From positions 1,178,001-1,242,000 of the forward strand of contig JADQAV010000015.1 of the NCBI GenBank assembly GCA_019775845.1: a stretch of 64,000 nt of DNA. The letters run 5' to 3'. The position numbers were made by a program, and so were the translations under genes. The notes beneath the pieces were generated by a model. That model made no database searches and had not been told where the DNA came from. It worked only from the letters and a program-made list of their open reading frames with translations. How positions within the stretch are numbered: position 1 is the first letter of the stretch; every line of letters begins with the position of its first letter. The DNA is from Myrmaecium sp. VS I D KN 1 (taxonomy: Eukaryota > Ascomycota > Dothideomycetes > Valsariales > Valsariaceae). This document shows, piece by piece, positions 1 to 64,000 of this stretch.

Positions 1-1020
1 CACTTGTGGAACAGACGAGGATTACGCGGATATCTAAACGACTGGAGCACTCGAAGGACAAGACAGAGTTCTGGATGCCTGCTCTTCCATGGCGCTGCAT
101 AGAGTAGGTTCACGTTTTTGTCTAGATTGAAGCGAACCATGCTAACGGCTGATAGCTACCTGAATATGGAAGGTGCGGAAACAGAAGGCTTGTACCGTGT
201 GCCTGGAAGTAGCCGTGAGGTCAAACATTTCCAGATTCGTTTTGATAAAGGTATGCCCCTTTGATATCCTACAAGCGCCGGTCCATCGACTAACATGTAT
301 GTTGCAGAGCTTGACATCAACCTTTTCGACGCCCCAGAGCTTAACGACATCAATACTATCAGCTCCCTGTTCAAAGCCTGGCTGCGTCAGCTTCCCGACG
401 AGATTTTTCCTAAGGCCACACAGGCTGCTATCGCCGCAGAGTGCGCAGGAGCACGATCCACACCTCAGATGTTGAAAGATGAGCTCTCTAACTTGCCTCC
501 GTTTAACTATTACCTCCTGTTCGCCATAACCTGCCATATCAGTCTTCTCCACTCTTGCGCAGACCAAAACAAGATGACCTACTCGAACCTTTGCATCTGC
601 TTCCAGCCATGTCTGAAAATCGATGCGTTCTGCTTCCAGTTCCTCGTACTGGACTGGCGTAATTGTTGGCAAGGATGTAGGACCGAAAAGGAGTATCTTG
701 CAAGAGAGATGGAAGTAATCAACGCTCTGGAAAATCCGGGAATCCCGCCTCCGCTTTCGTCAAGTCGTAATATGGCCATTCCAAGCCCTGTGCTAGACGA
801 GAGGACTATCTCCTCTTCTGGAAGCAGCATCAGCAAGCCATCTTTGAATGGTGGTTCCACTCCAGAGCGGCAGCGGCCGCAGCCGCAGCCTTTGGATACT
901 GAACGCCGAGATCCGTTGAACGAAGAAACTACACCAACTCAACAGGACAATGGGCGCCTTCGGAACGATCTTCCGGCGCTCTCTCCTGTCAAACCACTTT
1001 CCCCGATTGGACCCATCTAA
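1..1020 (+). CDS. RhoGAP domain protein, C-terminal part (5' end outside window)
   Basis: C-terminal portion of a Rho-family GTPase-activating protein, which would speed GTP hydrolysis by Rho/Rac/Cdc42-type GTPases in the cytosol or at the cortex. Three exons join in frame: 1-103, 156-250 and 308-1020. The introns are 52 and 57 bp; the first has the branch site GCTAACG. About 302 residues are visible. The RhoGAP domain starts at the left edge with ALPWRCIDYL, then TEGLYRVPGS with the arginine finger at 196-198, then FKAWLRQLPDEI and NLCICFQPCL. After the domain come CWQGCRTEKEYL and a Ser/Pro/Gln-rich tail of low complexity ending SPIGPI. The family resembles a Pezizomycotina RhoGAP distinct from Bem3, but I cannot name the orthologue. 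N-terminal domains lie off the window. Confidence 0.88.
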
Positions 1021-2051
1021 CATATCCCACCATCCGCGCCGACCGATCCAAGGCACTTTACCGAACCCGAACACCCGCGTTCCGCTGGTACGCCCACTTG
1101 GAATTCATCTCGCAGATGTCCAATCCTGCATAGAGCCAAGCATGTCCGACGTTGTACTTCTTCATGTAATCAATTTCGGCCTCCCAAATTTTGAGGCCTC
1201 CGTCAATCATGCTCGGCTTGGATCGATGCTTTCAGAACAGAACCTCTAAACGTTCGTTCTTCGATACTATATCGAATGAAAGTTAGTCCTGAGCAGACTT
1301 CTTGATCAAAGGCTTAACAACATCAAGGCCTGCGTACTGGTTGTGTGTGCAGGTTATTTTTAAGCTACATCCCAAAGAACTGGGCAGTGCCCAATCGCCT
1401 CAGGAGCATGGGTTATCTTGTCCATTGTAGTCAAAGAACTACTGCCTAGGCTGTGGTCTGCGAGTCGAGGGAGCTGGTGCATGGAGGACAGAGGGTTATT
1501 TGCAAGTGAAGTATGCGGGTTAGTTTTGCGAACGACTCCTCATGCTCCTGGAAGGCATCCCTCTGTTTCTTGTTCCCTCTCAGAGATCAAGATCGTTTTT
1601 CTTCCTTTTTCTGTAGCATAGTGTCTCGTTTGTCTCTAGCGCTTCGATTCTTCATTGTACTGTACGATAGGTGAGGAGTGGTAAAGCACGGCGTGTGGCG
1701 TGTATCATCTTCCTGTTCTCAGCGTTCACAAACCAATACACATCCGTTCATCAACTAAGTTATCGAACCGAGCCACAAGGAAAAGCCAATGGGCTGTGCC
1801 ACCAAACGTCTTTTACAGCCTTGCCCGGCGATGACGGGATGTCTAACGGCAACGTTAACTCCAGTTAGTGGCCGTTGTCTTGGCCGGCACGGGGATTGGC
1901 GTCTCTAGCGTGCGTGCTGTGGATGACGTACACCCCGGGTCGCTTTCCGTACCCACGAACGACGTGATCCTCATGCCTGCCTGACCGACTGATTTAACCC
2001 CTTTCAACCTCCCGTATGTACCCTTCTTGACTACCATTGCTCACAGACTCG
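1021..2051. other. intergenic region with weak minus-strand open frames
   Basis: No secure gene. On the minus strand a 51-codon frame with ATG at 1208-1210 and stop at 1058-1060 reads like protein (KIWEAEIDYMKKYN, then GHAWLYAGLDICE). A second minus-strand frame ends at 1283-1285 with YAGLDVVKPLIKKSAQD after a possible acceptor. Neither is long enough to be called. The region should also hold the 3' end of the RhoGAP transcript and the promoter of the SNF2 gene. Confidence 0.4.
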
Positions 2052-5039
2052 ATGGCGCCCTCGGCCCAACTAAAGCGCCGCCATGCGCCTGAGACCATCG
2101 ATCTCACCGGTTCCGACAATGAGACCGGCTCGCGCAAATCTAACAGGACTCCGATGCGCGCGAGCAAGCGGGCACGCCCCGGCGAGAGGCCTCCGATGAG
2201 TTCGGGATACTCTCCTTGGGGCGGCTCCAGCCAACGCAGCATCGTGAACGGACACAATGAAGAAGACGAAGACGAGTATGAAAGTGCTGGCCAAGCGGTC
2301 GGCTTGTCGCAATCTTAGGACGAGGGCGCGCTTTCTCGATTGATCCTATACAGCGCTCTCCCCACCAAAATCGTCGGTTACCGTTACTATGACGGCTATG
2401 CGACCCTCGGCGAGAGGACGCTCATCCTGCGCGAACCCAGCAACCCCTACGACTCCAATGCGATTCGCGTCCACAATGTGCGTGGCGAGCAGATTGGGCA
2501 TATCCCGCGGCAGATGGCTGCCAAATTAGCGAAATATCTAGACAACGGAAGCTTGCGCGTTGAAGGGTATATCTCCGGCCTCAAGACCTATTACGACTGC
2601 CCCATCACATTGAAGCTTTATGGGACAGATGATCCTATGGAGAGAGCCAACCTTAGCCATCAGTTGAAGGCGGATCGGATTCCACTTGAGCATCTCAGTG
2701 CTTATGAACGCCGTGAGAAGGCTAAGATCAAGGAGGCGGCCGAGGCGACGAAACGGGGGAAAGGCGGGCGACAGCCAGTCCAATCCGGTGATGGCAATAT
2801 GCAATGGTCCGCAGGTCTGTCTCAAGGGGAGCAAGCCGGACCGAGCATGGACGAGCTCATCACTTCCAGCGAGCGTTTCAGTTCCAGAAACGTCGACCAG
2901 CTAATTGAAGAGTTTGGAGTCAAAGAAGATGACCTGGCTAACATGCCGAAAGCCGAGCAACCGGAAGCTATGTCTGCGAAGTTACTTCCCTTCCAGCTTC
3001 AAGGTCTGCGGTGGATGCTGGACCAAGAATATCCTCAGCTACCTCCACCCGAATCAAAAGAGGCTGTTCAGCTCTGGCAACGCTATGAGCACGATCGAAA
3101 TGCCTTTACCAATCTAGCAACAATGTTCACTCAGAGAAACCCGCCTGCTCTTGCCAGTGGTGGTATTCTGGCCGACGATATGGGTCTTGGTAAAACCATC
3201 CAAGTGATCTCCCTGATCATGGCTGATAGGGCCCTTCAGCGGACAATGGAGCCCGACGTGTCCAACGCGACGTTGATCCTCGCGCCACTCAGCGTAATGA
3301 GCAATTGGAGCGGACAGATTCAAAAGCATGTCCAGGAGAAACATGCGCTGCGCGTTATGACGTATCACGGCGCTCGTAAGCAACCCGTCAATCCCAAGAC
3401 GATAGGTGATTACGATGTGGTCGTCACCACTTATGAGACAGCATCTTCCGAATACTGGTCCAAGAACCCGAACGGCAACAAAGCTGTCAAGCACGGCCTC
3501 TTCTCCGTCAAGTGGCGCCGTGTAGTACTAGACGAGGGCCACAATATCAGGAACCCAGCCTCAAAACGAGCCGTTGCGGTGAACCATCTGGAGGCTCAAT
3601 CCCGGTGGGCCCTTACTGGGACTCCCATAGTGAATTCGCTTAAGGACCTTTACTCACTTGTCAGATTCCTCCGCTTGGCAGGTGGGATCGAACAGTTCGA
3701 TATCTTTCACAGCACCATTACTCGTCCAGTCAATCAAGGCGACAGTAGGGGTTGTATGATCCTTCAGCTGCTGATGAAGTCGCTCACTTTACGCCGCAAG
3801 AAGGAAATGTCATTCATGGATCTGCGTCTCCCGGAGATCTCCGAATACGTTCACCGCATCAAGTTCTCACCAGCAGAAGAAGAGAAGTATAAGTCCCTTG
3901 AGGCGGAGGCCAAAGGCACCCTGCAAACATACCAGACGGAGGCAAACAGACGCTCGAGATCCGGAGTTGATGCCGCTAAAACATACCGTCACCTTCTTGA
4001 AGTTCTGCTTCGACTACGGCAAATGTGCAACCATTGGAAGCTCTGCGGCGAATCGCGCTTCGGCAGGCTTATGGAAGACCTTCAAAAGTCCCAAGCTGTT
4101 GATCTTACGCCGGAGAACCGCGCGACGTTGCAGCAGATGCTCCAGCTTAGCATCGATTCTCAAGAAGACTGCCCCGTATGTCTGGAAACCTTGAGAGATC
4201 CTGTGATCACCTGCTGCACGCATGTTTACTGCTATAGCTGCATCGAACGCGTTATCGACACCCAGCACAAGTGTCCAATGTGCCGTGCACATATCGAGAC
4301 AGTGGATGCGCTCGTCCGCCCAGCCAAGGAGGTCGAAAACCCCTCCGTGGATGTGGAGGAAGCGGAAGAAGATGAACAGACCAGCAGCAAGATCAAAGCG
4401 CTGCTCTCCATCCTCAATGCTACACGCAAGCAAGGCCAGGGCAACAAGACCGTCGTGTTCTCTCAGTGGACATCGTTCCTTGACCTCATCCAACCGCACC
4501 TGACAGCCGCTGGCCATAAGTTCACGCGCATCGACGGAACCATGAACGCATTGGCGAGAGACGCGGCGATGGAGACCTTAGAGAAGGATCCCGACTGCAC
4601 CGTCCTCTTGGCCTCGCTGAGCGTCTGCTCTGTCGGACTCAATCTCGTGGCTGCCAACCAGGTCGTGCTGATGGACAGCTGGTGGGCGCCGGCGATCGAG
4701 GATCAGGCCATCGATCGCGTGCACCGGCTCGGCCAGACGCGGGAGACTAAGGTCTTCCGGCTGGTGATGGAAGGCAGCATTGAGGAGACGGTGCTGAAGA
4801 TCCAAGAGGATAAGCGGAAGCTGATGATGCTAGCCTTTTCCGAGAAGGAAGGGGACGCAGAGAGCGGCGGGGCGGGCGGACGGAGGAAGCGGGGCAATAA
4901 GGCCGGAGCGCGCCTGGCGGATATCGAGCGGTTGCTGGGAGGGCCGAAACCGACGGGTGCTGGGCAACAGCAGGAGCAGCAGGGCGAGAACTCGAATGCA
5001 GATGCGCGGGTGGACGGTGAGGGTAGCGCTGCTGCGTAA
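2052..5039 (+). CDS. Rad5/HLTF-like SNF2 ATPase (HIRAN, SNF2, RING, helicase C) with an in-frame TAG near the N-terminus
   Basis: Nuclear DNA-repair ATPase and putative E3 ubiquitin ligase of the Rad5/HLTF type. Domains in order, counted from ATG 2052: basic, acidic and disordered N-terminus (1-88); HIRAN (about 97-190, with YDGYATLGE and IGHIPRQMAAKLAKY); SNF2 ATPase with Walker A DDMGLGKT (about 375), box II VVLDEGH and ALTGTPI; a C3HC4 RING between CPVCLETL and CPMCRAH (about 707-747) inserted between the helicase lobes; and helicase C with VVFSQWTSF and DRVHRLGQT (about 797-926). The whole is one frame of 996 codons, except for TAG at 2316-2318, just before HIRAN. The next in-frame ATG would cut HIRAN in half. 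An in-phase GT-AG segment, 2244-2318 (75 bp, donor GTGAAC), would remove the stop if spliced, but it lacks a good branch site and the sequence removed looks like a normal acidic linker. Family assignment is firm; whether the gene is intact is not. Confidence 0.85.
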
Positions 5040-6171
5040 GCAGGGAAGCGCTATGTGCTGTTCATAAAGAGGAGGGAGGCATCGCGTAGCGACTCGAGAA
5101 GAGTATCAACCGGTGTGATTGTTTGTAATGGAGGGATTCAGGTTGATGGCTAATTTTTACGGTTTATCTCGGTTTCATGCTTGTCTATCGAATGGATTGG
5201 GGGGTGGTTTGAAAAGGGAAGGGGGATCTCGGTCATAATCTAATACTTAGATTTCTAGGAACATGCAAGCAAGCTTGCAAAGAAATATCAAATGTTGTTC
5301 GGGTATAAGTCATCCATTGCATGAAAGATTGTCAGAAATACTCTGGTCCTGTTCAAATACCACCACTACCACTACCGCCGTCACCGCCGCCCCAGAAATC
5401 ATGTAGATTGCTCAGTGTGGGATCCGCGGTCCAACCATACTAACTCTCGTTGAAGAAAAAGAAAAAAAAGGAAATTAGAGGAAAAGGAGCCAGGAGTACA
5501 CACGCAATAGTCATGATTCGCCTTGTCTTGTCTCCTTCCCTTTTCACTCACTCACTTCTCCCCCCTCTCGTCCAGTGTCCGATCAATCTCCTTTTGCTCT
5601 TCTTCTTCTTCTCGCCTTCTCACATCTCCCCCCTTCTTCCCTTCCTCGCTCAACCCACCTCGTCATCTCTTCACCATCCAAGCTCGATCCCCCACCACTC
5701 TCCCACTCAACTCACCGCACAAGAGGGACGACCTACCCTCCCTTTCCACTCTCCATCCAACCCCCGTCCGTCATCCGTTACCCGCGCGCATCACAGCAGG
5801 GGAGCGTGGGAAGTAAGAAATCAAAGAAGGAAGTAACCAACCAAAGGAAAGAAAAAGAAAAGGAGAAGAAAGAAAAACGAGAACAGACGCGCACCCCCAC
5901 CGACCGACCGACCGACCGACCTTCACACCCCCCGCTCCTCCTCCTCCTCCTCAAGCGGATACGGCGGGCGACGAGGCGGGTACGCGCCGCCGCCGGCGAT
6001 GGCGGGGGTGCGATCCACCTCGCTCTTCCCCTTGCCATCGCCATCGTTCTTCGGCGTCTGCGTCTTCTCTCCGCCGTCGTAAGGCACGTCGCCGTAGCCG
6101 GGCGTCGTGACGGCGGGGATGGGGTGGGAGATGGGTATGGCGTGCCCGTATCCCTGTCCGTATCCGTATCC
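5040..6171. other. intergenic, pyrimidine-rich and low complexity
   Basis: Convergent 3' regions of the SNF2 gene (+) and the MARVEL gene (-). It contains CT-rich tracts (about 5520-5700), a purine-rich stretch (5815-5890) and a CGAC tetranucleotide repeat. Long open frames here are compositional, with Ser/Pro/His or Arg-rich translations and no domain. I see no gene. Confidence 0.6.
5901..5920. repeat. (CGAC)5 microsatellite
   Basis: Five perfect copies of the 4-bp unit CGAC, in the 3' flank of the MARVEL-like gene. Confidence 0.9.
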
Positions 6172-6919
6172 TTAGCTGACGGGAGGGGGTGGAGCGGAGA
6201 TGGGTGCGCTGGTGCTGGTGGATGGGGGGATGGTTGCGTTTGCTGTGTTGGCGGCGGCGGAGGAAGAGGAGGTGGTGGAGGTGTGCGGGTGGCTGACGAG
6301 GTGCCGGTGGTAGGTATAGAGGTCCAGGAGGGTGGTGAAGAGGAAGAGGACGCTTGACCCGGTGTTAACCGAATGAAAAGGGTGGGAAAAGAAAGGGTGA
6401 GAAAGAAAAGAAAGACGGTACGTACAACTCCAACCCGCCAAAATAGGCCGCGGCCGTACCCGTCCTCCACGACGTGCGGTAGCTGTGTCCCACATCGTCC
6501 TTATAAAGCTTGTAGATGCGTTGATAGGAGCTCAACGCGGCGATGGCGCCGAGGCAGAACAGCGTGGCGAGACCGTCGAGGGCGAGCGCAAGGGCGAGCG
6601 GGAACGCGAGGCGGACATTGTCGTCGTCGTCGTCGTTGGCGTCCTCGACGCGGCGCCGAGGTGGCCAGGGAGGGTGCAGATGTAGGGCGGCGGTCACGAG
6701 GGGTAGGATGGGGATGAGGGTGAGGACGGCGATGATGAGGGTGGGGATGAGGGCCGGTTGGATCTGTGCGCCCCCGTCCCGGGAGAGCGAGTAGCTGACG
6801 AGACCGAGGACGATGATGGCGAAGAGGAGCTGCAGCGCGCGCAGGCCGAGCATCCACCTCGGCGGCACCGGTGCGGCTCCGCCGCGGAGGGTGGCGCGTA
6901 GCTGGTCGAGGGGAGACAT
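6172..6919 (-). CDS. MARVEL-like four-helix membrane protein
   Basis: Small integral membrane protein of 224 residues from two exons, 6426-6919 and 6172-6352. The 73-bp intron has donor GTACGT and an AAG acceptor preceded by GTTAAC. Four hydrophobic helices are visible: LLFAIIVLGLVSYSL, LIIAVLTLIPILPLV, a LALALALDGLATLFC segment, and a last one formed across the splice, FVLFLFTTLLDL. An Asp stretch lies between helices 2 and 3. The tail is Ser/Thr/Pro-rich and ends PPPPVS. The order of helices and the tyrosine/arginine-bearing loop before helix 4 fit fungal MARVEL-domain proteins, which act in membrane apposition or organisation. I infer this from topology only. The start is the ATG at 6917-6919 (MSPLDQL); a longer reading upstream lacks sense. 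Confidence 0.7.
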
Positions 6920-8273
6920 GCGTTTCCGTTTTTCTTCCCAACTGAAGCAGGAGGATGATGATGAATAATGAAGGCCACGGATACCGAGCAGCGTGGATTC
7001 GAAACGAAGCCGTTGCGGGGTGTTCTTCCTTTGAAGGTAACGATACTCTCCCCCTCTCAATGGTACTGATCCCAGGTTGTGATGAGATGTCGATCGTGTA
7101 TAGGATTAAAGCTGCTCGGTGGACCGGTGTGGGGGTTTTAGAGCGGAATGTGAGACCGAAGCGGATGAGGCTTGCGTCAAGGGGGTGGCTGCATTCGTCC
7201 GATGAGAGGATCTACTGGAACGTGTGTGTCCTGGGACGGTTGGGGATGTTGACGATCGGGGCGAGGAATGCACGCTGCGAACATACGTTGGCCGCATTCA
7301 CATCTTTGCTTCGGGACGAAGCAAGGGGAGAGAAAGAGAGAGAGAAGAGAGAGATACCAGGAGCTGGAATTGGAACTTGTGCGATCGAGGTGCTAAACAT
7401 ACTAGGAAAGGTATCAATCAAGCACCCATCCGGAACCAAATGGTCTGTCTCGCCGGCATGGAAACGATAGAAACCAGGGGAACAAAATAACGGAAGGTCG
7501 ACAAAATTGCAGAAATCATGACAATATACAACTTGGTCAAAAAGCAAACGAAGATGGAGATCAAACCTTTTTCCTTGCTGCGGATGAAGTGGGCATGACC
7601 ACCTGTTTTTTTTCAGGGTCAACCTTGTCGTGCTTGATAATATACAAGAGTGCTGACATCTCCTTGTGCGGGATAGATAGTGCAAGGCTGAGGAAGACGG
7701 GTCAGGTAATATCCAATGATGAGAGATGTTACCTGGGCATGTCAGAGGCCAACGTTATCATGACCATTCGCAGCGGTTCTTGGAGAAGGAGGAACAGAGA
7801 GGGAGAGAGAGGGATAGAAAGAGATATGCGCCGAAGAGAGCTGACAAGGGAAAAGGAAATAATCAAAATATGGGAAAATATAGCTTTCCGGTATCAACGA
7901 GCAAGACGGACAACAGAAGGAAAGATGGCTTTCAGACGCTGGAAAGGGGAAAAGTAACGCCCGTTTTGCCGCAAGGAAGTGAAAGGAGCCGGGACCATGA
8001 GCGAGCCCGGCGAGCCATCGCACACAGCAGCGTTGTGCTTCATCCAGTAGCCCACCAACACCAGGTAAACACCACCCGCTCTTTTTAAGAAGTCACTATC
8101 GTGTACGGGACTTCTGTGGACAGCAATCTGTAAGACGCCAGTTGAACCGTTCCAAACCCAATTCCTTCATTTGATGCAATGATTCCCCATGGTAAGTGAT
8201 ATTACAGATGACTTTGCTTTCGTGAAAGGACATGGCAGCATCAACCGATGTTTCTTCCTTCGACCGGTCGGTT
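6920..8273. other. intergenic, no gene seen
   Basis: Promoter side of the MARVEL-like gene and 3' side of the zinc-finger gene. Short open frames on both strands are Arg/Lys/Ser-rich without recognisable motifs. The stretch 7780-7960 is purine-rich on the + strand. Nothing else is supported. Confidence 0.5.
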
Positions 8274-10274
8274 TTATCGAGGCGGCTGCTGTTGATACTG
8301 CTGTAGCTGTGCTTTGAGCGACGAGACCTCATCTGTCAGCGCTCGGATTTTCGCATCGTTATCTTCTTGCGATCGACAGAGTCGGGCCTCTAGGTCGCGG
8401 ATGTAAGCCCAAAGTTCGGGCTCCCGACCGCCCATGAAGTCGCGAATGCTGCCGCCGCTGCTGGCTGTGTGCGAATGACTGGAGAGGCTGCTCCCTTGGG
8501 TCGAGCCCGTCCCAGGACCAGGCACCTGTTGATGCAGCATGCTTGGTCCGGGAGCTGGGCCGCTGTTCCTGCCAGGCTGGGGTGGGATGGGCACTCGACC
8601 GTTCGACGGTGCAAGACCGGGCAGAGACGGTAATTGCGGAGGGTTCGAGGTCGGACCAGGAGGTGGAAGCGACCCTCGGCCCGTTCCCCGGTTCAACTGC
8701 AGCTCGCGTTAGAATCAGCGGGCGGAAGCATGATCACAAAAGGCGCCTCTTACCTCGGACATTCCCAATCGGGGTTGGGTATCAGGCTGGCCCGGAGAGA
8801 TCGGTTTGGGACTTTCCGTCATCCCTCCAAAAACCGGTGGGTTCCCGGCGTTATAATGGATGGACCCTAGAGTGGACTGCTGCGGTGCACGGGGACTCAG
8901 CGTGGGCGGATGCTCACGGGCAGGCGGATTACCGCCGGTCGGATAGTAATTCCTGCTGTCCACGTTGCTCGGAGCCGGATGGCCAGGGACGGGCGGGTAC
9001 GTGCTCGAGTGTTGGTGGTAAGGAGCCTGGAAGGAATCTTGCCTGTTGTTGCTCCGTCGCGAAGGCTCACTGACGCGTCGGGCACTGGCACCGGGCGAGG
9101 TACCTTCGTCCATCTTGTCGTCCTCGTGCTCGCCGCCATGGTACACCAAGCCATCCATGGACTCATCGGCATGTCGCGCTTCCCCGTTTTCCTCGTCGAT
9201 GCCGAAGCTCGCCCGTCTTCCGGCACACCCACCAGCACCCTTGTTATGCCGTGCCAAAGCATCGCCACGTGCGAAGCGACGACCGCATTTCGGACAGGTG
9301 TGTGGCCGTTCGCCCGTGTGGAGTTTCGTGTGGCGTTTGAGATCGTGCAAGCGACGGAATCGTGCCTGGCACGTCGGGCACTCATACGGCTTTTCTTGGC
9401 TGTGGGTGAGCAGGTGGCTTTTCAGATTGTGATGCCTCGTGAAGTCGGTGGAGCAGTACGGGCACTTGTGTCTCTTCGTGGACGGCGACTTGGGGCTGTT
9501 CTGCGCATAGCCCGACATTGGAAGGCTCATGCCTCGCGTCGGAGCACGCGGGTCGTGATCCGGAGGCACAGGTCCAGGGTACGTGAACGCGCGATTCGCG
9601 GGCGATTGCAATTCGGCAGGCGCGTGATTCGGGGGCGGAGGCGCCCCGTGATGCTCCATGGGATTCGGAGGGCCAGGGGCAGGCATGCTTTCGGAAGCAA
9701 GCGGGCCGGCCGTGGTGGGTTCCATGGCGGTAGCGGTCGGTGCGGTGGTACTCTCCGCCGATCCGAAGCTCGAGAGACTGACCGGACTGGTCGTTTGCGC
9801 GTTGCTGTCCACGGTGACCTGGTCGGGTACCTGTATCGCCTTGGCGACTTTGGCGAGCGGTTCGCTTACCTGCGTTGCTGAGGGAGGACCGTCTCTCGGC
9901 TTGCTCATTTCAGAGTCGCCGCCGCCGATAAGACGATTGATGGCAGCCAATGCCGGATTGGGACTCGTTTGACGGGCGTCTTCGCTCGCTTTTTGCTCGC
10001 GGTACCGACGTTGCTCTTCCACGGCCGTCGCGCCGGTAAGCGGTTGTGGTGAGTACCTGGAGGAGGACGCCGACTTCGGCGATTTGGCGACAGGGGAGGC
10101 TCGAAACCCAGAGCCCAGGACGGAATCGATGGCTGGAGTGAGCGATGTGGAAGGCACCGATTCTTTGCTCGCGTGCGTCTCAGAAAACACGGGCGCGGAA
10201 GATGCACCGGTAGCAGAACTGACAGGGAAAGGACAGGTCGGTGTGGGTGTGGTTGCGCGTGTCGTAGCGGCCAT
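8274..10274 (-). CDS. C2H2 zinc-finger transcription factor with C-terminal coiled coil
   Basis: Nuclear DNA-binding protein of 647 residues from two exons, 8754-10274 and 8274-8696. The 57-bp intron has donor GTAAGA, branch CTAACG and a CAG acceptor, and joins in phase 0. A long Ser/Thr/Pro-rich N-terminus (about 1-270) precedes three zinc fingers in tandem: CPYCSTDFTRHHNLKSH, CPTCQARFRRLHDLKRH with the linker HTGERPH, and CPKCGRRFARGDALARH. The third ends with a cysteine (GGCAG) in place of the last histidine. After a disordered region, the second exon gives a Pro-rich stretch, then a heptad-like coiled coil (LWAYIRDLEARL, then EVSSLKAQLQQYQQQ) at the C-terminus. The finger block and this terminal coiled coil define a Pezizomycotina family; I think of the stress regulator RsrA but am not sure. 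It is not CrzA or Msn2-like. Confidence 0.85.
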
Positions 10275-13200
10275 GAGAGGGCGGTACGAGGACGGGGGCG
10301 AAAGCGATGACTGGTATGCGTTCGAACGCGCAGAGATCTGGATGTGAAGACGAGCATGTCAGCCTGGAGCGTCAGACGGCGGACGGGGACGGCGAAACAT
10401 TCTTCACACAACACGAAGTTCTACAAGATCGTGCATCGGCGAACGGGCAGAGCAGGCATGCTGGACGGATGCACGTACGGGCGCGCAACCAGGGCCGACT
10501 CACCTAGCTCATCCGACGAACGGTCGGGACTGGGGGCGGGCGGGAGTCGGGATGTGCGCAAGGTGACTGAATATCTCCTTCGAGGCGGACGTATCAGTGA
10601 TCACGCATGTCTTGTCTTGTGTCGGATGTTGTCGAGGGCAGGCACGGCGGGATGGGTGTGTGTACTGTATGTGTCGAGCAGTGTGTGTGCTGTGTGTGTG
10701 CTGTGTGGCGTCAGGTAGTAGGCTTCGCCGGTTTTCGAGGGCGGAGAGGCGGTGCTGGGAACCGACGTCAATTGGGACTAACGGTGCGCACGACCAGGCC
10801 GACGCGAGCAGGTTTGCGTGTCAAAGCAGCCGTTACCAGATGCTGCTTGGCACGCTGCGATCCGCTCCGATGGTGAGCAAGCGAGGCGCGAGACGGACTC
10901 AGTCGTCTTGCGTGGGCAGAGCGACAGTAAAAGGCTTTTGCGTGGGTGGATTGTTGTGTGTGTGTATCTGTGTATGTGGCCGGCGGCAGGTGTCGCGGGC
11001 AACTGGTGATGGTTTCCTGGCGAGAATGCGACGGGGAAACCAGGTACCTGAACGCTCTCTGAACGCTGGACGCAGAACGCTGAATGTGGCGGCAAGGTTG
11101 TCCCCAGTAAAGGGAAGTTGAGATGGATGGAATGGATGGGAGCACCTAGCGTGCAGGCAGCGCGAAAGGGCGACGGAAGGCGAGATGGCCGTCGGCAGGA
11201 GGGGAAGAGGAAGAGGATTGGGAATGGAGAGGAAAGCAAGAGAGGAAGAGGAGGAGTGGAAGGCACCGAGTGCGCTGGAACTGCTTGGTGTGTGTCCCGG
11301 CGGCGCTGTGTTTGGGCGGGCGACGGGAATGCTCTCGAGGAGGGAAGAGGGACGAGAGAGTGAAGAGGGAGTGAGAGGCAGAGGTGAAGGGAGAGCAAGC
11401 AAAGCAGAGCAAAGCGAAGGCAGAGCACCTCCCAGAGCGAAGCAGAGCAGAGCAGTGCAAGCTGTCTGGGTCGGTCGAGGACGCTACGCTAGAGGTGCTT
11501 AGGTGCTCCTACGGGGACGGGGGGGCACGGCGTAGATGTGGGCGGGAGTGTGGCTTAACTGCCCTTTCCACCACCGACAACAAGCACCCAAGCACCCAAG
11601 CATCCTATCTCTGCCACCCTGCCACCCTTGTCCACCAGCCCGCCCACCAGCCAGCATCCCTCACAGCCCCAAGCCCACCATCCACCGTCCAGTCCACAAT
11701 CCACAGCCCTCACAATCCGCCGTTCACCGTCCACATACCACCCATCATCACACATCACACATCACACATCGCTGTCTTCCTCGCAGCCAAGCCAAGCCCA
11801 CCTCTCTCTCTCTCTTTTTCTCGATGGAAGGACCCATTTTTTCCTTCTTCGACGAAGCTTTTGCCGGTGAATAGCGTCACCCGCTACGCCCCGACCGCGT
11901 TAGCCACTTCTCGGCGGCGAGCAGCGCTGATCAATTGGTTATTGCACGACAGCTTCACATCCCAACCCAATACATGCTGAATGATCAAATGCCCTGACGC
12001 TGAGCTGGGACCTGAATGATGAAGTAGAAGAAGAAGAAGAAGAAGAGAAGGCATCCGTTGTCGGTCGGTTCAGTGGGTATGCCAGTTACCTATATCGAGC
12101 GGCCTATCGGCACGAAATGATTCTTTACCTATTGCTTTCCCTTTGCTTTCCACAACATCGACTTCACGTTACCGCTTGCATCGTTGATCCTTCCCAGCCC
12201 GCCGTGACGATGCTCAACTCCCGTCCCCTCTGATCTCATCCATCAATTGCCGGGAACGGCGAACGGCCGGAGCGAGCTGACCTGCCGAGACTGCTTGACT
12301 GGGCATGGATGTCAGTGCAACCGGGCCACCATGTGTCATCGATCCCGCTTTCAGTTGTTGAAAAGGCGACAAGAGACGAGAGACCGATGATGCGCTCACC
12401 TACCTAGTACCTAGCACTCGAGGAAACCTTACGGAACTCATGCCGTGCCTGTACCTATGCATGTAGTTATCTACCCGTCGTTGCTCCCGTAGGACCTGAC
12501 ATTTTCTTCCATCTGCCCATTCATTCATCCTTCTTCTCTTTCCCTTGCTTTTTTTCCTTGACACCAAGCGTTCTCGACTTCGATGTTTTCTCTCTCTCTC
12601 TCTTTTCTTTTTTTCGCGCCGCGCGCCCGGCCGCCGCCAACCATGGTTTGGTTTCAAACGCCGCCGCCGCTGCCCCCGCCGCCCGCCGCCGCCGACGCCG
12701 CCGAACGGGCGCCCAAACCCCAAGCGAAAAGGCCCGGGAGGGAGGAGCGAGCGAGCGAGCAAGCGCGCAAAGCAAACAGCCACACCTCCCCCCATTCTTC
12801 GTTTCCGTTGATCCCATCGCGATTGTGCGTGCATGCAAACCGTGTAGGTACGTTGGTCCATCGAGCATTGTACGCCATCGCACACAACGGCGAGTCGATG
12901 ACGCTCAGCGCTGTCTCCTCCCCTTCCTCCTGCCCTGCGGCGCGCGGGCTGCACAATGAGCAGCTCCAGCGTTGTCCTCTGCATCCGATCTGCGTTCGAT
13001 TGGCAGTTGCCCATCCGAGAAAAAACATGCCATACTTCCCTGTCGGGAGGAGGAGGGTGGGGAGGGGGGCTGGGCGCCCACCGTCCTCTGACCGGGGGCA
13101 CGCTCATCCCGGCCAACGGCCCCGTAAGCCCACGCGTGGGTAACAAGCAGAAGGAAGGGAGGAACCTGAAGGCAGCGGCCGGAGATGCAGCTTTCCCAGA

Positions 13201-13661
13201 TCCACGGGCCAATAATGAGGCGCGGTCGCGGCCGCGGCGGCGGTGGTGGCTGCGCTCCGAGCGTCAGGGAACCTTGGAAGCGCGCAAGCGTTTTGGTGAG
13301 GCTTCCCTGAGGCTTGAACGACCTCGATTTGGAATTGCCTGCGTGTCTGCGCGCCCATCCAAGCGCGCCCGCCCCCCTTCCCTGCCTGCCTGCCTTCCTT
13401 CCTTCCCTTCTCCCAGCTGATCGCTTGCTGCTCCATTTGATCGAACGCCGAACGCTGGTGGGAACATTCAGGAATCGAGCGGCACACCATCGACCCTGGA
13501 CGGATCGGGAAGGCAGGTGGCAGGTCACTAACTTCACGTGGTCCGTGGGTCTTGGGTATTCTAGTACGAGAGTACCTCACTCATCCACCGCGCAGACTTG
13601 AAAGGCGTGCATCGCGATGCTAAATCCACGAGCTGAACGATGGCATCCTCTAAAGGCGAGT
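10275..13661. other. long intergenic region upstream of the zinc-finger gene
   Basis: About 3.4 kb without a credible gene. It holds TG-rich microsatellite-like sequence (10660-10710, 10950-10985), purine-rich sequence (11150-11460), CA/CT-rich sequence (11570-11830), a (GAA)n run near 12026-12050, and GC-rich Pro/Ala-coding low complexity around 12640-12780. Open frames here change character every few dozen codons and carry no motif. It may contain a long leader of the zinc-finger gene or noncoding transcripts. Confidence 0.5.
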
Positions 13662-14378
13662 CTACAGTATCTGCTCATCATATCGTCGGTTCCCATTAGC
13701 TTCTTCATCGTTCCTAGCCGCCATCATGATCTGGTCGGTGGGTACATCAAGATAGACGGTCTCCATATCAGAGTAGGTCCAGACTTCCATGTACTGCGAC
13801 GGCGGTTAGTGCCGCACGATGCACCCGTACGCAGCACGCCCTTTTGTCATTGCGGAGCGAGTGATCGTCTGGGTTACGGTGAGTGACTGGTGCTAGAAAG
13901 TTTTTTCTTCTTTTCTAGTTATCGAATGCTGAAAGCCGAGCGTCGCGCAAAAGGGCCAGGGCGCCGGGCGTGAACTAAATCGCCATGTATTGCCGGACAA
14001 TAGCCGTCCATGAGGCTGGCGGGTGGCTGTGAGGGGATGGTTTCCTTTCTCGTTGCGGATCACCGGGAGAGAAAGGGTGTCGAACGTTTGCTGTTGCTGC
14101 TGCTGTTGCTTCCCGCCCTTGACACCATATGATGGGCCAATGAATATGTAGGTGTATGGTATTTCTCACCCGGCTTTTGCTGTTATGCCGGCTACCGTTG
14201 GTGCTGGAGCCTTTCCTGCGATTACAGCGGCCCTGGCATTCGGCGGGATCTTCAGGTACGCAGCCGTTCGTTCCCGCCGTGCATAACGCTGCCAGTTGCC
14301 AGTACATCCATCACGCTTACCGAACGAGCCGGCCTCTTTGCAAAGAGCGTTGGTTGCCAAAGCAAATGAAAGGGACAT
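13662..14378 (-). CDS. tentative spliced gene of unknown function
   Basis: The secure part is the last exon, 13662-13793: 43 codons and a stop, read YMEVWTYSDMETVYLDV then PTDQIMMAARNDEE. It directly follows a textbook 3' splice site (CACTAACCGCCGTCGCAG) that itself carries an in-frame stop, so the exon only makes sense spliced. A possible first exon starts at ATG 14376-14378 (MSLSFALATNALCKEAGSF) with donor GTAAGC. Middle exons could include a piece reading GGKQQQQQQTFDTLSLP (near 14090) and a 15-nt exon before 13885, but these joins are guesses. I recognise no family. The start, exon structure and even the coding status of the upstream half are uncertain. Confidence 0.28.
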
Positions 14379-17300
14379 GTTGTGGGATGGCGGTTGCAGA
14401 GGAGAGGGGGAGCGCGACCGGACGAAGGCGTAGTTCCGGCTCGACAACTGCAAGGTGGAGCGAGCATCATCACCACGGCCAACAAAAGTCGTGGTAGTTG
14501 TGGTGGTGATTCGAAAGCACTGATCGACCTGCTGTCAAGCCCGTCCTGTTTGTGTGTACTGAGGGTACAGTATGTACGGGAGGATTCGTAGGGAAATGGA
14601 GAATTGCTGGAGGAGAGGTATTTATCGGGCGCACCACGCCTTCCCCTTTTGATGATGCGAACACAGCCTCCGCACATCACCGCGTCGTCACAACCTACCT
14701 GACCTTCGTTACCTTCTAGCTGGCTATCCGTACCGTTCACGCTCTCAGACCAAAGCGTGCCAAGCAAAGTGCAACTGAAGATCTTGCTTCCCGCCTCATC
14801 ATCGTCATCTGCCCCGTGTCCTGATAGGAGGGGAGGTGGGAGATCGTGGGCAATCGGTTTGTTGCGTCCACTGGCAGATGGCGAGGACGGGTTGTCCCTG
14901 CCTCGAACATACCCGGCTTCATGGAGTTGGCCACTCTGCTCCATCCCGTCCCTTCTCCTCTCCCTTCGGGGCTCCCTTCGCTAAGCCACTTCCGGGGCCT
15001 TCCTGTTCCTCCCCTCCCCTCCCCTGCCGCCGCTGAAAGTAAAATACTCCGACGTTTCCCGTCTTGCCCAACCAACCTACTCCTCACGGCGGCTGCTTCG
15101 CTTCATCGGTGTGTGCATCGTGTCCATCCTCACTCTTCTTTTCTACCCTCTGGTCCCGTCACCTTCCCACGGTCACGGTGGTTTCGGTATACCCGTGTCG
15201 GATCTAGCTCCTCAATGCCGAAAGTGAGAGAGAAAAAGACACGGGAGGCTGGTGAGGTGAGGTCCGGTAGGTGGGCGGTGCAATGTGCCCATGCCCAGGG
15301 GCGGCACGGGCACCTGGCACCATTTTGACGCCGTCATTCGCACGGAATATACTCCGTCGCGCGCAGAGTGGGGGGGGGGGAGGAAGGAAGGAATGGAAGT
15401 TCGTCGGCCCCTCCTCCCTCTCCTTGCGATCTGGGGGCTGAGGGGGACCGCCCACGGGCATCCCACGCAGACGGCATACGGCGTCTGCCGCCTTGGTATC
15501 GGGAAGGTAAGGTACCCTAAGGTACCGACCGTCTCGGCGGAGGTGGCTCTCGGCCTTGCGTCGGCGGCGGTTCCGCTGTCGCTGCCGACATCTTCTTCTT
15601 TTCTTCTTCTTTTTTGCTAGTTACCGGTGCTGAGGTGTTCGGGAAAACTACGTACTGCGGTTGGAGTAGTGACTTTGCACAATTATGTAAGGACTGCTCC
15701 GTACTTATGGAGATCCTGTGAGAGACCGAGGTTAAGTGGGTGTGCGTCTAACCAATCCGTTCGGGCCACCCTCTCTTCCTTGTACCTTCAAGTGACAGCA
15801 CGATGCAAGACGGTAAGTCCCTAAAGAAGGGCAAGAGACAGAGAGCATCCCTCGCGCGCGCCGATCACCTCCAACCCAACCACCCCATCATCGGCATCGG
15901 TCTCTTGCCGGATGAGCCCTGAAGGTCCTGAAGGCCATGACAATCGCCCCAATCAACGTCCACGATGAGCATCCCCCGCGTCGAGAGAAAGGATCTTGCC
16001 GTCCCGCTCCTCTCTTTTGCCTCTCCTTCTAGCGGGCGGGCGATGTTGAGATCGACACTGATGCTGACTGACCATCCGATCGAAGGCGAGTTCAATCAAT
16101 GTCTGTCGGGTCCGCCGTCCGAGACCGGACAGTGAGCGTCTCCGCGCGCGGGAAAGGTAAGTGGGTAGGCCTCACAAATCCAAAGAAGATCATCATTGTG
16201 CGAATTCGGCCAAGGAGAAGGAAAAGCCCATGTCAACCCGACTCTCTCTCCCGTCCGGACTGTCGGGGCGTATGGGATTACTGTAGGTAGCTACCTGATC
16301 GGCCATTCCTGCTGCGTGCACGTGGGCTAGAGAGTGAGTGACATCCATCCAACCCGTCCTATCACACACTCTCTTCAGCCCAACAGCCCGCCCGCTATTT
16401 ACCTACCTCAGAGTAGCGCTCTTCGGACCTCCTCCGAAGTGCAACCTTTCCCGTGGCCCAAGCTACTAGCTAACCAAACCAACTACTGTACTACTCATCA
16501 TCACCATCAGATAAACACAAGCTCATCATCATCGGGCAGCCAGCCGGTCGGTCAGTCTGCCTCCTTCGGAACCATCTCCATCCACTCACCATCAATCTCA
16601 AACCAACCACCGTTCCGAAGAAAGATGAAAATCCCTCCCTCCCCCTTTCCCTTTCCCCTGGCTTGGCCGGGTAAGGAGAGAGGGGGAGGAGGGCAGGCAG
16701 GGGTGGGTGTGGCTTAGTTCACTGCAAATCCACACCATCACACTGTCCAAGCTTCCTCGTCTGCAAGCATCAGCCCATTTTTGAGGAGGGTGAGGAGGGG
16801 GGGATCAACCTCCTCATACTACTACTGTAGGTATGTACTTGTTGAACTCCTCTGCGAATGACTACTATGCCATACTATCCTGGTTCGGCGGGTAAATCAC
16901 GCCTTTTTCTGTTCTTTCTCTATCTTTTTCTTTTGAATGGAATGGAATAGGCAAGGGGATGGGCAGTAGGAAGGAAAAGTGAGTAAGTAGTAAAAGAGGA
17001 TGGGGTTGGTTTTGCTTCTACTGTACTTCTTCCTCTTCTTCTTCTTCGTCTGCCTAAAGAGCTCTCTCTTTTTCCTTATCTTCTCCTTTCAATCTCTTGT
17101 CCCTTAAATATCACATCGACCTTCCGATATGGGCAGAAGAGGATCGGATCTTGAAAGATTAGAGGGTTTTTCTTATTATTATCTTTTCTTTCTCTTTTCT
17201 CTTTCCTCGTCTACGCGGAAGAAAGAAAGAACGAAAGGGAGAGAGAGGGAGAGAAAACAATACCCCTCTTTCTCTCTTTTCTCACCATCTTCCTCCGTTA

Positions 17301-18351
17301 CTCCGTTCCTTCCTTCCTTTCTTTGCACCTCGATTGTAGACGAGACGGTAGGTGCCTATATAGGCATCTTCATGCTCTCGCCATCTAATATATATCACTC
17401 GCAATATATCATAGTCATCATTACCATCATCGCCTTGTTTTATGCCTTTCACTTTTCTTTCTCCCTCTCTCTTCTCCGCATCCGCACCGCATTCCCTATC
17501 CTGCCTTTCCGCACCTCCCCACCTCACTTTCCCATGCCAAACCCTAGGGGTGATCAGAGACCCGTCGTTTGGTCTTGGAAGAAGGATGAAAGAAAGGGGA
17601 GGTGGAGACGTTCATCTATCATCTATCACTGCGTGAGCTGTACCTTAGTTGTATTGATGTAGAGAATGGATAGCCGGCTCGATTAAACACATCACTCTCT
17701 CAGCCACTACACAAGTGACTTCGCTCCGACCACCCTCCCAATCTTTCACAAGGGGAAAAGAAGGGGAAAGTCGCTCGTGTACTACATACATCGTCTGTGG
17801 GCTTACAATCAGCACGCCTCCCCTCCTCTCTATTCGCTTTCTTTCCCATGTATCAACGGAAGAAAGTCAGCCTTGTGAGGTTGTCCTGCTCTCCTCCATT
17901 CACGTCGTTTTGGGCGTGCGGAAGCACCCCTCCTCCTCCTCCTCCTCGTCCTCGTCCTCCAATTTGATCACTCAACATCGCCGACGCCGATACCAACCAG
18001 CAAATAGGATTGAAAGAAGAAAACAGAATAACCGCAAGAAGCATAACGAAGAAGGAAAAGAAAACCACCCGTTCTATCACATCATCCGTCCTAATCAACG
18101 CATGAACAGAAGAAACAGGCCAAAGAACGAAGATGTTGGACTCTCCCTAATCCGGAACACGCACGGAAATGAAAAACGAATGACTTTACGGGGCGAGAGA
18201 GAGAGAGAAAAGCATAACAGAAGAACAAGTATAGATCTTCTTCATCTACTGTTACTCTGATATCTCCCTCAGAGGAAGAGTAGCTACAATCCCCCTCTCC
18301 TCTCGCCACCCAAAATTATCCCATCTCCTAACCTCACCCTCACGCTCACGC
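14379..18351. other. long intergenic region, no secure gene
   Basis: About 4 kb of mixed composition. It includes CT-rich tracts (17020-17110, 17195-17330), several poly-pyrimidine runs, a G10 run near 15371 and short AT-rich patches (17380-17420). Open frames are Ser/Phe/Arg-rich low complexity. Together with 10275-13661 it makes the longest gene-poor part of the window. Confidence 0.5.
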
Positions 18352-19887
18352 TCACCGCCGACTCGACCGCCCACCATCCCTCTCCCTATCCCTCTCCCGC
18401 TCCCTTTCTCGATGTCTATCCCTCCGCTCATAATCATCCCTCTCCCTATCCCTCTCCCGGTCCTTATCTCGATAACGATCCCTCGCCCTATCCCTATCCC
18501 CATCCCTCTCCCTCCCACCCTCCCTTCTCCTGCGGTACCCATCCCGCTCCCCATCCGACCTCTCCTCATCATCATCACCGCGCCGGCGGCGGTGATAATC
18601 TCGGTCTCGGTCACGGTCTCGATCCCGCCTCGCAGACCGATCGGAGCCACGCTCCCTCTCCCTCCTCTCAGAACCACCACGCCTATCATGATCACCCTCC
18701 TCCGAATCATCATCATCAGACCGTCTCCGCCTCGAATTCCTCTCCCTCTCCCTCTCCCTTCCCCTCCCCTTGTCTCTCTCCCTCTCCTTCTCCTTCGCCG
18801 CAAGCACCATCTTCTCCCTCTCCAACTTCACCCGCAACTCCTCCTCCGTCAACTGCTCCCCCGTCTTGCTATTCCGCAACACAACCGGATGATACGCCTG
18901 CTCAACCTGCTTCCGGCTGCCTTTGGCCGCGCCCGCTCCCGCGCGAGTTCCCCAACTCCCCAACTCCACCCCGACCGCCGCCTCCGGCTTCGCGCCGATC
19001 CCCAGCAGCGCCGGTCGACGCGCCGGGACCGGCGGCGGCGGCGGCGGGGCTGGGGCGCCGCCGCCACCACCACGCCGCTTCCCGATCGTCTCCCCATCCT
19101 TCCAGCCCATGCCCCGCAGCAGCGCGGCCCCGAACTCCGTCACCGGCACCGCCTCGTACCGCTCCAGCGACGCCGGCTCCGGCGCGTCCTGGTAGTCCCG
19201 TCGGAAGGCTTCGTCCTCGCTCAGCGGGGGCGCGGGCGCGGGCGGCGCGACGGGAATCGTCAGCGTCGACGTCGGTCCCGTGCCCAGCAGCGCCTGAAGC
19301 GCGCGCTCGTCCTCCGTCGGTTCCGGCTTTGGCGGCTCCGGTTCTGGCGGAGGCGGCGGTGCCGCCTCTCCTTTCCCCTCCTCCCCATTCCCCTCCTCAC
19401 CACCCCTCCGCACCAAGTTCAGGCCATACGTCTTCAACCCCGCCGCCTCCATCCGGGCCTCCACCTCCGGCGGCACGACCTGCTGCTGTTGCTGTTGCTG
19501 AGGTACGCCCTCACCACGCTGTCTCTTCCACCGCCCAACATTATTCCCCGCCGTCGGCACGATGACCAACGGCCCTTTCTTCCCCGCCGCCGTGCCGCCC
19601 TCGCCGAGAACTTCGATCGCGCCCGTGGCGTCGAAGCCGCTGACGAGCTGCAGGCCCTCGGTCGTGTCCTCCTTATCATCGTCATCCCAGCCGGCGAGCG
19701 AGGCGTGCGGGCGTTTGGTGCCGGCGCCGGGTCTGGCTCCCGGAGGGGGTTTGTTGTTGGGCGTGCTGCTGCTGGTGGTGCGGCTGGCGCTGGGTCCATT
19801 GCTTTTGTTATTGTTATTGTTGTTGTTGTTTTGGTTTTTGCTGTTGGCGCGCCCCCCGAGGGAGATGCTGATTTTGGGGGCTGCCAT
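18352..19887 (-). CDS. SPP2: pre-mRNA-splicing factor Spp2 (G-patch protein)
   Basis: Spliceosome factor that binds the DEAH-box ATPase Prp2 and helps activate the Bact complex in the nucleus (known for Spp2/GPKOW). Single exon, 511 residues. The N-terminus starts MAAPKISISLGG, as typical of the family. It is followed by an Asn/Ser/Pro linker, AGWDDDDKED, an Ile-Val-Pro segment before GNNVGRWKRQRG, and a Pro/Glu-rich region. The Spp2/G-patch core lies near residues 265-300: YEAVPVTEFGAALLRGMGWK, then GETIGKRRGG. Then follow YHPVVLRNSKTG and a long Arg/Asp/Glu tail of RS-like repeats ending GGRSSRR. The start is the ATG at 19885-19887; longer frames upstream have no family resemblance. At 511 residues it is much longer than yeast Spp2, mostly from the low-complexity linker and tail. 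Confidence 0.88.
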   Translation of the reverse strand: MAAPKISISLGGRANSKNQNNNNNNNNKSNGPSASRTTSSSTPNNKPPPGARPGAGTKRPHASLAGWDDDDKEDTTEGLQLVSGFDATGAIEVLGEGGTAAGKKGPLVIVPTAGNNVGRWKRQRGEGVPQQQQQQQVVPPEVEARMEAAGLKTYGLNLVRRGGEEGNGEEGKGEAAPPPPPEPEPPKPEPTEDERALQALLGTGPTSTLTIPVAPPAPAPPLSEDEAFRRDYQDAPEPASLERYEAVPVTEFGAALLRGMGWKDGETIGKRRGGGGGAPAPPPPPPVPARRPALLGIGAKPEAAVGVELGSWGTRAGAGAAKGSRKQVEQAYHPVVLRNSKTGEQLTEEELRVKLEREKMVLAAKEKERERDKGRGRERERERNSRRRRSDDDDSEEGDHDRRGGSERRERERGSDRSARRDRDRDRDRDYHRRRRGDDDEERSDGERDGYRRRREGGRERDGDRDRARDRYRDKDRERDRERDDYERRDRHRERERERDRERDGGRSSRR

Positions 19888-20603
19888 CGGAGGAGGGGAG
19901 GAAGGAGAAAGGAGGAAGGAAGAGGCGGATCGCGGGTGTCTCGCAGCCGTGAGACCAGGAGAAGCTTTCGAAGAAGGCGGAAAGGACAGAATAGGACGGG
20001 ACAGGGTGTGGGTGTTTGCGTGAGTGTTATCGTAGGAACGTAGGTAGTAATGTCGTGCCGTGACCGTTCCTACGAGTGTGACGGACAATTAACGGAGAGG
20101 TACCTGAGGTAGTTCGAAAAGTTGACATAAGCTTGGGGTGAGGTAAGGTGAGGTGTGGCTGATGGCTGATGACAGGTGGCTGGAGGGCGCCAAGACCTCA
20201 CTCCCAAGGCATACAAGGCTGCGCAGCGACCATGTACGGTTGCATGAGATACAAGACATATAGAACACTTATGACATCAATCAATAGTCAGTCGTTGGTG
20301 TATCTAATCAATGATATACGACCATACCAAACTCTCCAAGAATGCCATCTTCTACCTGCTATTCAACGAGTGGAAACCCATCTCTCCGCAAAAGAGGAGA
20401 GGAAGTGAGAGAAAGAGACGATGATGCTAGTCTTCCACCAAAGGAGAACCAAATTAGAGGTATAATGAAAACCACTCAGACCCAAGCAATGCTTCCTAAC
20501 AAGTACCATACGTTCTTCATCCCCATCTTCATCGTCGTCATAACCAAGCGTACTAGAGGAGAAAGAAGAAAAGGAAAAAGCGCGCCTCTTCTCCATCACA
20601 TTA

Positions 20604-20658
20604 CAAAAACAGAAAAACAGAAAAACAGAAAAAGAGAAAAAGAGAAAAAGAGAAAAAC
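20604..20658. repeat. degenerate tandem of AAAAACAG/AAAAAGAG units
   Basis: Repeated short A-rich units with a single internal C or G. The first half has C (AAAAACAG), the second half G (AAAAAGAG). Confidence 0.8.
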
Positions 20659-20851
20659 AACCGATGCAAGAGGGTTATCATCCATCCCCATCCATCCGCG
20701 CATCCCTTCGTAGTAGTGTTCGTTGGGGAGTAAAGAGAAACAAAAGCCGTACTCAAGGATGAGAAGAAAAGAGAAGAAGAAAAAAAAGGGTACAAAATGA
20801 AGTACCGTCCTGCTTGCCGGCCACTCCCCTTCCCTCTCCCGTTTACCACCG

Positions 20852-20872
20852 AAAAAAAAAAAAAAAAAAAAA
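20852..20872. repeat. A21 homopolymer
   Basis: Uninterrupted run of 21 A on the + strand, 58 bp beyond the kinase stop codon. Confidence 0.9.
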
Positions 20873-20929
20873 TCGAAAGGGGTTGTTGATGAAAAGAAAA
20901 GATCCAGGCAGCCGATCGCACCTCACACC

Positions 20930-23426
20930 TCACACCTCATCCTCCGGCTCAACCCGCACCAAAACCTCTTCCAAGAACCCCTCCAAAAACCCATCCACCC
21001 CGCCTCCCATCCCCACCGGCTCCAAGCTGTCCCACTGGTCGATCTCCTGGAAGCCCTTGGCCAGCTTGCCGATCAGCCGCCGGATGTGCTCGTGTGCCTG
21101 CAGGCGCCGCTGCATGCGCTGCTCTGACACCGCCCCTGCTCGGGACGCGCCCGATGCCGACGCCGCCCGCTGCTGCAGCTGGCTCAGATTGTACGTGCGG
21201 CGTTGCAGCGCCGCTTCCAGCGCTGGGATGACCACCCCGGTCAACGCGGTGATCTCTTCGGTTTGCTGTGGCAGGTGGTGGGGAAGAGGGGGAGGCGGCA
21301 TCGAGGCGGAAGCGGAGGTGGTGGAATGGACGCTGGCGGGGGAGCTGGCTCGGGAGCTCGCACGGGAACTGGCCGCGGATGATGTCGCGCTGGGCATCTG
21401 CGGGATGAAAGGGGAGGGCGATGGAGGCTGAGTGGGCGTCGGGATCGACGTGGGTCGAGTTGGTGATCGAGTCGCGTTGCTGCGTCGTCGTGTGATGGGA
21501 GGGGGAGGGATTGATGTAGCGGCGGATGTGGGCTGGACTTTCGCCGGTGACGCTGCCGACGATCGGGTAGGTAGGTCCTTGCGGGCAACCGCGGCGCCGT
21601 TGAACTCGGGGAAGGGCTCGGACGGCCTCGGGTAACTGCTGGATTTCTGAGGCGAGGCTCTCACGGGCGTCGCCTTGGCCAGGGTGGGGGAGTTCGGAGC
21701 CGTAGAGCTCAGGGAGCTCGCGCTGCTGCCCGGCCTGTACTGCGGAATCTGTGGCAGGGAGTTCGGGTTCAACATCGACGACCTTGGTCTGGGCGGCTTC
21801 GTTGGCGAGCCACTGCCTGGAGTCGGCTCGAGAGTGAGGGTCGCCATGTCATTAGCGATGGACTGCTGGAGCATGTCATGATACTCGCGCGACATGTCTC
21901 GCTGCTTGGTCGGCGACTCATGCGGCGTCTGCATTTGCCTCGTAGGCGTGCGCGGGACCTCTCTCGTGGGCGACGGCGGCGCTCTCTTCACGGGAGAATC
22001 GGGAAGCGGCACCCTCGACGCTGTCGTCGGCGACGCCGGGAAGTTGATCTGGCTCAGCGGCCGCTTCGTAGGCGACAGCGGCAGCGGAGGGTTTGGCGCT
22101 TTGATCGTCTTCGCGTTCTCGTTCTCCTCTCCGATGGAAACCACGGAGAGCTTGCGCAATGGGACTTGACTCAAAGGCGCGGGCGGCGGCCGACGCGCAT
22201 TGGTGCTTGCATCGGTCATGGCCTTCAGTCCTGGAGCTCGTCCGCTGACGGGCCGGACGGTGCCGAAATCCCAGAGGTCATCATTCTCCGGCTCCTTCCG
22301 GTCCTCTCGCGGTTGCTCGTGGCGGTCATCTTCGTCGTCCTCGTAGCCCTGGTGCCCACGCTTGGCTTGCCACCGCTCGTGGCGCTCGATGAGCTCGGTG
22401 AGGTAAGTCGTCTTCTTCGCCTTGCGAATGAAGGGATGCCGCAGAAGCTCCTTGGCGCTCGGTCGCTCCTTGGGCTCTTTCCGCAGGCAGAGCTCGACAA
22501 AATCCTTGAAGGCGCGGCTGAAATTGCCTTCCAGCACCGGGGGAGGATTTTTGGGAATGAGAAAGAGGACTTTCATGGGGTGGATGTCCGAGTACGGCGG
22601 TTCACCGTTGGCGAGTTCCAGCGCGGTGATGCCGAGGGACCAGATGTCCGCCTTGTGGTCGTACCCGGATTGCTTGATGACTTCGGGTGCCATCCAAAAC
22701 GGTGTTCCCACGAAGGTGTTCTTCTTTGTCATTGTCGCCGAGAGCTGTCCCGACACACCAAAGTCGGCTAGTTTGACTTGCCCGTTTGAGCCGAGTAAGA
22801 TGTTCGCCGCTGGAGTGATGTCAGCGTGTTCCTTGCCCGGCCCTGCCATCCATGATCTGGCTCTCACCTTTGATGTCTCTGTGCAGCTTATTGTCCGCAT
22901 GCAGGTATTCCAGCCCCATGAGTAGCTCCCGCAGTATGATGGTGATGTAGTCCTCCGGGATCAGACCCGGCTTCATGAGGTCGCCGCAGCTTCCGCCGGA
23001 GCAAAACTCCATCACGATCCAAAGGTCGGAGCCTTTGAGGTAGGAGCCATAGTACTTGGTGACGTAGGGCGAATTGAGCTCGGAAAGGATGGAGATCTCC
23101 TGGATGATGTCTTCCACCTCGTCCTCCGCATTCTCGACGTCAATCACCTTGATCGCCACGGTCTGGCCCGACTTCCGATCCACCCTGTCGCCAACATGTT
23201 AGCAAACGTAACCCTTGCAGACGTATGCCGGGAAGCCTGTCGAACGCACCCTTTGTAAACCTTGCCAAAGCTGCCGCCGCCTGTTCATGCACACCCCGTC
23301 AGCCATTGACCCTTCCGTCGGTACCGGGGAACCACCGCCGCCCCGCATCCTCATACCTATGCAAGACTGTTTCATGTACAAGGTCTCCGGGTCAACGGAC
23401 CCGGCCATCAGGCCTCCAGCCGCCAT
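20930..23426 (-). CDS. germinal-centre (Ste20-type) protein kinase, Nak1/POD-6/Kic1-like
   Basis: Ser/Thr kinase of the GCK family; in fungi such kinases act upstream of NDR kinases in polarity and septation (known for Nak1, POD-6, Kic1). 765 residues from four exons: 23357-23426, 23250-23280, 22868-23184 and 20930-22809; introns 76, 65 and 58 bp. The glycine loop is built from three exons ([13 protein letters not shown]). Then come the catalytic lysine in TVAIKVI, HRDIKAANILL across the third splice, [10 protein letters not shown], the activation loop [12 protein letters not shown] and [20 protein letters not shown]. The kinase domain ends near residue 270. The remaining 490 residues are Pro/Ser/Thr-rich with many SP/TP sites, then a short conserved-looking helical end ([18 protein letters not shown], then [18 protein letters not shown]). 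The start is ATG 23424-23426; an upstream in-frame ATG at 23456 is possible. The 31-nt second exon is easy to miss. Confidence 0.88.
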
Positions 23427-24216
23427 GGTTCGTAACGTGGCCTCGGCCTCGAACAATCCCGGTCTCCACTACTGCTGCACCGTCGATCCGGGTGGTCGGA
23501 GAGAGGGAGTGGAGGTGGAAGGTCGTCCGCGGGGAAGACGTCCAGAGACGAGAGCGAGCAAAGGTGCCGTCTGCCGGCAGAGGGGGAAGGAAGGGCGCTC
23601 CGGTCCGGCAATGGAGCAGTCGCAGCGGCGGCGCATATAAGGTGTACAGGCGTTCGGATCAGGTCCGGCCGGGACGAGGAGGGACCTGCGGTGCACGTTA
23701 ACAGACCAAGAACCTCTCTCTCCCAATGCGGTTGTGTTCCTTTGATGCGAGGATGGGGCCCTTCGTTCGGCGGTGGGGCAACCCAGTCACCAGGACAATC
23801 GACACGTACCGGCTGCCGGGCGGGACACCTCGACCTTTTTTTTTTTGTGGTGTGTGTTTGTCTTGCCTGCCTTGGGGTGGAGGTCGTGCGGTGCGGTGCG
23901 GTGCTCTCGGACTGGTCGGTGCGGGACCTCGAGGCGGTGACGATGTGACGTAGGATCAGAGAGGCCGGACAGGCGAGAGCAATTGCGCCGAGGAGCCGGG
24001 GGGAAGGTGGAGGAGAGGATGGAGGAGGGGTCTTCCGGACCAAGCAAGTGTTTACAAGTGATGCCCGCAGCGCTTGCTGGAGGCCAGAGTGTTTTGCGAA
24101 TAGGATGGGAGGGGAGGAGAGGAGAGGGATTGGGTTGGGTTGCGGGTATCGGTGTATGTTGATGTGGGTGCGGGTGTGAATATGCGTGGGCGCTTATGGA
24201 ATGTTTACTCTCTGGG

Positions 24217-24244
24217 CACTGCACACTGCACACTGCACACTGCA
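24217..24244. repeat. four tandem copies of CACTGCA
   Basis: Perfect 7-bp tandem, four copies, about 0.8 kb upstream of the kinase start. Confidence 0.9.
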
Positions 24245-24428
24245 CGCCCCAGGTCAAGGTCAAGTCGGTACCCACGCTCTTCTTTGTGCGCTGGGAGAGG
24301 GTGGGGGGGTTTCCCCGGTTTCCGCGTACGAAAGCACGAGATTGCGACGCGAGCGAGAAATTGCAGTGGAAGAGGATTCGATTGCTTTTCGTGTTTGGGT
24401 TGTGGTGGGAATGGAGGTGATTAGATGG

Positions 24429-24599
24429 TGGGGATAAGTAGAGGGAGTAGTAGAAGAAGAAGAAGAGGAAGAAGAGAAAAAAAAAGAAGAAGGAGAGGGA
24501 ATGGGAATGGGAATGGGAACGGAGAAGGTCAAACGGGGAAGAAAAGAAGAAGAAGAAGAGGAGGAAGTAGAGGAAGAAGAAGAGGAAGAGGAAGAAAGG
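24429..24599. repeat. homopurine tract with GAA repeats and a G-quadruplex motif
   Basis: Nearly pure purine on the + strand for about 170 bp, mostly GAA/GAG units. Four GGG runs separated by AAT lie at 24497-24517. Confidence 0.85.
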
Positions 24600-25054
24600 T
24601 GTTCAGGGAGCAAGGGTGGTAAAGTTTATGTTTACAGTGATGATGATGATGAAGAAGACGACGATGATGAATGGTCGCCTGCCCGCCTGCCCGCCTTGCC
24701 GTGCCGTTTCTGCAGGTACCTCAGCGACCCTGACCCGGTCCCGGGCCCGGCCTGGCGGATATAAGGTCCACTCCGCCCACCAAGCAACCCATTCATCACC
24801 ACGGGTGTCTATTTCGAGTCCACTCGACGATGAATACCTACAGTACATGTACATGGTACAAGTTGATAGTCTCAGTACATGAACACTAGCTAGTCATATG
24901 AAAATGATGCTACCTCAATCACCGCAAAATAGAAACCAGAGAATCCACCAGGCAGAGGCTTACATAGCCGGACACGCACACACGCAACCCTCCCTAATCT
25001 CGTTCCCGCAAACCTTCTTTCACATCACACAAAAGAAAACTCTATCAGATGACG

Positions 25055-25073
25055 AAAAAAAAAAAAAAAAAAA
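25055..25073. repeat. A19 homopolymer
   Basis: Uninterrupted run of 19 A on the + strand, in the region downstream of the unknown gene at 25859-28813. Confidence 0.9.
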
Positions 25074-25858
25074 CACCACCACGAAAACACTCATCAAACT
25101 CTCTCTCTCGTTTCTCTCATTTCTCTTTCGCGGACCCACCGAACGCGACACGCGTGGCACGCGACGTGGAGGACGCGCCGCGCGTGTGGATGGACCCTTG
25201 TGAAAGATCCAGTGTCGTTCCGACTTGACTGTACTCTTCCCTTATGGGGTTTTCGTGTTTTCTTAGAAGACTTTCAGCCTCGTTAACGATCTTTAGACAG
25301 CCTGTTAACAGTAGTCAACGTCTCTTTCTCTTCTTGACTTGCTCTTCGGATGACGGAATATCAGAATCCAGCAAAACACCATAAGCTATGTAGTCGCTGA
25401 GCTTTCAGCTTTTAGCTTACGATAGCTGTGGTATCCTAATCCTAAACTATACGTCGATATAAAAGATGCTGGAAGGGGGAAACAGGAAACCAAGGAAAAG
25501 AGAAAACCGTTGACCCTCATCGTCTGCCTAAGGTATGTAGGTCAGAATGTAGGCATGTATACGGATATAGGCAGGCGGTTGAGGGGAAAGCCTTTCACTA
25601 CCATCCGCCCTCCATCCATTCCTACGGAAGATAATGCAAAAAGAGAAGTAAAAGAGAGAAGAACCAGACTATATCAGACGAGCCCCTCGTCCAGTCCAAA
25701 GAAGAAAACGAAGAACCCGAACGGAAATATTGAGATAAAACGGAAAAGAAGAGAAAAGGAAATCAGAATTGCAGTTGAAATCCATCGCCATCGCCATTGC
25801 CTTCCATCCCCGCATGAACGCATCACCTTCCCTCCAATATGCCCACTCCCTCACGCAT

Positions 25859-28657
25859 TCACTTCTTCCTCCTCCTCCCCAACCCAGGCGTCTCCAGACC
25901 CGCACCCTCCCACCCCCTCTCCCTCCCTTCCTCCTCTTCCTCCTCCAACACCAACGCCGGCGTGCGCACACGATCACGCTCCTTGCCCCTCCGCCGCCGC
26001 CGATGCCCCGACACATTACTCGCGCTATCATCCGGCGCGATCTCACTACGGCCATCCTCCGCGCCATGCGCCCCGCACCACCACCCATTCCCCCCATCAT
26101 CCGTCTCACTCTCCCACATCGCGCTCGCCGGCGTCCCCATACGGACCTGGATCGCCTCCGCCTCCGCCCCGGCGCCACCATAACCACAACCACCATAACC
26201 ACCACCACCCAGGCCCCCCCGACGACGCGCCTGCGCCGCCATCGCCAACCCCGCGCTCCGCTCCCGCAGCGCCCGCCGCACCGTCTCCGCCTTCGCGTGC
26301 AAGCCCTCGAACGCGTCCTCCAGCGCCTCCATCCCCAGGTAGATCTCCCGCTCCACCTCCGCCAGCACCGCGATCTCCGTCTCCTCGTCCATCTGCACCG
26401 GCGCCGGGGCCGGCGACGCCGCGGGCCCGCGGGAAGGCGCGCCGTTGCGGCCCGCGGGCGAGAACGGCGTGGGGCCCCGGGAGTCCCCGGTCATGCTGAA
26501 GGGCGTCGTCGTGCGAGACAGGGGGGTCGCATTCGGGCCGCGGGAGGGGCCGCGGGAGGTCGGGGAGTTGAACGCGGCGGCGGCGGGTGGGATATCCTCC
26601 GCGCCGCTCCACAGGAACCCGTCGAAACGGCCGGAGATCAAGATCTCCCACTCGCCGCTGCTGACGGCCGCCAGCGTCACCAGGACGTTGTGCAGGTCCG
26701 GGTTTTTGAGCAGGTACATGGCGCATTCCGGATCCCGCGGCAGGCTGCTGAGGCGGTAGAGTCGCTGAAGCGCCCGGGCGACCTTCTGCAGGTGCTCCGG
26801 CGTCGGCACGTTGAGCGGGGTAGGCGCGCGAGACGCCGGCAGGGTCGACAGGCCACGCAGGAGAGCCGTGAACAGAGGGCGGTTCTCGGGTTCGAGATGG
26901 GTCAGCATGGCGAACGTGAGCGTGTCGTCGTCGAACTCCTGTGGCGCCGTCGTCGGCTCCTCCGGCACCCGTTGCAGCCACTTTTGCACCGCCGATTTCG
27001 TCTTCTTGCTTTGCCGCACGTAGTGCTCGCGATATTCTTCCGGCACGTCGATGTCCAACTTCTGCATGGGCGCCTCCCGCCCGCCGCCCTCGATCCCGAG
27101 GCCGGACGAGGGTTCAATCGTAAACGGCGGCCATTGCGGTAGCTCTCTCCGTCCTGAAACGTACTCCAGGATGTCTCCCCAATTCACGCCGCTGTCCTCC
27201 GTGGTCGGTTCGTTCTGGCGCTTCGACCGGCACATGATGCACGGACACCATTCAGATGAGATGTTGCGAGCAAACACAGCCTCCAGCCGATCGAGAAGCC
27301 GCCTCGCCACGGAGCGATAGCCTGTAGCGACAGCGAGCGAGCCGTTCTTGTCCATAACTTGATTGTAACTGTCCAGCAGGTTCTGAAAAGGTGCGAAGAT
27401 ACTCGCCACATCGCCATGCCCTTGCACGTTCGGTTTTGGAGAGGCATACTGTTGATACGTGAGGACGGGAGCACGGTTCGTGGCAGCAGCCAGGAGGTTG
27501 CGCGGCACAGGATGCGGCAGGCCTCCGTTGAGTAGTAGATAGTCCACCCGCGGGGCGGTAGTCATTGTTGGTGCTGGGGGTGGCGGTGGTGGCGGCGGAG
27601 GCGGACCAGAAGCACCCGCATTGCCGTGATTTGCATAACCATTCCCCTCGGTCATCATGCTCGATCCATCATCGGTGAAAACGTCAATGACTGGGGTAGC
27701 ACCCTTGTCATCAGGTTCCACGGCTGGAAATTCCGGATCTCTGCCGACGGGCGTTCGAGGGGACGAGTCGGCGGCAGACTGGGCATCGGACACCAGCGCG
27801 GGCGGGCGTCGATAGCCCGTCTTCCTGTCCGGGGCGACGGACGTGGCATCTGAATCGGAGATGGAGGATTTGGAGAGCGCGGCCCCTCGGTGAGAGGCAG
27901 CGGAGCTGGGGCGGCCGGGTGGGCGTCCATTCGGGCTCAGCGGTCTTGTCTGCTCCGAGACCACTCGTCTAGGCTTCTCTTTCCGTACCGTGCTCGGCTT
28001 CGAGTATTCCGTATCGGCGGTGAGTTGTGAGATTTCGTCGACCGGGACGGACTGCCTCAGACTCGACTTGGACGCCGAGCCCTTGGGTGTAGCGGTTACG
28101 CGTGAGGTCGATGTGCTGTCCGTACTCCTCCTGCCCTTATCCGTCTCCGATCGTGTGCTTTCTGTCGTCTTCCTCAAGCTCGCCCCGCTGCCTGATCTCT
28201 TCAAATCCGGTTCCATCGCCGTCAACGGCGGACTGGGCGGTACCGTGCCATGCGTCCGCCCTCCCATTGTTTTCTCATGAGCATGACGTTTCCGGTCCTC
28301 GGGGCCCAAATCGGTCGGTTCCGGGGTGTAAACGTCGACCCTCGGCTTCTCGCCCTCGTCCGTGCCGCGGACGGACTCCTTGCTGTGCGCCTTCGAGAAG
28401 GACGGATACGGCAGGCTGGTCCGGGACTCGTTCGTCGAGGCCAGGGAGGACCGCCGTTCCAGCTCCGGCACGATGGCCATCTTCCGGGCGGAGCTCGTGT
28501 TGGAGCGGGCGAGGCGTGCGGTTGCGTCGTCTCGGCTGGCGGGCTCGCTCTCGCGGTCGCGGTCGCGGTCGCGGTCGTGGCGCTCGCGTTCTCTCGACGA
28601 CGCCGAGCGGGTTTTGCGAGAGGAGCGGGATGACCGATGGCGGCGGTGTGAACGATC

Positions 28658-28694
<37 letters not shown>

Positions 28695-28813
28695 CGGCCG
28701 TCTTTCGGCCTGCTGGATCGGTTTCGGTCCCGGTCCTTGTTGCGGTCGTGGGTGTGTTCTTTCCTGCGTTTGCGGTGCTCGCTTCTGGTGGACTCGGTGT
28801 CCTTGTCGACCAT
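25859..28813 (-). CDS. large conserved-looking fungal protein of unknown function (CPCIMCR motif)
   Basis: Single-exon protein of 984 residues (988 if the ATG at 28825 is used). The first half is basic and disordered: MVDKDTESTRSEHRKRRKEH, Arg/Asp-rich repeats including a DN repeat, then many SP/TP sites, and PPPPPPPPP before a folded region. The folded part (about residues 420-760) contains LTYQQYASP, IFAPFQNLLDSYNQVM, SEWCPCIMCRSKR (a CxCxxC cysteine motif), WGDILEYVSGRRELPQWPPF, VPEEYREHYVRQSKKTK and SSLPRDPECAMYLLKNP. A helical segment near residue 830 (EVEREIYLGMEALEDAFEGL) follows, then a Gly-rich patch and an acidic end. I recall Aspergillus relatives carrying the automatic name 5-methylcytosine G/T mismatch-specific DNA glycosylase, but I see no glycosylase fold or helix-hairpin-helix, so I give no function. 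Confidence 0.65.
28660..28694. repeat. CGTTGT hexanucleotide microsatellite inside the unknown gene
   Basis: Several near-perfect CGTTGT units on the + strand, which encode the Asp-Asn repeat near the N-terminus of the minus-strand protein. Length change in steps of six would keep the frame. Confidence 0.8.
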
Positions 28814-29808
28814 CTTATTGCGCATGGAAGGGCATCAAGTCGGGCTCGGGGGGTGACTACCGGGCCTAAAGTGGGCAGGAGGAAGTGGGTTTCTTCGGTG
28901 ATGGAGGGGACGAGCGCGGTTAGAGAGGACCGGGTCGACCGTCTGGCTGGGCGGATGTGCCCTATCAGGTACCGGGCATGATGCAGCGCCAAGTGCCCGG
29001 TTGCCAACAATAGCAGATCGCGGACCTGTGTGCCCGCCCGGTGAGCTCTTCGTTCCGGGTCTCTGGGGGGAGAGCAAGAGAGCCCCCAAAACAGCACCAG
29101 GAACCTAAGGGTCTCTCGCTCTGACGAAATGTTGTGGGTTAAAAGTGGTGGGCTTGCGGGATCGCGGGATCGCGGGAGCTCCAGAATTATAGTCCGGAAT
29201 AGTGGACCGGACTTTTCTACTAGAACAACGTTTTTTTCTTTTAATCGTGGTCAACCCACGCTAATAAGTAGTCAGCCTGATGTGTAGTTGAGGTGTGGCG
29301 GCTGGTCTCAGTTTGGAACCAAACTACATAGAAGAGACCATGGAAAAATGATGATGATTATGATGGTGATGGAAGGGCGGTTGTGTCGTGTCCGGTCTTG
29401 AGCGGTAGTAGTAGTAGTAGCCTCTCCTCCACGTCACAAAGTCCGGTAGGCAGGGAGGAAGGGCGATCAGGCCAGACGGACGAACGAACGAAAGACAGCA
29501 ACTATGGTACATACATACATTTGGTACACTAGTAGCATGCGCCGTATATCGACCGGTCTTACAAAAGTTTTTTTACTTCTAGACCTATTAACGAGTCGTG
29601 ATAAAAAAAATAGATCAGTAATCTTGAACTCTATTACTTCCATAGAGGGATGAACAACAGACAACCCACAGCCTTGCGCGTGAGAGTCCTCCCCGTCCGG
29701 TATATCATAACCATCGAGAAGAAGAAAAAGAAGGGTTCTACAACCTCGATATGTCTTCGCATAGCAAAAGGGTCTATCCTCGTAAAAACCACACAAGTAC
29801 AACACTCA
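28814..29808. other. intergenic, no gene seen
   Basis: Promoter of the unknown gene (28813) and 3' side of the proline-rich gene. It holds short direct repeats (GGATCGCGGGATCGCGGG near 29160) and AT-rich patches at 29230 and 29600, with no credible open frame. Confidence 0.55.
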
Positions 29809-30659
29809 TCAGAAGCCAACCGGCCACCACACGCCTCTCATCTCGTCCTCCAAAAAGACCAGCAGCGCCGGATCGATATCATGAAAGCGATCCCGCAATC
29901 GCCACAGGAGGTGCCAAAGCGCATTAAGATGATCATACACCTCCAGCAGCGGCCGGTCACCCTGGCCACGCAGGTGGTCGTGGACAGCGTCCCAGGCATT
30001 CCTCGCGCGGGGAGTGAGCACATTCCGCTATTGCGCGCGCGCGTGCGCCGTCACATAGGTTAGCAGTCTTGTTCCGAAAGCAGAAGAAAATGACGGGTCG
30101 ATGATCTCGCGCCCGCGCTTACAAAATCGGGAAAGTATTCCCTCCATCGGCGACACCACCGGCATCGACACGGTCGGTTCACCACGCCCGGAGCGGGGAG
30201 AGCGGGTGCAGCGGCCGGAGCTGGTGCAGCAGCCGGGGCTGGCGGAGCAGCCTGAGCAGCCGCAAAATGGGCGCGAGGGGCGAAGTGAATGTTGATGGGG
30301 GCATTGAGCGGGGCGTGGTGAGCTTGGAGATACGGCATCTGAGGCGCGACGGGAGCCGGCGGTGGAAACATAATGTTCTGCGCAGCTTGAGGTGGAGGTG
30401 GTGGGGGAGGAGGCGGAGGAGGAGGAGGAGGCGGCGGCGGCTGCGGTTGCGGTTGTTGCTGCGGAACTGGGAAAGGGAATGCCATGGGGAGCGCCATAGG
30501 AGGCTGGACCGGGTATGGCATGTAGAAGTGCGGATGAGGGACCGCGACCGGTTGAGGGAAGGGTATCGGAGCGAAGAAGGGATTCATGAGTCCGATCAGC
30601 ACGCCGTTCTGGTATCTTTGTCGTGCGCTTTTCCTGTTGCCGATGCCACAGAGCAGCAT
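29809..30659 (-). CDS. proline-rich protein with a Cys/Arg/Trp motif, unknown function
   Basis: Two exons, 30123-30659 and 29809-30027, with a 95-bp intron whose signals are very clear: donor GTAAGC, branch TGCTAACC, acceptor AATAG. The spliced product is 251 residues, or 227 if translation starts at ATG 30585-30587 (MNPFFAPIPFPQP), which may be the true start. Exon 1 is Pro/Ala/Gln-rich with a run of about 18 prolines, and ends RPCRCRWCRRWREYFPDF, an unusual CxCxxC cluster next to Arg and Trp. Exon 2 is compact and probably helical: NVLTPRARNAWDAVHDHL, LLEVYDHLNALWHLLWRL, then DIDPALLVFLEDEM and WWPVGF. I recognise no family. The gene lies head-to-head with CDC6. Confidence 0.6.
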
Positions 30660-31453
30660 GAGACAGGAGGGTACTTATGCAGCGTCCGGCTGGCAAGGTC
30701 CGTTTGATGTTGCAAGAAGAGAACAGTAAGGCGAGCAGACGTCAAGAAGAAAAGAAGGCATGGCTTGAGCAGCGCGTGTCAAACGAGACGACGGAGGTGA
30801 ACAGCGATGGGCAGGGCGACATCCCGTGATTAACTGACATTGGACTGATGACGAGCGGTTTGTTTGCTTCGATGAGAGTTGTCAGCCAAACAGGTGAGCA
30901 ACCGGATCGTACAACGGCGGCAGTGCTCCCCCGAGCGGTGCCCAGCCGGGGAAGAGACCTTCCAGTCGAGGACCTCCATGCGGGCTCGAGGGTGGAAGGG
31001 GTGTTCAAGTTGTGCAGACGAAGGACGGAAGACGTGACCATGTAAACGCTCAGAGGAAGGTGGAAAACGATTGTCGTTCGTATCTAGTATACAACCTAAC
31101 GAGCCTATTGTAGGCAAATATGCATGTTCTGTTCTCGATGGAGGTGGAGAGGCGGAGAGGTGGTTGACGAAGTTCGGTAGGGCTCGGCAGCTCTGTACTG
31201 TGGTTGGCTGGGGAGCGGGCTGGCAGGGATGGCCTGGCCGGAGGGGGAAAAACCACTTTACGCGCGACGCGTCGGGAGCGCGCTTCTCGTTTCCTTTGTC
31301 TGGCAGCCGCTGCCCTTTCCGTCCTCACCTCCCACACCCACACCGCACCTTCCATCACCGTCAACCACCACCTTCCCCGACCGTGATCGCTGCTTCCAAA
31401 CACCACAGCGCCACGGCTGCCATCTTCTCAAAACAGCAGCGACGGTCATCATC
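30660..31453. other. divergent promoter region between the proline-rich gene and CDC6
   Basis: About 0.8 kb shared upstream region. An ACGCGT hexamer flanked by CGCG-rich sequence lies 182 bp before the CDC6 ATG. The frame upstream of CDC6 is open, but the leader has no protein character. Confidence 0.6.
31267..31272 (+). promoter_or_regulatory. ACGCGT (MCB-type) element upstream of CDC6
   Basis: Perfect MluI cell-cycle box core in a CG-dense context about 182 bp before the start of CDC6. MBF binding to such sites drives G1/S genes including cdc18/CDC6 in yeasts; use here is inferred. Confidence 0.45.
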
Positions 31454-33529
31454 ATGCCTTCCACCGTCCTCGGGAAGAGAACTCGCGGCTCCGCCAACAC
31501 GCCCGGTAAACAATGCCCGACGACTCAGTCCCGCAGCCGGAAGCAGCGACTGACAGCCACATTAGCAGACTCACCCAGCTCCGTAACGACCCGGGCAGCC
31601 AAGCGACGCTCGCAATTCGTCGTGCTCGACAACAGCGAACAGGAGAACCCGTTCATCACGCGTCGGACCCCCAAACCTGCCTCGGTCCAGCATGGCGAGC
31701 ACACGGAGAAGGATGAATTGGCGGAGCAGTCGCCCATCATTCGGAGGAGCAAGTCACTCCGGTCCGCCGCGTCCGCATCGGCTTCACCGGCCGCCTCCAG
31801 GGCCGTTCTTTCCCCCGCCAAGATCAACGGCCACTTCCGCGCGAGCAAGCCTGTTCCGGCCCCGGATGCGAAGCCGCAGGTGTCGACTCCTCAGACGCCC
31901 AGGCATCGAGACGCCCTAGCCACCGTCGCCGTCACTCCTCGCCATCGTGTCATCGTCGCCGGGAAGCCGCTGACCCCGCGTACCCCCCGCACCCCGGCCA
32001 CCCCGCGTACCGCCGGCCCCTCCGTCTTCACCGACGCCCGTCAGCTCTTCACCCGCGGCGCCGCCCCGACCGCCCTCTTCGGTCGGGACAACGAGCGGAA
32101 GGAGCTCGCCGACTTCGTCTCCAGCCGCATTGGATCCCACCGGTCCGGCTCCATCTACGTCTCCGGTCCGCCAGGCACGGGCAAGAGTGCGTTCGTGGCC
32201 GAGACCGTCCGGGCCTTCGAAGACGACGACCAGGTGAAGAGGGCGTACATCAACTGCATGAGCGCCCAGAGCGAGAACGACGTCTACGTCCGACTCCTCG
32301 ACGAACTCACCGAAGAGGAGGTGCTCGTCGGCGACGAGATGGAGGTGCTCAAGAAGATGTTTATGCGTCGGGACTGCACCTACCTGGTCACCCTGGACGA
32401 GATCGACCACCTCCTGGAACTGGACCTCGAGCTCCTCTACAGTCTCTTCGAATGGTCTCTCATGCCTCGTTCCAGCCTCGTCCTCATCGGCATCGCCAAC
32501 GCCCTCGACTTCACCGATCGATTCCTCCCTCGCCTCAAGACGCGCGGTCTGAAACCGCACCTTCTCCCCTTCCTCCCGTACACCGCCGCTCAGATCGCCT
32601 CCGTGGTTACCTCCAAACTCCAAAGCCTTCTGCCCTCCACCGCCGCCAACCCGAAACACGTCCCCTTCATCCATCCCACCGCCATCCTCTTCCTCGCCAA
32701 GAAAGTCGCCTCGCACAGCGGCGATCTCCGCAAGACCTTCGACATCTGCCGTCGCGCCATCGACCTGATCGAGGCGGAAACCCGCGACAAGTACAACAAA
32801 GCAGCCGCGACCACCGAAATCACCCCGTCTCCCACGCCGAGTCCCACCAAAACCCCTCTGATCGAGAACATGAACCTCTCCTCGCCCACCAAGAAAGCCG
32901 GCGCCACCCCCTTGAAACCCCAGCAACAGCAGCAGCAGCAACCTCACCCCCCTTCGGATCCCCTCGCCACCCTCACCCCCGAGACGGCTCCCCGCGCCTC
33001 CATCGCCCACATGGCACGCATCACCGCCACCGTCTTCAGCAACGGCACCGCCCAACGTCTCGGCGCCCTCAACCTCCAACAAAAAGCCGTCCTCTGCGCC
33101 CTCGCCGCGCTCGAACAGAAGAAACGCACCGCCGCCGCCATCACCAGCCAACCCCCCTCATCCTCCTCCTTCCCCGGCACGCCCTCCAAGCACGCCGCCG
33201 CCGCCCCCACGATCCGTGAAATCTACGACGCCTACGCCACCCTCTGCACCCGCGACCACGCCCTGCACCCCCTCACCCCGACTGAGTTCCGCGACGTGGT
33301 CGGTAGCTTGGAGACGCTGAGCTTGCTTTCGGCGGTGGACGGGGGTGCTGGCCGCCTCGTTCAGATGGCGACCACGCCGAGCAAGCGCGGTCGCGGCGGC
33401 TTTGGCGTGCATGTCGTGGATGCTCGGCGCATTGCGAGTGTGGTTGGTGTGCACGAGTTGGTGGCGGCGTTGACGGGACCGGGGAGTGCGCTGTTGAAGG
33501 GGTGTTTGGTTGAGGAGGGGGTTTTGTAG
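31454..33529 (+). CDS. CDC6: DNA replication licensing factor Cdc6/Cdc18
   Basis: AAA+ ATPase that joins ORC at origins and loads MCM2-7 in G1, in the nucleus. Single exon, 691 residues. The N-terminus is basic with many CDK-type sites (LTPRTPRTPATPRT, STPQTPRHR, ADSPSS), fitting cell-cycle-controlled degradation. The AAA+ core begins with ALFGRDNERKEL; Walker A GPPGTGKSAF is near residue 238, Walker B is TLVLTLDEID-like (YLVTLDEIDHLL), and the sensor region is LVLIGIANALDFTDRFLPRL. HSGDLRKTFDICRRAIDL follows. A Gln-rich insert (around residue 490) separates the core from the winged-helix end (LGALNLQQKAVLCALAAL, then LTPTEFRDVVGSLETLSLL). The start is ATG 31454 (MPSTVLGKRTRGS); upstream codons lack family character. 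Confidence 0.93.
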   Translation: MPSTVLGKRTRGSANTPGKQCPTTQSRSRKQRLTATLADSPSSVTTRAAKRRSQFVVLDNSEQENPFITRRTPKPASVQHGEHTEKDELAEQSPIIRRSKSLRSAASASASPAASRAVLSPAKINGHFRASKPVPAPDAKPQVSTPQTPRHRDALATVAVTPRHRVIVAGKPLTPRTPRTPATPRTAGPSVFTDARQLFTRGAAPTALFGRDNERKELADFVSSRIGSHRSGSIYVSGPPGTGKSAFVAETVRAFEDDDQVKRAYINCMSAQSENDVYVRLLDELTEEEVLVGDEMEVLKKMFMRRDCTYLVTLDEIDHLLELDLELLYSLFEWSLMPRSSLVLIGIANALDFTDRFLPRLKTRGLKPHLLPFLPYTAAQIASVVTSKLQSLLPSTAANPKHVPFIHPTAILFLAKKVASHSGDLRKTFDICRRAIDLIEAETRDKYNKAAATTEITPSPTPSPTKTPLIENMNLSSPTKKAGATPLKPQQQQQQQPHPPSDPLATLTPETAPRASIAHMARITATVFSNGTAQRLGALNLQQKAVLCALAALEQKKRTAAAITSQPPSSSSFPGTPSKHAAAAPTIREIYDAYATLCTRDHALHPLTPTEFRDVVGSLETLSLLSAVDGGAGRLVQMATTPSKRGRGGFGVHVVDARRIASVVGVHELVAALTGPGSALLKGCLVEEGVL

Positions 33530-34430
33530 AGGGAGAGAGGGGTATGGTTGGTTTTGGTTGATTGGACGTGGGTGAATATGCTTGGTCCTTCTCTGCTTTT
33601 GTATTCTTCTTCTTTCTTCTGTACGATACCGCCCGTTCCCTCCGGTCCTTCGGAACGAGGCTGCTGCGTTTTGTATTCTTTTTTGGTTTTCTCTTTCTTT
33701 TTGGTGTCATTGGGGAGCATTTGTTGGTTTGTTCCTATTGGCGTTTGTTACGGAAGAGCGTGCGTTTCTTGGGATGCATGCATGCATGAATGAATAGAAG
33801 GGAACTGTAGAGATGAGAGATGAGCGGGTTGACTGAGAACCTGCTGCCTGTGTACTTATGTAGTATTATTAGTAGAGGAAGGGGTAGAGATCGTATACAT
33901 TAGTACACGGCGCGGAAAAACTGCGATGTAATGTGATGCGATGTGATGTATGACTGTTGCGGGACGCCTTCAAGGTTTTCGTGTTATTCAATTACCTCTC
34001 TGCCGAGTGTGCTTCCGCTGATTGTTCTGTTCGTTCTGTTTCTGTTCGGCGATGTCATCCTCCTGCTCTCCCTCCCTCCCTCCAGCCTATCCCAATCCGT
34101 TTCATGCCATTTTTGGTGGGGAAGAGAAAAGAGGGGGGGACACATCACCACGAGCTTTCCAAAAAGAAAGAAGAAAACGTTGATGTTCATCATTTCATTT
34201 GCAAGAAAACAAACAGGTTCGTACGGAAGGTTTTGAGGGATTGCCCGTTTGCCTCCCTCCCTCCTTCCCTCCTTCTCTCTTTCGGTTCGTTCTATGTGTA
34301 TGCGCGAACCACATCTCACCCCATCCCGTCCCGTCCCGTCCATTCGTTCGTTGATCCTTCCTATCGTGAACCCAAGCGCAGTTCTGTCCTCCCTCCACCT
34401 CTTGCCCTGCTTCTTCGGCCTCCGCCTCGC
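33530..34430. other. intergenic between convergent CDC6 and PRE1
   Basis: 3' flanks of both genes, TTCTT-rich after CDC6. I see no gene and no conserved structure. Confidence 0.6.
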
Positions 34431-35280
34431 TCAAGGCGCCTTGACCGGCGCGTCGTCCTCGTACGGCTCCTCCCGAACGCCGTCCTTGGTGACAACCTTA
34501 ACGAGAACGCCCTTGAAGTCGATGGGCAGACGGCGCTTGAGCTCGTCCGTGCAGAGGCGAAGGATCTTCATGCCGTGCTCGAAGTCGATGTCGGGGTGGT
34601 GGTGCTTGTCGAGGATGGAGAGGCAGTAGTATCTTGGTGGTGTGTTAGCGTTTGTTCCGGAGGAAGTGCAGGTAGGAAGGGAGAGAAAACATACTGTGCG
34701 TAGCCGTGCGCGGCGTAAGGCACCTTGGCCAGAGCGGCGAGGTAGTCGCACCAGTACAGCGACGGCTTCTCCGTGATGGTGTCGTAGCCCCCGAGCAGGA
34801 GATTGACGGTGTAGGGCCGTTGGGAACGGAGCGAGCGGGCCAGCTCGCCGCGGACGAACTCGGCCGTGGCGGCGGGGGAGAGGTCCATGCCGTTGCGCAT
34901 GGAGTAGAGCTGCGCGTTGGCTTGGATGTACTCGGCGAATTGCACTGCGCGGGGTTGAAGAACGTCAGCATCATTCCTGCATTTTCATCCATGAACAGCT
35001 TGGGAGCGGTTCATCTGCCGCCGGTGTGTGACCACGGCGGTCCTGATGTGCTATGGGAGGGCGATCGTACCGGTGTCACCAGCTTCTCCAGTAAACGCCA
35101 TCAGCGAGTGCTTGTTCAGTACTCGTGTCTTGTCATCGGAAGCCTTGAGGATGGTCGCGCCGCGCATGGCAGCCTTGGAAGCGGCGATTATGGTGAAGTC
35201 CTTGCCTGTGATGCCTAGTAAGACCTCCCTGGAGCGGCGTTAGCAGCTGTATCAAGAAGCTGAAGCGGTTTGGCTTACAT
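34431..35280 (-). CDS. PRE1: 20S proteasome subunit beta type-4 (Pre1), start codon split by an intron
   Basis: Non-catalytic beta subunit of the 20S proteasome core. 203 residues from four exons: 35279-35280 (only the bases AT), 35071-35228, 34695-34944 and 34431-34632. Introns are 50, 126 and 62 bp. The first donor is AT|GTAAGC and its acceptor follows a GCTAACG branch site, so the initiator ATG forms only after splicing (AT + G). The unspliced ATG is followed directly by TAA. The protein reads [90 protein letters not shown] and [13 protein letters not shown], aligning closely with yeast Pre1. The third intron uses an AAG acceptor. PRE1 is divergent from RRP9 across about 300 bp. Confidence 0.94.
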
Positions 35281-35586
35281 GATGACGGTTGTGTGAAGGG
35301 TATCTGGAGTGTACGAGGGAGAACGGAAGAAGAAGGGCGAGGCGGTGATGTATGTAGGTATTGTTGGATAGCTAGGTAGCTAGGTAGTCGTAGGTGAGGT
35401 AGGTGCCTGAGGTCAGCTCCCCATCGGCGGTTGCAGATAATCCGAATGCCGATGACCCCGGAATGCCTCGCCCAATTTTTTTGTGGAACGGCCATACCTG
35501 CTTTCAAAGGCCCTCAACAGTGCTCACTTGCTCAGCGAACGATCCGACGCTCGTTCCCCAGGATCTCATAGCTGCATCCCGGCGCT
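35281..35586. promoter_or_regulatory. compact divergent promoter PRE1 / RRP9
   Basis: 306 bp separate the PRE1 start (-) from the RRP9 start (+). It contains repeated TAGGTAG-like sequence (35355-35405). I do not see a clear PACE-like proteasome element. Confidence 0.6.
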
Positions 35587-37401
35587 ATGTCCTCGTTCTT
35601 CACCACGCCAGCGTCGCAGCGTAAGAGGAAGCGACCGGAAGCCGCCTCCGCGGATGCTGGAACCAAAAAACGGAACACCGCCGGCGGCGCCGCATCGAGA
35701 GCGCAGAATGGCTCACGGGCGAGAAAAGAGAGGGAGGATTCCATAAGCAGTGGCGAATCGGAGGATGAGGATGCCAGGGTGGAGGATCCCATGCAAGAGG
35801 AGGAGGAAAGCTCGGGCGACGAGGACGAGACGGCCGCCGAGCGTCGATTGAAGCTCGCTGAACGATACCTGCAGAACATCCGCGAGGAAGTTGACGAGGC
35901 GGGTTTCGACGCCGCCGAGATCGACCGGGACCTCATCGCGGAGCGGCTGAAGGAGGACGTGGCGGAGGGCAAGGGCAAGATCTACCGGCACATCGCCGCC
36001 GACCTCGACTTCGAGAACGCGACGCAGTGCTTCTTCCGCGCGGACCAGCAGGCCGTCACCGGCGTCGCCACGTGCGACCCGTACGCGTACACGGTGTCCA
36101 AGGACATGAGCATCATCAAGTGGGAGCTGGCGGTGCCGCCGCATGCGGCCGCACCGGAGGACGGACCCCGACCGACCAACATCTCGCCCCGTCGGAAACC
36201 CAAGAAGTTGGCGTGGGTGCGTGGGAACCGCCACCGCAGCCAGGATCCTAAGTACGTCGGCCATGTCGGACCCATCCTCTGCGTGGCCGCGAGCGAGGAC
36301 GGCAAGTTCGTGGCGACCGGCGGCGCGGACAATCGGCTCGTGATCTGGAATTCCGAAGGAACGGGTTTGAAAGCGATTAAGGTCTTCTACCAACACCGTG
36401 GTGCCGTGACCGCCTTGGCTTTCCGGAGGGGCACCAACCAGCTCTTTAGCGCAAGCACGGATCGGACGGTCAAGACGTGGAGCTTGAACGAGCTGGGCTA
36501 CGTGGAGACGCTGTTCGGCCACCAGGATAGCGTGGTGGACGTGGCCGCGCTTGGGGAGGAGAAGTGCGTGAGTGTGGGCTCGCGCGACCGAACGGCACGG
36601 CTGTGGAAGGTGGTGGAGGAGAGCCAGCTGGTGTTCCGCGGCGGAGGGGTGGCGAAGAGCAGCAAGAAGGAGCGGGGAAGCAAGGACAAGGCGCAGCACA
36701 CGCAGGGGGAAACGGAGGGGGAGGAGCTGCGCTACGCGGAGGGCTCGATCGACTGCATCACCCAGCTCTCCCACACCACCTTCCTGACCGGCTCCGACAA
36801 CGGCTCCCTCTCGCTCTGGTCGGCGCACAAGAAGAAGCCGCTGACGGCGGTGCCGGTCGCGCACGGCACCGACCCGCCGCCCCGGCCCGAGGACCTCTCC
36901 GCCGACGCGGACGCCTGCGCCAAGTACGAACGCGGCGAGCTGCGCCGAGGCGACCCCCAGCCCCGCTGGATCACCGCCCTCGCCGGCGTCCCCTTCACCG
37001 ACCTCGCCGTTAGCACCTCCTGGGATGGCTGGGTGAGGGTGTGGCGGGTCGACGAGACGGGCCGCGGCGCGCTCGAGCCCGTTGGCGTGGTCGGCCGGTT
37101 GCCGTTACCGCCCGTGCGGGCGGAGGAGAAAAAGGAGGATGGAGCGGCTGACCGGGACGACGAGAAACCTAGGGGCCCTGTGCGCGGCGTCATTAATGAC
37201 GTCGCTGTCTTTGAGCGCGGCGACCGCGGCCGGCATGGCCTCTGCGTTGTTGTCGCTGTGGGCACTGAACACCGTCTTGGTCGCTGGGTCCGTCGCCCGG
37301 ATGGCCGCAATGGCGCTGTTGTTTTTGAGGTCCCGCGCAAGCGTGATGCGAAGGATGTTGATGATTCGGAGGCTGAGGGTGAGGGGGAGGGGGAGGAATG
37401 A
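35587..37401 (+). CDS. RRP9: U3 snoRNP protein Rrp9 (U3-55K), WD40 repeats
   Basis: WD40 protein of the U3 snoRNP, needed for 18S pre-rRNA processing in the nucleolus. Single exon, 604 residues. The N-terminus is basic and acidic (RKRKRPEAASADAGTKKR, then EDEDARVEDPMQEEEESSGD). It is followed by the family signature AERRLKLAERYLQNIREEVD, EIDRDLIAERLKEDVAE and GKIYRHIAADLDF. Seven or so WD repeats follow: AVTGVATCDPYAYTVSKDMS with IIKWEL; GHVGPILCVAASEDGKFVAT with DNRLVIWN; HRGAVTALAFRRG with STDRTVKTW; GHQDSVVDVAALGEEKCVSV with RDRTARLWKV; IDCITQLSHTTFLTGSDNG with LSLWSAHKKKP; WITALAGVPFTDLAVSTSWD with WVRVW; and a last one before HRLGRWVRR. An Arg/Lys/Gln-rich insert sits between repeats 4 and 5. 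Confidence 0.93.
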   Translation: MSSFFTTPASQRKRKRPEAASADAGTKKRNTAGGAASRAQNGSRARKEREDSISSGESEDEDARVEDPMQEEEESSGDEDETAAERRLKLAERYLQNIREEVDEAGFDAAEIDRDLIAERLKEDVAEGKGKIYRHIAADLDFENATQCFFRADQQAVTGVATCDPYAYTVSKDMSIIKWELAVPPHAAAPEDGPRPTNISPRRKPKKLAWVRGNRHRSQDPKYVGHVGPILCVAASEDGKFVATGGADNRLVIWNSEGTGLKAIKVFYQHRGAVTALAFRRGTNQLFSASTDRTVKTWSLNELGYVETLFGHQDSVVDVAALGEEKCVSVGSRDRTARLWKVVEESQLVFRGGGVAKSSKKERGSKDKAQHTQGETEGEELRYAEGSIDCITQLSHTTFLTGSDNGSLSLWSAHKKKPLTAVPVAHGTDPPPRPEDLSADADACAKYERGELRRGDPQPRWITALAGVPFTDLAVSTSWDGWVRVWRVDETGRGALEPVGVVGRLPLPPVRAEEKKEDGAADRDDEKPRGPVRGVINDVAVFERGDRGRHGLCVVVAVGTEHRLGRWVRRPDGRNGAVVFEVPRKRDAKDVDDSEAEGEGEGEE

Positions 37402-38002
37402 GGTGTTGACGGATTGGGTGGAGGGGAGGGGAGGGGAGGGGAGGGGTTCTTTTCTCTTTTCGAAGGCGAATGAATGGGTGTCGCCGTCCTCACGCATTGT
37501 ATAGTGTATAGTATCAAGAAAAGGGAAAGGGGTGTGGACAGGAGAGACTCTCCGATCAAAAGTCGGTTGGGAGCGGATTCGGGTTCGGGTGCGGGTTTTG
37601 TAGCTGATCGACTTCACAATGTCTTTTTTAGTATCATCGAGCATGGCGGGCGTTCTTCTTGAGATCCTTTGTCCTTTTGTCTCTTTCTCTCTCCCTTGGT
37701 TGCTTTTGTGAGGTTTGTAACATAGCGAGAGTGAGGGAGAAAAAGAAACATCGCTTTACAAGCTGCAAAACTTTCCCTTTTTGCTTTCGTGCACAGACAG
37801 ACAGATCAAAGCAAAGCAGAGCATATTGGTATCATCTTGGAAAACACAAAAACGTATATACATGATTGAATCCGTCTTAGCAGTTACGATGGGGTCAGAA
37901 TCTCGGAAGATCGGATAGTTTTGTGATCTTTCCCGGAGCTAGTACCGTTACGATATCGTCCTCCCACTCGTCGACATCTCCCCCTCGAGTAATGCCGCAA
38001 GC
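37402..38002. other. intergenic between convergent RRP9 and CDC43
   Basis: 3' flanks. A G-rich repeat lies 22 bp after the RRP9 stop. Otherwise TTCTT- and A-rich sequence with no gene. Confidence 0.6.
37423..37446 (+). repeat. five GGGG runs separated by single A (G-quadruplex motif)
   Basis: Five G4 tracts with one-base loops, immediately 3' of RRP9, sense strand. The last codons of RRP9 (Gly-Glu repeat) extend the G-rich stretch upstream to about 37370. Confidence 0.9.
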
Positions 38003-39394
38003 TCACGAGGCCGAACCGACAATCTCTCTCCGCCAGGAAAGTCCCTCGAGCCACTCCTTCGCATCCCGGCTGAAGCAGAGCGGGGCATCGAAGCGCTTCA
38101 GGCCGGGCTCGCTGAGGATGGCCAGGGCGGCGAGGCCGAGGTAGCTGTGGTAGATATCCGGGGGGTCGCCGGGAAGCTTGCCGAAGCCGCCGACGAGGTG
38201 CTGGGTGCGGTCGAGGAGGTAGCGGCGGGCGGCGGGCCCGTCGACGACGGCAGTGGCGGTTTGGCCGAGTGCGTCGAGGGAGCCGAGCGTCCAGAAGGCG
38301 TAGCAGGTGTCGGCGATCTTGTTGCACCGGCCGTTGAAGCCGGCCCAGCGGAGGGCGAAGCGGGAGGTCGGCGCGGCGGCGATGGAGGCCTTGGCGTTGG
38401 CGGAGAGGGGTGCGGAGGGGGCGACGAAGGTGTGGGCGTCGTGGCAGGTGGCGGGGGTGTCGGTCTCGTCGGAGGCGGTGTCGAAGGAGTCGTCGGCGGA
38501 GAGGGTGGCGGTTTGGCGGCTGGCGAGCCAGTGGAGGGTGAGGGAGGGGTTTTGGAGCGCGGTCAGCTTGCGAGCTTGTTCGTCCCGCGGTTTGCGGCAG
38601 AAGGGAGGTGGGAGGCGGTCGATGAAGGAGAGGAGGCTAAGGGCGCAATAGGTGTAGCCGGCGTGCGGCTCGTGATAGGGTGCTTCTGATATACCACCGT
38701 CGTAGGTCTAGGGTTTCAGGGTTAGCCATTGGACGGTAGTCACCGGGTGACGCCTGGAACAGACCTCCGAGCTTCTGACACATCGCACCAGACCGTCCAC
38801 GTCGATGTCCGGCACGCCGTCCACCGGCCCTTCCACGTCTCCTCGCAGCATCCACCGGATCGCCGTCGCGCAGTACCCGAAGCGCGGGTCCTGTCCCCCT
38901 TCGATCTTGCCATGCTCGCCCAGGGTCTCGCCGAAGCTGCCGTCCGGCCGTTGCATCCGCGTCAGCCAGCGGAGACAGTCTTTCCTCCTCACCCGGCCCA
39001 AATCGTCGCCCAGGATGACCAGGATGGAGAGGGCGAAGTAGGTCGCGGGTACGCTGGCCGGATCCCATGCCTGATTGTGCTCGTTGGCGCGCTCGCCCAG
39101 GTCGGTCGCGGGGGCGCCCCGGAAGCCGCCGGCAGGGTGCTGGCAACGGTAGACCCAGTCGACGTAGCCCTCGCGCTCGTCGGCGGTGGTGCCGGTGTGA
39201 AGGGCGTCCAGCACGTCCAGGGCGGAGACGATGAAGAAGGCCAGCATCATGCGGTTCAGGTCGTTGGAGGTGTAGTAGGTGGGCAGGTAGGTCTTCAAGC
39301 AGCGTTTCCAGTAGGTGACATGCTTGGCCGTCTTCAGCTTACTCTCGTCGCCGGCGACGGGAGGCAGGGCGGGGGAGGGGTCGGTCGAGGTCAT
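38003..39394 (-). CDS. CDC43: geranylgeranyltransferase type I beta subunit (Cdc43)
   Basis: Beta subunit of GGTase-I, which attaches geranylgeranyl to CAAX proteins such as Rho1 and Cdc42 in the cytosol. 444 residues from two exons, 38765-39394 and 38003-38707. The 57-bp intron has an uncommon donor, GTCTGT, branch GCTAACC and acceptor CCCTAG. Exon 1 has YWKRCLKTYLPTYYTSNDLN, YVDWVYRCQHPAGGFRGAP, SVPATYFALSILVILGDDL and CLRWLTRMQRPDGSFGE. Exon 2 starts TYDGGISEAPYHEPHAGYTY and contains the zinc ligands Asp and Cys in NKIADTCYAFWTLGSL and the His in DIYHSYLGLAALAIL. Length and motifs are normal. It is divergent from an F-BAR/RhoGAP gene. Confidence 0.92.
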
Positions 39395-40491
39395 GAGGGA
39401 GGAGGAGGTCGAGGATGAGGATGTACTCGAGGTACTCGATGTACGACGGTACTGTTATTGAGGTGGATGAGGCAGGCCGGGAAGTTCATGTGTTCACAGT
39501 ACGATGGCCATGCCGCCGCGTCGGAGGAGAAGATGAGTAGTCGTAGGTAAAAAGTAGGTAAATTAAGGGAGTCGGGTAAAGGTGGGCATGCAGTGTTCTT
39601 CCCCCGGCGCTGGACGATGACGGGGACACTTTTGGGTCGGATCGTCCCCCCAACGGCCTCCACCGAAAGTCCCTGGGCCGCTGTGCTACAATAATAGTAG
39701 TTCATCTACAACGCCCGTACATACAGTAAGTATGTTTTACATACATTGATATGTACTAGGTACCTAGTGAACATGATTACCATTTGATGACTACCTCGAA
39801 ATAATGACTCGGATATTCTTTTCTGATACTTATGGTAATTACTCAACCGGTACCAGTAAATATCGAACCTTTGGAATGATACGCGATTGCGTGCCGATGG
39901 CTCCGATGCCTTAAGGCCGGCCCCGACGTGCAAGGGCCACCCCGGATTCGCCGAACCTGAAACGCGCAAACTCGCGCCAAGTGCTGTCAAACGGGGACTT
40001 TTTCAGGTGTTCAGGTGTCCAGGCGCCCAGGCATCCCACTAACCTGCATCCTTCCCATTGTCCACCTGCGCCCCGTCCCCGTTCCCTTCAGCCCTCCCCG
40101 ATCCTCTCGCGACACCAAACCACCTGCCCTCCTGCTGCTGTTCTGCTTCCGCTGCACTGCTGACCCTTGAACGGTCTTGTCCTCCCTCCTCGCGGCCCTC
40201 TCTCTCTCCTTTCCTCTCGCAACATCGCCGCCCACGGCCGCTCCTCCGCACGACCTCCCCCCAGCTCTTTACGAAGTTTACGACTGCTTTCGCTAGCCGC
40301 TCTCTTATAGCCCAGCCCCTTCACCACTCCGGTTTCAGTCGCACCTCGTCTTCTGGTTCCTCATCGGCTTGTTTCACAGCTGGTGTCTTCGACGACCTTC
40401 CACGACACCGACATCTACCGTATAACCTGCCATCGATCTTCACCCTGGGGCAACATCTCGTATAGACTCAGTACCGCGACGCCTCGGCAAC
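39395..40491. promoter_or_regulatory. divergent promoter region CDC43 / F-BAR RhoGAP gene
   Basis: 1.1 kb shared upstream region: AT-rich core around 39700-39860, CT-rich leader toward the + strand gene (40060-40490). Short repeats (GAGGTACTCGAGGTACTCGA near 39423, CAGGTGTTCAGGTGTCCAGG near 40004) are visible. No gene seen. Confidence 0.5.
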
Positions 40492-43400
40492 ATGTCCACT
40501 GCCGGCTTCGCCAACTCCTTCTGGTCCAGCGACTACGCTGCTGGTGCGTGACATGTCCCCTCCTGTCCGAGTCCTGCGGCACCTCACCCATGCTGACCCG
40601 TCCCGTCTACCAGGCCTGGGTGTGTTGTTTGGAAAGCTCCAGCAAGGCGTCCAGGAGAACCAGCAGATCCTCACCATCGCCCGGATGCGTGCAGAGGCCG
40701 AGGAGCTGTACGGGCAACGGCTATCCGAAATTGGCCCCGCGACAGAGCGCATCGGCGGTGGCTTCCAAAGGGATGAAGGGGCGAGCGTGCGCAAGGTAAT
40801 TATACAACGTGCTGCAGCCTGCAAGCAGGGGCCGCGCTGCTGACACGGTCCACAACAGGCGTACGAGGGCGTGCGAAGCGAGATGCAGGAGGCGTCCAAG
40901 AACCATCGAAAGATTGCCGCGAACATCCGCGAGCTCGTCATCAACCCATTCAGTCGGTGGTGCGACCAGCATGCCGCCCGTATCCAAAACTCACAGGACG
41001 ATCTCCAGGCCAGGATCAAACTCCATGACAAGCAGCTCGAATCCGTTCGGAAACTCCGCAGCCAGTACTACAACAAATGCCGACTGGTCGAGGACCTCGA
41101 CGAGGAAGAGAAGCTGGCCTTCCAGGATCCCGAGGCCACTCACAGTCCGAAGGGCAAGAACATCCCCACCATTAAGATGTCCGAGCCGGACGATATCGAG
41201 GATGAGCCCATCGATCTCGGCGACGAGACGTACTCCCCCGAGCAGGTGAAGAAAATCCTGACGCATATGCTGGAGAACATCAGGCTAGGTGAAACGAAGG
41301 TTCCGATCCTGGGCGTGTATCAAAATGTGTCGACGGGCGCAGATATTACGGATTACATTCAGAAGCACATGAATGCTACTAGCGTCGCATACGCGGAGCG
41401 GATCGGGCAAGATATGGTAGACCATGGGTTTTTACGTTTAGTGGGCAACGTAGGGAGCACATTTGCGAATAGCTCGCGCATGAACTACCAATGGAGACCC
41501 AAAGTTTTCCAGATCACGGGAATTCCGGAGAAGAAGAAGCCTCTGGAGCGCATGTCCACGGGCATGTCCGCCAGCAGCTTGGCCTCCACCGATTCACCGG
41601 TTGGAACCGTTACGGAATACCTCGCAGGCTGGAACCCGCTCAACAATCCGTACCCGAACGAGACACCCGCGGAGAAGCTTCGACGAGAAGCTCGGGAGGC
41701 CGACGAGCGGTACAAGGCGGCCGTGCGGAAGCTAGATTCGCTGCGCTGCAATTTGGAGGAAGCCATGATGGACCACCTGAAGTTCATGGAGCGATGTGAA
41801 CTGGACCGCCTGAAGGCCATCAAGGCCGTCATCCTGGACTTCTCTGGCGCCATCAGCAACGTCATCCCGAGCCTGCAGAGCGGCGTGGACAACATGATGC
41901 TTTTCCAGGAGACGATCCAACCGCTGGGCGACGTTCGCTACCTCTTGGAAAACTACCGAACGGGCCAGTTCGTGCCTAGAGTCACGACTTATGAGAACTA
42001 CTACAATTCCGTTGATGGTATGAACGCGCTCCTCGCATGTGTCTGACGCATTATATCTTACGCTGCATACAGAGCAAACGTTCGGTGTCGATCTCGAAGC
42101 ACGAGCCCGCGCTGATCGCAAGCGTGTTCCGATCATCATCACTACCATCTTGACCTATCTTGACAGCCGTAAGTCACCACCGGACCTCACTCAATGCGAT
42201 CCTGAGTCTGACCGGTCTTCAGATTACCCTGATCTGGAAGGCGACGAGGTGCGCCGTGGCATCTGGCTCGTGGACGTGCCGCTCGCGTCCACGCACAGCT
42301 TACGAAATGCGATCAACACCGGGAAACCCGTTCCTACCGAAATCCTTGACAAATATGAGATACCCATTGTTGCTAGCGTTCTGAAATTATATCTTCTGGA
42401 GCTTCCAGGTAAGTTCATCCGGAAATCGTGCGGTTGCGTCGAAAGCTAATATCCATCTTGAAGACTCTCTTGTTTCTTCCCATGTGTACGAGATTGTGAA
42501 GACCATTTACAACAACCCTTCTACGAGCAGTGACCAGTCGGAATCCGCCCGGATCGCCGTCATCCAGAACACGCTTGGCCAGCTCCGCCTAGCAAACATC
42601 GCGACCTTAGACGCCATCACAACCCACTTTACCCGTCTGATCGAGCTCACTTCCGCTTCGGAAGAGTATGTCGCCGCTCTCGCCCAGAACCTGGCTCCAT
42701 GCATCCTGCGCCCGCGCCAGGAGAACAGCTTGACCATGAACGAGCGTTACTCTTACCGCCTGATCCGCGACCTCTTTGCCCACAAAGACGCCATCTTCGG
42801 CGAGCTCAAGCGGGCATCCTCTCTTTCGCACTCCACCTCTACCGGCGGCGGTCGTCCCCGAGCCATCAGCACAGACGAGTCCAACCGCCGCGCCAACATG
42901 GAGGAGCGCAACCGCGCCATCGCCGCCAACCGCTCCCGCGCGTCCAGCCCGGCTCCGGGGTCCGAGCGCCTCGCCCGCGTCGGCGGCACCGGCCACCGCC
43001 GCGACCGCAGCTCCGGCGGCCCGGAAACCCGCTTCCCCGTCTCCGTCTCGAGCCCGGCCCGCGAGGTCCACTCGCCCACCACCGAGCGCCGCACCACCCT
43101 CACCCGCCACTCCCTCGAAGTCCCCGGCTCGGCCGACGGCTCCCCGGTGGCGACGTCGTCGTCGACGACGACCGCCACCACGAACGGCACCTCCGCGACC
43201 ACGAATGGTTCCGTGGAGGAGGCGCTGCAGCACCTCGAGAAGCGCAATTCCCTCGGGCGCTCGGGGCCGGGCCGGTTCCCGCGCAAGCCGGCGGGGGGGC
43301 TGGCGCGTCAGAGCTTGGTTAGCCAGCGGGACAGCGTGGGCTCTGGCTCCGGGTCTGGGTCTGGGTCCGGCGTGGGCAGCGTGCGGGATAGCGTGGGCAG

Positions 43401-43527
43401 CGTGAAGGATGTGAAGGATGGGAGCGCGGCGGGGTCGACGGCGTCGAGTGAGGATGCGGATTCGGCGACGGCGGTGAAGCAGCAGCATCGGGTGGTGGAG
43501 TTGGTTGATAAGCCGATGGATGATTGA
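40492..43527 (+). CDS. Rho GTPase-activating protein with F-BAR and DEP domains (Rga8/Rgd2 type)
   Basis: 912 residues from six exons: 40492-40543, 40614-40795, 40859-42017, 42073-42168, 42223-42408 and 42464-43527. The introns are 54-70 bp; the fifth uses an AAG acceptor after GCTAAT. Architecture: FCH/F-BAR start (SFWSSDYAAGLGVLFGKLQQ, then ARMRAEAEELYGQRL), a DEP domain inserted in the F-BAR (PILGVYQNVSTGADITDYIQ, then DMVDHGFLRLVGNVGSTF), the second half of the F-BAR (KLDSLRCNLEEAMMDHLKFM), then RhoGAP (RKRVPIIITTILTYLDS, PIVASVLKLYLLELPDSLVS, LGQLRLANIATLDAITTHF, LAQNLAPCILRP). The usual arginine-finger position reads GIWL rather than GIFR. The tail is Ser/Arg-rich and disordered. Rga8 and Rgd2 regulate Rho/Cdc42 at curved membranes; this role is inferred. 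Confidence 0.9.
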
Positions 43528-44695
43528 TTGATTGACGGGGGTCTTCTATTTTGTTCTTTCCTGTTTTTTACCCAAGTTGGTGTTGGCTTGTTGGGACAGA
43601 GAGGTGTGCGATGTGGGTTTTTTTTCTCCCCCTGTTGAGATACGAATGGAAAGATTTTCTTCTATATTGGTCACCATGTTTCTTTATTTTTTCTTTCCTT
43701 CCTGGGTGGATGGCGATGATTCAGTCTGTTTCGTTGATTAGGTTTTGTGGAAGGTAGGAGGAAAGGTGAAGGGCAAGAGGTGGAGGGATCTTTCTCTCTC
43801 TTGGTTTTCTGGGTGCTGTTCTGTAAGTTAACTATGCTGCGGCGCAGTGCGATGCGGTGTGGGAGCGGAAGTAGAGCAGGAGTGGCCGACGGACGGGAAG
43901 CAGCGGAAGATGGCATAGGATATACACCCATCTTTTAAAACACCGTAGTAGTGTACGGGTACTGCTACATCCTCCTCTTCTTCATCATGCTGGATTCGGG
44001 GTTCGATGCATTGTTATCTGCTGCTATTGCCCCGGTTATCGCTGCCGGCTGTGGGAGCGTGAGTTGGGGAGAGAGGGAGGGGAGTCAGCGGCTGCTTGGT
44101 TGATTGGGATGGTTCACGAACAAAAGAGCAATAAGGCAGCGGAACAAGAGCGCTAAGATGAGAGAGATGGATATTGGATTCAACTAGCTACCCCTCTGAT
44201 TTTTCCGAGTAAAAATAATGATAATAATAATCAACCAACCATCCCATGGCCCTCGAGATCCACCGATCGGATCCAAGGAGTTCGAATTGAATATGTCTGG
44301 GAGGCGAGAAAAAAGATAGTCCAGAGATGGGAATCAGCAGAGCATCACACAGCCGACATAACAGTCGGCCGCTTCAAAGGCCTCCTTGCGCAGAGCTGTG
44401 ATTCCTCAGCCTCATCTCCCGACGGTAAAGAAAAAAAGAGAAAAAAAATATCCAGGTTCCCACGAGGCGAGAGTCCGAATGGGAGATGAAAACTCGAAAC
44501 GTAGATTCGGTTGTAGATGGTGAAGTATATCGTCGAAAGAGATAAAGTTGAGATCAGAACGGTCCGAGAAGAGAAAGGATATCAAGACGGCGCGAGAGAG
44601 CGTGTTCTAAGCCTGGTCGGTTCGCACTGGCATACGGACGGAGCAGGACCTTCCCGAGGGAGGAGGCAGTACGCTTATGCCTTCGCGGTGGTGTC
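43528..44695. other. intergenic, no gene seen
   Basis: 3' flanks of the RhoGAP gene (+) and of the pheromone gene (-). T-rich just after the RhoGAP stop, AT-rich near 44210-44240 (ATAATAATAATAA). No credible open frame. Confidence 0.55.
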
Positions 44696-45196
44696 CTACT
44701 CCGCGACCGGCTCGGGGACGGGCTCCGGAGCCGCCTCGGGGGCGGGAGCAGGCGCAGGCGCAGGAGCAGCCTTGCGCTTGCAAATCTGACCGGGGAGGTA
44801 ACAGAAGCGGGTCCGCTTGGGCTCCTTCGCGACGGGCTCAGGGGCGGGCGCCGGGGCGGGTGCCGGAGCGGGCGCCGGCTCTGGGGAACGCTTGCAGATC
44901 TGACCGGGGAGGTAACAGAAGCGGGTCCGCTTGGGCTCCTTCGCGACGGGCTCGGGAGCGGGGGCCGGGGCGGGCGCCGGCTCCGGGGAACGCTTGCAGA
45001 TCTCGCCGGGCAGGGAGCAGAAGCGGCCCCTGGGCTCCGGGACCGGTTCGGGGACGGGGGCGGGCTCCGGAGCACGCTTGCAGATCTCGCCGGGCAGGGA
45101 GCAGAAACGGCCTCGGGCTTCCGGGGCCGGGTGAGGCATGGCGTTGACGGAAGTGATGGCCACGATGGCGGCGATGAGGAAGGCGTTGAGCTTCAT
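44696..45196 (-). CDS. alpha-factor-like mating pheromone precursor with two peptide types
   Basis: Secreted prepropheromone of 166 residues, single exon. Signal peptide MKLNAFLIAAIVAITSVNA (1-19). Four cysteine-bracketed nonapeptides follow, each closed by the Kex2 site KR: FCSLPGEIC at residues 31-39 and 59-67, both preceded by RGR, and FCYLPGQIC at 93-101 and 131-139, both preceded by KRTR. Spacers are Ala-Pro/Glu-Pro dipeptides, the kind trimmed by Ste13-like dipeptidyl peptidases. The pattern matches Pezizomycotina alpha-pheromones (WCxLPGQxC type in Aspergillus, from memory), but with Phe for Trp and two distinct cores. The first two units lack a dibasic site on their N-side. Homologues bind the Ste2-type receptor PreB of the opposite mating type. 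An upstream in-frame ATG exists, but the signal peptide fixes the start at 45194-45196. Confidence 0.93.
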   Translation of the reverse strand: MKLNAFLIAAIVAITSVNAMPHPAPEARGRFCSLPGEICKRAPEPAPVPEPVPEPRGRFCSLPGEICKRSPEPAPAPAPAPEPVAKEPKRTRFCYLPGQICKRSPEPAPAPAPAPAPAPEPVAKEPKRTRFCYLPGQICKRKAAPAPAPAPAPEAAPEPVPEPVAE

Positions 45197-46208
45197 GGTG
45201 ATGTTTGTAGCGAGCGGCTGATCTTGGAATGGACGAGTGAGACGGAGAAGGATGGGATGAGATAGCCTTTTATAGCGGCTGGTCGATGGCGAGGCCTTGG
45301 GTCCATAGCTAGAAATGGGTGTCAATAGAGACCGTGGTGATAACCATGTTAACCAAGAAACTCGGTCGCAGAGGCGAAAGATTCGATCTTGATAGGCCCC
45401 GTCGCCTGCGATGTCCAGATGAGGGTATCAATAGCATTGCCAGACAAGAGCTGGAACCACGAGATCTTGTCGCTTGTTTCTTTGTGGATGCCGCATATGG
45501 GTCTCAATAAGAAGTCAGGGGTCAACCCCACGAAGTGCTCAAACACAACGAATCTGTCATAGGCCGTGAGATAAACGTGCGAGCCACATGGTTTTTGACA
45601 GGGCGATACCCAATTTAGCAACGAAGATGCCTGACTCTGCGTGTGATCCCTTGTCGGCGGTTCACGGAGCCGTATGCCTGGACATTGTCCGCCCGTTTTC
45701 GTCGCTCTAGCGAAGATGCAGAGATGGAGAACAGAGTCAAGTGTAAAATATGGAGGGAGACATTTTGACGACGGGAAAAGAGTCTAGAATCAAGTGATAA
45801 TCACTGTTTTGAAGATGGAATGACCTTGTATTGAAAGAGATGAGGAGAGCTACGGAGTATCGAGTTCAGACAGAACAATTGCTTTATTAGGCTTTCATAT
45901 GGAGCTTGAGAGACTTGGAGAAGAACCGCCAGGTATATGCATCGATACCGAAGCGTATGGGATGTACAGTCTATAGTACGTAGCAGCTGCAAAGATGAAG
46001 ATGACCTTGAGGTTGTTCCCCACGATCTTCGTTATGTTGATAAGCTTGGCATCCAGGCACAAAGACCCTTGGACGGATGGTGAGGGTCAGGCAACAAGGC
46101 GTCGATGGGGTGGTGTTGATCTTATCTGATCCGGCGCGGAGGTCGTCAGAGCTCACCGTGTGAGCTGCGGGAGATCATGCTTGCCCTCCTAAGCACCTCA
46201 CCTACGCA
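45197..46208. other. intergenic with an unassigned minus-strand open frame
   Basis: Promoter of the pheromone gene (-) and of MSM1 (+). On the minus strand a stop-free frame of about 145 codons runs from 45783 to the stop at 45349-45351, just after a possible acceptor TTCTAG. It has no ATG at its head and reads HVYLTAYDRFVVFEHFVGL, then LLSGNAIDTLIWTSQ. It could join a short ATG-led frame that starts at 45992 through a 41-bp intron. I recognise no family, and frames this long can occur by chance. Confidence 0.3.
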
Positions 46209-48263
46209 ATGCGGCCTCGAGCGTTGAGGTCCGTCCTCTCTTCGCCGGGTCACATCCTACCCACCCTCTCTCGCTCGTTGCCATGGATATGCGCCTCCTG
46301 CAGGCTGCGCACCCCGACTTCCAGATCCTACTCTTCCGCACCTGCTAAACCATACTATATCACCACTCCAATCTTCTACGTCAATGCTGGTATGGACTGG
46401 ACCTACTCTATATTACCACATTCGCTGAAGTTGTGTTAGCTCCGCACATTGGACATCTTTACACCCTCGTGCTCGCCGACGTGTTGAAGCGATGGCAACT
46501 CCTCCAGGGCCATAGAGCGATCCTTTGCACCGGCACAGACGAGCATGGCATGAAGGTTGCTGCCGAGCCATGTGTACGGGATAATCGCATTCGGCCTGGC
46601 TGATATTGTGACAGATCCAACAAGCCGCTGCGAAAGCAAACAGAGAGCCCAAGGAATTCTGCGACCAGGGAGCGGAGGTCTTCAAGGTATGCCACACGAT
46701 TAGCTATATATGATTATGTCTAATGATTCACTTCCCTAGTCATTGGCAGCGCGGGCAGAAATCTTGAATGATCATTTCGTTCGAACCACTGAACCGGCCC
46801 ATCGGGACGCAGTGCAGTATGCATGGGTATGCTAATGTGCTGTCTTGAGCCTTGGACAATGACTTACGGGGGACTTAGTTCCTTCTGAAAGAACGAGGTT
46901 ATATATACGAGTCGAAGCACGAGGGATGGTATTCCGTCAGCGACGAGACGTTCTATCCTCAGTCGGGCGTCCATCTAATCCAAGAGCCGGCCACAGGTCG
47001 TAAGATCATGGTAAGATCTGTTGGCAAGCGTTTCACACGTTGCAGGGAATCATGGCTAACGCCCAGGTACAGGCTTCCATGGAGACGGGGAAAGAGGTAG
47101 AGTGGACGTCCGAGACCAACTATCACTTCCGGCTGTCCAGTTTCCGGGACCGGCTGCTGCAGTTCTACAGAGAAAACCCAGACTGGGTGCGGCCTCGGAA
47201 TCGCTTCAGCGAAGTGATCAGCATGGTCGAGGGCGGGCTGGAGGATCTTTCCATATCTCGTCCTCGTCAACGTTTGTCTTGGGGAATCCCTGTCCCAGAT
47301 GATGATACCCAAACCATCTACGTCTGGTTGGATGCGCTTCTGAATTACGTTACGAAAGCAGGATATCCATGGACGCCAGGTGAAGAACATGCCGGAGGCT
47401 GGCCGGCAGATGTGCACGTTATCGGGAAGGATATCACCCGCTTCCACTGTATCTACTGGCCAGCTATCCTGATGGCGTTGGACCTCCCGCTCCCTAAATC
47501 GATCATCGCACACGGACACTGGACCTTGGGCAATCAGAAAATGGCCAAATCAGTCGGGAACGTGGTGAATCCCTTCTTTGCATTGGACCGCTTCGGCGTG
47601 GATACGATACGCTTTTTCTTGGCGCACGATGGCATCGTCTCTCAGGATACGGACTACAGTAACTACCACATCATCACCAGGTACAAAAAGGCCTTGCAAG
47701 GCGGCATCGGCAACCTTGCCTCCAGGATCATGCGCGGAAAAGGCTGGAACGTACCAAAAGCCATCAAGAACGGCGAGCATATCCGCGGCGTTGTCCGTTC
47801 TGTACCCAGCGTCCGATCGCCCCCACCTATATACCACATGAAACAGAACATCATGGCAGTCGCACCCGCCTTCAAGGAGCACATGGATGCCGGGGACCCG
47901 GCGAACGCCGTGAAGGAGGTCATGGGGCTCATCTACGAGACCAACAAGTTCTTGCAGGAGCAGGAGCCGTGGACGCTGGTCAAACGGATCAAGGAGGACC
48001 CCAGCCAGGAAGGCGATTGGATGCCGCAAGTCGACGCGACCGTCTATGTCTGCGCCGAGGCGCTGCGGGTGGCGGGCATCCTGCTGCAGCCCTTCATGCC
48101 CACCAAGGCGGACCATTTGCTCAACTTCCTCGGCGTGGCGGAGGACCGGAGAGCGTTCGAGCATGCCACCTTTGGATCGGATGTCCAATACGGTGTCCCC
48201 ACCGTAGACGTTGGGAAGGGCCCAAAAGGTGTTCTGTTTCCGCCGCTGACGAGCGACTCGTGA
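46209..48263 (+). CDS. MSM1: mitochondrial methionyl-tRNA synthetase
   Basis: Class I aminoacyl-tRNA synthetase charging mitochondrial tRNA-Met. 592 residues from six exons: 46209-46389, 46440-46555, 46615-46686, 46740-46826, 46879-47010 and 47073-48263; introns 50-62 bp. The N-terminus is an Arg/Ser-rich presequence (MRPRALRSVLSSPGHILPTL, then RSYSSAPAKPYYITTPIFYV). The HIGH motif is APHIGHLYT at the start of exon 2; TGTDEHGMK follows. Exon 6 has NYHFRLSSFRDRLLQFY, LSWGIPVPDDDTQTIYVWLD, the KMSKS-type loop NQKMAKSVGNVV, and an anticodon-binding region with QEQEPWTLVK and LQPFMPTKADHLL. The second donor is GTTGCT, unusual. The last intron could end 6 nt earlier (CCCAG), adding two residues. 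MSM1 is convergent with MDM20. Confidence 0.92.
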
Positions 48264-48471
48264 GCTTCGTTCGCCGTCGCCGCTCACGACGTACCAGCGA
48301 CCTGATGTGCGCATATCACGTTTGTTTGTACTATATCTGTAGCCATAGCCTGGATGTCACGTGTATAGGAAAGGGAAAAACGATGGCATCTTTTTCTTAT
48401 GCTTTTTGATCTTCCAAGTGATGTTTTTGCTCTCTCGACCGCTTCCGCACATGCCTATCCGCGCCCCCCTT

Positions 48472-51400
48472 TTACTTCAGCCTGACGCCCAACAAACCAT
48501 CCAAACTCTCTTCGTACGCCCGCCTGCACGTCGTCGCATATCCCAACACAGCCTCCTGCCCATACTGATCCATCAACAGCGCCCCGGTGTCGCCGTGCGA
48601 CAGCATTGCCAGCACGGGATTGCTTCCCTGCTGGCCAAGGTAGCCCTTCCAGCGGTCGGCAAGGGCGCGAATATCACCATACGTCTTCTCGACCGAGGCG
48701 GACAGCTCGTCGATCTGGTTCTTGGCGAAGAAGGCGCTCAGCCGCTGCTGCTGCGGCAGCAGCTGCTTCTGCTTCGCGAGCTGGCGGACCGTCTCGCAGA
48801 AGCGCCAGAGCGCGCGGAGGGCGTCGAGGGAGCCGAAGAAGGTCCGCAGCGTGGACGCATCGGGGATGTGGCTCGTGACGAAGGTCGGTTCGCTGAAGGG
48901 GGCGATCCCGGAGCTGACGCGCTTGACGGCGTCAAGCACTGACTTCAGGCGGGTGGTGATCTCGGTCTTGGAGATTTCTGCGGCTTGGGCGGCGGCGCTG
49001 GTCTCTGCCGCTCGTATGTAGCTCAGAAGGACGTATAGCGATACCCAGATCTCCTCGAGTTCGTCCGCTGCGGTGGATTTGGACAGCTTCTCGGCTGCGC
49101 CCTTGGCGAACGGAACAAAGCCGAGCGGGACCGTCTGCCGATCGAGGGAGAACCATACTTGCTCGATCACGGCGCCCAGCGCGATCCAGTGCTTGTCGGG
49201 CTCGGGACCACTGGCGATGAGCTCCTGGAAGGGTTGTGACTGTGCCGGCTCGAAGTTAAGCACGATCGAGTAATCGCGGCTATCGACGAGTTGCTCCTCC
49301 ATCCCAACTAGACATGTTATTAGCGGCAGCTCATCCAACATCAGCACTCTCCTGAGTTCGTCACCTACCAAAATCGTCAATGGCCTCATCGAGGATGGCC
49401 TGCCCCCGGAACCTCGCCATGCGCCGCCGTTCGAGGATAAAGATATGCTTGGCAAAGCTGTGATCAAGCGCTTCCTTCAGTCCTTGGATCTCTAACGCTT
49501 GATCATACTCGAAAGCCTTGAGGCGTGGACCGTGGTACGAGTGCAGCTTCCCGAGGCTTGCGGAGTACATGTCCACGGCTCTGGTTAATAGGTCCTGAGG
49601 GTCGAAGCCCGTCTGAGCCGACCGCTGCGGATGCAGGTAGGAAAGGTGGGTGAACATGATGTGAGACACGGTATCGTGAAGGACCTCCTTCGTCCGAAGG
49701 TAGGGGTAAAGCTGCAACCCCATCGAGCCAAGCCCGAGCTTGAGATGAAGTCGGATGGCTGTAGCTATTAACGGCCTCCCGTCCGTCTCCTCTTGGCCTT
49801 TGAGAACATCTGACATGATGAACCCAGCTTGCAGCAAGTAGCTGCATGCTTGAGAGGGCGAATCCGCACTCGAGCTGAGTTTGACGAGGCACACAACCGC
49901 CAAAACAGCAGCGTCGTTTGCCACGGATGTCTTCAGCTGCGAGCCCATCTTCGCGACGTTGACACAGCCTTGTAGGAATTTCTGAGAAGCCGTGTAGATC
50001 TCCGTTTTGGGTAAGCGAGAAATCTGTAGGAAGTAGTTGAGTTTCAACCGGTTGATCTCCGCTTGTATCCAGCCATTCCATGCAGCCTATGTAAAATATC
50101 AGCTCCACTACGTCTATTAGGAGAGGAGTAATCGGGACTGTCAACCTTCTCCGCGCTGTCAGCGGGGTAAATATCTTGTGTGACTTCGTTGCACGCCTCC
50201 ATGAAGCTTCGGCGACTTTCCACATCCAAGCTTTCGACGAAGTTCTTGATGTCCGTGAAACAGCTTGCCAGTTTACAATGGCTCCCAAAGTAAGAATTGC
50301 AATGGGATAGCAACGATGCCGCTTCTCCAGATTTATCTAAAGCAGAAAGCCTCAGGTTCGCCAAGCCAACCTCGCGTGTCAGCAGGCCTTTGTTTTTATA
50401 GGAGTCTATCAAGGACTTTGCCTTCTCAAAAATTCTAGGAACATCAGCTTTCGTGTGCATTATTGCAATTCAGTTGCATTGACTTACTCAGGATCGTTGA
50501 GCTGCTCTGCACTCCGAAGAAGGCAGTCCCAAACCTTCCAGTCCTTGACCTGGAAGACCTTCGAATACTCCTCCGGGTTCGTAGCCTCGCCTTCTGACTT
50601 TGCTTCCAGACCAGCCACTGCTTGATCCAAGGTTTCATAGGACCTCTGCCAAAGCTCCTTCCAGTTAGAGTTCTGCTGAAGAATGTCATACCGCAACCTA
50701 GTAAACTCGATCTTGTTGCTGTCCAAGATCGCCCGTATATGAGGGTTCTCGGAATCAAGGAAAGACAGCAGTTCAGCATAGCGGCCTTGACGCTGGAAGA
50801 GTTGGGTAAGAAGCCTGAATTCGCGAGCTGTGGCTATCGAGCCCTTCGAGCCCTGTCAGCAGATCAGTGAGATGTACATTGCCTCAAGCAGATGTGAAGG
50901 TTACCGGTTTGGAGTTCACTTGCTCCATTGCTTTGCATAACGAACGATAGGCAAGTTCGTCCTTCATCTTCCAGGTCGTTGCGGGCGAATTAGATGCCTT
51001 CAGTGTTTGCGCGGAAAGATGAGAAGCAACTATCCAGGCGAAATTGTATTTGAGCTCTTCAGGAGCCTCCCGTCTAAGCCTCGCCAGAGCCTTGAATCCT
51101 TAGTATGGCGCCCAAAAGTCGGTGGGGAAGATGGAGACAAGGGGGATACGATCTGAAATCTCCGCACTTGACTAAAGGGGACGGGAAATGATAGAAGCTG
51201 TAGAAACTACGCCACCGAAAAGAAATCAGACCAACTTACTGTTTGAGCATCTCCCCAGACACCGTGGTATACAGCAGTGTCAAAGAGAACCGAATAGAGC
51301 TCAATCACCTGCCGTCGAGGAGCGGTCTTGGCAGCTCTGTCCCAAAACCCGAGTGCAGGGGGTCCTAAGGAATCTATCAGGACGGTCTCTTGCCGTTTCA

Positions 51401-51729
51401 TCGTCCAGATGATATGATAGATGACCGCCAGAGCGCCTCCATCGGTAATGGGCGGCTGCCTCGCGCTGAGCGAGTCCAGGACCTTCCTGGCCGAGTCGAA
51501 GCTGTGCTCCCGCGCGAGCAGCTCCGCCCTCCACATCTGCGAACAAGTGCATGTCAGCCTCGCTCAGCAAAACAAGGGGGACTGCCGCGGGCATTATCGA
51601 TGTTGGTACCTGCAGATATGGGTCATTGGGATGTCTTTTCAGCCTCCGCTCACACTCCTTGGCGGCTTGCTTCGGGTTCCCCTGGACCGGGTCCATGACC
51701 TTCTGCAACTTTTCCATATTGAAGGCCAT
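48472..51729 (-). CDS. MDM20: NatB N-terminal acetyltransferase auxiliary subunit (Mdm20/NAA25-like)
   Basis: Auxiliary, ribosome-anchoring subunit of NatB; in yeast Mdm20 loss affects actin cables and mitochondrial inheritance. 936 residues from seven exons: 51610-51729, 51241-51536 (or 51240), 50905-51090, 50488-50852, 50146-50434, 49369-50086 and 48472-49307. All joins are in frame. The N-terminus is TPR-like: MEKLQKVMDPVQGNPKQAAK, ERRLKRHPNDPYLQ, MWRAELLAREHSFDSARKVL. Helical repeats continue (FRLLTQLFQRQGRYAELLSF, FTRLRYDILQQNSNWKELW). Family-like blocks later are NRLKLNYFLQISRLPK, LYPYLRTKEVLHDTVSHIMF and YSASLGKLHSYHGPRLKAFE. The intron 51091-51239 is the longest in the gene and uses an AAG acceptor; donor GTTGAC is used at 50145. 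I assign the family from these blocks and overall architecture; a search should confirm it. Confidence 0.72.
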
Positions 51730-52329
51730 TTTCAAGGACACCACTGGCGGACAAGCGAGGTATTCTAAAGATGGTGAACGTGTCCCAGAAAATCCTATGG
51801 ATGTGGGGTTCTTCCGCGGTTCCAACTATGATACGGTTGGTCGGTAGCAGCAGCAGCTCCTGACCGATGAGGTCGCGGTTCGGCTAGCATGTTGTAGCAC
51901 CACTTTTTCTACCCATCACGAAGGTCCGCATATAGCGAGCTTTGGAACTTGTAGGAAATCATTCCTAATGACGCGTACCTATCCTCTCTGCAATAGGCAA
52001 TGCGCATACCAAATTTGGCTAAAGTATTTTTTTCTATTTTTTCTTTCTGCTAGATTGACAAGTCAACATCAACGTTCTTTGGATTTTCTCCTGCGATGTT
52101 CTCTCCCACATCCCCAGTTCACTTGACCGTGGCTAGGTAATATCTTGGGTGACCTCCTCTTTCGTAACCTCGTAAATAATGTACATGATATGGTACAGGC
52201 CTGCGCGGTGGCGCAAGCAAGATAACTGCCCCCCTTCATCAACCACCGAGATCTCGAATCGATGTTCGCGCCGGAGTCAAGATCCACACCCACCTTTGAC
52301 CTCTGTCTTCTCGTTCCTCCTAGCTTCCT
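51730..52329. other. intergenic between tandem MDM20 and COX23
   Basis: Promoter of MDM20 and 3' flank of COX23, both on the minus strand. AT-rich around 51990-52070. No gene seen. Confidence 0.6.
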
Positions 52330-52876
52330 CTATTTATTCGAAGACGTTGACAGGCCGAAGAACCCCTGCTTCCGTTTCTCCTCTCTCCGCGCCTCGATCT
52401 GTAGTGTGACGCCGTTAGAAAAACCGCTGTGAACCGGGATGGAATCGTAGGGTGAAGGGTCACTCGGTGTACGCTGGACGTACCCATGCTTTCTTGCAGT
52501 CTCGATACGCTCTAGAGGGACAGAAAGTCAGCGGCAGCCCTCATGGGATCAGAAGAACGGGAGTTGGACAGCCCGGAATAGCCACCGAGCGAGAATCCTC
52601 CTCCTCGCACAAAGGCGGAGCGGCGCTCACTGGAAGTAGTCCTGACACATATCCCTATCGCCCGCGTTGCGATGCAAACATCTTATGCTGCGCCCGGCGG
52701 CCTCCTGACACGGATCGTAGTATTCGCTGTACTGCTTGCTGGAAACGAGAACGGCGAAGTCAGTGACTACCGACGAGCTGCGAAGGGCGCAGGCGGTTGA
52801 GCGCAGTACTGCTTTACCTCTGATACTTGGAGGAAACTTCCTCCGTCCACGGCGTGTTCTCCTCGGGGTGTGGCAT
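52330..52876 (-). CDS. COX23: Cox23, twin CX9C mitochondrial intermembrane-space protein
   Basis: Small copper-related assembly factor for cytochrome c oxidase, imported by the Mia40 pathway. 87 residues from four small exons: 52818-52876, 52631-52738, 52484-52511 and 52330-52398; introns 79, 119 and 85 bp. The 28-nt third exon and the splits hide it from single-frame reading. The joined protein starts [13 protein letters not shown] and has two perfect CX9C motifs: [11 protein letters not shown] and C-QDYFQAYRD-C. Flanking sequence is typical of the family: YSEYYDP before the first motif, [10 protein letters not shown] between them, and [19 protein letters not shown] after. An in-frame TGA two codons before the ATG fixes the start. 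Donors are GTAAAG, GTGAGC and GTACGT; the last intron has TTCTAACGG before its acceptor. It lies upstream of MDM20 on the same strand. Confidence 0.93.
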
Positions 52877-55217
52877 ATTCAATCAACAACGACAACGACG
52901 GCGACTTCGACAATAGGAGATCGACGGTTCCTCGACCATGTTGTCACAGCAGGGCAGCCCCAGACTTTCCCGCGGGCCCGGCCGGACTTTCGCCGGGCGA
53001 GAGATCTCCGCGCCCAAGACCTCTCTTATCTACCCGCCCGCTATCGCTCCATCGCTAACCAAACTGTAACAGCCAGCATCATCATCGTCAAACCGATCGT
53101 CGCAGATCGGACGGTAGTACCTACAGCACCAGCCACTAACATTTTTGGAAGAGTGGCTCCAGCTATATCTGGTGACTTCGGCCGAGACGTTGACGAGGGT
53201 GCAAGCAGAAGGATCAACAACGTGGGAATCACAGAAGGAAGCTCCAGTTTCAGACTCTTAAGTAAATGCATGCACTTTGGCTACGAGCCTGCGCTCGGGA
53301 AAGGCGGGGTGGGCTGAGATCAGAAGCCGAGGTCAATGATTAGTAAGTAGATAGAGAGTAAAGGTAAGGTACCTAGTAGAAACCCGCAATGATCAAACTC
53401 CAGTATGTTGCGCGGGAGGTTTACCTTGCTGTATGCTCAATCATGATTCATCTCATTGGTCGAAGTTAGTCGGCAGCTGGACGTTACATGTTCGACGAAA
53501 CATTGCTCCTTCAACTCCTCTCGTATCCTACAATGGAGTTAGAAGCAATTCGTGTCAACGCTCGCAGTTCCTGTAGGAATACAAATTGAGGGGAGATGGA
53601 GGCCTAATGAGCGGTGGTTGGTCTGCACGCTCCATCCGCGATATCGGGTTTCCGCGGGAAAACGGTCTGGACTCTGCAGGAGCTTCCGCTGTGGTCAAAG
53701 CTGGTCCTGGAATAGGTCAAGGGTGTGGAGCTGTTGACTACGCGACGACGTCTTCATGGCGGAATGTCTGTCACTTCCGACGGATTTTGGCACATCGCAA
53801 AACCCGGGGGGAGATGCCGCGGGATCCCGCACCGGAGCAGAGCATGCTTGGAACTTTGCCATCCGACTTCCCAACCCACCTTTTGGCAGAGCGATGATCA
53901 AAATCTGGGGCCCTTTGACTAGCGAAAAATGTCCTGAGAGGCTGGTCCGGTTTATGGCGCTTCCGAATTCGGTATACATTTCCCCTCATCCTGGGAGCGG
54001 TGATGGAAGCTTCGTCACTTATCGACACGACCTCACGTCTAATCGATTTAGCCCTCCACACCTTACAAAAACACCCTCCACTTTTGATTGACGCCCTCTT
54101 TATCGCAGCCATTGAGGTTCAAGACACTTCCGTCTCCGCGACGACATAAAGCGCCGAGGTGATAGAAGTACGCTGAGCAGGAAGCAGCGGAATTGATATG
54201 CTGCAGCAGCATGATGCACCCATAACATCAGGGAGGCAGAGGCACCGCGCATACAACGGGGGTTATCTATGCGTAAGTCGGTGGCCTTATCCTGACTTGG
54301 ACTTAGAGCGTAGACGGAAGCGGATCGTTTGTCTGCTGGCAAGGCACTGCGCTGGGAACGTGGGGACGCCGGACTTCCTGGAAGAGAAACTGAATCCCTT
54401 GAAACGCAGCCAGCTTCCTCGCGTCTGTCTGCCAGTCGGCCGGTCTACATGACTCTCGAAGAAAGATGGATCGCTTTGTCGGTAGATCCATCGGGACTGG
54501 TGAGGCAACGATAAGATAAGGATGCACGTTGTGATCACCCTGAAGGCCGGCACAGGAATAGTAGTCGCTGTCCCCACGCATTAGCTCTCCACACTCTATC
54601 GCAGGTTCCATAGACTTACCTCCTGATTAAGACCAGCAAACAGCGCGTAAGCGCAAGGGAAGCGATGGTTGCAGAAGCGCGAGTCTTTAGTCCGCAGGGA
54701 CTTTGCTCGATCGTCTGGCTGCCACGATGCCGGCATGCCATGGACCAATAAACCCGAATCAAACGGGTGGAAGTTGGTTTGGCGAAAAGATATAAAGAGC
54801 CGCTCGTCATCCCTTATTATCCGTAAAGCCTGTGTTTAAAGCGTGTTTCCAGCTTGCGACCTGTACGGAGCACTTACTTATTCTTTAGCCTCCGCTACTG
54901 CCTCTTCATCATTACACTCAGTAACGACACTCTGCAGACGAAGGTCACCCCTCCTCTTCCATCTGCATTTTTCGAGGTAAGCTCATCTCGGTTGGTATCA
55001 TGCCCTCTTGCCGTTTCAGTCATCACAACAATCACCCGCCCTCACCAATTTAAAGCGGCCTCAACCGCCCATACTGGGCCACTTCAGGGGCAGTAATGCA
55101 CCTTTCCACTTCTGCTATTCATCCTCACCATCCAACTCATTCTTACTATTTTCCCGAACCATTGCCAGGCAACGAAATCGCCATTCTTGACGGCGGATTT
55201 GAGGACCATCCACAATC
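52877..55217. other. long intergenic region between COX23 and the dioxygenase gene
   Basis: About 2.3 kb, divergent promoters. A minus-strand frame at 53041-53271 (76 codons, ATG, two hydrophobic stretches such as LLILLLAP and LTMMMLAVTVWLAM) is the best small-gene candidate but has no support beyond hydrophobicity. Frames at 53586-54091 (+) and 54303-54736 (-) read partly like protein yet break up quickly. A TATAAA box on the + strand lies at 54791-54796. Confidence 0.45.
54791..54796 (+). promoter_or_regulatory. TATAAA box, possible promoter of the dioxygenase gene
   Basis: Perfect TATAAA on the + strand about 420 bp before ATG 55218, followed by a CT-rich leader. The long leader may contain an intron (a GTAAGCTC donor at about 54978). 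Confidence 0.3.
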
Positions 55218-56494
55218 ATGGCCGCAGTCGCGAACCCGTTGACACCCGCATCTGCAATCCGCCGCCCAAGCTATAAGCCAATCATTCAGGATGCTTGCCA
55301 GAAGCCAGGAGCGACTGTTAGCAACTTCGATCCAAGCATCCATCTTGACTTCGCACCCCCTCCTGAGGTCATTATGATGAAAGACCTTGGATACCCCGAG
55401 GACAGAGGTGTCTCACCGGTCGCGGTGTCTCAGCCATTCAAGTTGTTCTCACAGGAAGCCGTACAACAGATGAGAGCGGAGATTTTCAAGCCGGAGGTCC
55501 ATGAGAACTGCACTTATCGAAGCAATATTGCTGCTTGCCAACTAAGGGGTTATGCTCCCAAGTGAGTTTCTGCAAGCCTTGCATGAGGGTGGTGAGCGGA
55601 CTGTTAACCTATGTTTGCAGATATGCCCCGTTCACTTATGACGCCTGGATGAACCCGGAGACACTGGCCATCATCTCCAAAATAGCCGGCGTGGATCTTA
55701 TTCCGGAGATGGATTTGGAGATCGCTCATGTCAACTTCTCCGTGAAGAGTGAGCAACAGACGAAAGACGAACTTGCCGCCATCAACAAGCAGAAGCGCTT
55801 TTTCGACGAAGACGAAGGGATCGCTGGGTGTCCCTGGGAAGATGACAAGCCCGTTGTCGGCTGGCATACCGACAGCTATCCGTTCGTCTGTGTTCTCATG
55901 CTGAGTGACTGCACGAACATGGTCGGTGGGGAGACGGCCCTTCGCACGGCAAATGGCGAGGTCCTCCGGGTTCGAGGTCCTGAGATGGTAAGTACCTTCA
56001 GTAACAGACACCACAATAATTGCTTACAAGTCTAGGGCTGTGCCGTTATCCTGCAAGGTCGCTACATTACGCACCAAGCTCTGCGTGCTCTGGGGGCTCA
56101 AGAGCGCATTACCGCCGTCACGTCCTTTCGGCCTCGCTCCGCTCATTTGAAAGATGATACAGAGCTTAGGACCGTTCGCCCGATTTCGGACCTATCCGAG
56201 CTTTACTTCGAGTTCGCTCAGTACCGGCTCGAAATCATGGAGGAGCGAATTCGGACCAGGCTGAAACAGATCCGGGAGAGGCGCCGCGCAGGAAAGAAAT
56301 TCGACACGCGCGATTTCAAAAAGTTCATGACCGAACAAGAGGCTTTCTTGGCTCACACCAACAACGAGATTGTTCCGGATGAAGAAGTGAAGATGGGCTA
56401 TATTGACGAGATCGACTTTCCGGATGTCAAGATTGGCGAGGAAAATACCAAACGTCCTGCCAAACGAGTCAAGGCGGATGAAAACGTATCTTGA
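55218..56494 (+). CDS. Fe(II)/2-oxoglutarate-dependent dioxygenase family protein
   Basis: 389 residues from three exons: 55218-55561, 55621-55987 and 56036-56494; introns 59 and 48 bp. The metal site is visible: VVGWHTDSYPFVCVLMLSDC gives the HxD pair, and the distal histidine is probably in CAVILQGRYITHQALRALG. The 2-oxoglutarate-binding arginine is likely in ERITAVTSFRPRS. The N-terminus (MAAVANPLTPASAIRRPSYK, then CQKPGATVSNFDPSIHLDF) and the long charged helix after the core (YRLEIMEERIRTRLKQIRE) are typical of a fungal family of unknown substrate. The C-terminus is basic with a possible nuclear localisation signal (KRPAKRVKADE). The start is ATG 55218. The substrate cannot be told from sequence. 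Confidence 0.82.
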
Positions 56495-57792
56495 GGTTAC
56501 AGGCAGTTCGGCGCGGATGGATCTTCCGAGGGTTTTGGGCTGGCATCGCCGTGCTTATATACGGATCTCGAGTTGGCTGCTTTGGGAAGGGTTGCTGCGT
56601 TGGCATCAAATTGTTGCTTTTTCGTCTAGGTCGTGTACACCGGTTTAATCCTTAATTCCTGTTTGTTTCGTTGCTTTGGGTCCCGTGAAAAGTGTACGGT
56701 AAGAACTCGAAGTCTGGCGGTCACAGATGCATGACCAAGCAAAAAGGAAATGCTTCTGGAGAATGCGAGACGAGTGAATGATATTATGAGATACTCTCGT
56801 TACGAATCGTGAACAGTCGACTCTCTCATCCCAAGACTGCAGACGCTTGCCTCGTTTCCGTGTAGCGGAGTGAAATTAGTGGACGTGGACGTCTCTTTCT
56901 GCGTAAAGTCGAAGAGACTGATTTGGACGTAGACGAGGACGAGAGAAAGAGCATTGTGAGAACCAGCAAAGGCAAGGAAATGAAGGAGATGGACGAAATT
57001 GAAGTAGCATGGAGCGGTAGGTCTGGCGGATAGGTTGTCCGAAGCCAGTACATACATACGTACATGTACGTGTCGTTCAAGGTGGAGCGAGGAGCTACGG
57101 GACGGCGAGGCACTGAAGATGCTGGGTGAAGGAGTAGGTGGGTGGTGTGGCTGTTGGCCGGTGACGGCAAGGAAAGACGTTCAAGCTGTTATGTAGAGAC
57201 CGGAAGAGGCCGAGGGTAGCTGTTTAAATATGTCTGGTGGAGACGTTCTGCGACGGTGAGGTGGATCAGCGCTGTCAGACCAGCGAGTGGTGTAGTCGTG
57301 GTTGACGACCTGGCTAGTATTCCTAACCTGAGGCCCACTCCCCAGCGGCAGACGCTTACCTAATCGGAAGAGGGCGCTAAGGTCGGGTGGCATGGCCCGG
57401 ACGCGGACCCCGTCGTGCCCGTCCACCCGCCTCCATCTACTGGCAGGCCGGTACCGACCGACGACTCTGGTCCTCTGTACAGCGTCCAACGGGGAAAGGC
57501 TCTTCCTGCTTAGCTTGGGCGTCTCTACCTGACTGCCACTCACTCCATACCTCTACTTTGCACGGCTGCCCTACCTAACCGTGCCTTCATTACCGAACCG
57601 CCTAACCTCTAGCTTCCGCAAGACTCGCCCACCGACCGACCTTTCCGACTTCCCCGAACCTGCATCGCGCCTTCTCTCGGTAGAAAGGCATGTGGAGCGT
57701 GGTTTGCTCTCTTCCTTGACTCTCGTCAGCCGCTGCAGCGTCTGTCCGTCTCCCATCCTGTGGCGGTCGTTCTATCCCATATTTCGCCCTTC
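56495..57792. other. intergenic, with a possible minute spliced frame on the minus strand
   Basis: Between the dioxygenase 3' end and the RING gene promoter. On the minus strand, ATG 57392-57394 begins MPPDLSALFRL followed by donor GTAAGC. Joining to an acceptor TACTAG about 46 nt on gives a 51-residue frame (LAGLTALIHLTVAERLHQTY). All three frames are open there, so this is weak. CATACATACGTACATGTACG simple repeat near 57050. Confidence 0.35.
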
Positions 57793-60700
57793 ATGGACAC
57801 ACGACCTTCCCCGCCTCCTGCGTCCACCCGCCAGAAAACTCCTGGCTCGCCCAGCCTGCCTTCACAGCTCACCAGCGGTAGCAGCATGGCGTCGTCTTCG
57901 TCTAACCCTGGTGCCTCCGCGAAGAATGGCAGGTCCGGGAGCGTCTCGCGTCCCGGGACAGCAAAGGGCCCGGAAGACGACAAGGCCTGTCAACCTGCCA
58001 ACAAAGACGTGCTGAAGCAGAAATCCTCGCGCAAAATGGATGACACCGCCCGAGCAAACAAGAACGAAGAGGTGAGAATCACTCTGCTCCAGGACGCTGA
58101 TCGTGGTTGTACTAATGCTTGGTGGTTGCAGCTTCTCAAATCCATGAAGAACGACTTCGACAGCCTCCGTTCGCTAGTGACGTGCAAAATCTGCGACAGG
58201 CTTCTTTACGAACCATACATCATCTCTTGCGGCCACACATACTGCTATAGCGTATGCAAGATTTTACGAGTGCCCGCCAGGCGGACAAATGCTGACGCTA
58301 CCTGCAGTGCTTGTGTACGTGGTTCGTGAACAACAAGGCGAAGAAGACATGCCCCGACTGCCGGTCCGTAGTCGTCGAAAAGCCTGCACCAGCGTACCTG
58401 GTGAGGTCTTCAACCCTCCATAATCATTCAAAATTTACTGACGTTGCCCGTAGATTCGCGAGATGACGCTTCTGTTTATCAACCGAGCGGAGCTTTTGCC
58501 TCAAGGCGAAACGATGGAGCAGCACGCCAAATGGCAGAAAGAAGAGGCTGATATCGTGCAGCAGGATAAAAATAACAAAGATCCACGCACTGGGGGGCTG
58601 TTCAAAGGATCCTTTCAGCCACGCTCACATGCGCGTGCCATTCATGACGTTGAGGACAACGTTGACAGGTGTCCAATGTGTGGCTGGGAACTGGAAGAAG
58701 GCCAATGCAGCCGGTGTAACATCGTCTTCGATGAGGATGGTTATCCTATCGATGGCTTTGGGAATTTCAGTGATATGGATGAGATGTCGGAGCATGACAT
58801 GTCCAGCGAAGACCTTGACGGCGAACTAGAAATGGAGGATGACGAGTTCGCAATGGGTTGGGATGGCGAGTGGGGTGATCAGTTCATGGACGATGAAGCT
58901 GGTTATGCTGTGAGAAGGTGGCTTGCACATGGTGGCGGGCCGCCTGCGCCGTATCCTTTTGCCCGTCGACGAGCTGCCCATAGTGCCGCTGGCAGTAGGA
59001 GACGAGCGTACCCTGTCAGCTTGATGTCTGATGGGGCCACCGTCTCTGATGTTCTCACCGAGGAAACTGAGATGGACACCTTGGAAGAGGAAGACGAAGA
59101 CGAGCTCGACGAGGATTCGTTGATGGACGATTTTGTCGTAAATGACGAGGAAAGCGAGAGAGCATCGGAGAGATCGTCTTCAACCCCTTCGCAAACCCCT
59201 CAACCCTCAAGTAACTCTAGGACACAAAGGCTGCGGCGTGTGGTCGAATCCGAAGCTTCTTCAGTCGCCTCCCGCACTACGGACGAGGACGATGAAGAAG
59301 AGGGACCAGTCACCAACAGCCGTCGGCGGCAGCAGCTCCGAGCACGTGCTCTGCTGAGTCGCGCCAATGGTTCCTCCAACCGCACCGCGTCCTCGACATC
59401 TACGGATCTCTCGAATAGTAATGAACTCGACGAAGACACGCAGAACTTGCTACAAGAAGCTGGATGGTCGCCGCTTGGACATGACGGTCCGGACGATGGG
59501 ATGGAAGAGGACTACGAGAGTGATGGGGGAAGGACGACCGTTGGGTGGGAGCCGATTGCGAATTCCAATGACCGATCTCGAACCACTCGTTCTCTAACGG
59601 CTGCTGCAGATAGACTAAACGTCCATATCCGACCCCCCTCCCGGGCAGGCGGATCACGAATCGTTGATGGCTCACGCGGCCTGCGGAGGAGGAGTTCGGT
59701 TGTCTCAACTGTGCCAGCTGCGAATTATGGAGACGGTGATGCAGACGATGACGACTCAGAGATCGATCGGGATGGAAATACTAGTATGAATGGAGGTCCT
59801 TTACGGCCCCGCAGGTCCATCATACGTCTGCGGGGTGCTACTGCTACGCCAAACAATCGCTCAGTCTTTCGGGGTGCCGCCGTTGATCCTGTCGATGCCG
59901 ATACAGATGAGAATTCTGACGACACTTCCATCCAAAGTCCGCGACGTCGTCAAGTACGACGTGCGCGCCAGGAATATGATCCCCGTATCAGTTGGATGTT
60001 TGCACAACACCAGACCGATATCTTGGAGCTTTCCCGACAAGGAGCCCATGTTGACCTGCTAGAACAGCTTCGGTCGACTACGCCTATAGCGAGACCCCCA
60101 ACTACAAACAGAAACCGTCGTACTCCATTGTCATCACTGGCGAGCCCATTCTCTCCTCCTTTCCATGCTGCTAGCCCCGGGCCTAACCTCGCCGGCCAGC
60201 CAAGGTTGCGTACCCCATTCCAAGATAGCGGCAATCCTGGGTTCCGTCAAGCCAACGCCCCCATCTCTGAGCGTCCCCCAACATTGAATGGTCAAGCTGG
60301 TGGTTCTACCCACGACAACGTTTCCCAAAACCAAGTTTCCTCGCCAGGAAGAATTGTGAACCGAGCCTTGTCTGAGCAACTGGGTGGCAGTTCTCAGATC
60401 GCTGGGCCTTCTCAGGCTGACCTGATCGACCGTCCCATCAGTCGAGTCAGCAACCGTCCTCCTTCTGCAGCCGGTAGGCGCAGCTCGTTGGGCTACGGCA
60501 ATGGCGTGCAGTCTCCGTTGATGTCACCAGGCGTGGGTTTGAATTTTGCGGCTCGTACATTAGCTCAGACACAGCCACGGAATCCGTGGAACAACCCGTT
60601 CATGGGGCACCTCGTCCGACCTCGACCGTCAAGCCAACATCTCCGGGAACAGCCTTCTAATCAGACCATCCGCCCTCGAACTTCTCAGCGCCTTCGTAAC

Positions 60701-61444
60701 CAACCATCCAACCAAACAATCAGGGATGTCCCTGTGTCGAATCAGTCAATGAGGGCCCAAGCCTCGCGCAACAATCTGCGCAGTGCACCGTCGCATCAAC
60801 GTCTCCGCAGCCAACCATCCGCTCGAGCGCTTCATCCTATGCAACAGGGCGGACAATCACGAGCCGGCGTTGCTACGGGGGGATATCAACTGCAGTCATC
60901 TCCGCGGACCAGCGCTGCAGGTCGTTCCCGGCTCGCCTCAGATGAATTAAATCGTCGTGCCAATGAGCTTATCCAACATAGGACTCAGCAACTGCTAACC
61001 AATCCTCCGCCAACCCGGACCAATCCGTTCACATCCGGCTCCAGAGCGCCGGCTCCTCAAAGCGGAGATTCGGCGATGAGGGCCGCAGCTAACTCCAATG
61101 CTACTGCGACGCAGAATACTAGGACTAGTGGGGAGGCATCGCCAGATGGCGAATTGACCGACACGGTCAGATCGGTTCCGACCCAACCTGCTTCCTCTTC
61201 TCCTCATCTTGGAGGACGGCAGCTCCGTCCTAGCCGCAGCATCCGCAATATTGGCGCTACCACTGGGGCTCTCGCCCCCCCGCAAGCACCGTACGTCCCC
61301 GCACAAAATCCATACTCCAATGGGCAATTGAGGACCAGGAGCGGCTCAGGTGGAAACAGCTTTGGAATAGAGTCTTCCCTTGGTTCACCTCTCTCCACCG
61401 GATTGAGTCCCATGGTAGCCGCCGGTGACCGCGGAAGCTTCTGA
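57793..61444 (+). CDS. large RING-finger protein, Psh1-like E3 ligase candidate
   Basis: 1160 residues from four exons: 57793-58071, 58132-58251, 58308-58400 and 58454-61444; introns 53-60 bp. The C3HC4 RING (about residues 105-150) is assembled across introns 2 and 3: TCKICDRLLYEPYIISCGHT, YCYS|CLCTWF, then KKTCPDCRSVV. A second zinc-binding pattern follows near residue 245: RCPMCGWELEEGQCSRC. The rest is an acidic stretch (MSSEDLDGELEMEDDEFAMG, EEEDEDELDEDSLMDDF) and a very long Ser/Arg/Asn/Gln-rich disordered tail with repeated S-N-Q-x-x-R units (about residues 860-930). The RING and early acidic region resemble yeast Psh1, which ubiquitinates misplaced CENP-A. Yeast Psh1 is about a third of this length, so the assignment is tentative. 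The start is ATG 57793; the frame is open a little upstream without ATG. Confidence 0.75.
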
Positions 61445-63133
61445 GCAAATCTTCTCTTATTATAACGGTGTTCATTCTTTTCAACTCCTGGACTCTTATC
61501 GGCTACAGTTGGACGGGCTCAAACTTTTCGTTCACTTTCTCAAAGAAGACGCCTCATCAGATATTCACGGACAGGAGAGGAATATGCTTATGACCCTGCA
61601 CGAAACGAACTTCACGACTAATTTGCATTTTGGGGAAGCTATGCACCCAACGAAGGATCTCTCTTGGCTGTTCTTCTTTTCCCCTCTTTCCTTTACAAGC
61701 ATAGCTTGGGCGTTTGTTCTTCTGATATGGTACATTGAGTTGCTTTTCCGTTCGGTTTTTTTATTTATACCCACTTAAGTCGTTCGTTGTTGCTGCTTTC
61801 CTCCATCTCTCAATGAAGATAGTATTCTCTTTCTAGCGTTGTAGCGATTATGCTCCTCTGTACCAATGCTGGAATGCCTTTTCTTTCCCCTACAGTATGG
61901 CGTCTCGCTACTGGTACTTTCGAGGCTTGGGACTTACTTCCAATATGAATGATTTGCCTTGCCATTTGAAGCCATCGGTCTATGTGCCATGCCATTCTCT
62001 GCAGGTGTCTTGAAGCGCCATCTTTAGGTTTTATCCTACTAAACCTATTATCGAGGCGAATCATTACGACCAGTAAACACTCCCGATCAAGGTCAAATCT
62101 CAGTGCTGCCACTATACCGAGACACATACAATCATGTCCCAAGACCTCTAGTCCACCCGGTCTGGTCCTCGAAAACCGGAGCAGTTCTGTTAGCCTGGGT
62201 TGTTGATCGGTTCGACGACGACCGGGTGGCAGGAAAAAGGAAGGGAAGAAAATGAGAAAACAGAAAACGGAAAAAAGAGAAAAGAAGGAACAAGAACCCC
62301 TTCGCTCCTACCCTCCGCGCCTTGGAGTTAAACAACCACACATCCCGACGCAGGCTTGCCTGCCATGTTTCCACCGTCCTCTTTTTCGACACATCTCGTC
62401 TCGAAAGAAAAGAACGGTTCGGAAAGAGCGGAAGAAAAAAACGCTGCGCAGGGCAAAATCTCGCGCAAGGACGGGCGGTTGCTTCACCCGAGACACACAG
62501 TGGAGAGTCGTTGCATCGGGATTCTCCTTACTTCCTTCCTTTCTTCCTTCTTTCTTCCAATCTCCTGTTTTTCTCTTCGTCTCCCTTCCTCTTTCCCTTG
62601 ACGCCGCCCGATCCGTTCGAACCGTTTCGTTTTATCTAATCTCGCGCAGCTTCTTTCTTTGGGTATCATCTGTGATGATGATAGGGGGAGCAACGGCGCT
62701 TGACCATGGCGGGGTGACAGTACCCAGCCAACTGTGTGGCTGGGACTGGGACCGAGGATCGAGGTCGCTGTCCCTCGCGTGCGCTTTTTTTTTTTTTTTT
62801 TTTTTTTTTTTTTCCACATGCTTGAATAGCAGAGCTGAAGGGGAAGCTGGCCAGGATTTGCCTGGCCTGCAGAAATGACAGGGGTTGTGAAGTGGAAACA
62901 CAACAAGCAGAAGCAAAAAAAATAAGGGGAAAAGCCATATGCCAGAATCTATTGTTACATGACCATACTCTCCCTCTTCAATGGAAGAAGAACGGGAGGT
63001 CTAGAAGGAAAAAACGCCGGAAAATGCATAGATGACGAGAGCAGAGAAGCGTTGTGATATAGGAAATATGTCAGCAGAGGTGGTCATTGTACAAGGAGAA
63101 TGAAAAGGGAGGGGTATGGGCGGGAAGAGCAGC
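61445..63133. other. intergenic between convergent RING gene and CYM1
   Basis: 1.7 kb with no convincing gene. A 110-codon minus-strand frame (61810-62142) starts at ATG but has no motif. T-rich sequence precedes a run of 29 T at 62785-62813. Confidence 0.5.
62785..62813. repeat. T29 homopolymer
   Basis: Uninterrupted run of 29 T on the + strand (A29 on the minus strand) about 320 bp beyond the CYM1 stop codon. No target-site duplication or retro-element sequence flanks it. Confidence 0.9.
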
Positions 63134-64000
63134 CTACTGCTCGCCCTCCATCACCTGCGCGGCTTGCTCGCCCATGCCGAGGTCGAGGACTTCCCAGCCA
63201 TCTTCGGCCTTGACGAAGTCTTTCTTCTCGCCCAGGATGGCAAGATTGCCCTTCTTCACTCCGCCAACGAGGTACTTGTCGGCGACTTCCTTGACCTGCT
63301 CGGCAGTGACGTCGAGAAGTTGCTCCCGTCGCTTCTGCTGCATGTCTTCATCGACGCCGGACAGGAAGCGCGTCATGCCCTCTGCGCTGACGCTCTGCGG
63401 AGCGTCGAGAGCTTGGAACACACTGAGCTTGGCTTCTTCAATATCCCGGGCGGTCCACTGCTTCTCACGAGCCCACACGCCGGATTCGTCGATGATTTTG
63501 ATCGTGTTCTGGGGGTTTGGATCACGGTAACTGTAGAAGCCGAAGTTGCCGCCGAGGCCTTGGGAATAGGCTCCGCCACCGTACGCCCCACCCTTCTCTC
63601 GGATTTCGTGGTGAAGGTGCTTATGCGTGAGGAGCTGAGCCAGGACTTGGAGTGGTGCTCCATGCGCATGAACGTAGGGAACAGTGGGAATTGCAAGGGA
63701 GGAGTAGTAGACTTGGTAAGGGAGGGGGAAGAAGGACTTTGAGTTGCGAGGATAGGCGTGTTTGGGTCCACCGAGTGATGGAATGGACGTGCTGGAGGCT
63801 ACTGTGGAAAGGAATTTGGAAAGAGCCGACTCATTGACTGCGGAGCTCTCGCTACCGCAGGTCAGCGCAACACGCAGTGAGCTGCTATTCGAAATGACAA
63901 AGGATTGGATGGCCTTCATCTTGCGGATTGCATCCTCGATCGGCTCAGTCGATGAACTGGAAGCTAGCTGGGCGATCAGCTTCACTTGAGTGAGACCCGA
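63134..64000 (-). CDS. CYM1: mitochondrial presequence protease Cym1/PreP, C-terminal part (5' part outside window)
   Basis: M16C metallopeptidase that degrades cleaved presequences in the mitochondrial matrix. The window holds the last 288 codons in one exon, open to the right edge; the catalytic HxxEH domain lies outside. Visible features are HKHLHHEIREKGGAYGGGA (the conserved Arg/Tyr region of the C-terminal half that contacts substrate), LGGNFGFYSYRDPNPQNTI, ARDIEEAKLSVFQALDAPQS, the helix RFLSGVDEDMQQKRREQLLD and VKKGNLAILGEKKDF near the end. The stop is TAG at 63134-63136. Sequence at 63985-64000 may be exon or intron end (CACTCAAG), which cannot be decided here. Confidence 0.9.
   Translation of the reverse strand, partial: SGLTQVKLIAQLASSSSTEPIEDAIRKMKAIQSFVISNSSSLRVALTCGSESSAVNESALSKFLSTVASSTSIPSLGGPKHAYPRNSKSFFPLPYQVYYSSLAIPTVPYVHAHGAPLQVLAQLLTHKHLHHEIREKGGAYGGGAYSQGLGGNFGFYSYRDPNPQNTIKIIDESGVWAREKQWTARDIEEAKLSVFQALDAPQSVSAEGMTRFLSGVDEDMQQKRREQLLDVTAEQVKEVADKYLVGGVKKGNLAILGEKKDFVKAEDGWEVLDLGMGEQAAQVMEGEQ

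Follow-up and report, generated by a model that had tools for sequence, protein, structure and literature searches.

For Xylona heveae, the sequence RFCHLPGQGCSK has been put forward as the putative alpha pheromone (PMC6339444), and it closely resembles the cores described here, including the Phe. In Ceratocystidaceae, repeats within one gene are often similar but not always identical, with up to five unlike peptides in one gene (Br. fagacearum), and individual genes carry KEX sites only, STE13 sites only, or both (PMC13037118). Among Sclerotiniaceae, WCGRPGQPC occurs in 31 of 36 species and additional unlike repeats occur in nine of the 36, while KEX and STE13 sites are both present in 104 typical Leotiomycetes precursors (PMC10569646). 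The Huntiella alpha-factor has 11-aa repeats such as NSNGGLPGELL, near-identical but unlike within the genus (PMC10182648). Finally, the laboratory map2 gene of S. pombe has four repeats that yield three peptides differing in activity, and mixed producers are slightly preferred as mates (PMC6342294).

We analyzed a precursor gene that encodes two different two-cysteine cores, located within a 64-kb stretch of DNA (hereafter the window). Compared with the systems above, this precursor is largely ordinary and is a further example of the documented mixed-repeat kind, and it contributes a compact case, with two copies of each of two cores, to the known precursors of ligand mixtures. Like X. heveae RFCHLPGQGCSK, it has an R-F-C-x-L-P-G-Q-x-C core in which Phe takes the place of Trp ahead of the first Cys; the variable positions carry different residues. 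It shares the two-cysteine P-G-Q core with Sclerotiniaceae WCGRPGQPC, which differs in having Trp where Phe stands here, and the Huntiella repeats share an LPGE stretch with one of the two types but are without the two cysteines. Like many Ceratocystidaceae genes, it would yield more than one kind of mature peptide, and like some of them it has both KEX and STE13 sites; like S. pombe P-factor it would give a mixture from four repeats, though the P-factor peptide is 23 aa long. A preliminary description of this locus had contrasted it with most ascomycete alpha-pheromone precursors, which were said to repeat one sequence; the published examples from Ceratocystidaceae, Sclerotiniaceae and S. pombe map2 weaken that contrast.

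The precursor and its repeat units

The precursor is encoded by an open reading frame of 501 nt and 166 aa without an intron (44696..45196, minus strand). Its N-terminus, MKLNAFLIAAIVAITSVNA, is hydrophobic and, judged by eye on the translation, resembles a signal peptide; we placed the putative cut by eye before MPHPAP, which assigns aa 1–19 to the signal peptide (45140..45196, minus strand). An accidental or broken frame was ruled out, as the whole 166-aa frame is coherent and open across all four repeat units.

The cores appear in the order 1-1-2-2, with two copies of FCSLPGEIC (type 1; 45080-45106 and 44996-45022, minus strand) followed by two copies of FCYLPGQIC (type 2; 44894-44920 and 44780-44806, minus strand), which confirms the two alpha-type peptides in two copies each that had been read from this sequence. 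Each of the four cores is directly followed by KR and contains the beta-turn dipeptide PG; GQ, the other dipeptide of this kind, is present in two cores, and the other two have GE. This is the arrangement of 9–14 aa repeated peptides each followed by KR, RR or KK, here KR at 4/4 cores. On the N-terminal side, the type 1 cores are preceded by EARGR and EPRGR and both type 2 cores by EPKRTR, such that R-x-R-F-C is common to all four copies.

Each core belongs to a longer unit on the minus strand. Unit 1 (45074..45139) reads MP HP AP EA, then RGRFCSLPGEIC and KR, and unit 2 (44990..45073) reads AP EP AP VP EP VP EP, then RGRFCSLPGEIC and KR. Unit 3 (44888..44989) consists of SP EP AP AP AP AP EP VA KEPKR followed by TRFCYLPGQIC and KR, and unit 4 (44774..44887) of SP EP, six AP, and EP VA KEPKR, again followed by TRFCYLPGQIC and KR. 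A spacer-like X-Pro/X-Ala run without a core forms the C-terminal tail (44699..44773, minus strand); it ends in VAE-stop where units 3 and 4 have VAKEPKR. At the DNA level, the repeat family comprises five 80-nt matches, 60–100% identical to the reference copy, of which two overlap at a distance of 12 bases, so that four units are represented, and these repeats run in register under the protein units. The pattern C...G[QE].C has four occurrences in the six-frame translation of the window, all within the precursor frame, whereas 50 mononucleotide-shuffled versions of the window averaged 0.58 occurrences. Together, the DNA repeat family and the shuffle comparison rule out repeats that arose by chance.

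The hydrophobic N-terminus, the X-P/X-A runs and the four cores that each end at a KR together agree with the alpha-factor precursor structure described in PMC10569646. Read from the sequence, the gene is very likely an ascomycete alpha-type mating pheromone precursor that would yield both peptides. The narrow alpha-pheromone consensus WC...G..CW, as quoted in PMC3068285, is absent from all four cores, in each of which the first Cys follows a Phe and the last is followed by a Lys; the published repeats RCGHPGQPCG and RFCHLPGQGCSK are likewise without the consensus Trp residues. No Pfam pheromone family model matched the precursor; the four families reported at E up to 10 were led by TonB polyproline at E 0.006, below that family's cut-off. 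A text search of a library of open-licence papers found neither exact core (FCSLPGEIC or FCYLPGQIC). The precursor had no related locus in prokaryote and virus contig collections, a result that is uninformative on fungi, and no loci were found there for the neighboring DEP-domain exon (both collections) or the methionyl-tRNA synthetase exon (viral collection).

Upstream of the precursor ATG, a TATAAA at -78 (45269..45274, minus strand) is a possible TATA box by consensus match. The pheromone-response elements TGAAACA and ATGAAAC are absent from both strands of the 1012 bases upstream of the ATG, and a single HMG-like AACAAT/ATTGTT site at -683 is uninformative. Antisense to the pheromone gene lies a 237-aa stop-to-stop open frame (44552-45265, plus strand), which is most likely an incidental product of the GC-rich repeat sequence.

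Predicted processing of the two peptide types

To read the processing sites, we used the rules given in PMC10569646, in which X-A/X-P units are Ste13 sites and KR, RR or KK are KEX1/2 sites, and we set the dipeptide phase from the presumed signal cut or from the preceding KR. In this phase, the residues before RG are X-P or X-A dipeptides throughout, 4/4 in unit 1 and 7/7 in unit 2, and the Ste13-type run abuts RGRFC in both type 1 units. In units 3 and 4, the dipeptides reach VA and KEPKR then intervenes, such that in both type 2 units the Ste13-type run precedes an extra KR (44927..44932 before copy 1 and 44813..44818 before copy 2, minus strand) and not the peptide itself. The N-side difference noted in the preliminary description, RGR without a dibasic site for type 1 versus KRTR for type 2, thus stands, and the type 1 arrangement has an ordinary reading because the Ste13-type run leads straight to RGRFC. 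The dipeptide phase gives modest evidence for the processing routes, since the phase of unit 1 depends on the by-eye signal cut and that of unit 2 would be correct with even chance.

It follows from these site rules that release of type 1 would take both Kex2 and Ste13, whereas Kex2 would suffice for type 2, a division of routes that we consider reasonably likely. The predicted type 1 peptide is then RGRFCSLPGEIC (45080..45115 and 44996..45031, minus strand) and the predicted type 2 peptide TRFCYLPGQIC (44894..44926 and 44780..44812, minus strand). Alternatively, type 1 might be cut at RGR (RxR) itself. Since the predicted peptides begin with RGR and TR, the Phe is probably internal and not the first residue. 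This bears on two earlier readings of the core: a peptide start at Phe does not fit predicted ends that lie upstream of it, and the Phe that had been called an uncommon initial residue in place of Trp has a precedent in X. heveae RFCHLPGQGCSK.

In the mechanism we propose, the precursor protein would enter the secretory pathway, where a Kex2-type protease would cut behind every KR, leaving the KR to be taken off by a Kex1-type carboxypeptidase. In units 1 and 2, a Ste13-type dipeptidyl aminopeptidase would trim the X-Pro/X-Ala dipeptides down to RGRFCSLPGEIC, while in units 3 and 4 the added EPKR site would allow Kex2 alone to expose TRFCYLPGQIC. Both peptides, with their two-cysteine Pro-Gly core, would most likely act as a mixture on the same Ste2-type receptor. 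If both peptides do act on one receptor with unequal strength, this would parallel the fission yeast P-factor in another ascomycete. The arrangement could also offer a clean test, as a single protein should give rise to one ligand that depends on Ste13-type trimming and another that does not.

Divergence of the units and alternative explanations

Units 3 and 4 share 96 of 102 aligned bases (94%) and differ in length by 12 bases; units 1 and 2 share 55 of 66 (83%). The four between-type pairs range from 71 to 81% base identity, with the pair of units 2 and 4 at 81%, and the tail matches unit 4 at 49 of 63 aligned bases. The coreless tail suggests the loss of a further unit, and with it a change in repeat number.

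We counted substitutions in all six pairs by the Nei-Gojobori method over 13 codons per unit around the core. Over these codons, two copies of the same type are separated by synonymous changes only, one for type 1 and two for type 2, whereas between types there are 3–6 synonymous and 4 nonsynonymous changes. Because the within-type changes are synonymous only and the between-type changes are of both kinds, the two core types would have diverged before the current copies of each were duplicated or homogenized. For type 1, this duplication history would be read from the core alone, with whole-unit identity between units 1 and 2 (83%) hardly above that between units 2 and 4 (81%). Very recent drift after unit duplication, which had been offered as one source of the two types, fits poorly with these counts, although neutral drift of greater age could account for them.

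A question within the pheromone interpretation is whether the second core has any function of its own. It may be that it has none, and that the units turn over by neutral birth and death, interchangeable on one receptor. A birth-and-death model, cited for Fusarium, is applied to the Ceratocystidaceae repeats in PMC13037118. A manual codon count gave 2 nonsynonymous versus 3 synonymous fixed differences between the cores of the two types, and binomial tests against a neutral share of 0.76 gave P = 0.09 (2/5), 0.22 (4/7) and 0.10 (4/8), in keeping with neutral change, with a fourth count at P = 0.016 (4/10) that points the other way but overlaps the other three; all four tests draw on overlapping counts from a single data set, and the pair 1b-2b (4/9) was not among them. 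We do not take these tests as evidence of constraint on both cores. Also against neutrality, F, C, L, P, G, I and C are constant across all four copies despite synonymous change. The whole-unit identities weakly back two separate lineages, and we therefore regard neutral, interchangeable units as evenly balanced between right and wrong, and the opposite case, in which the two peptides are dedicated signals, as unlikely.

In that opposite case, the two signals would differ in potency, protease stability or receptor, and their ratio would be set by Ste13 versus Kex2 activity. Processing context and peptide type do change together, in 2/2 copies of each type, and the S. pombe mixed producers described above, whose P-factor peptides differ in activity, were slightly favored as mates (PMC6342294). 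The assignment of one ligand type to each processing route is neat, but duplication of whole units would produce it in any case, and alone it does not argue for a function. A stronger version, in which one gene provides a dual-channel mating signal because the ratio of its two ligands reports the active protease, with type 1 needing dipeptidyl aminopeptidase and type 2 Kex2 alone, would be a bold reading of the predicted routes that we consider distinctly improbable.

Outside mating, the gene might encode a Kex2-processed repeat protein (KEP) with another role, such as a different secreted regulatory peptide. KEPs with Ste13-like signatures occur outside ascomycete mating, but the same source assigns the close X. 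heveae motif as that fungus's putative sexual pheromone (PMC6339444). The two-cysteine Pro-Gly core found here is moreover that of ascomycete alpha pheromones, and we consider a non-mating role very unlikely for the precursor. Least credible of all is that the repeat tract is an artefact of sequencing or assembly. GC-rich tandem repeats do tend to collapse or expand, but here all four units keep the frame open, and several linked changes, both synonymous and nonsynonymous, set the two types apart.

Neighboring genes in the window

The window looks fungal from its Rrp9 gene (35572-37398), whose best PDB match was 5oql_X at E 2.2e-158, with the next at 5.5e-85; we take 5oql to be a Chaetomium thermophilum structure, and on this match the DNA is probably that of a filamentous ascomycete. 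The window also contains other eukaryotic genes: Cdc6 (31181-33526), a protein like the beta subunit of geranylgeranyltransferase type I (38711-39454), a DEP-domain protein (40844-42043), presumably a RhoGAP, and a methionyl-tRNA synthetase (47004-48260). Neither ARAGORN nor Rfam at gathering scores gave any hit in the window. The Pfam scan covered the precursor and 10 of the window's longer open reading frames. A series of minus-strand frames at 48472-51825 may resemble the NatB subunit Mdm20/Naa25; Pfam gave no match at E 0.001 for the single piece of this series that was scanned (48475-49476, minus strand). A 996-aa frame (58454-61441, plus strand) was likewise without a Pfam match at E 0.001, and just upstream of it the frame at 57613-58329 has, by eye, a RING-like cysteine pattern.
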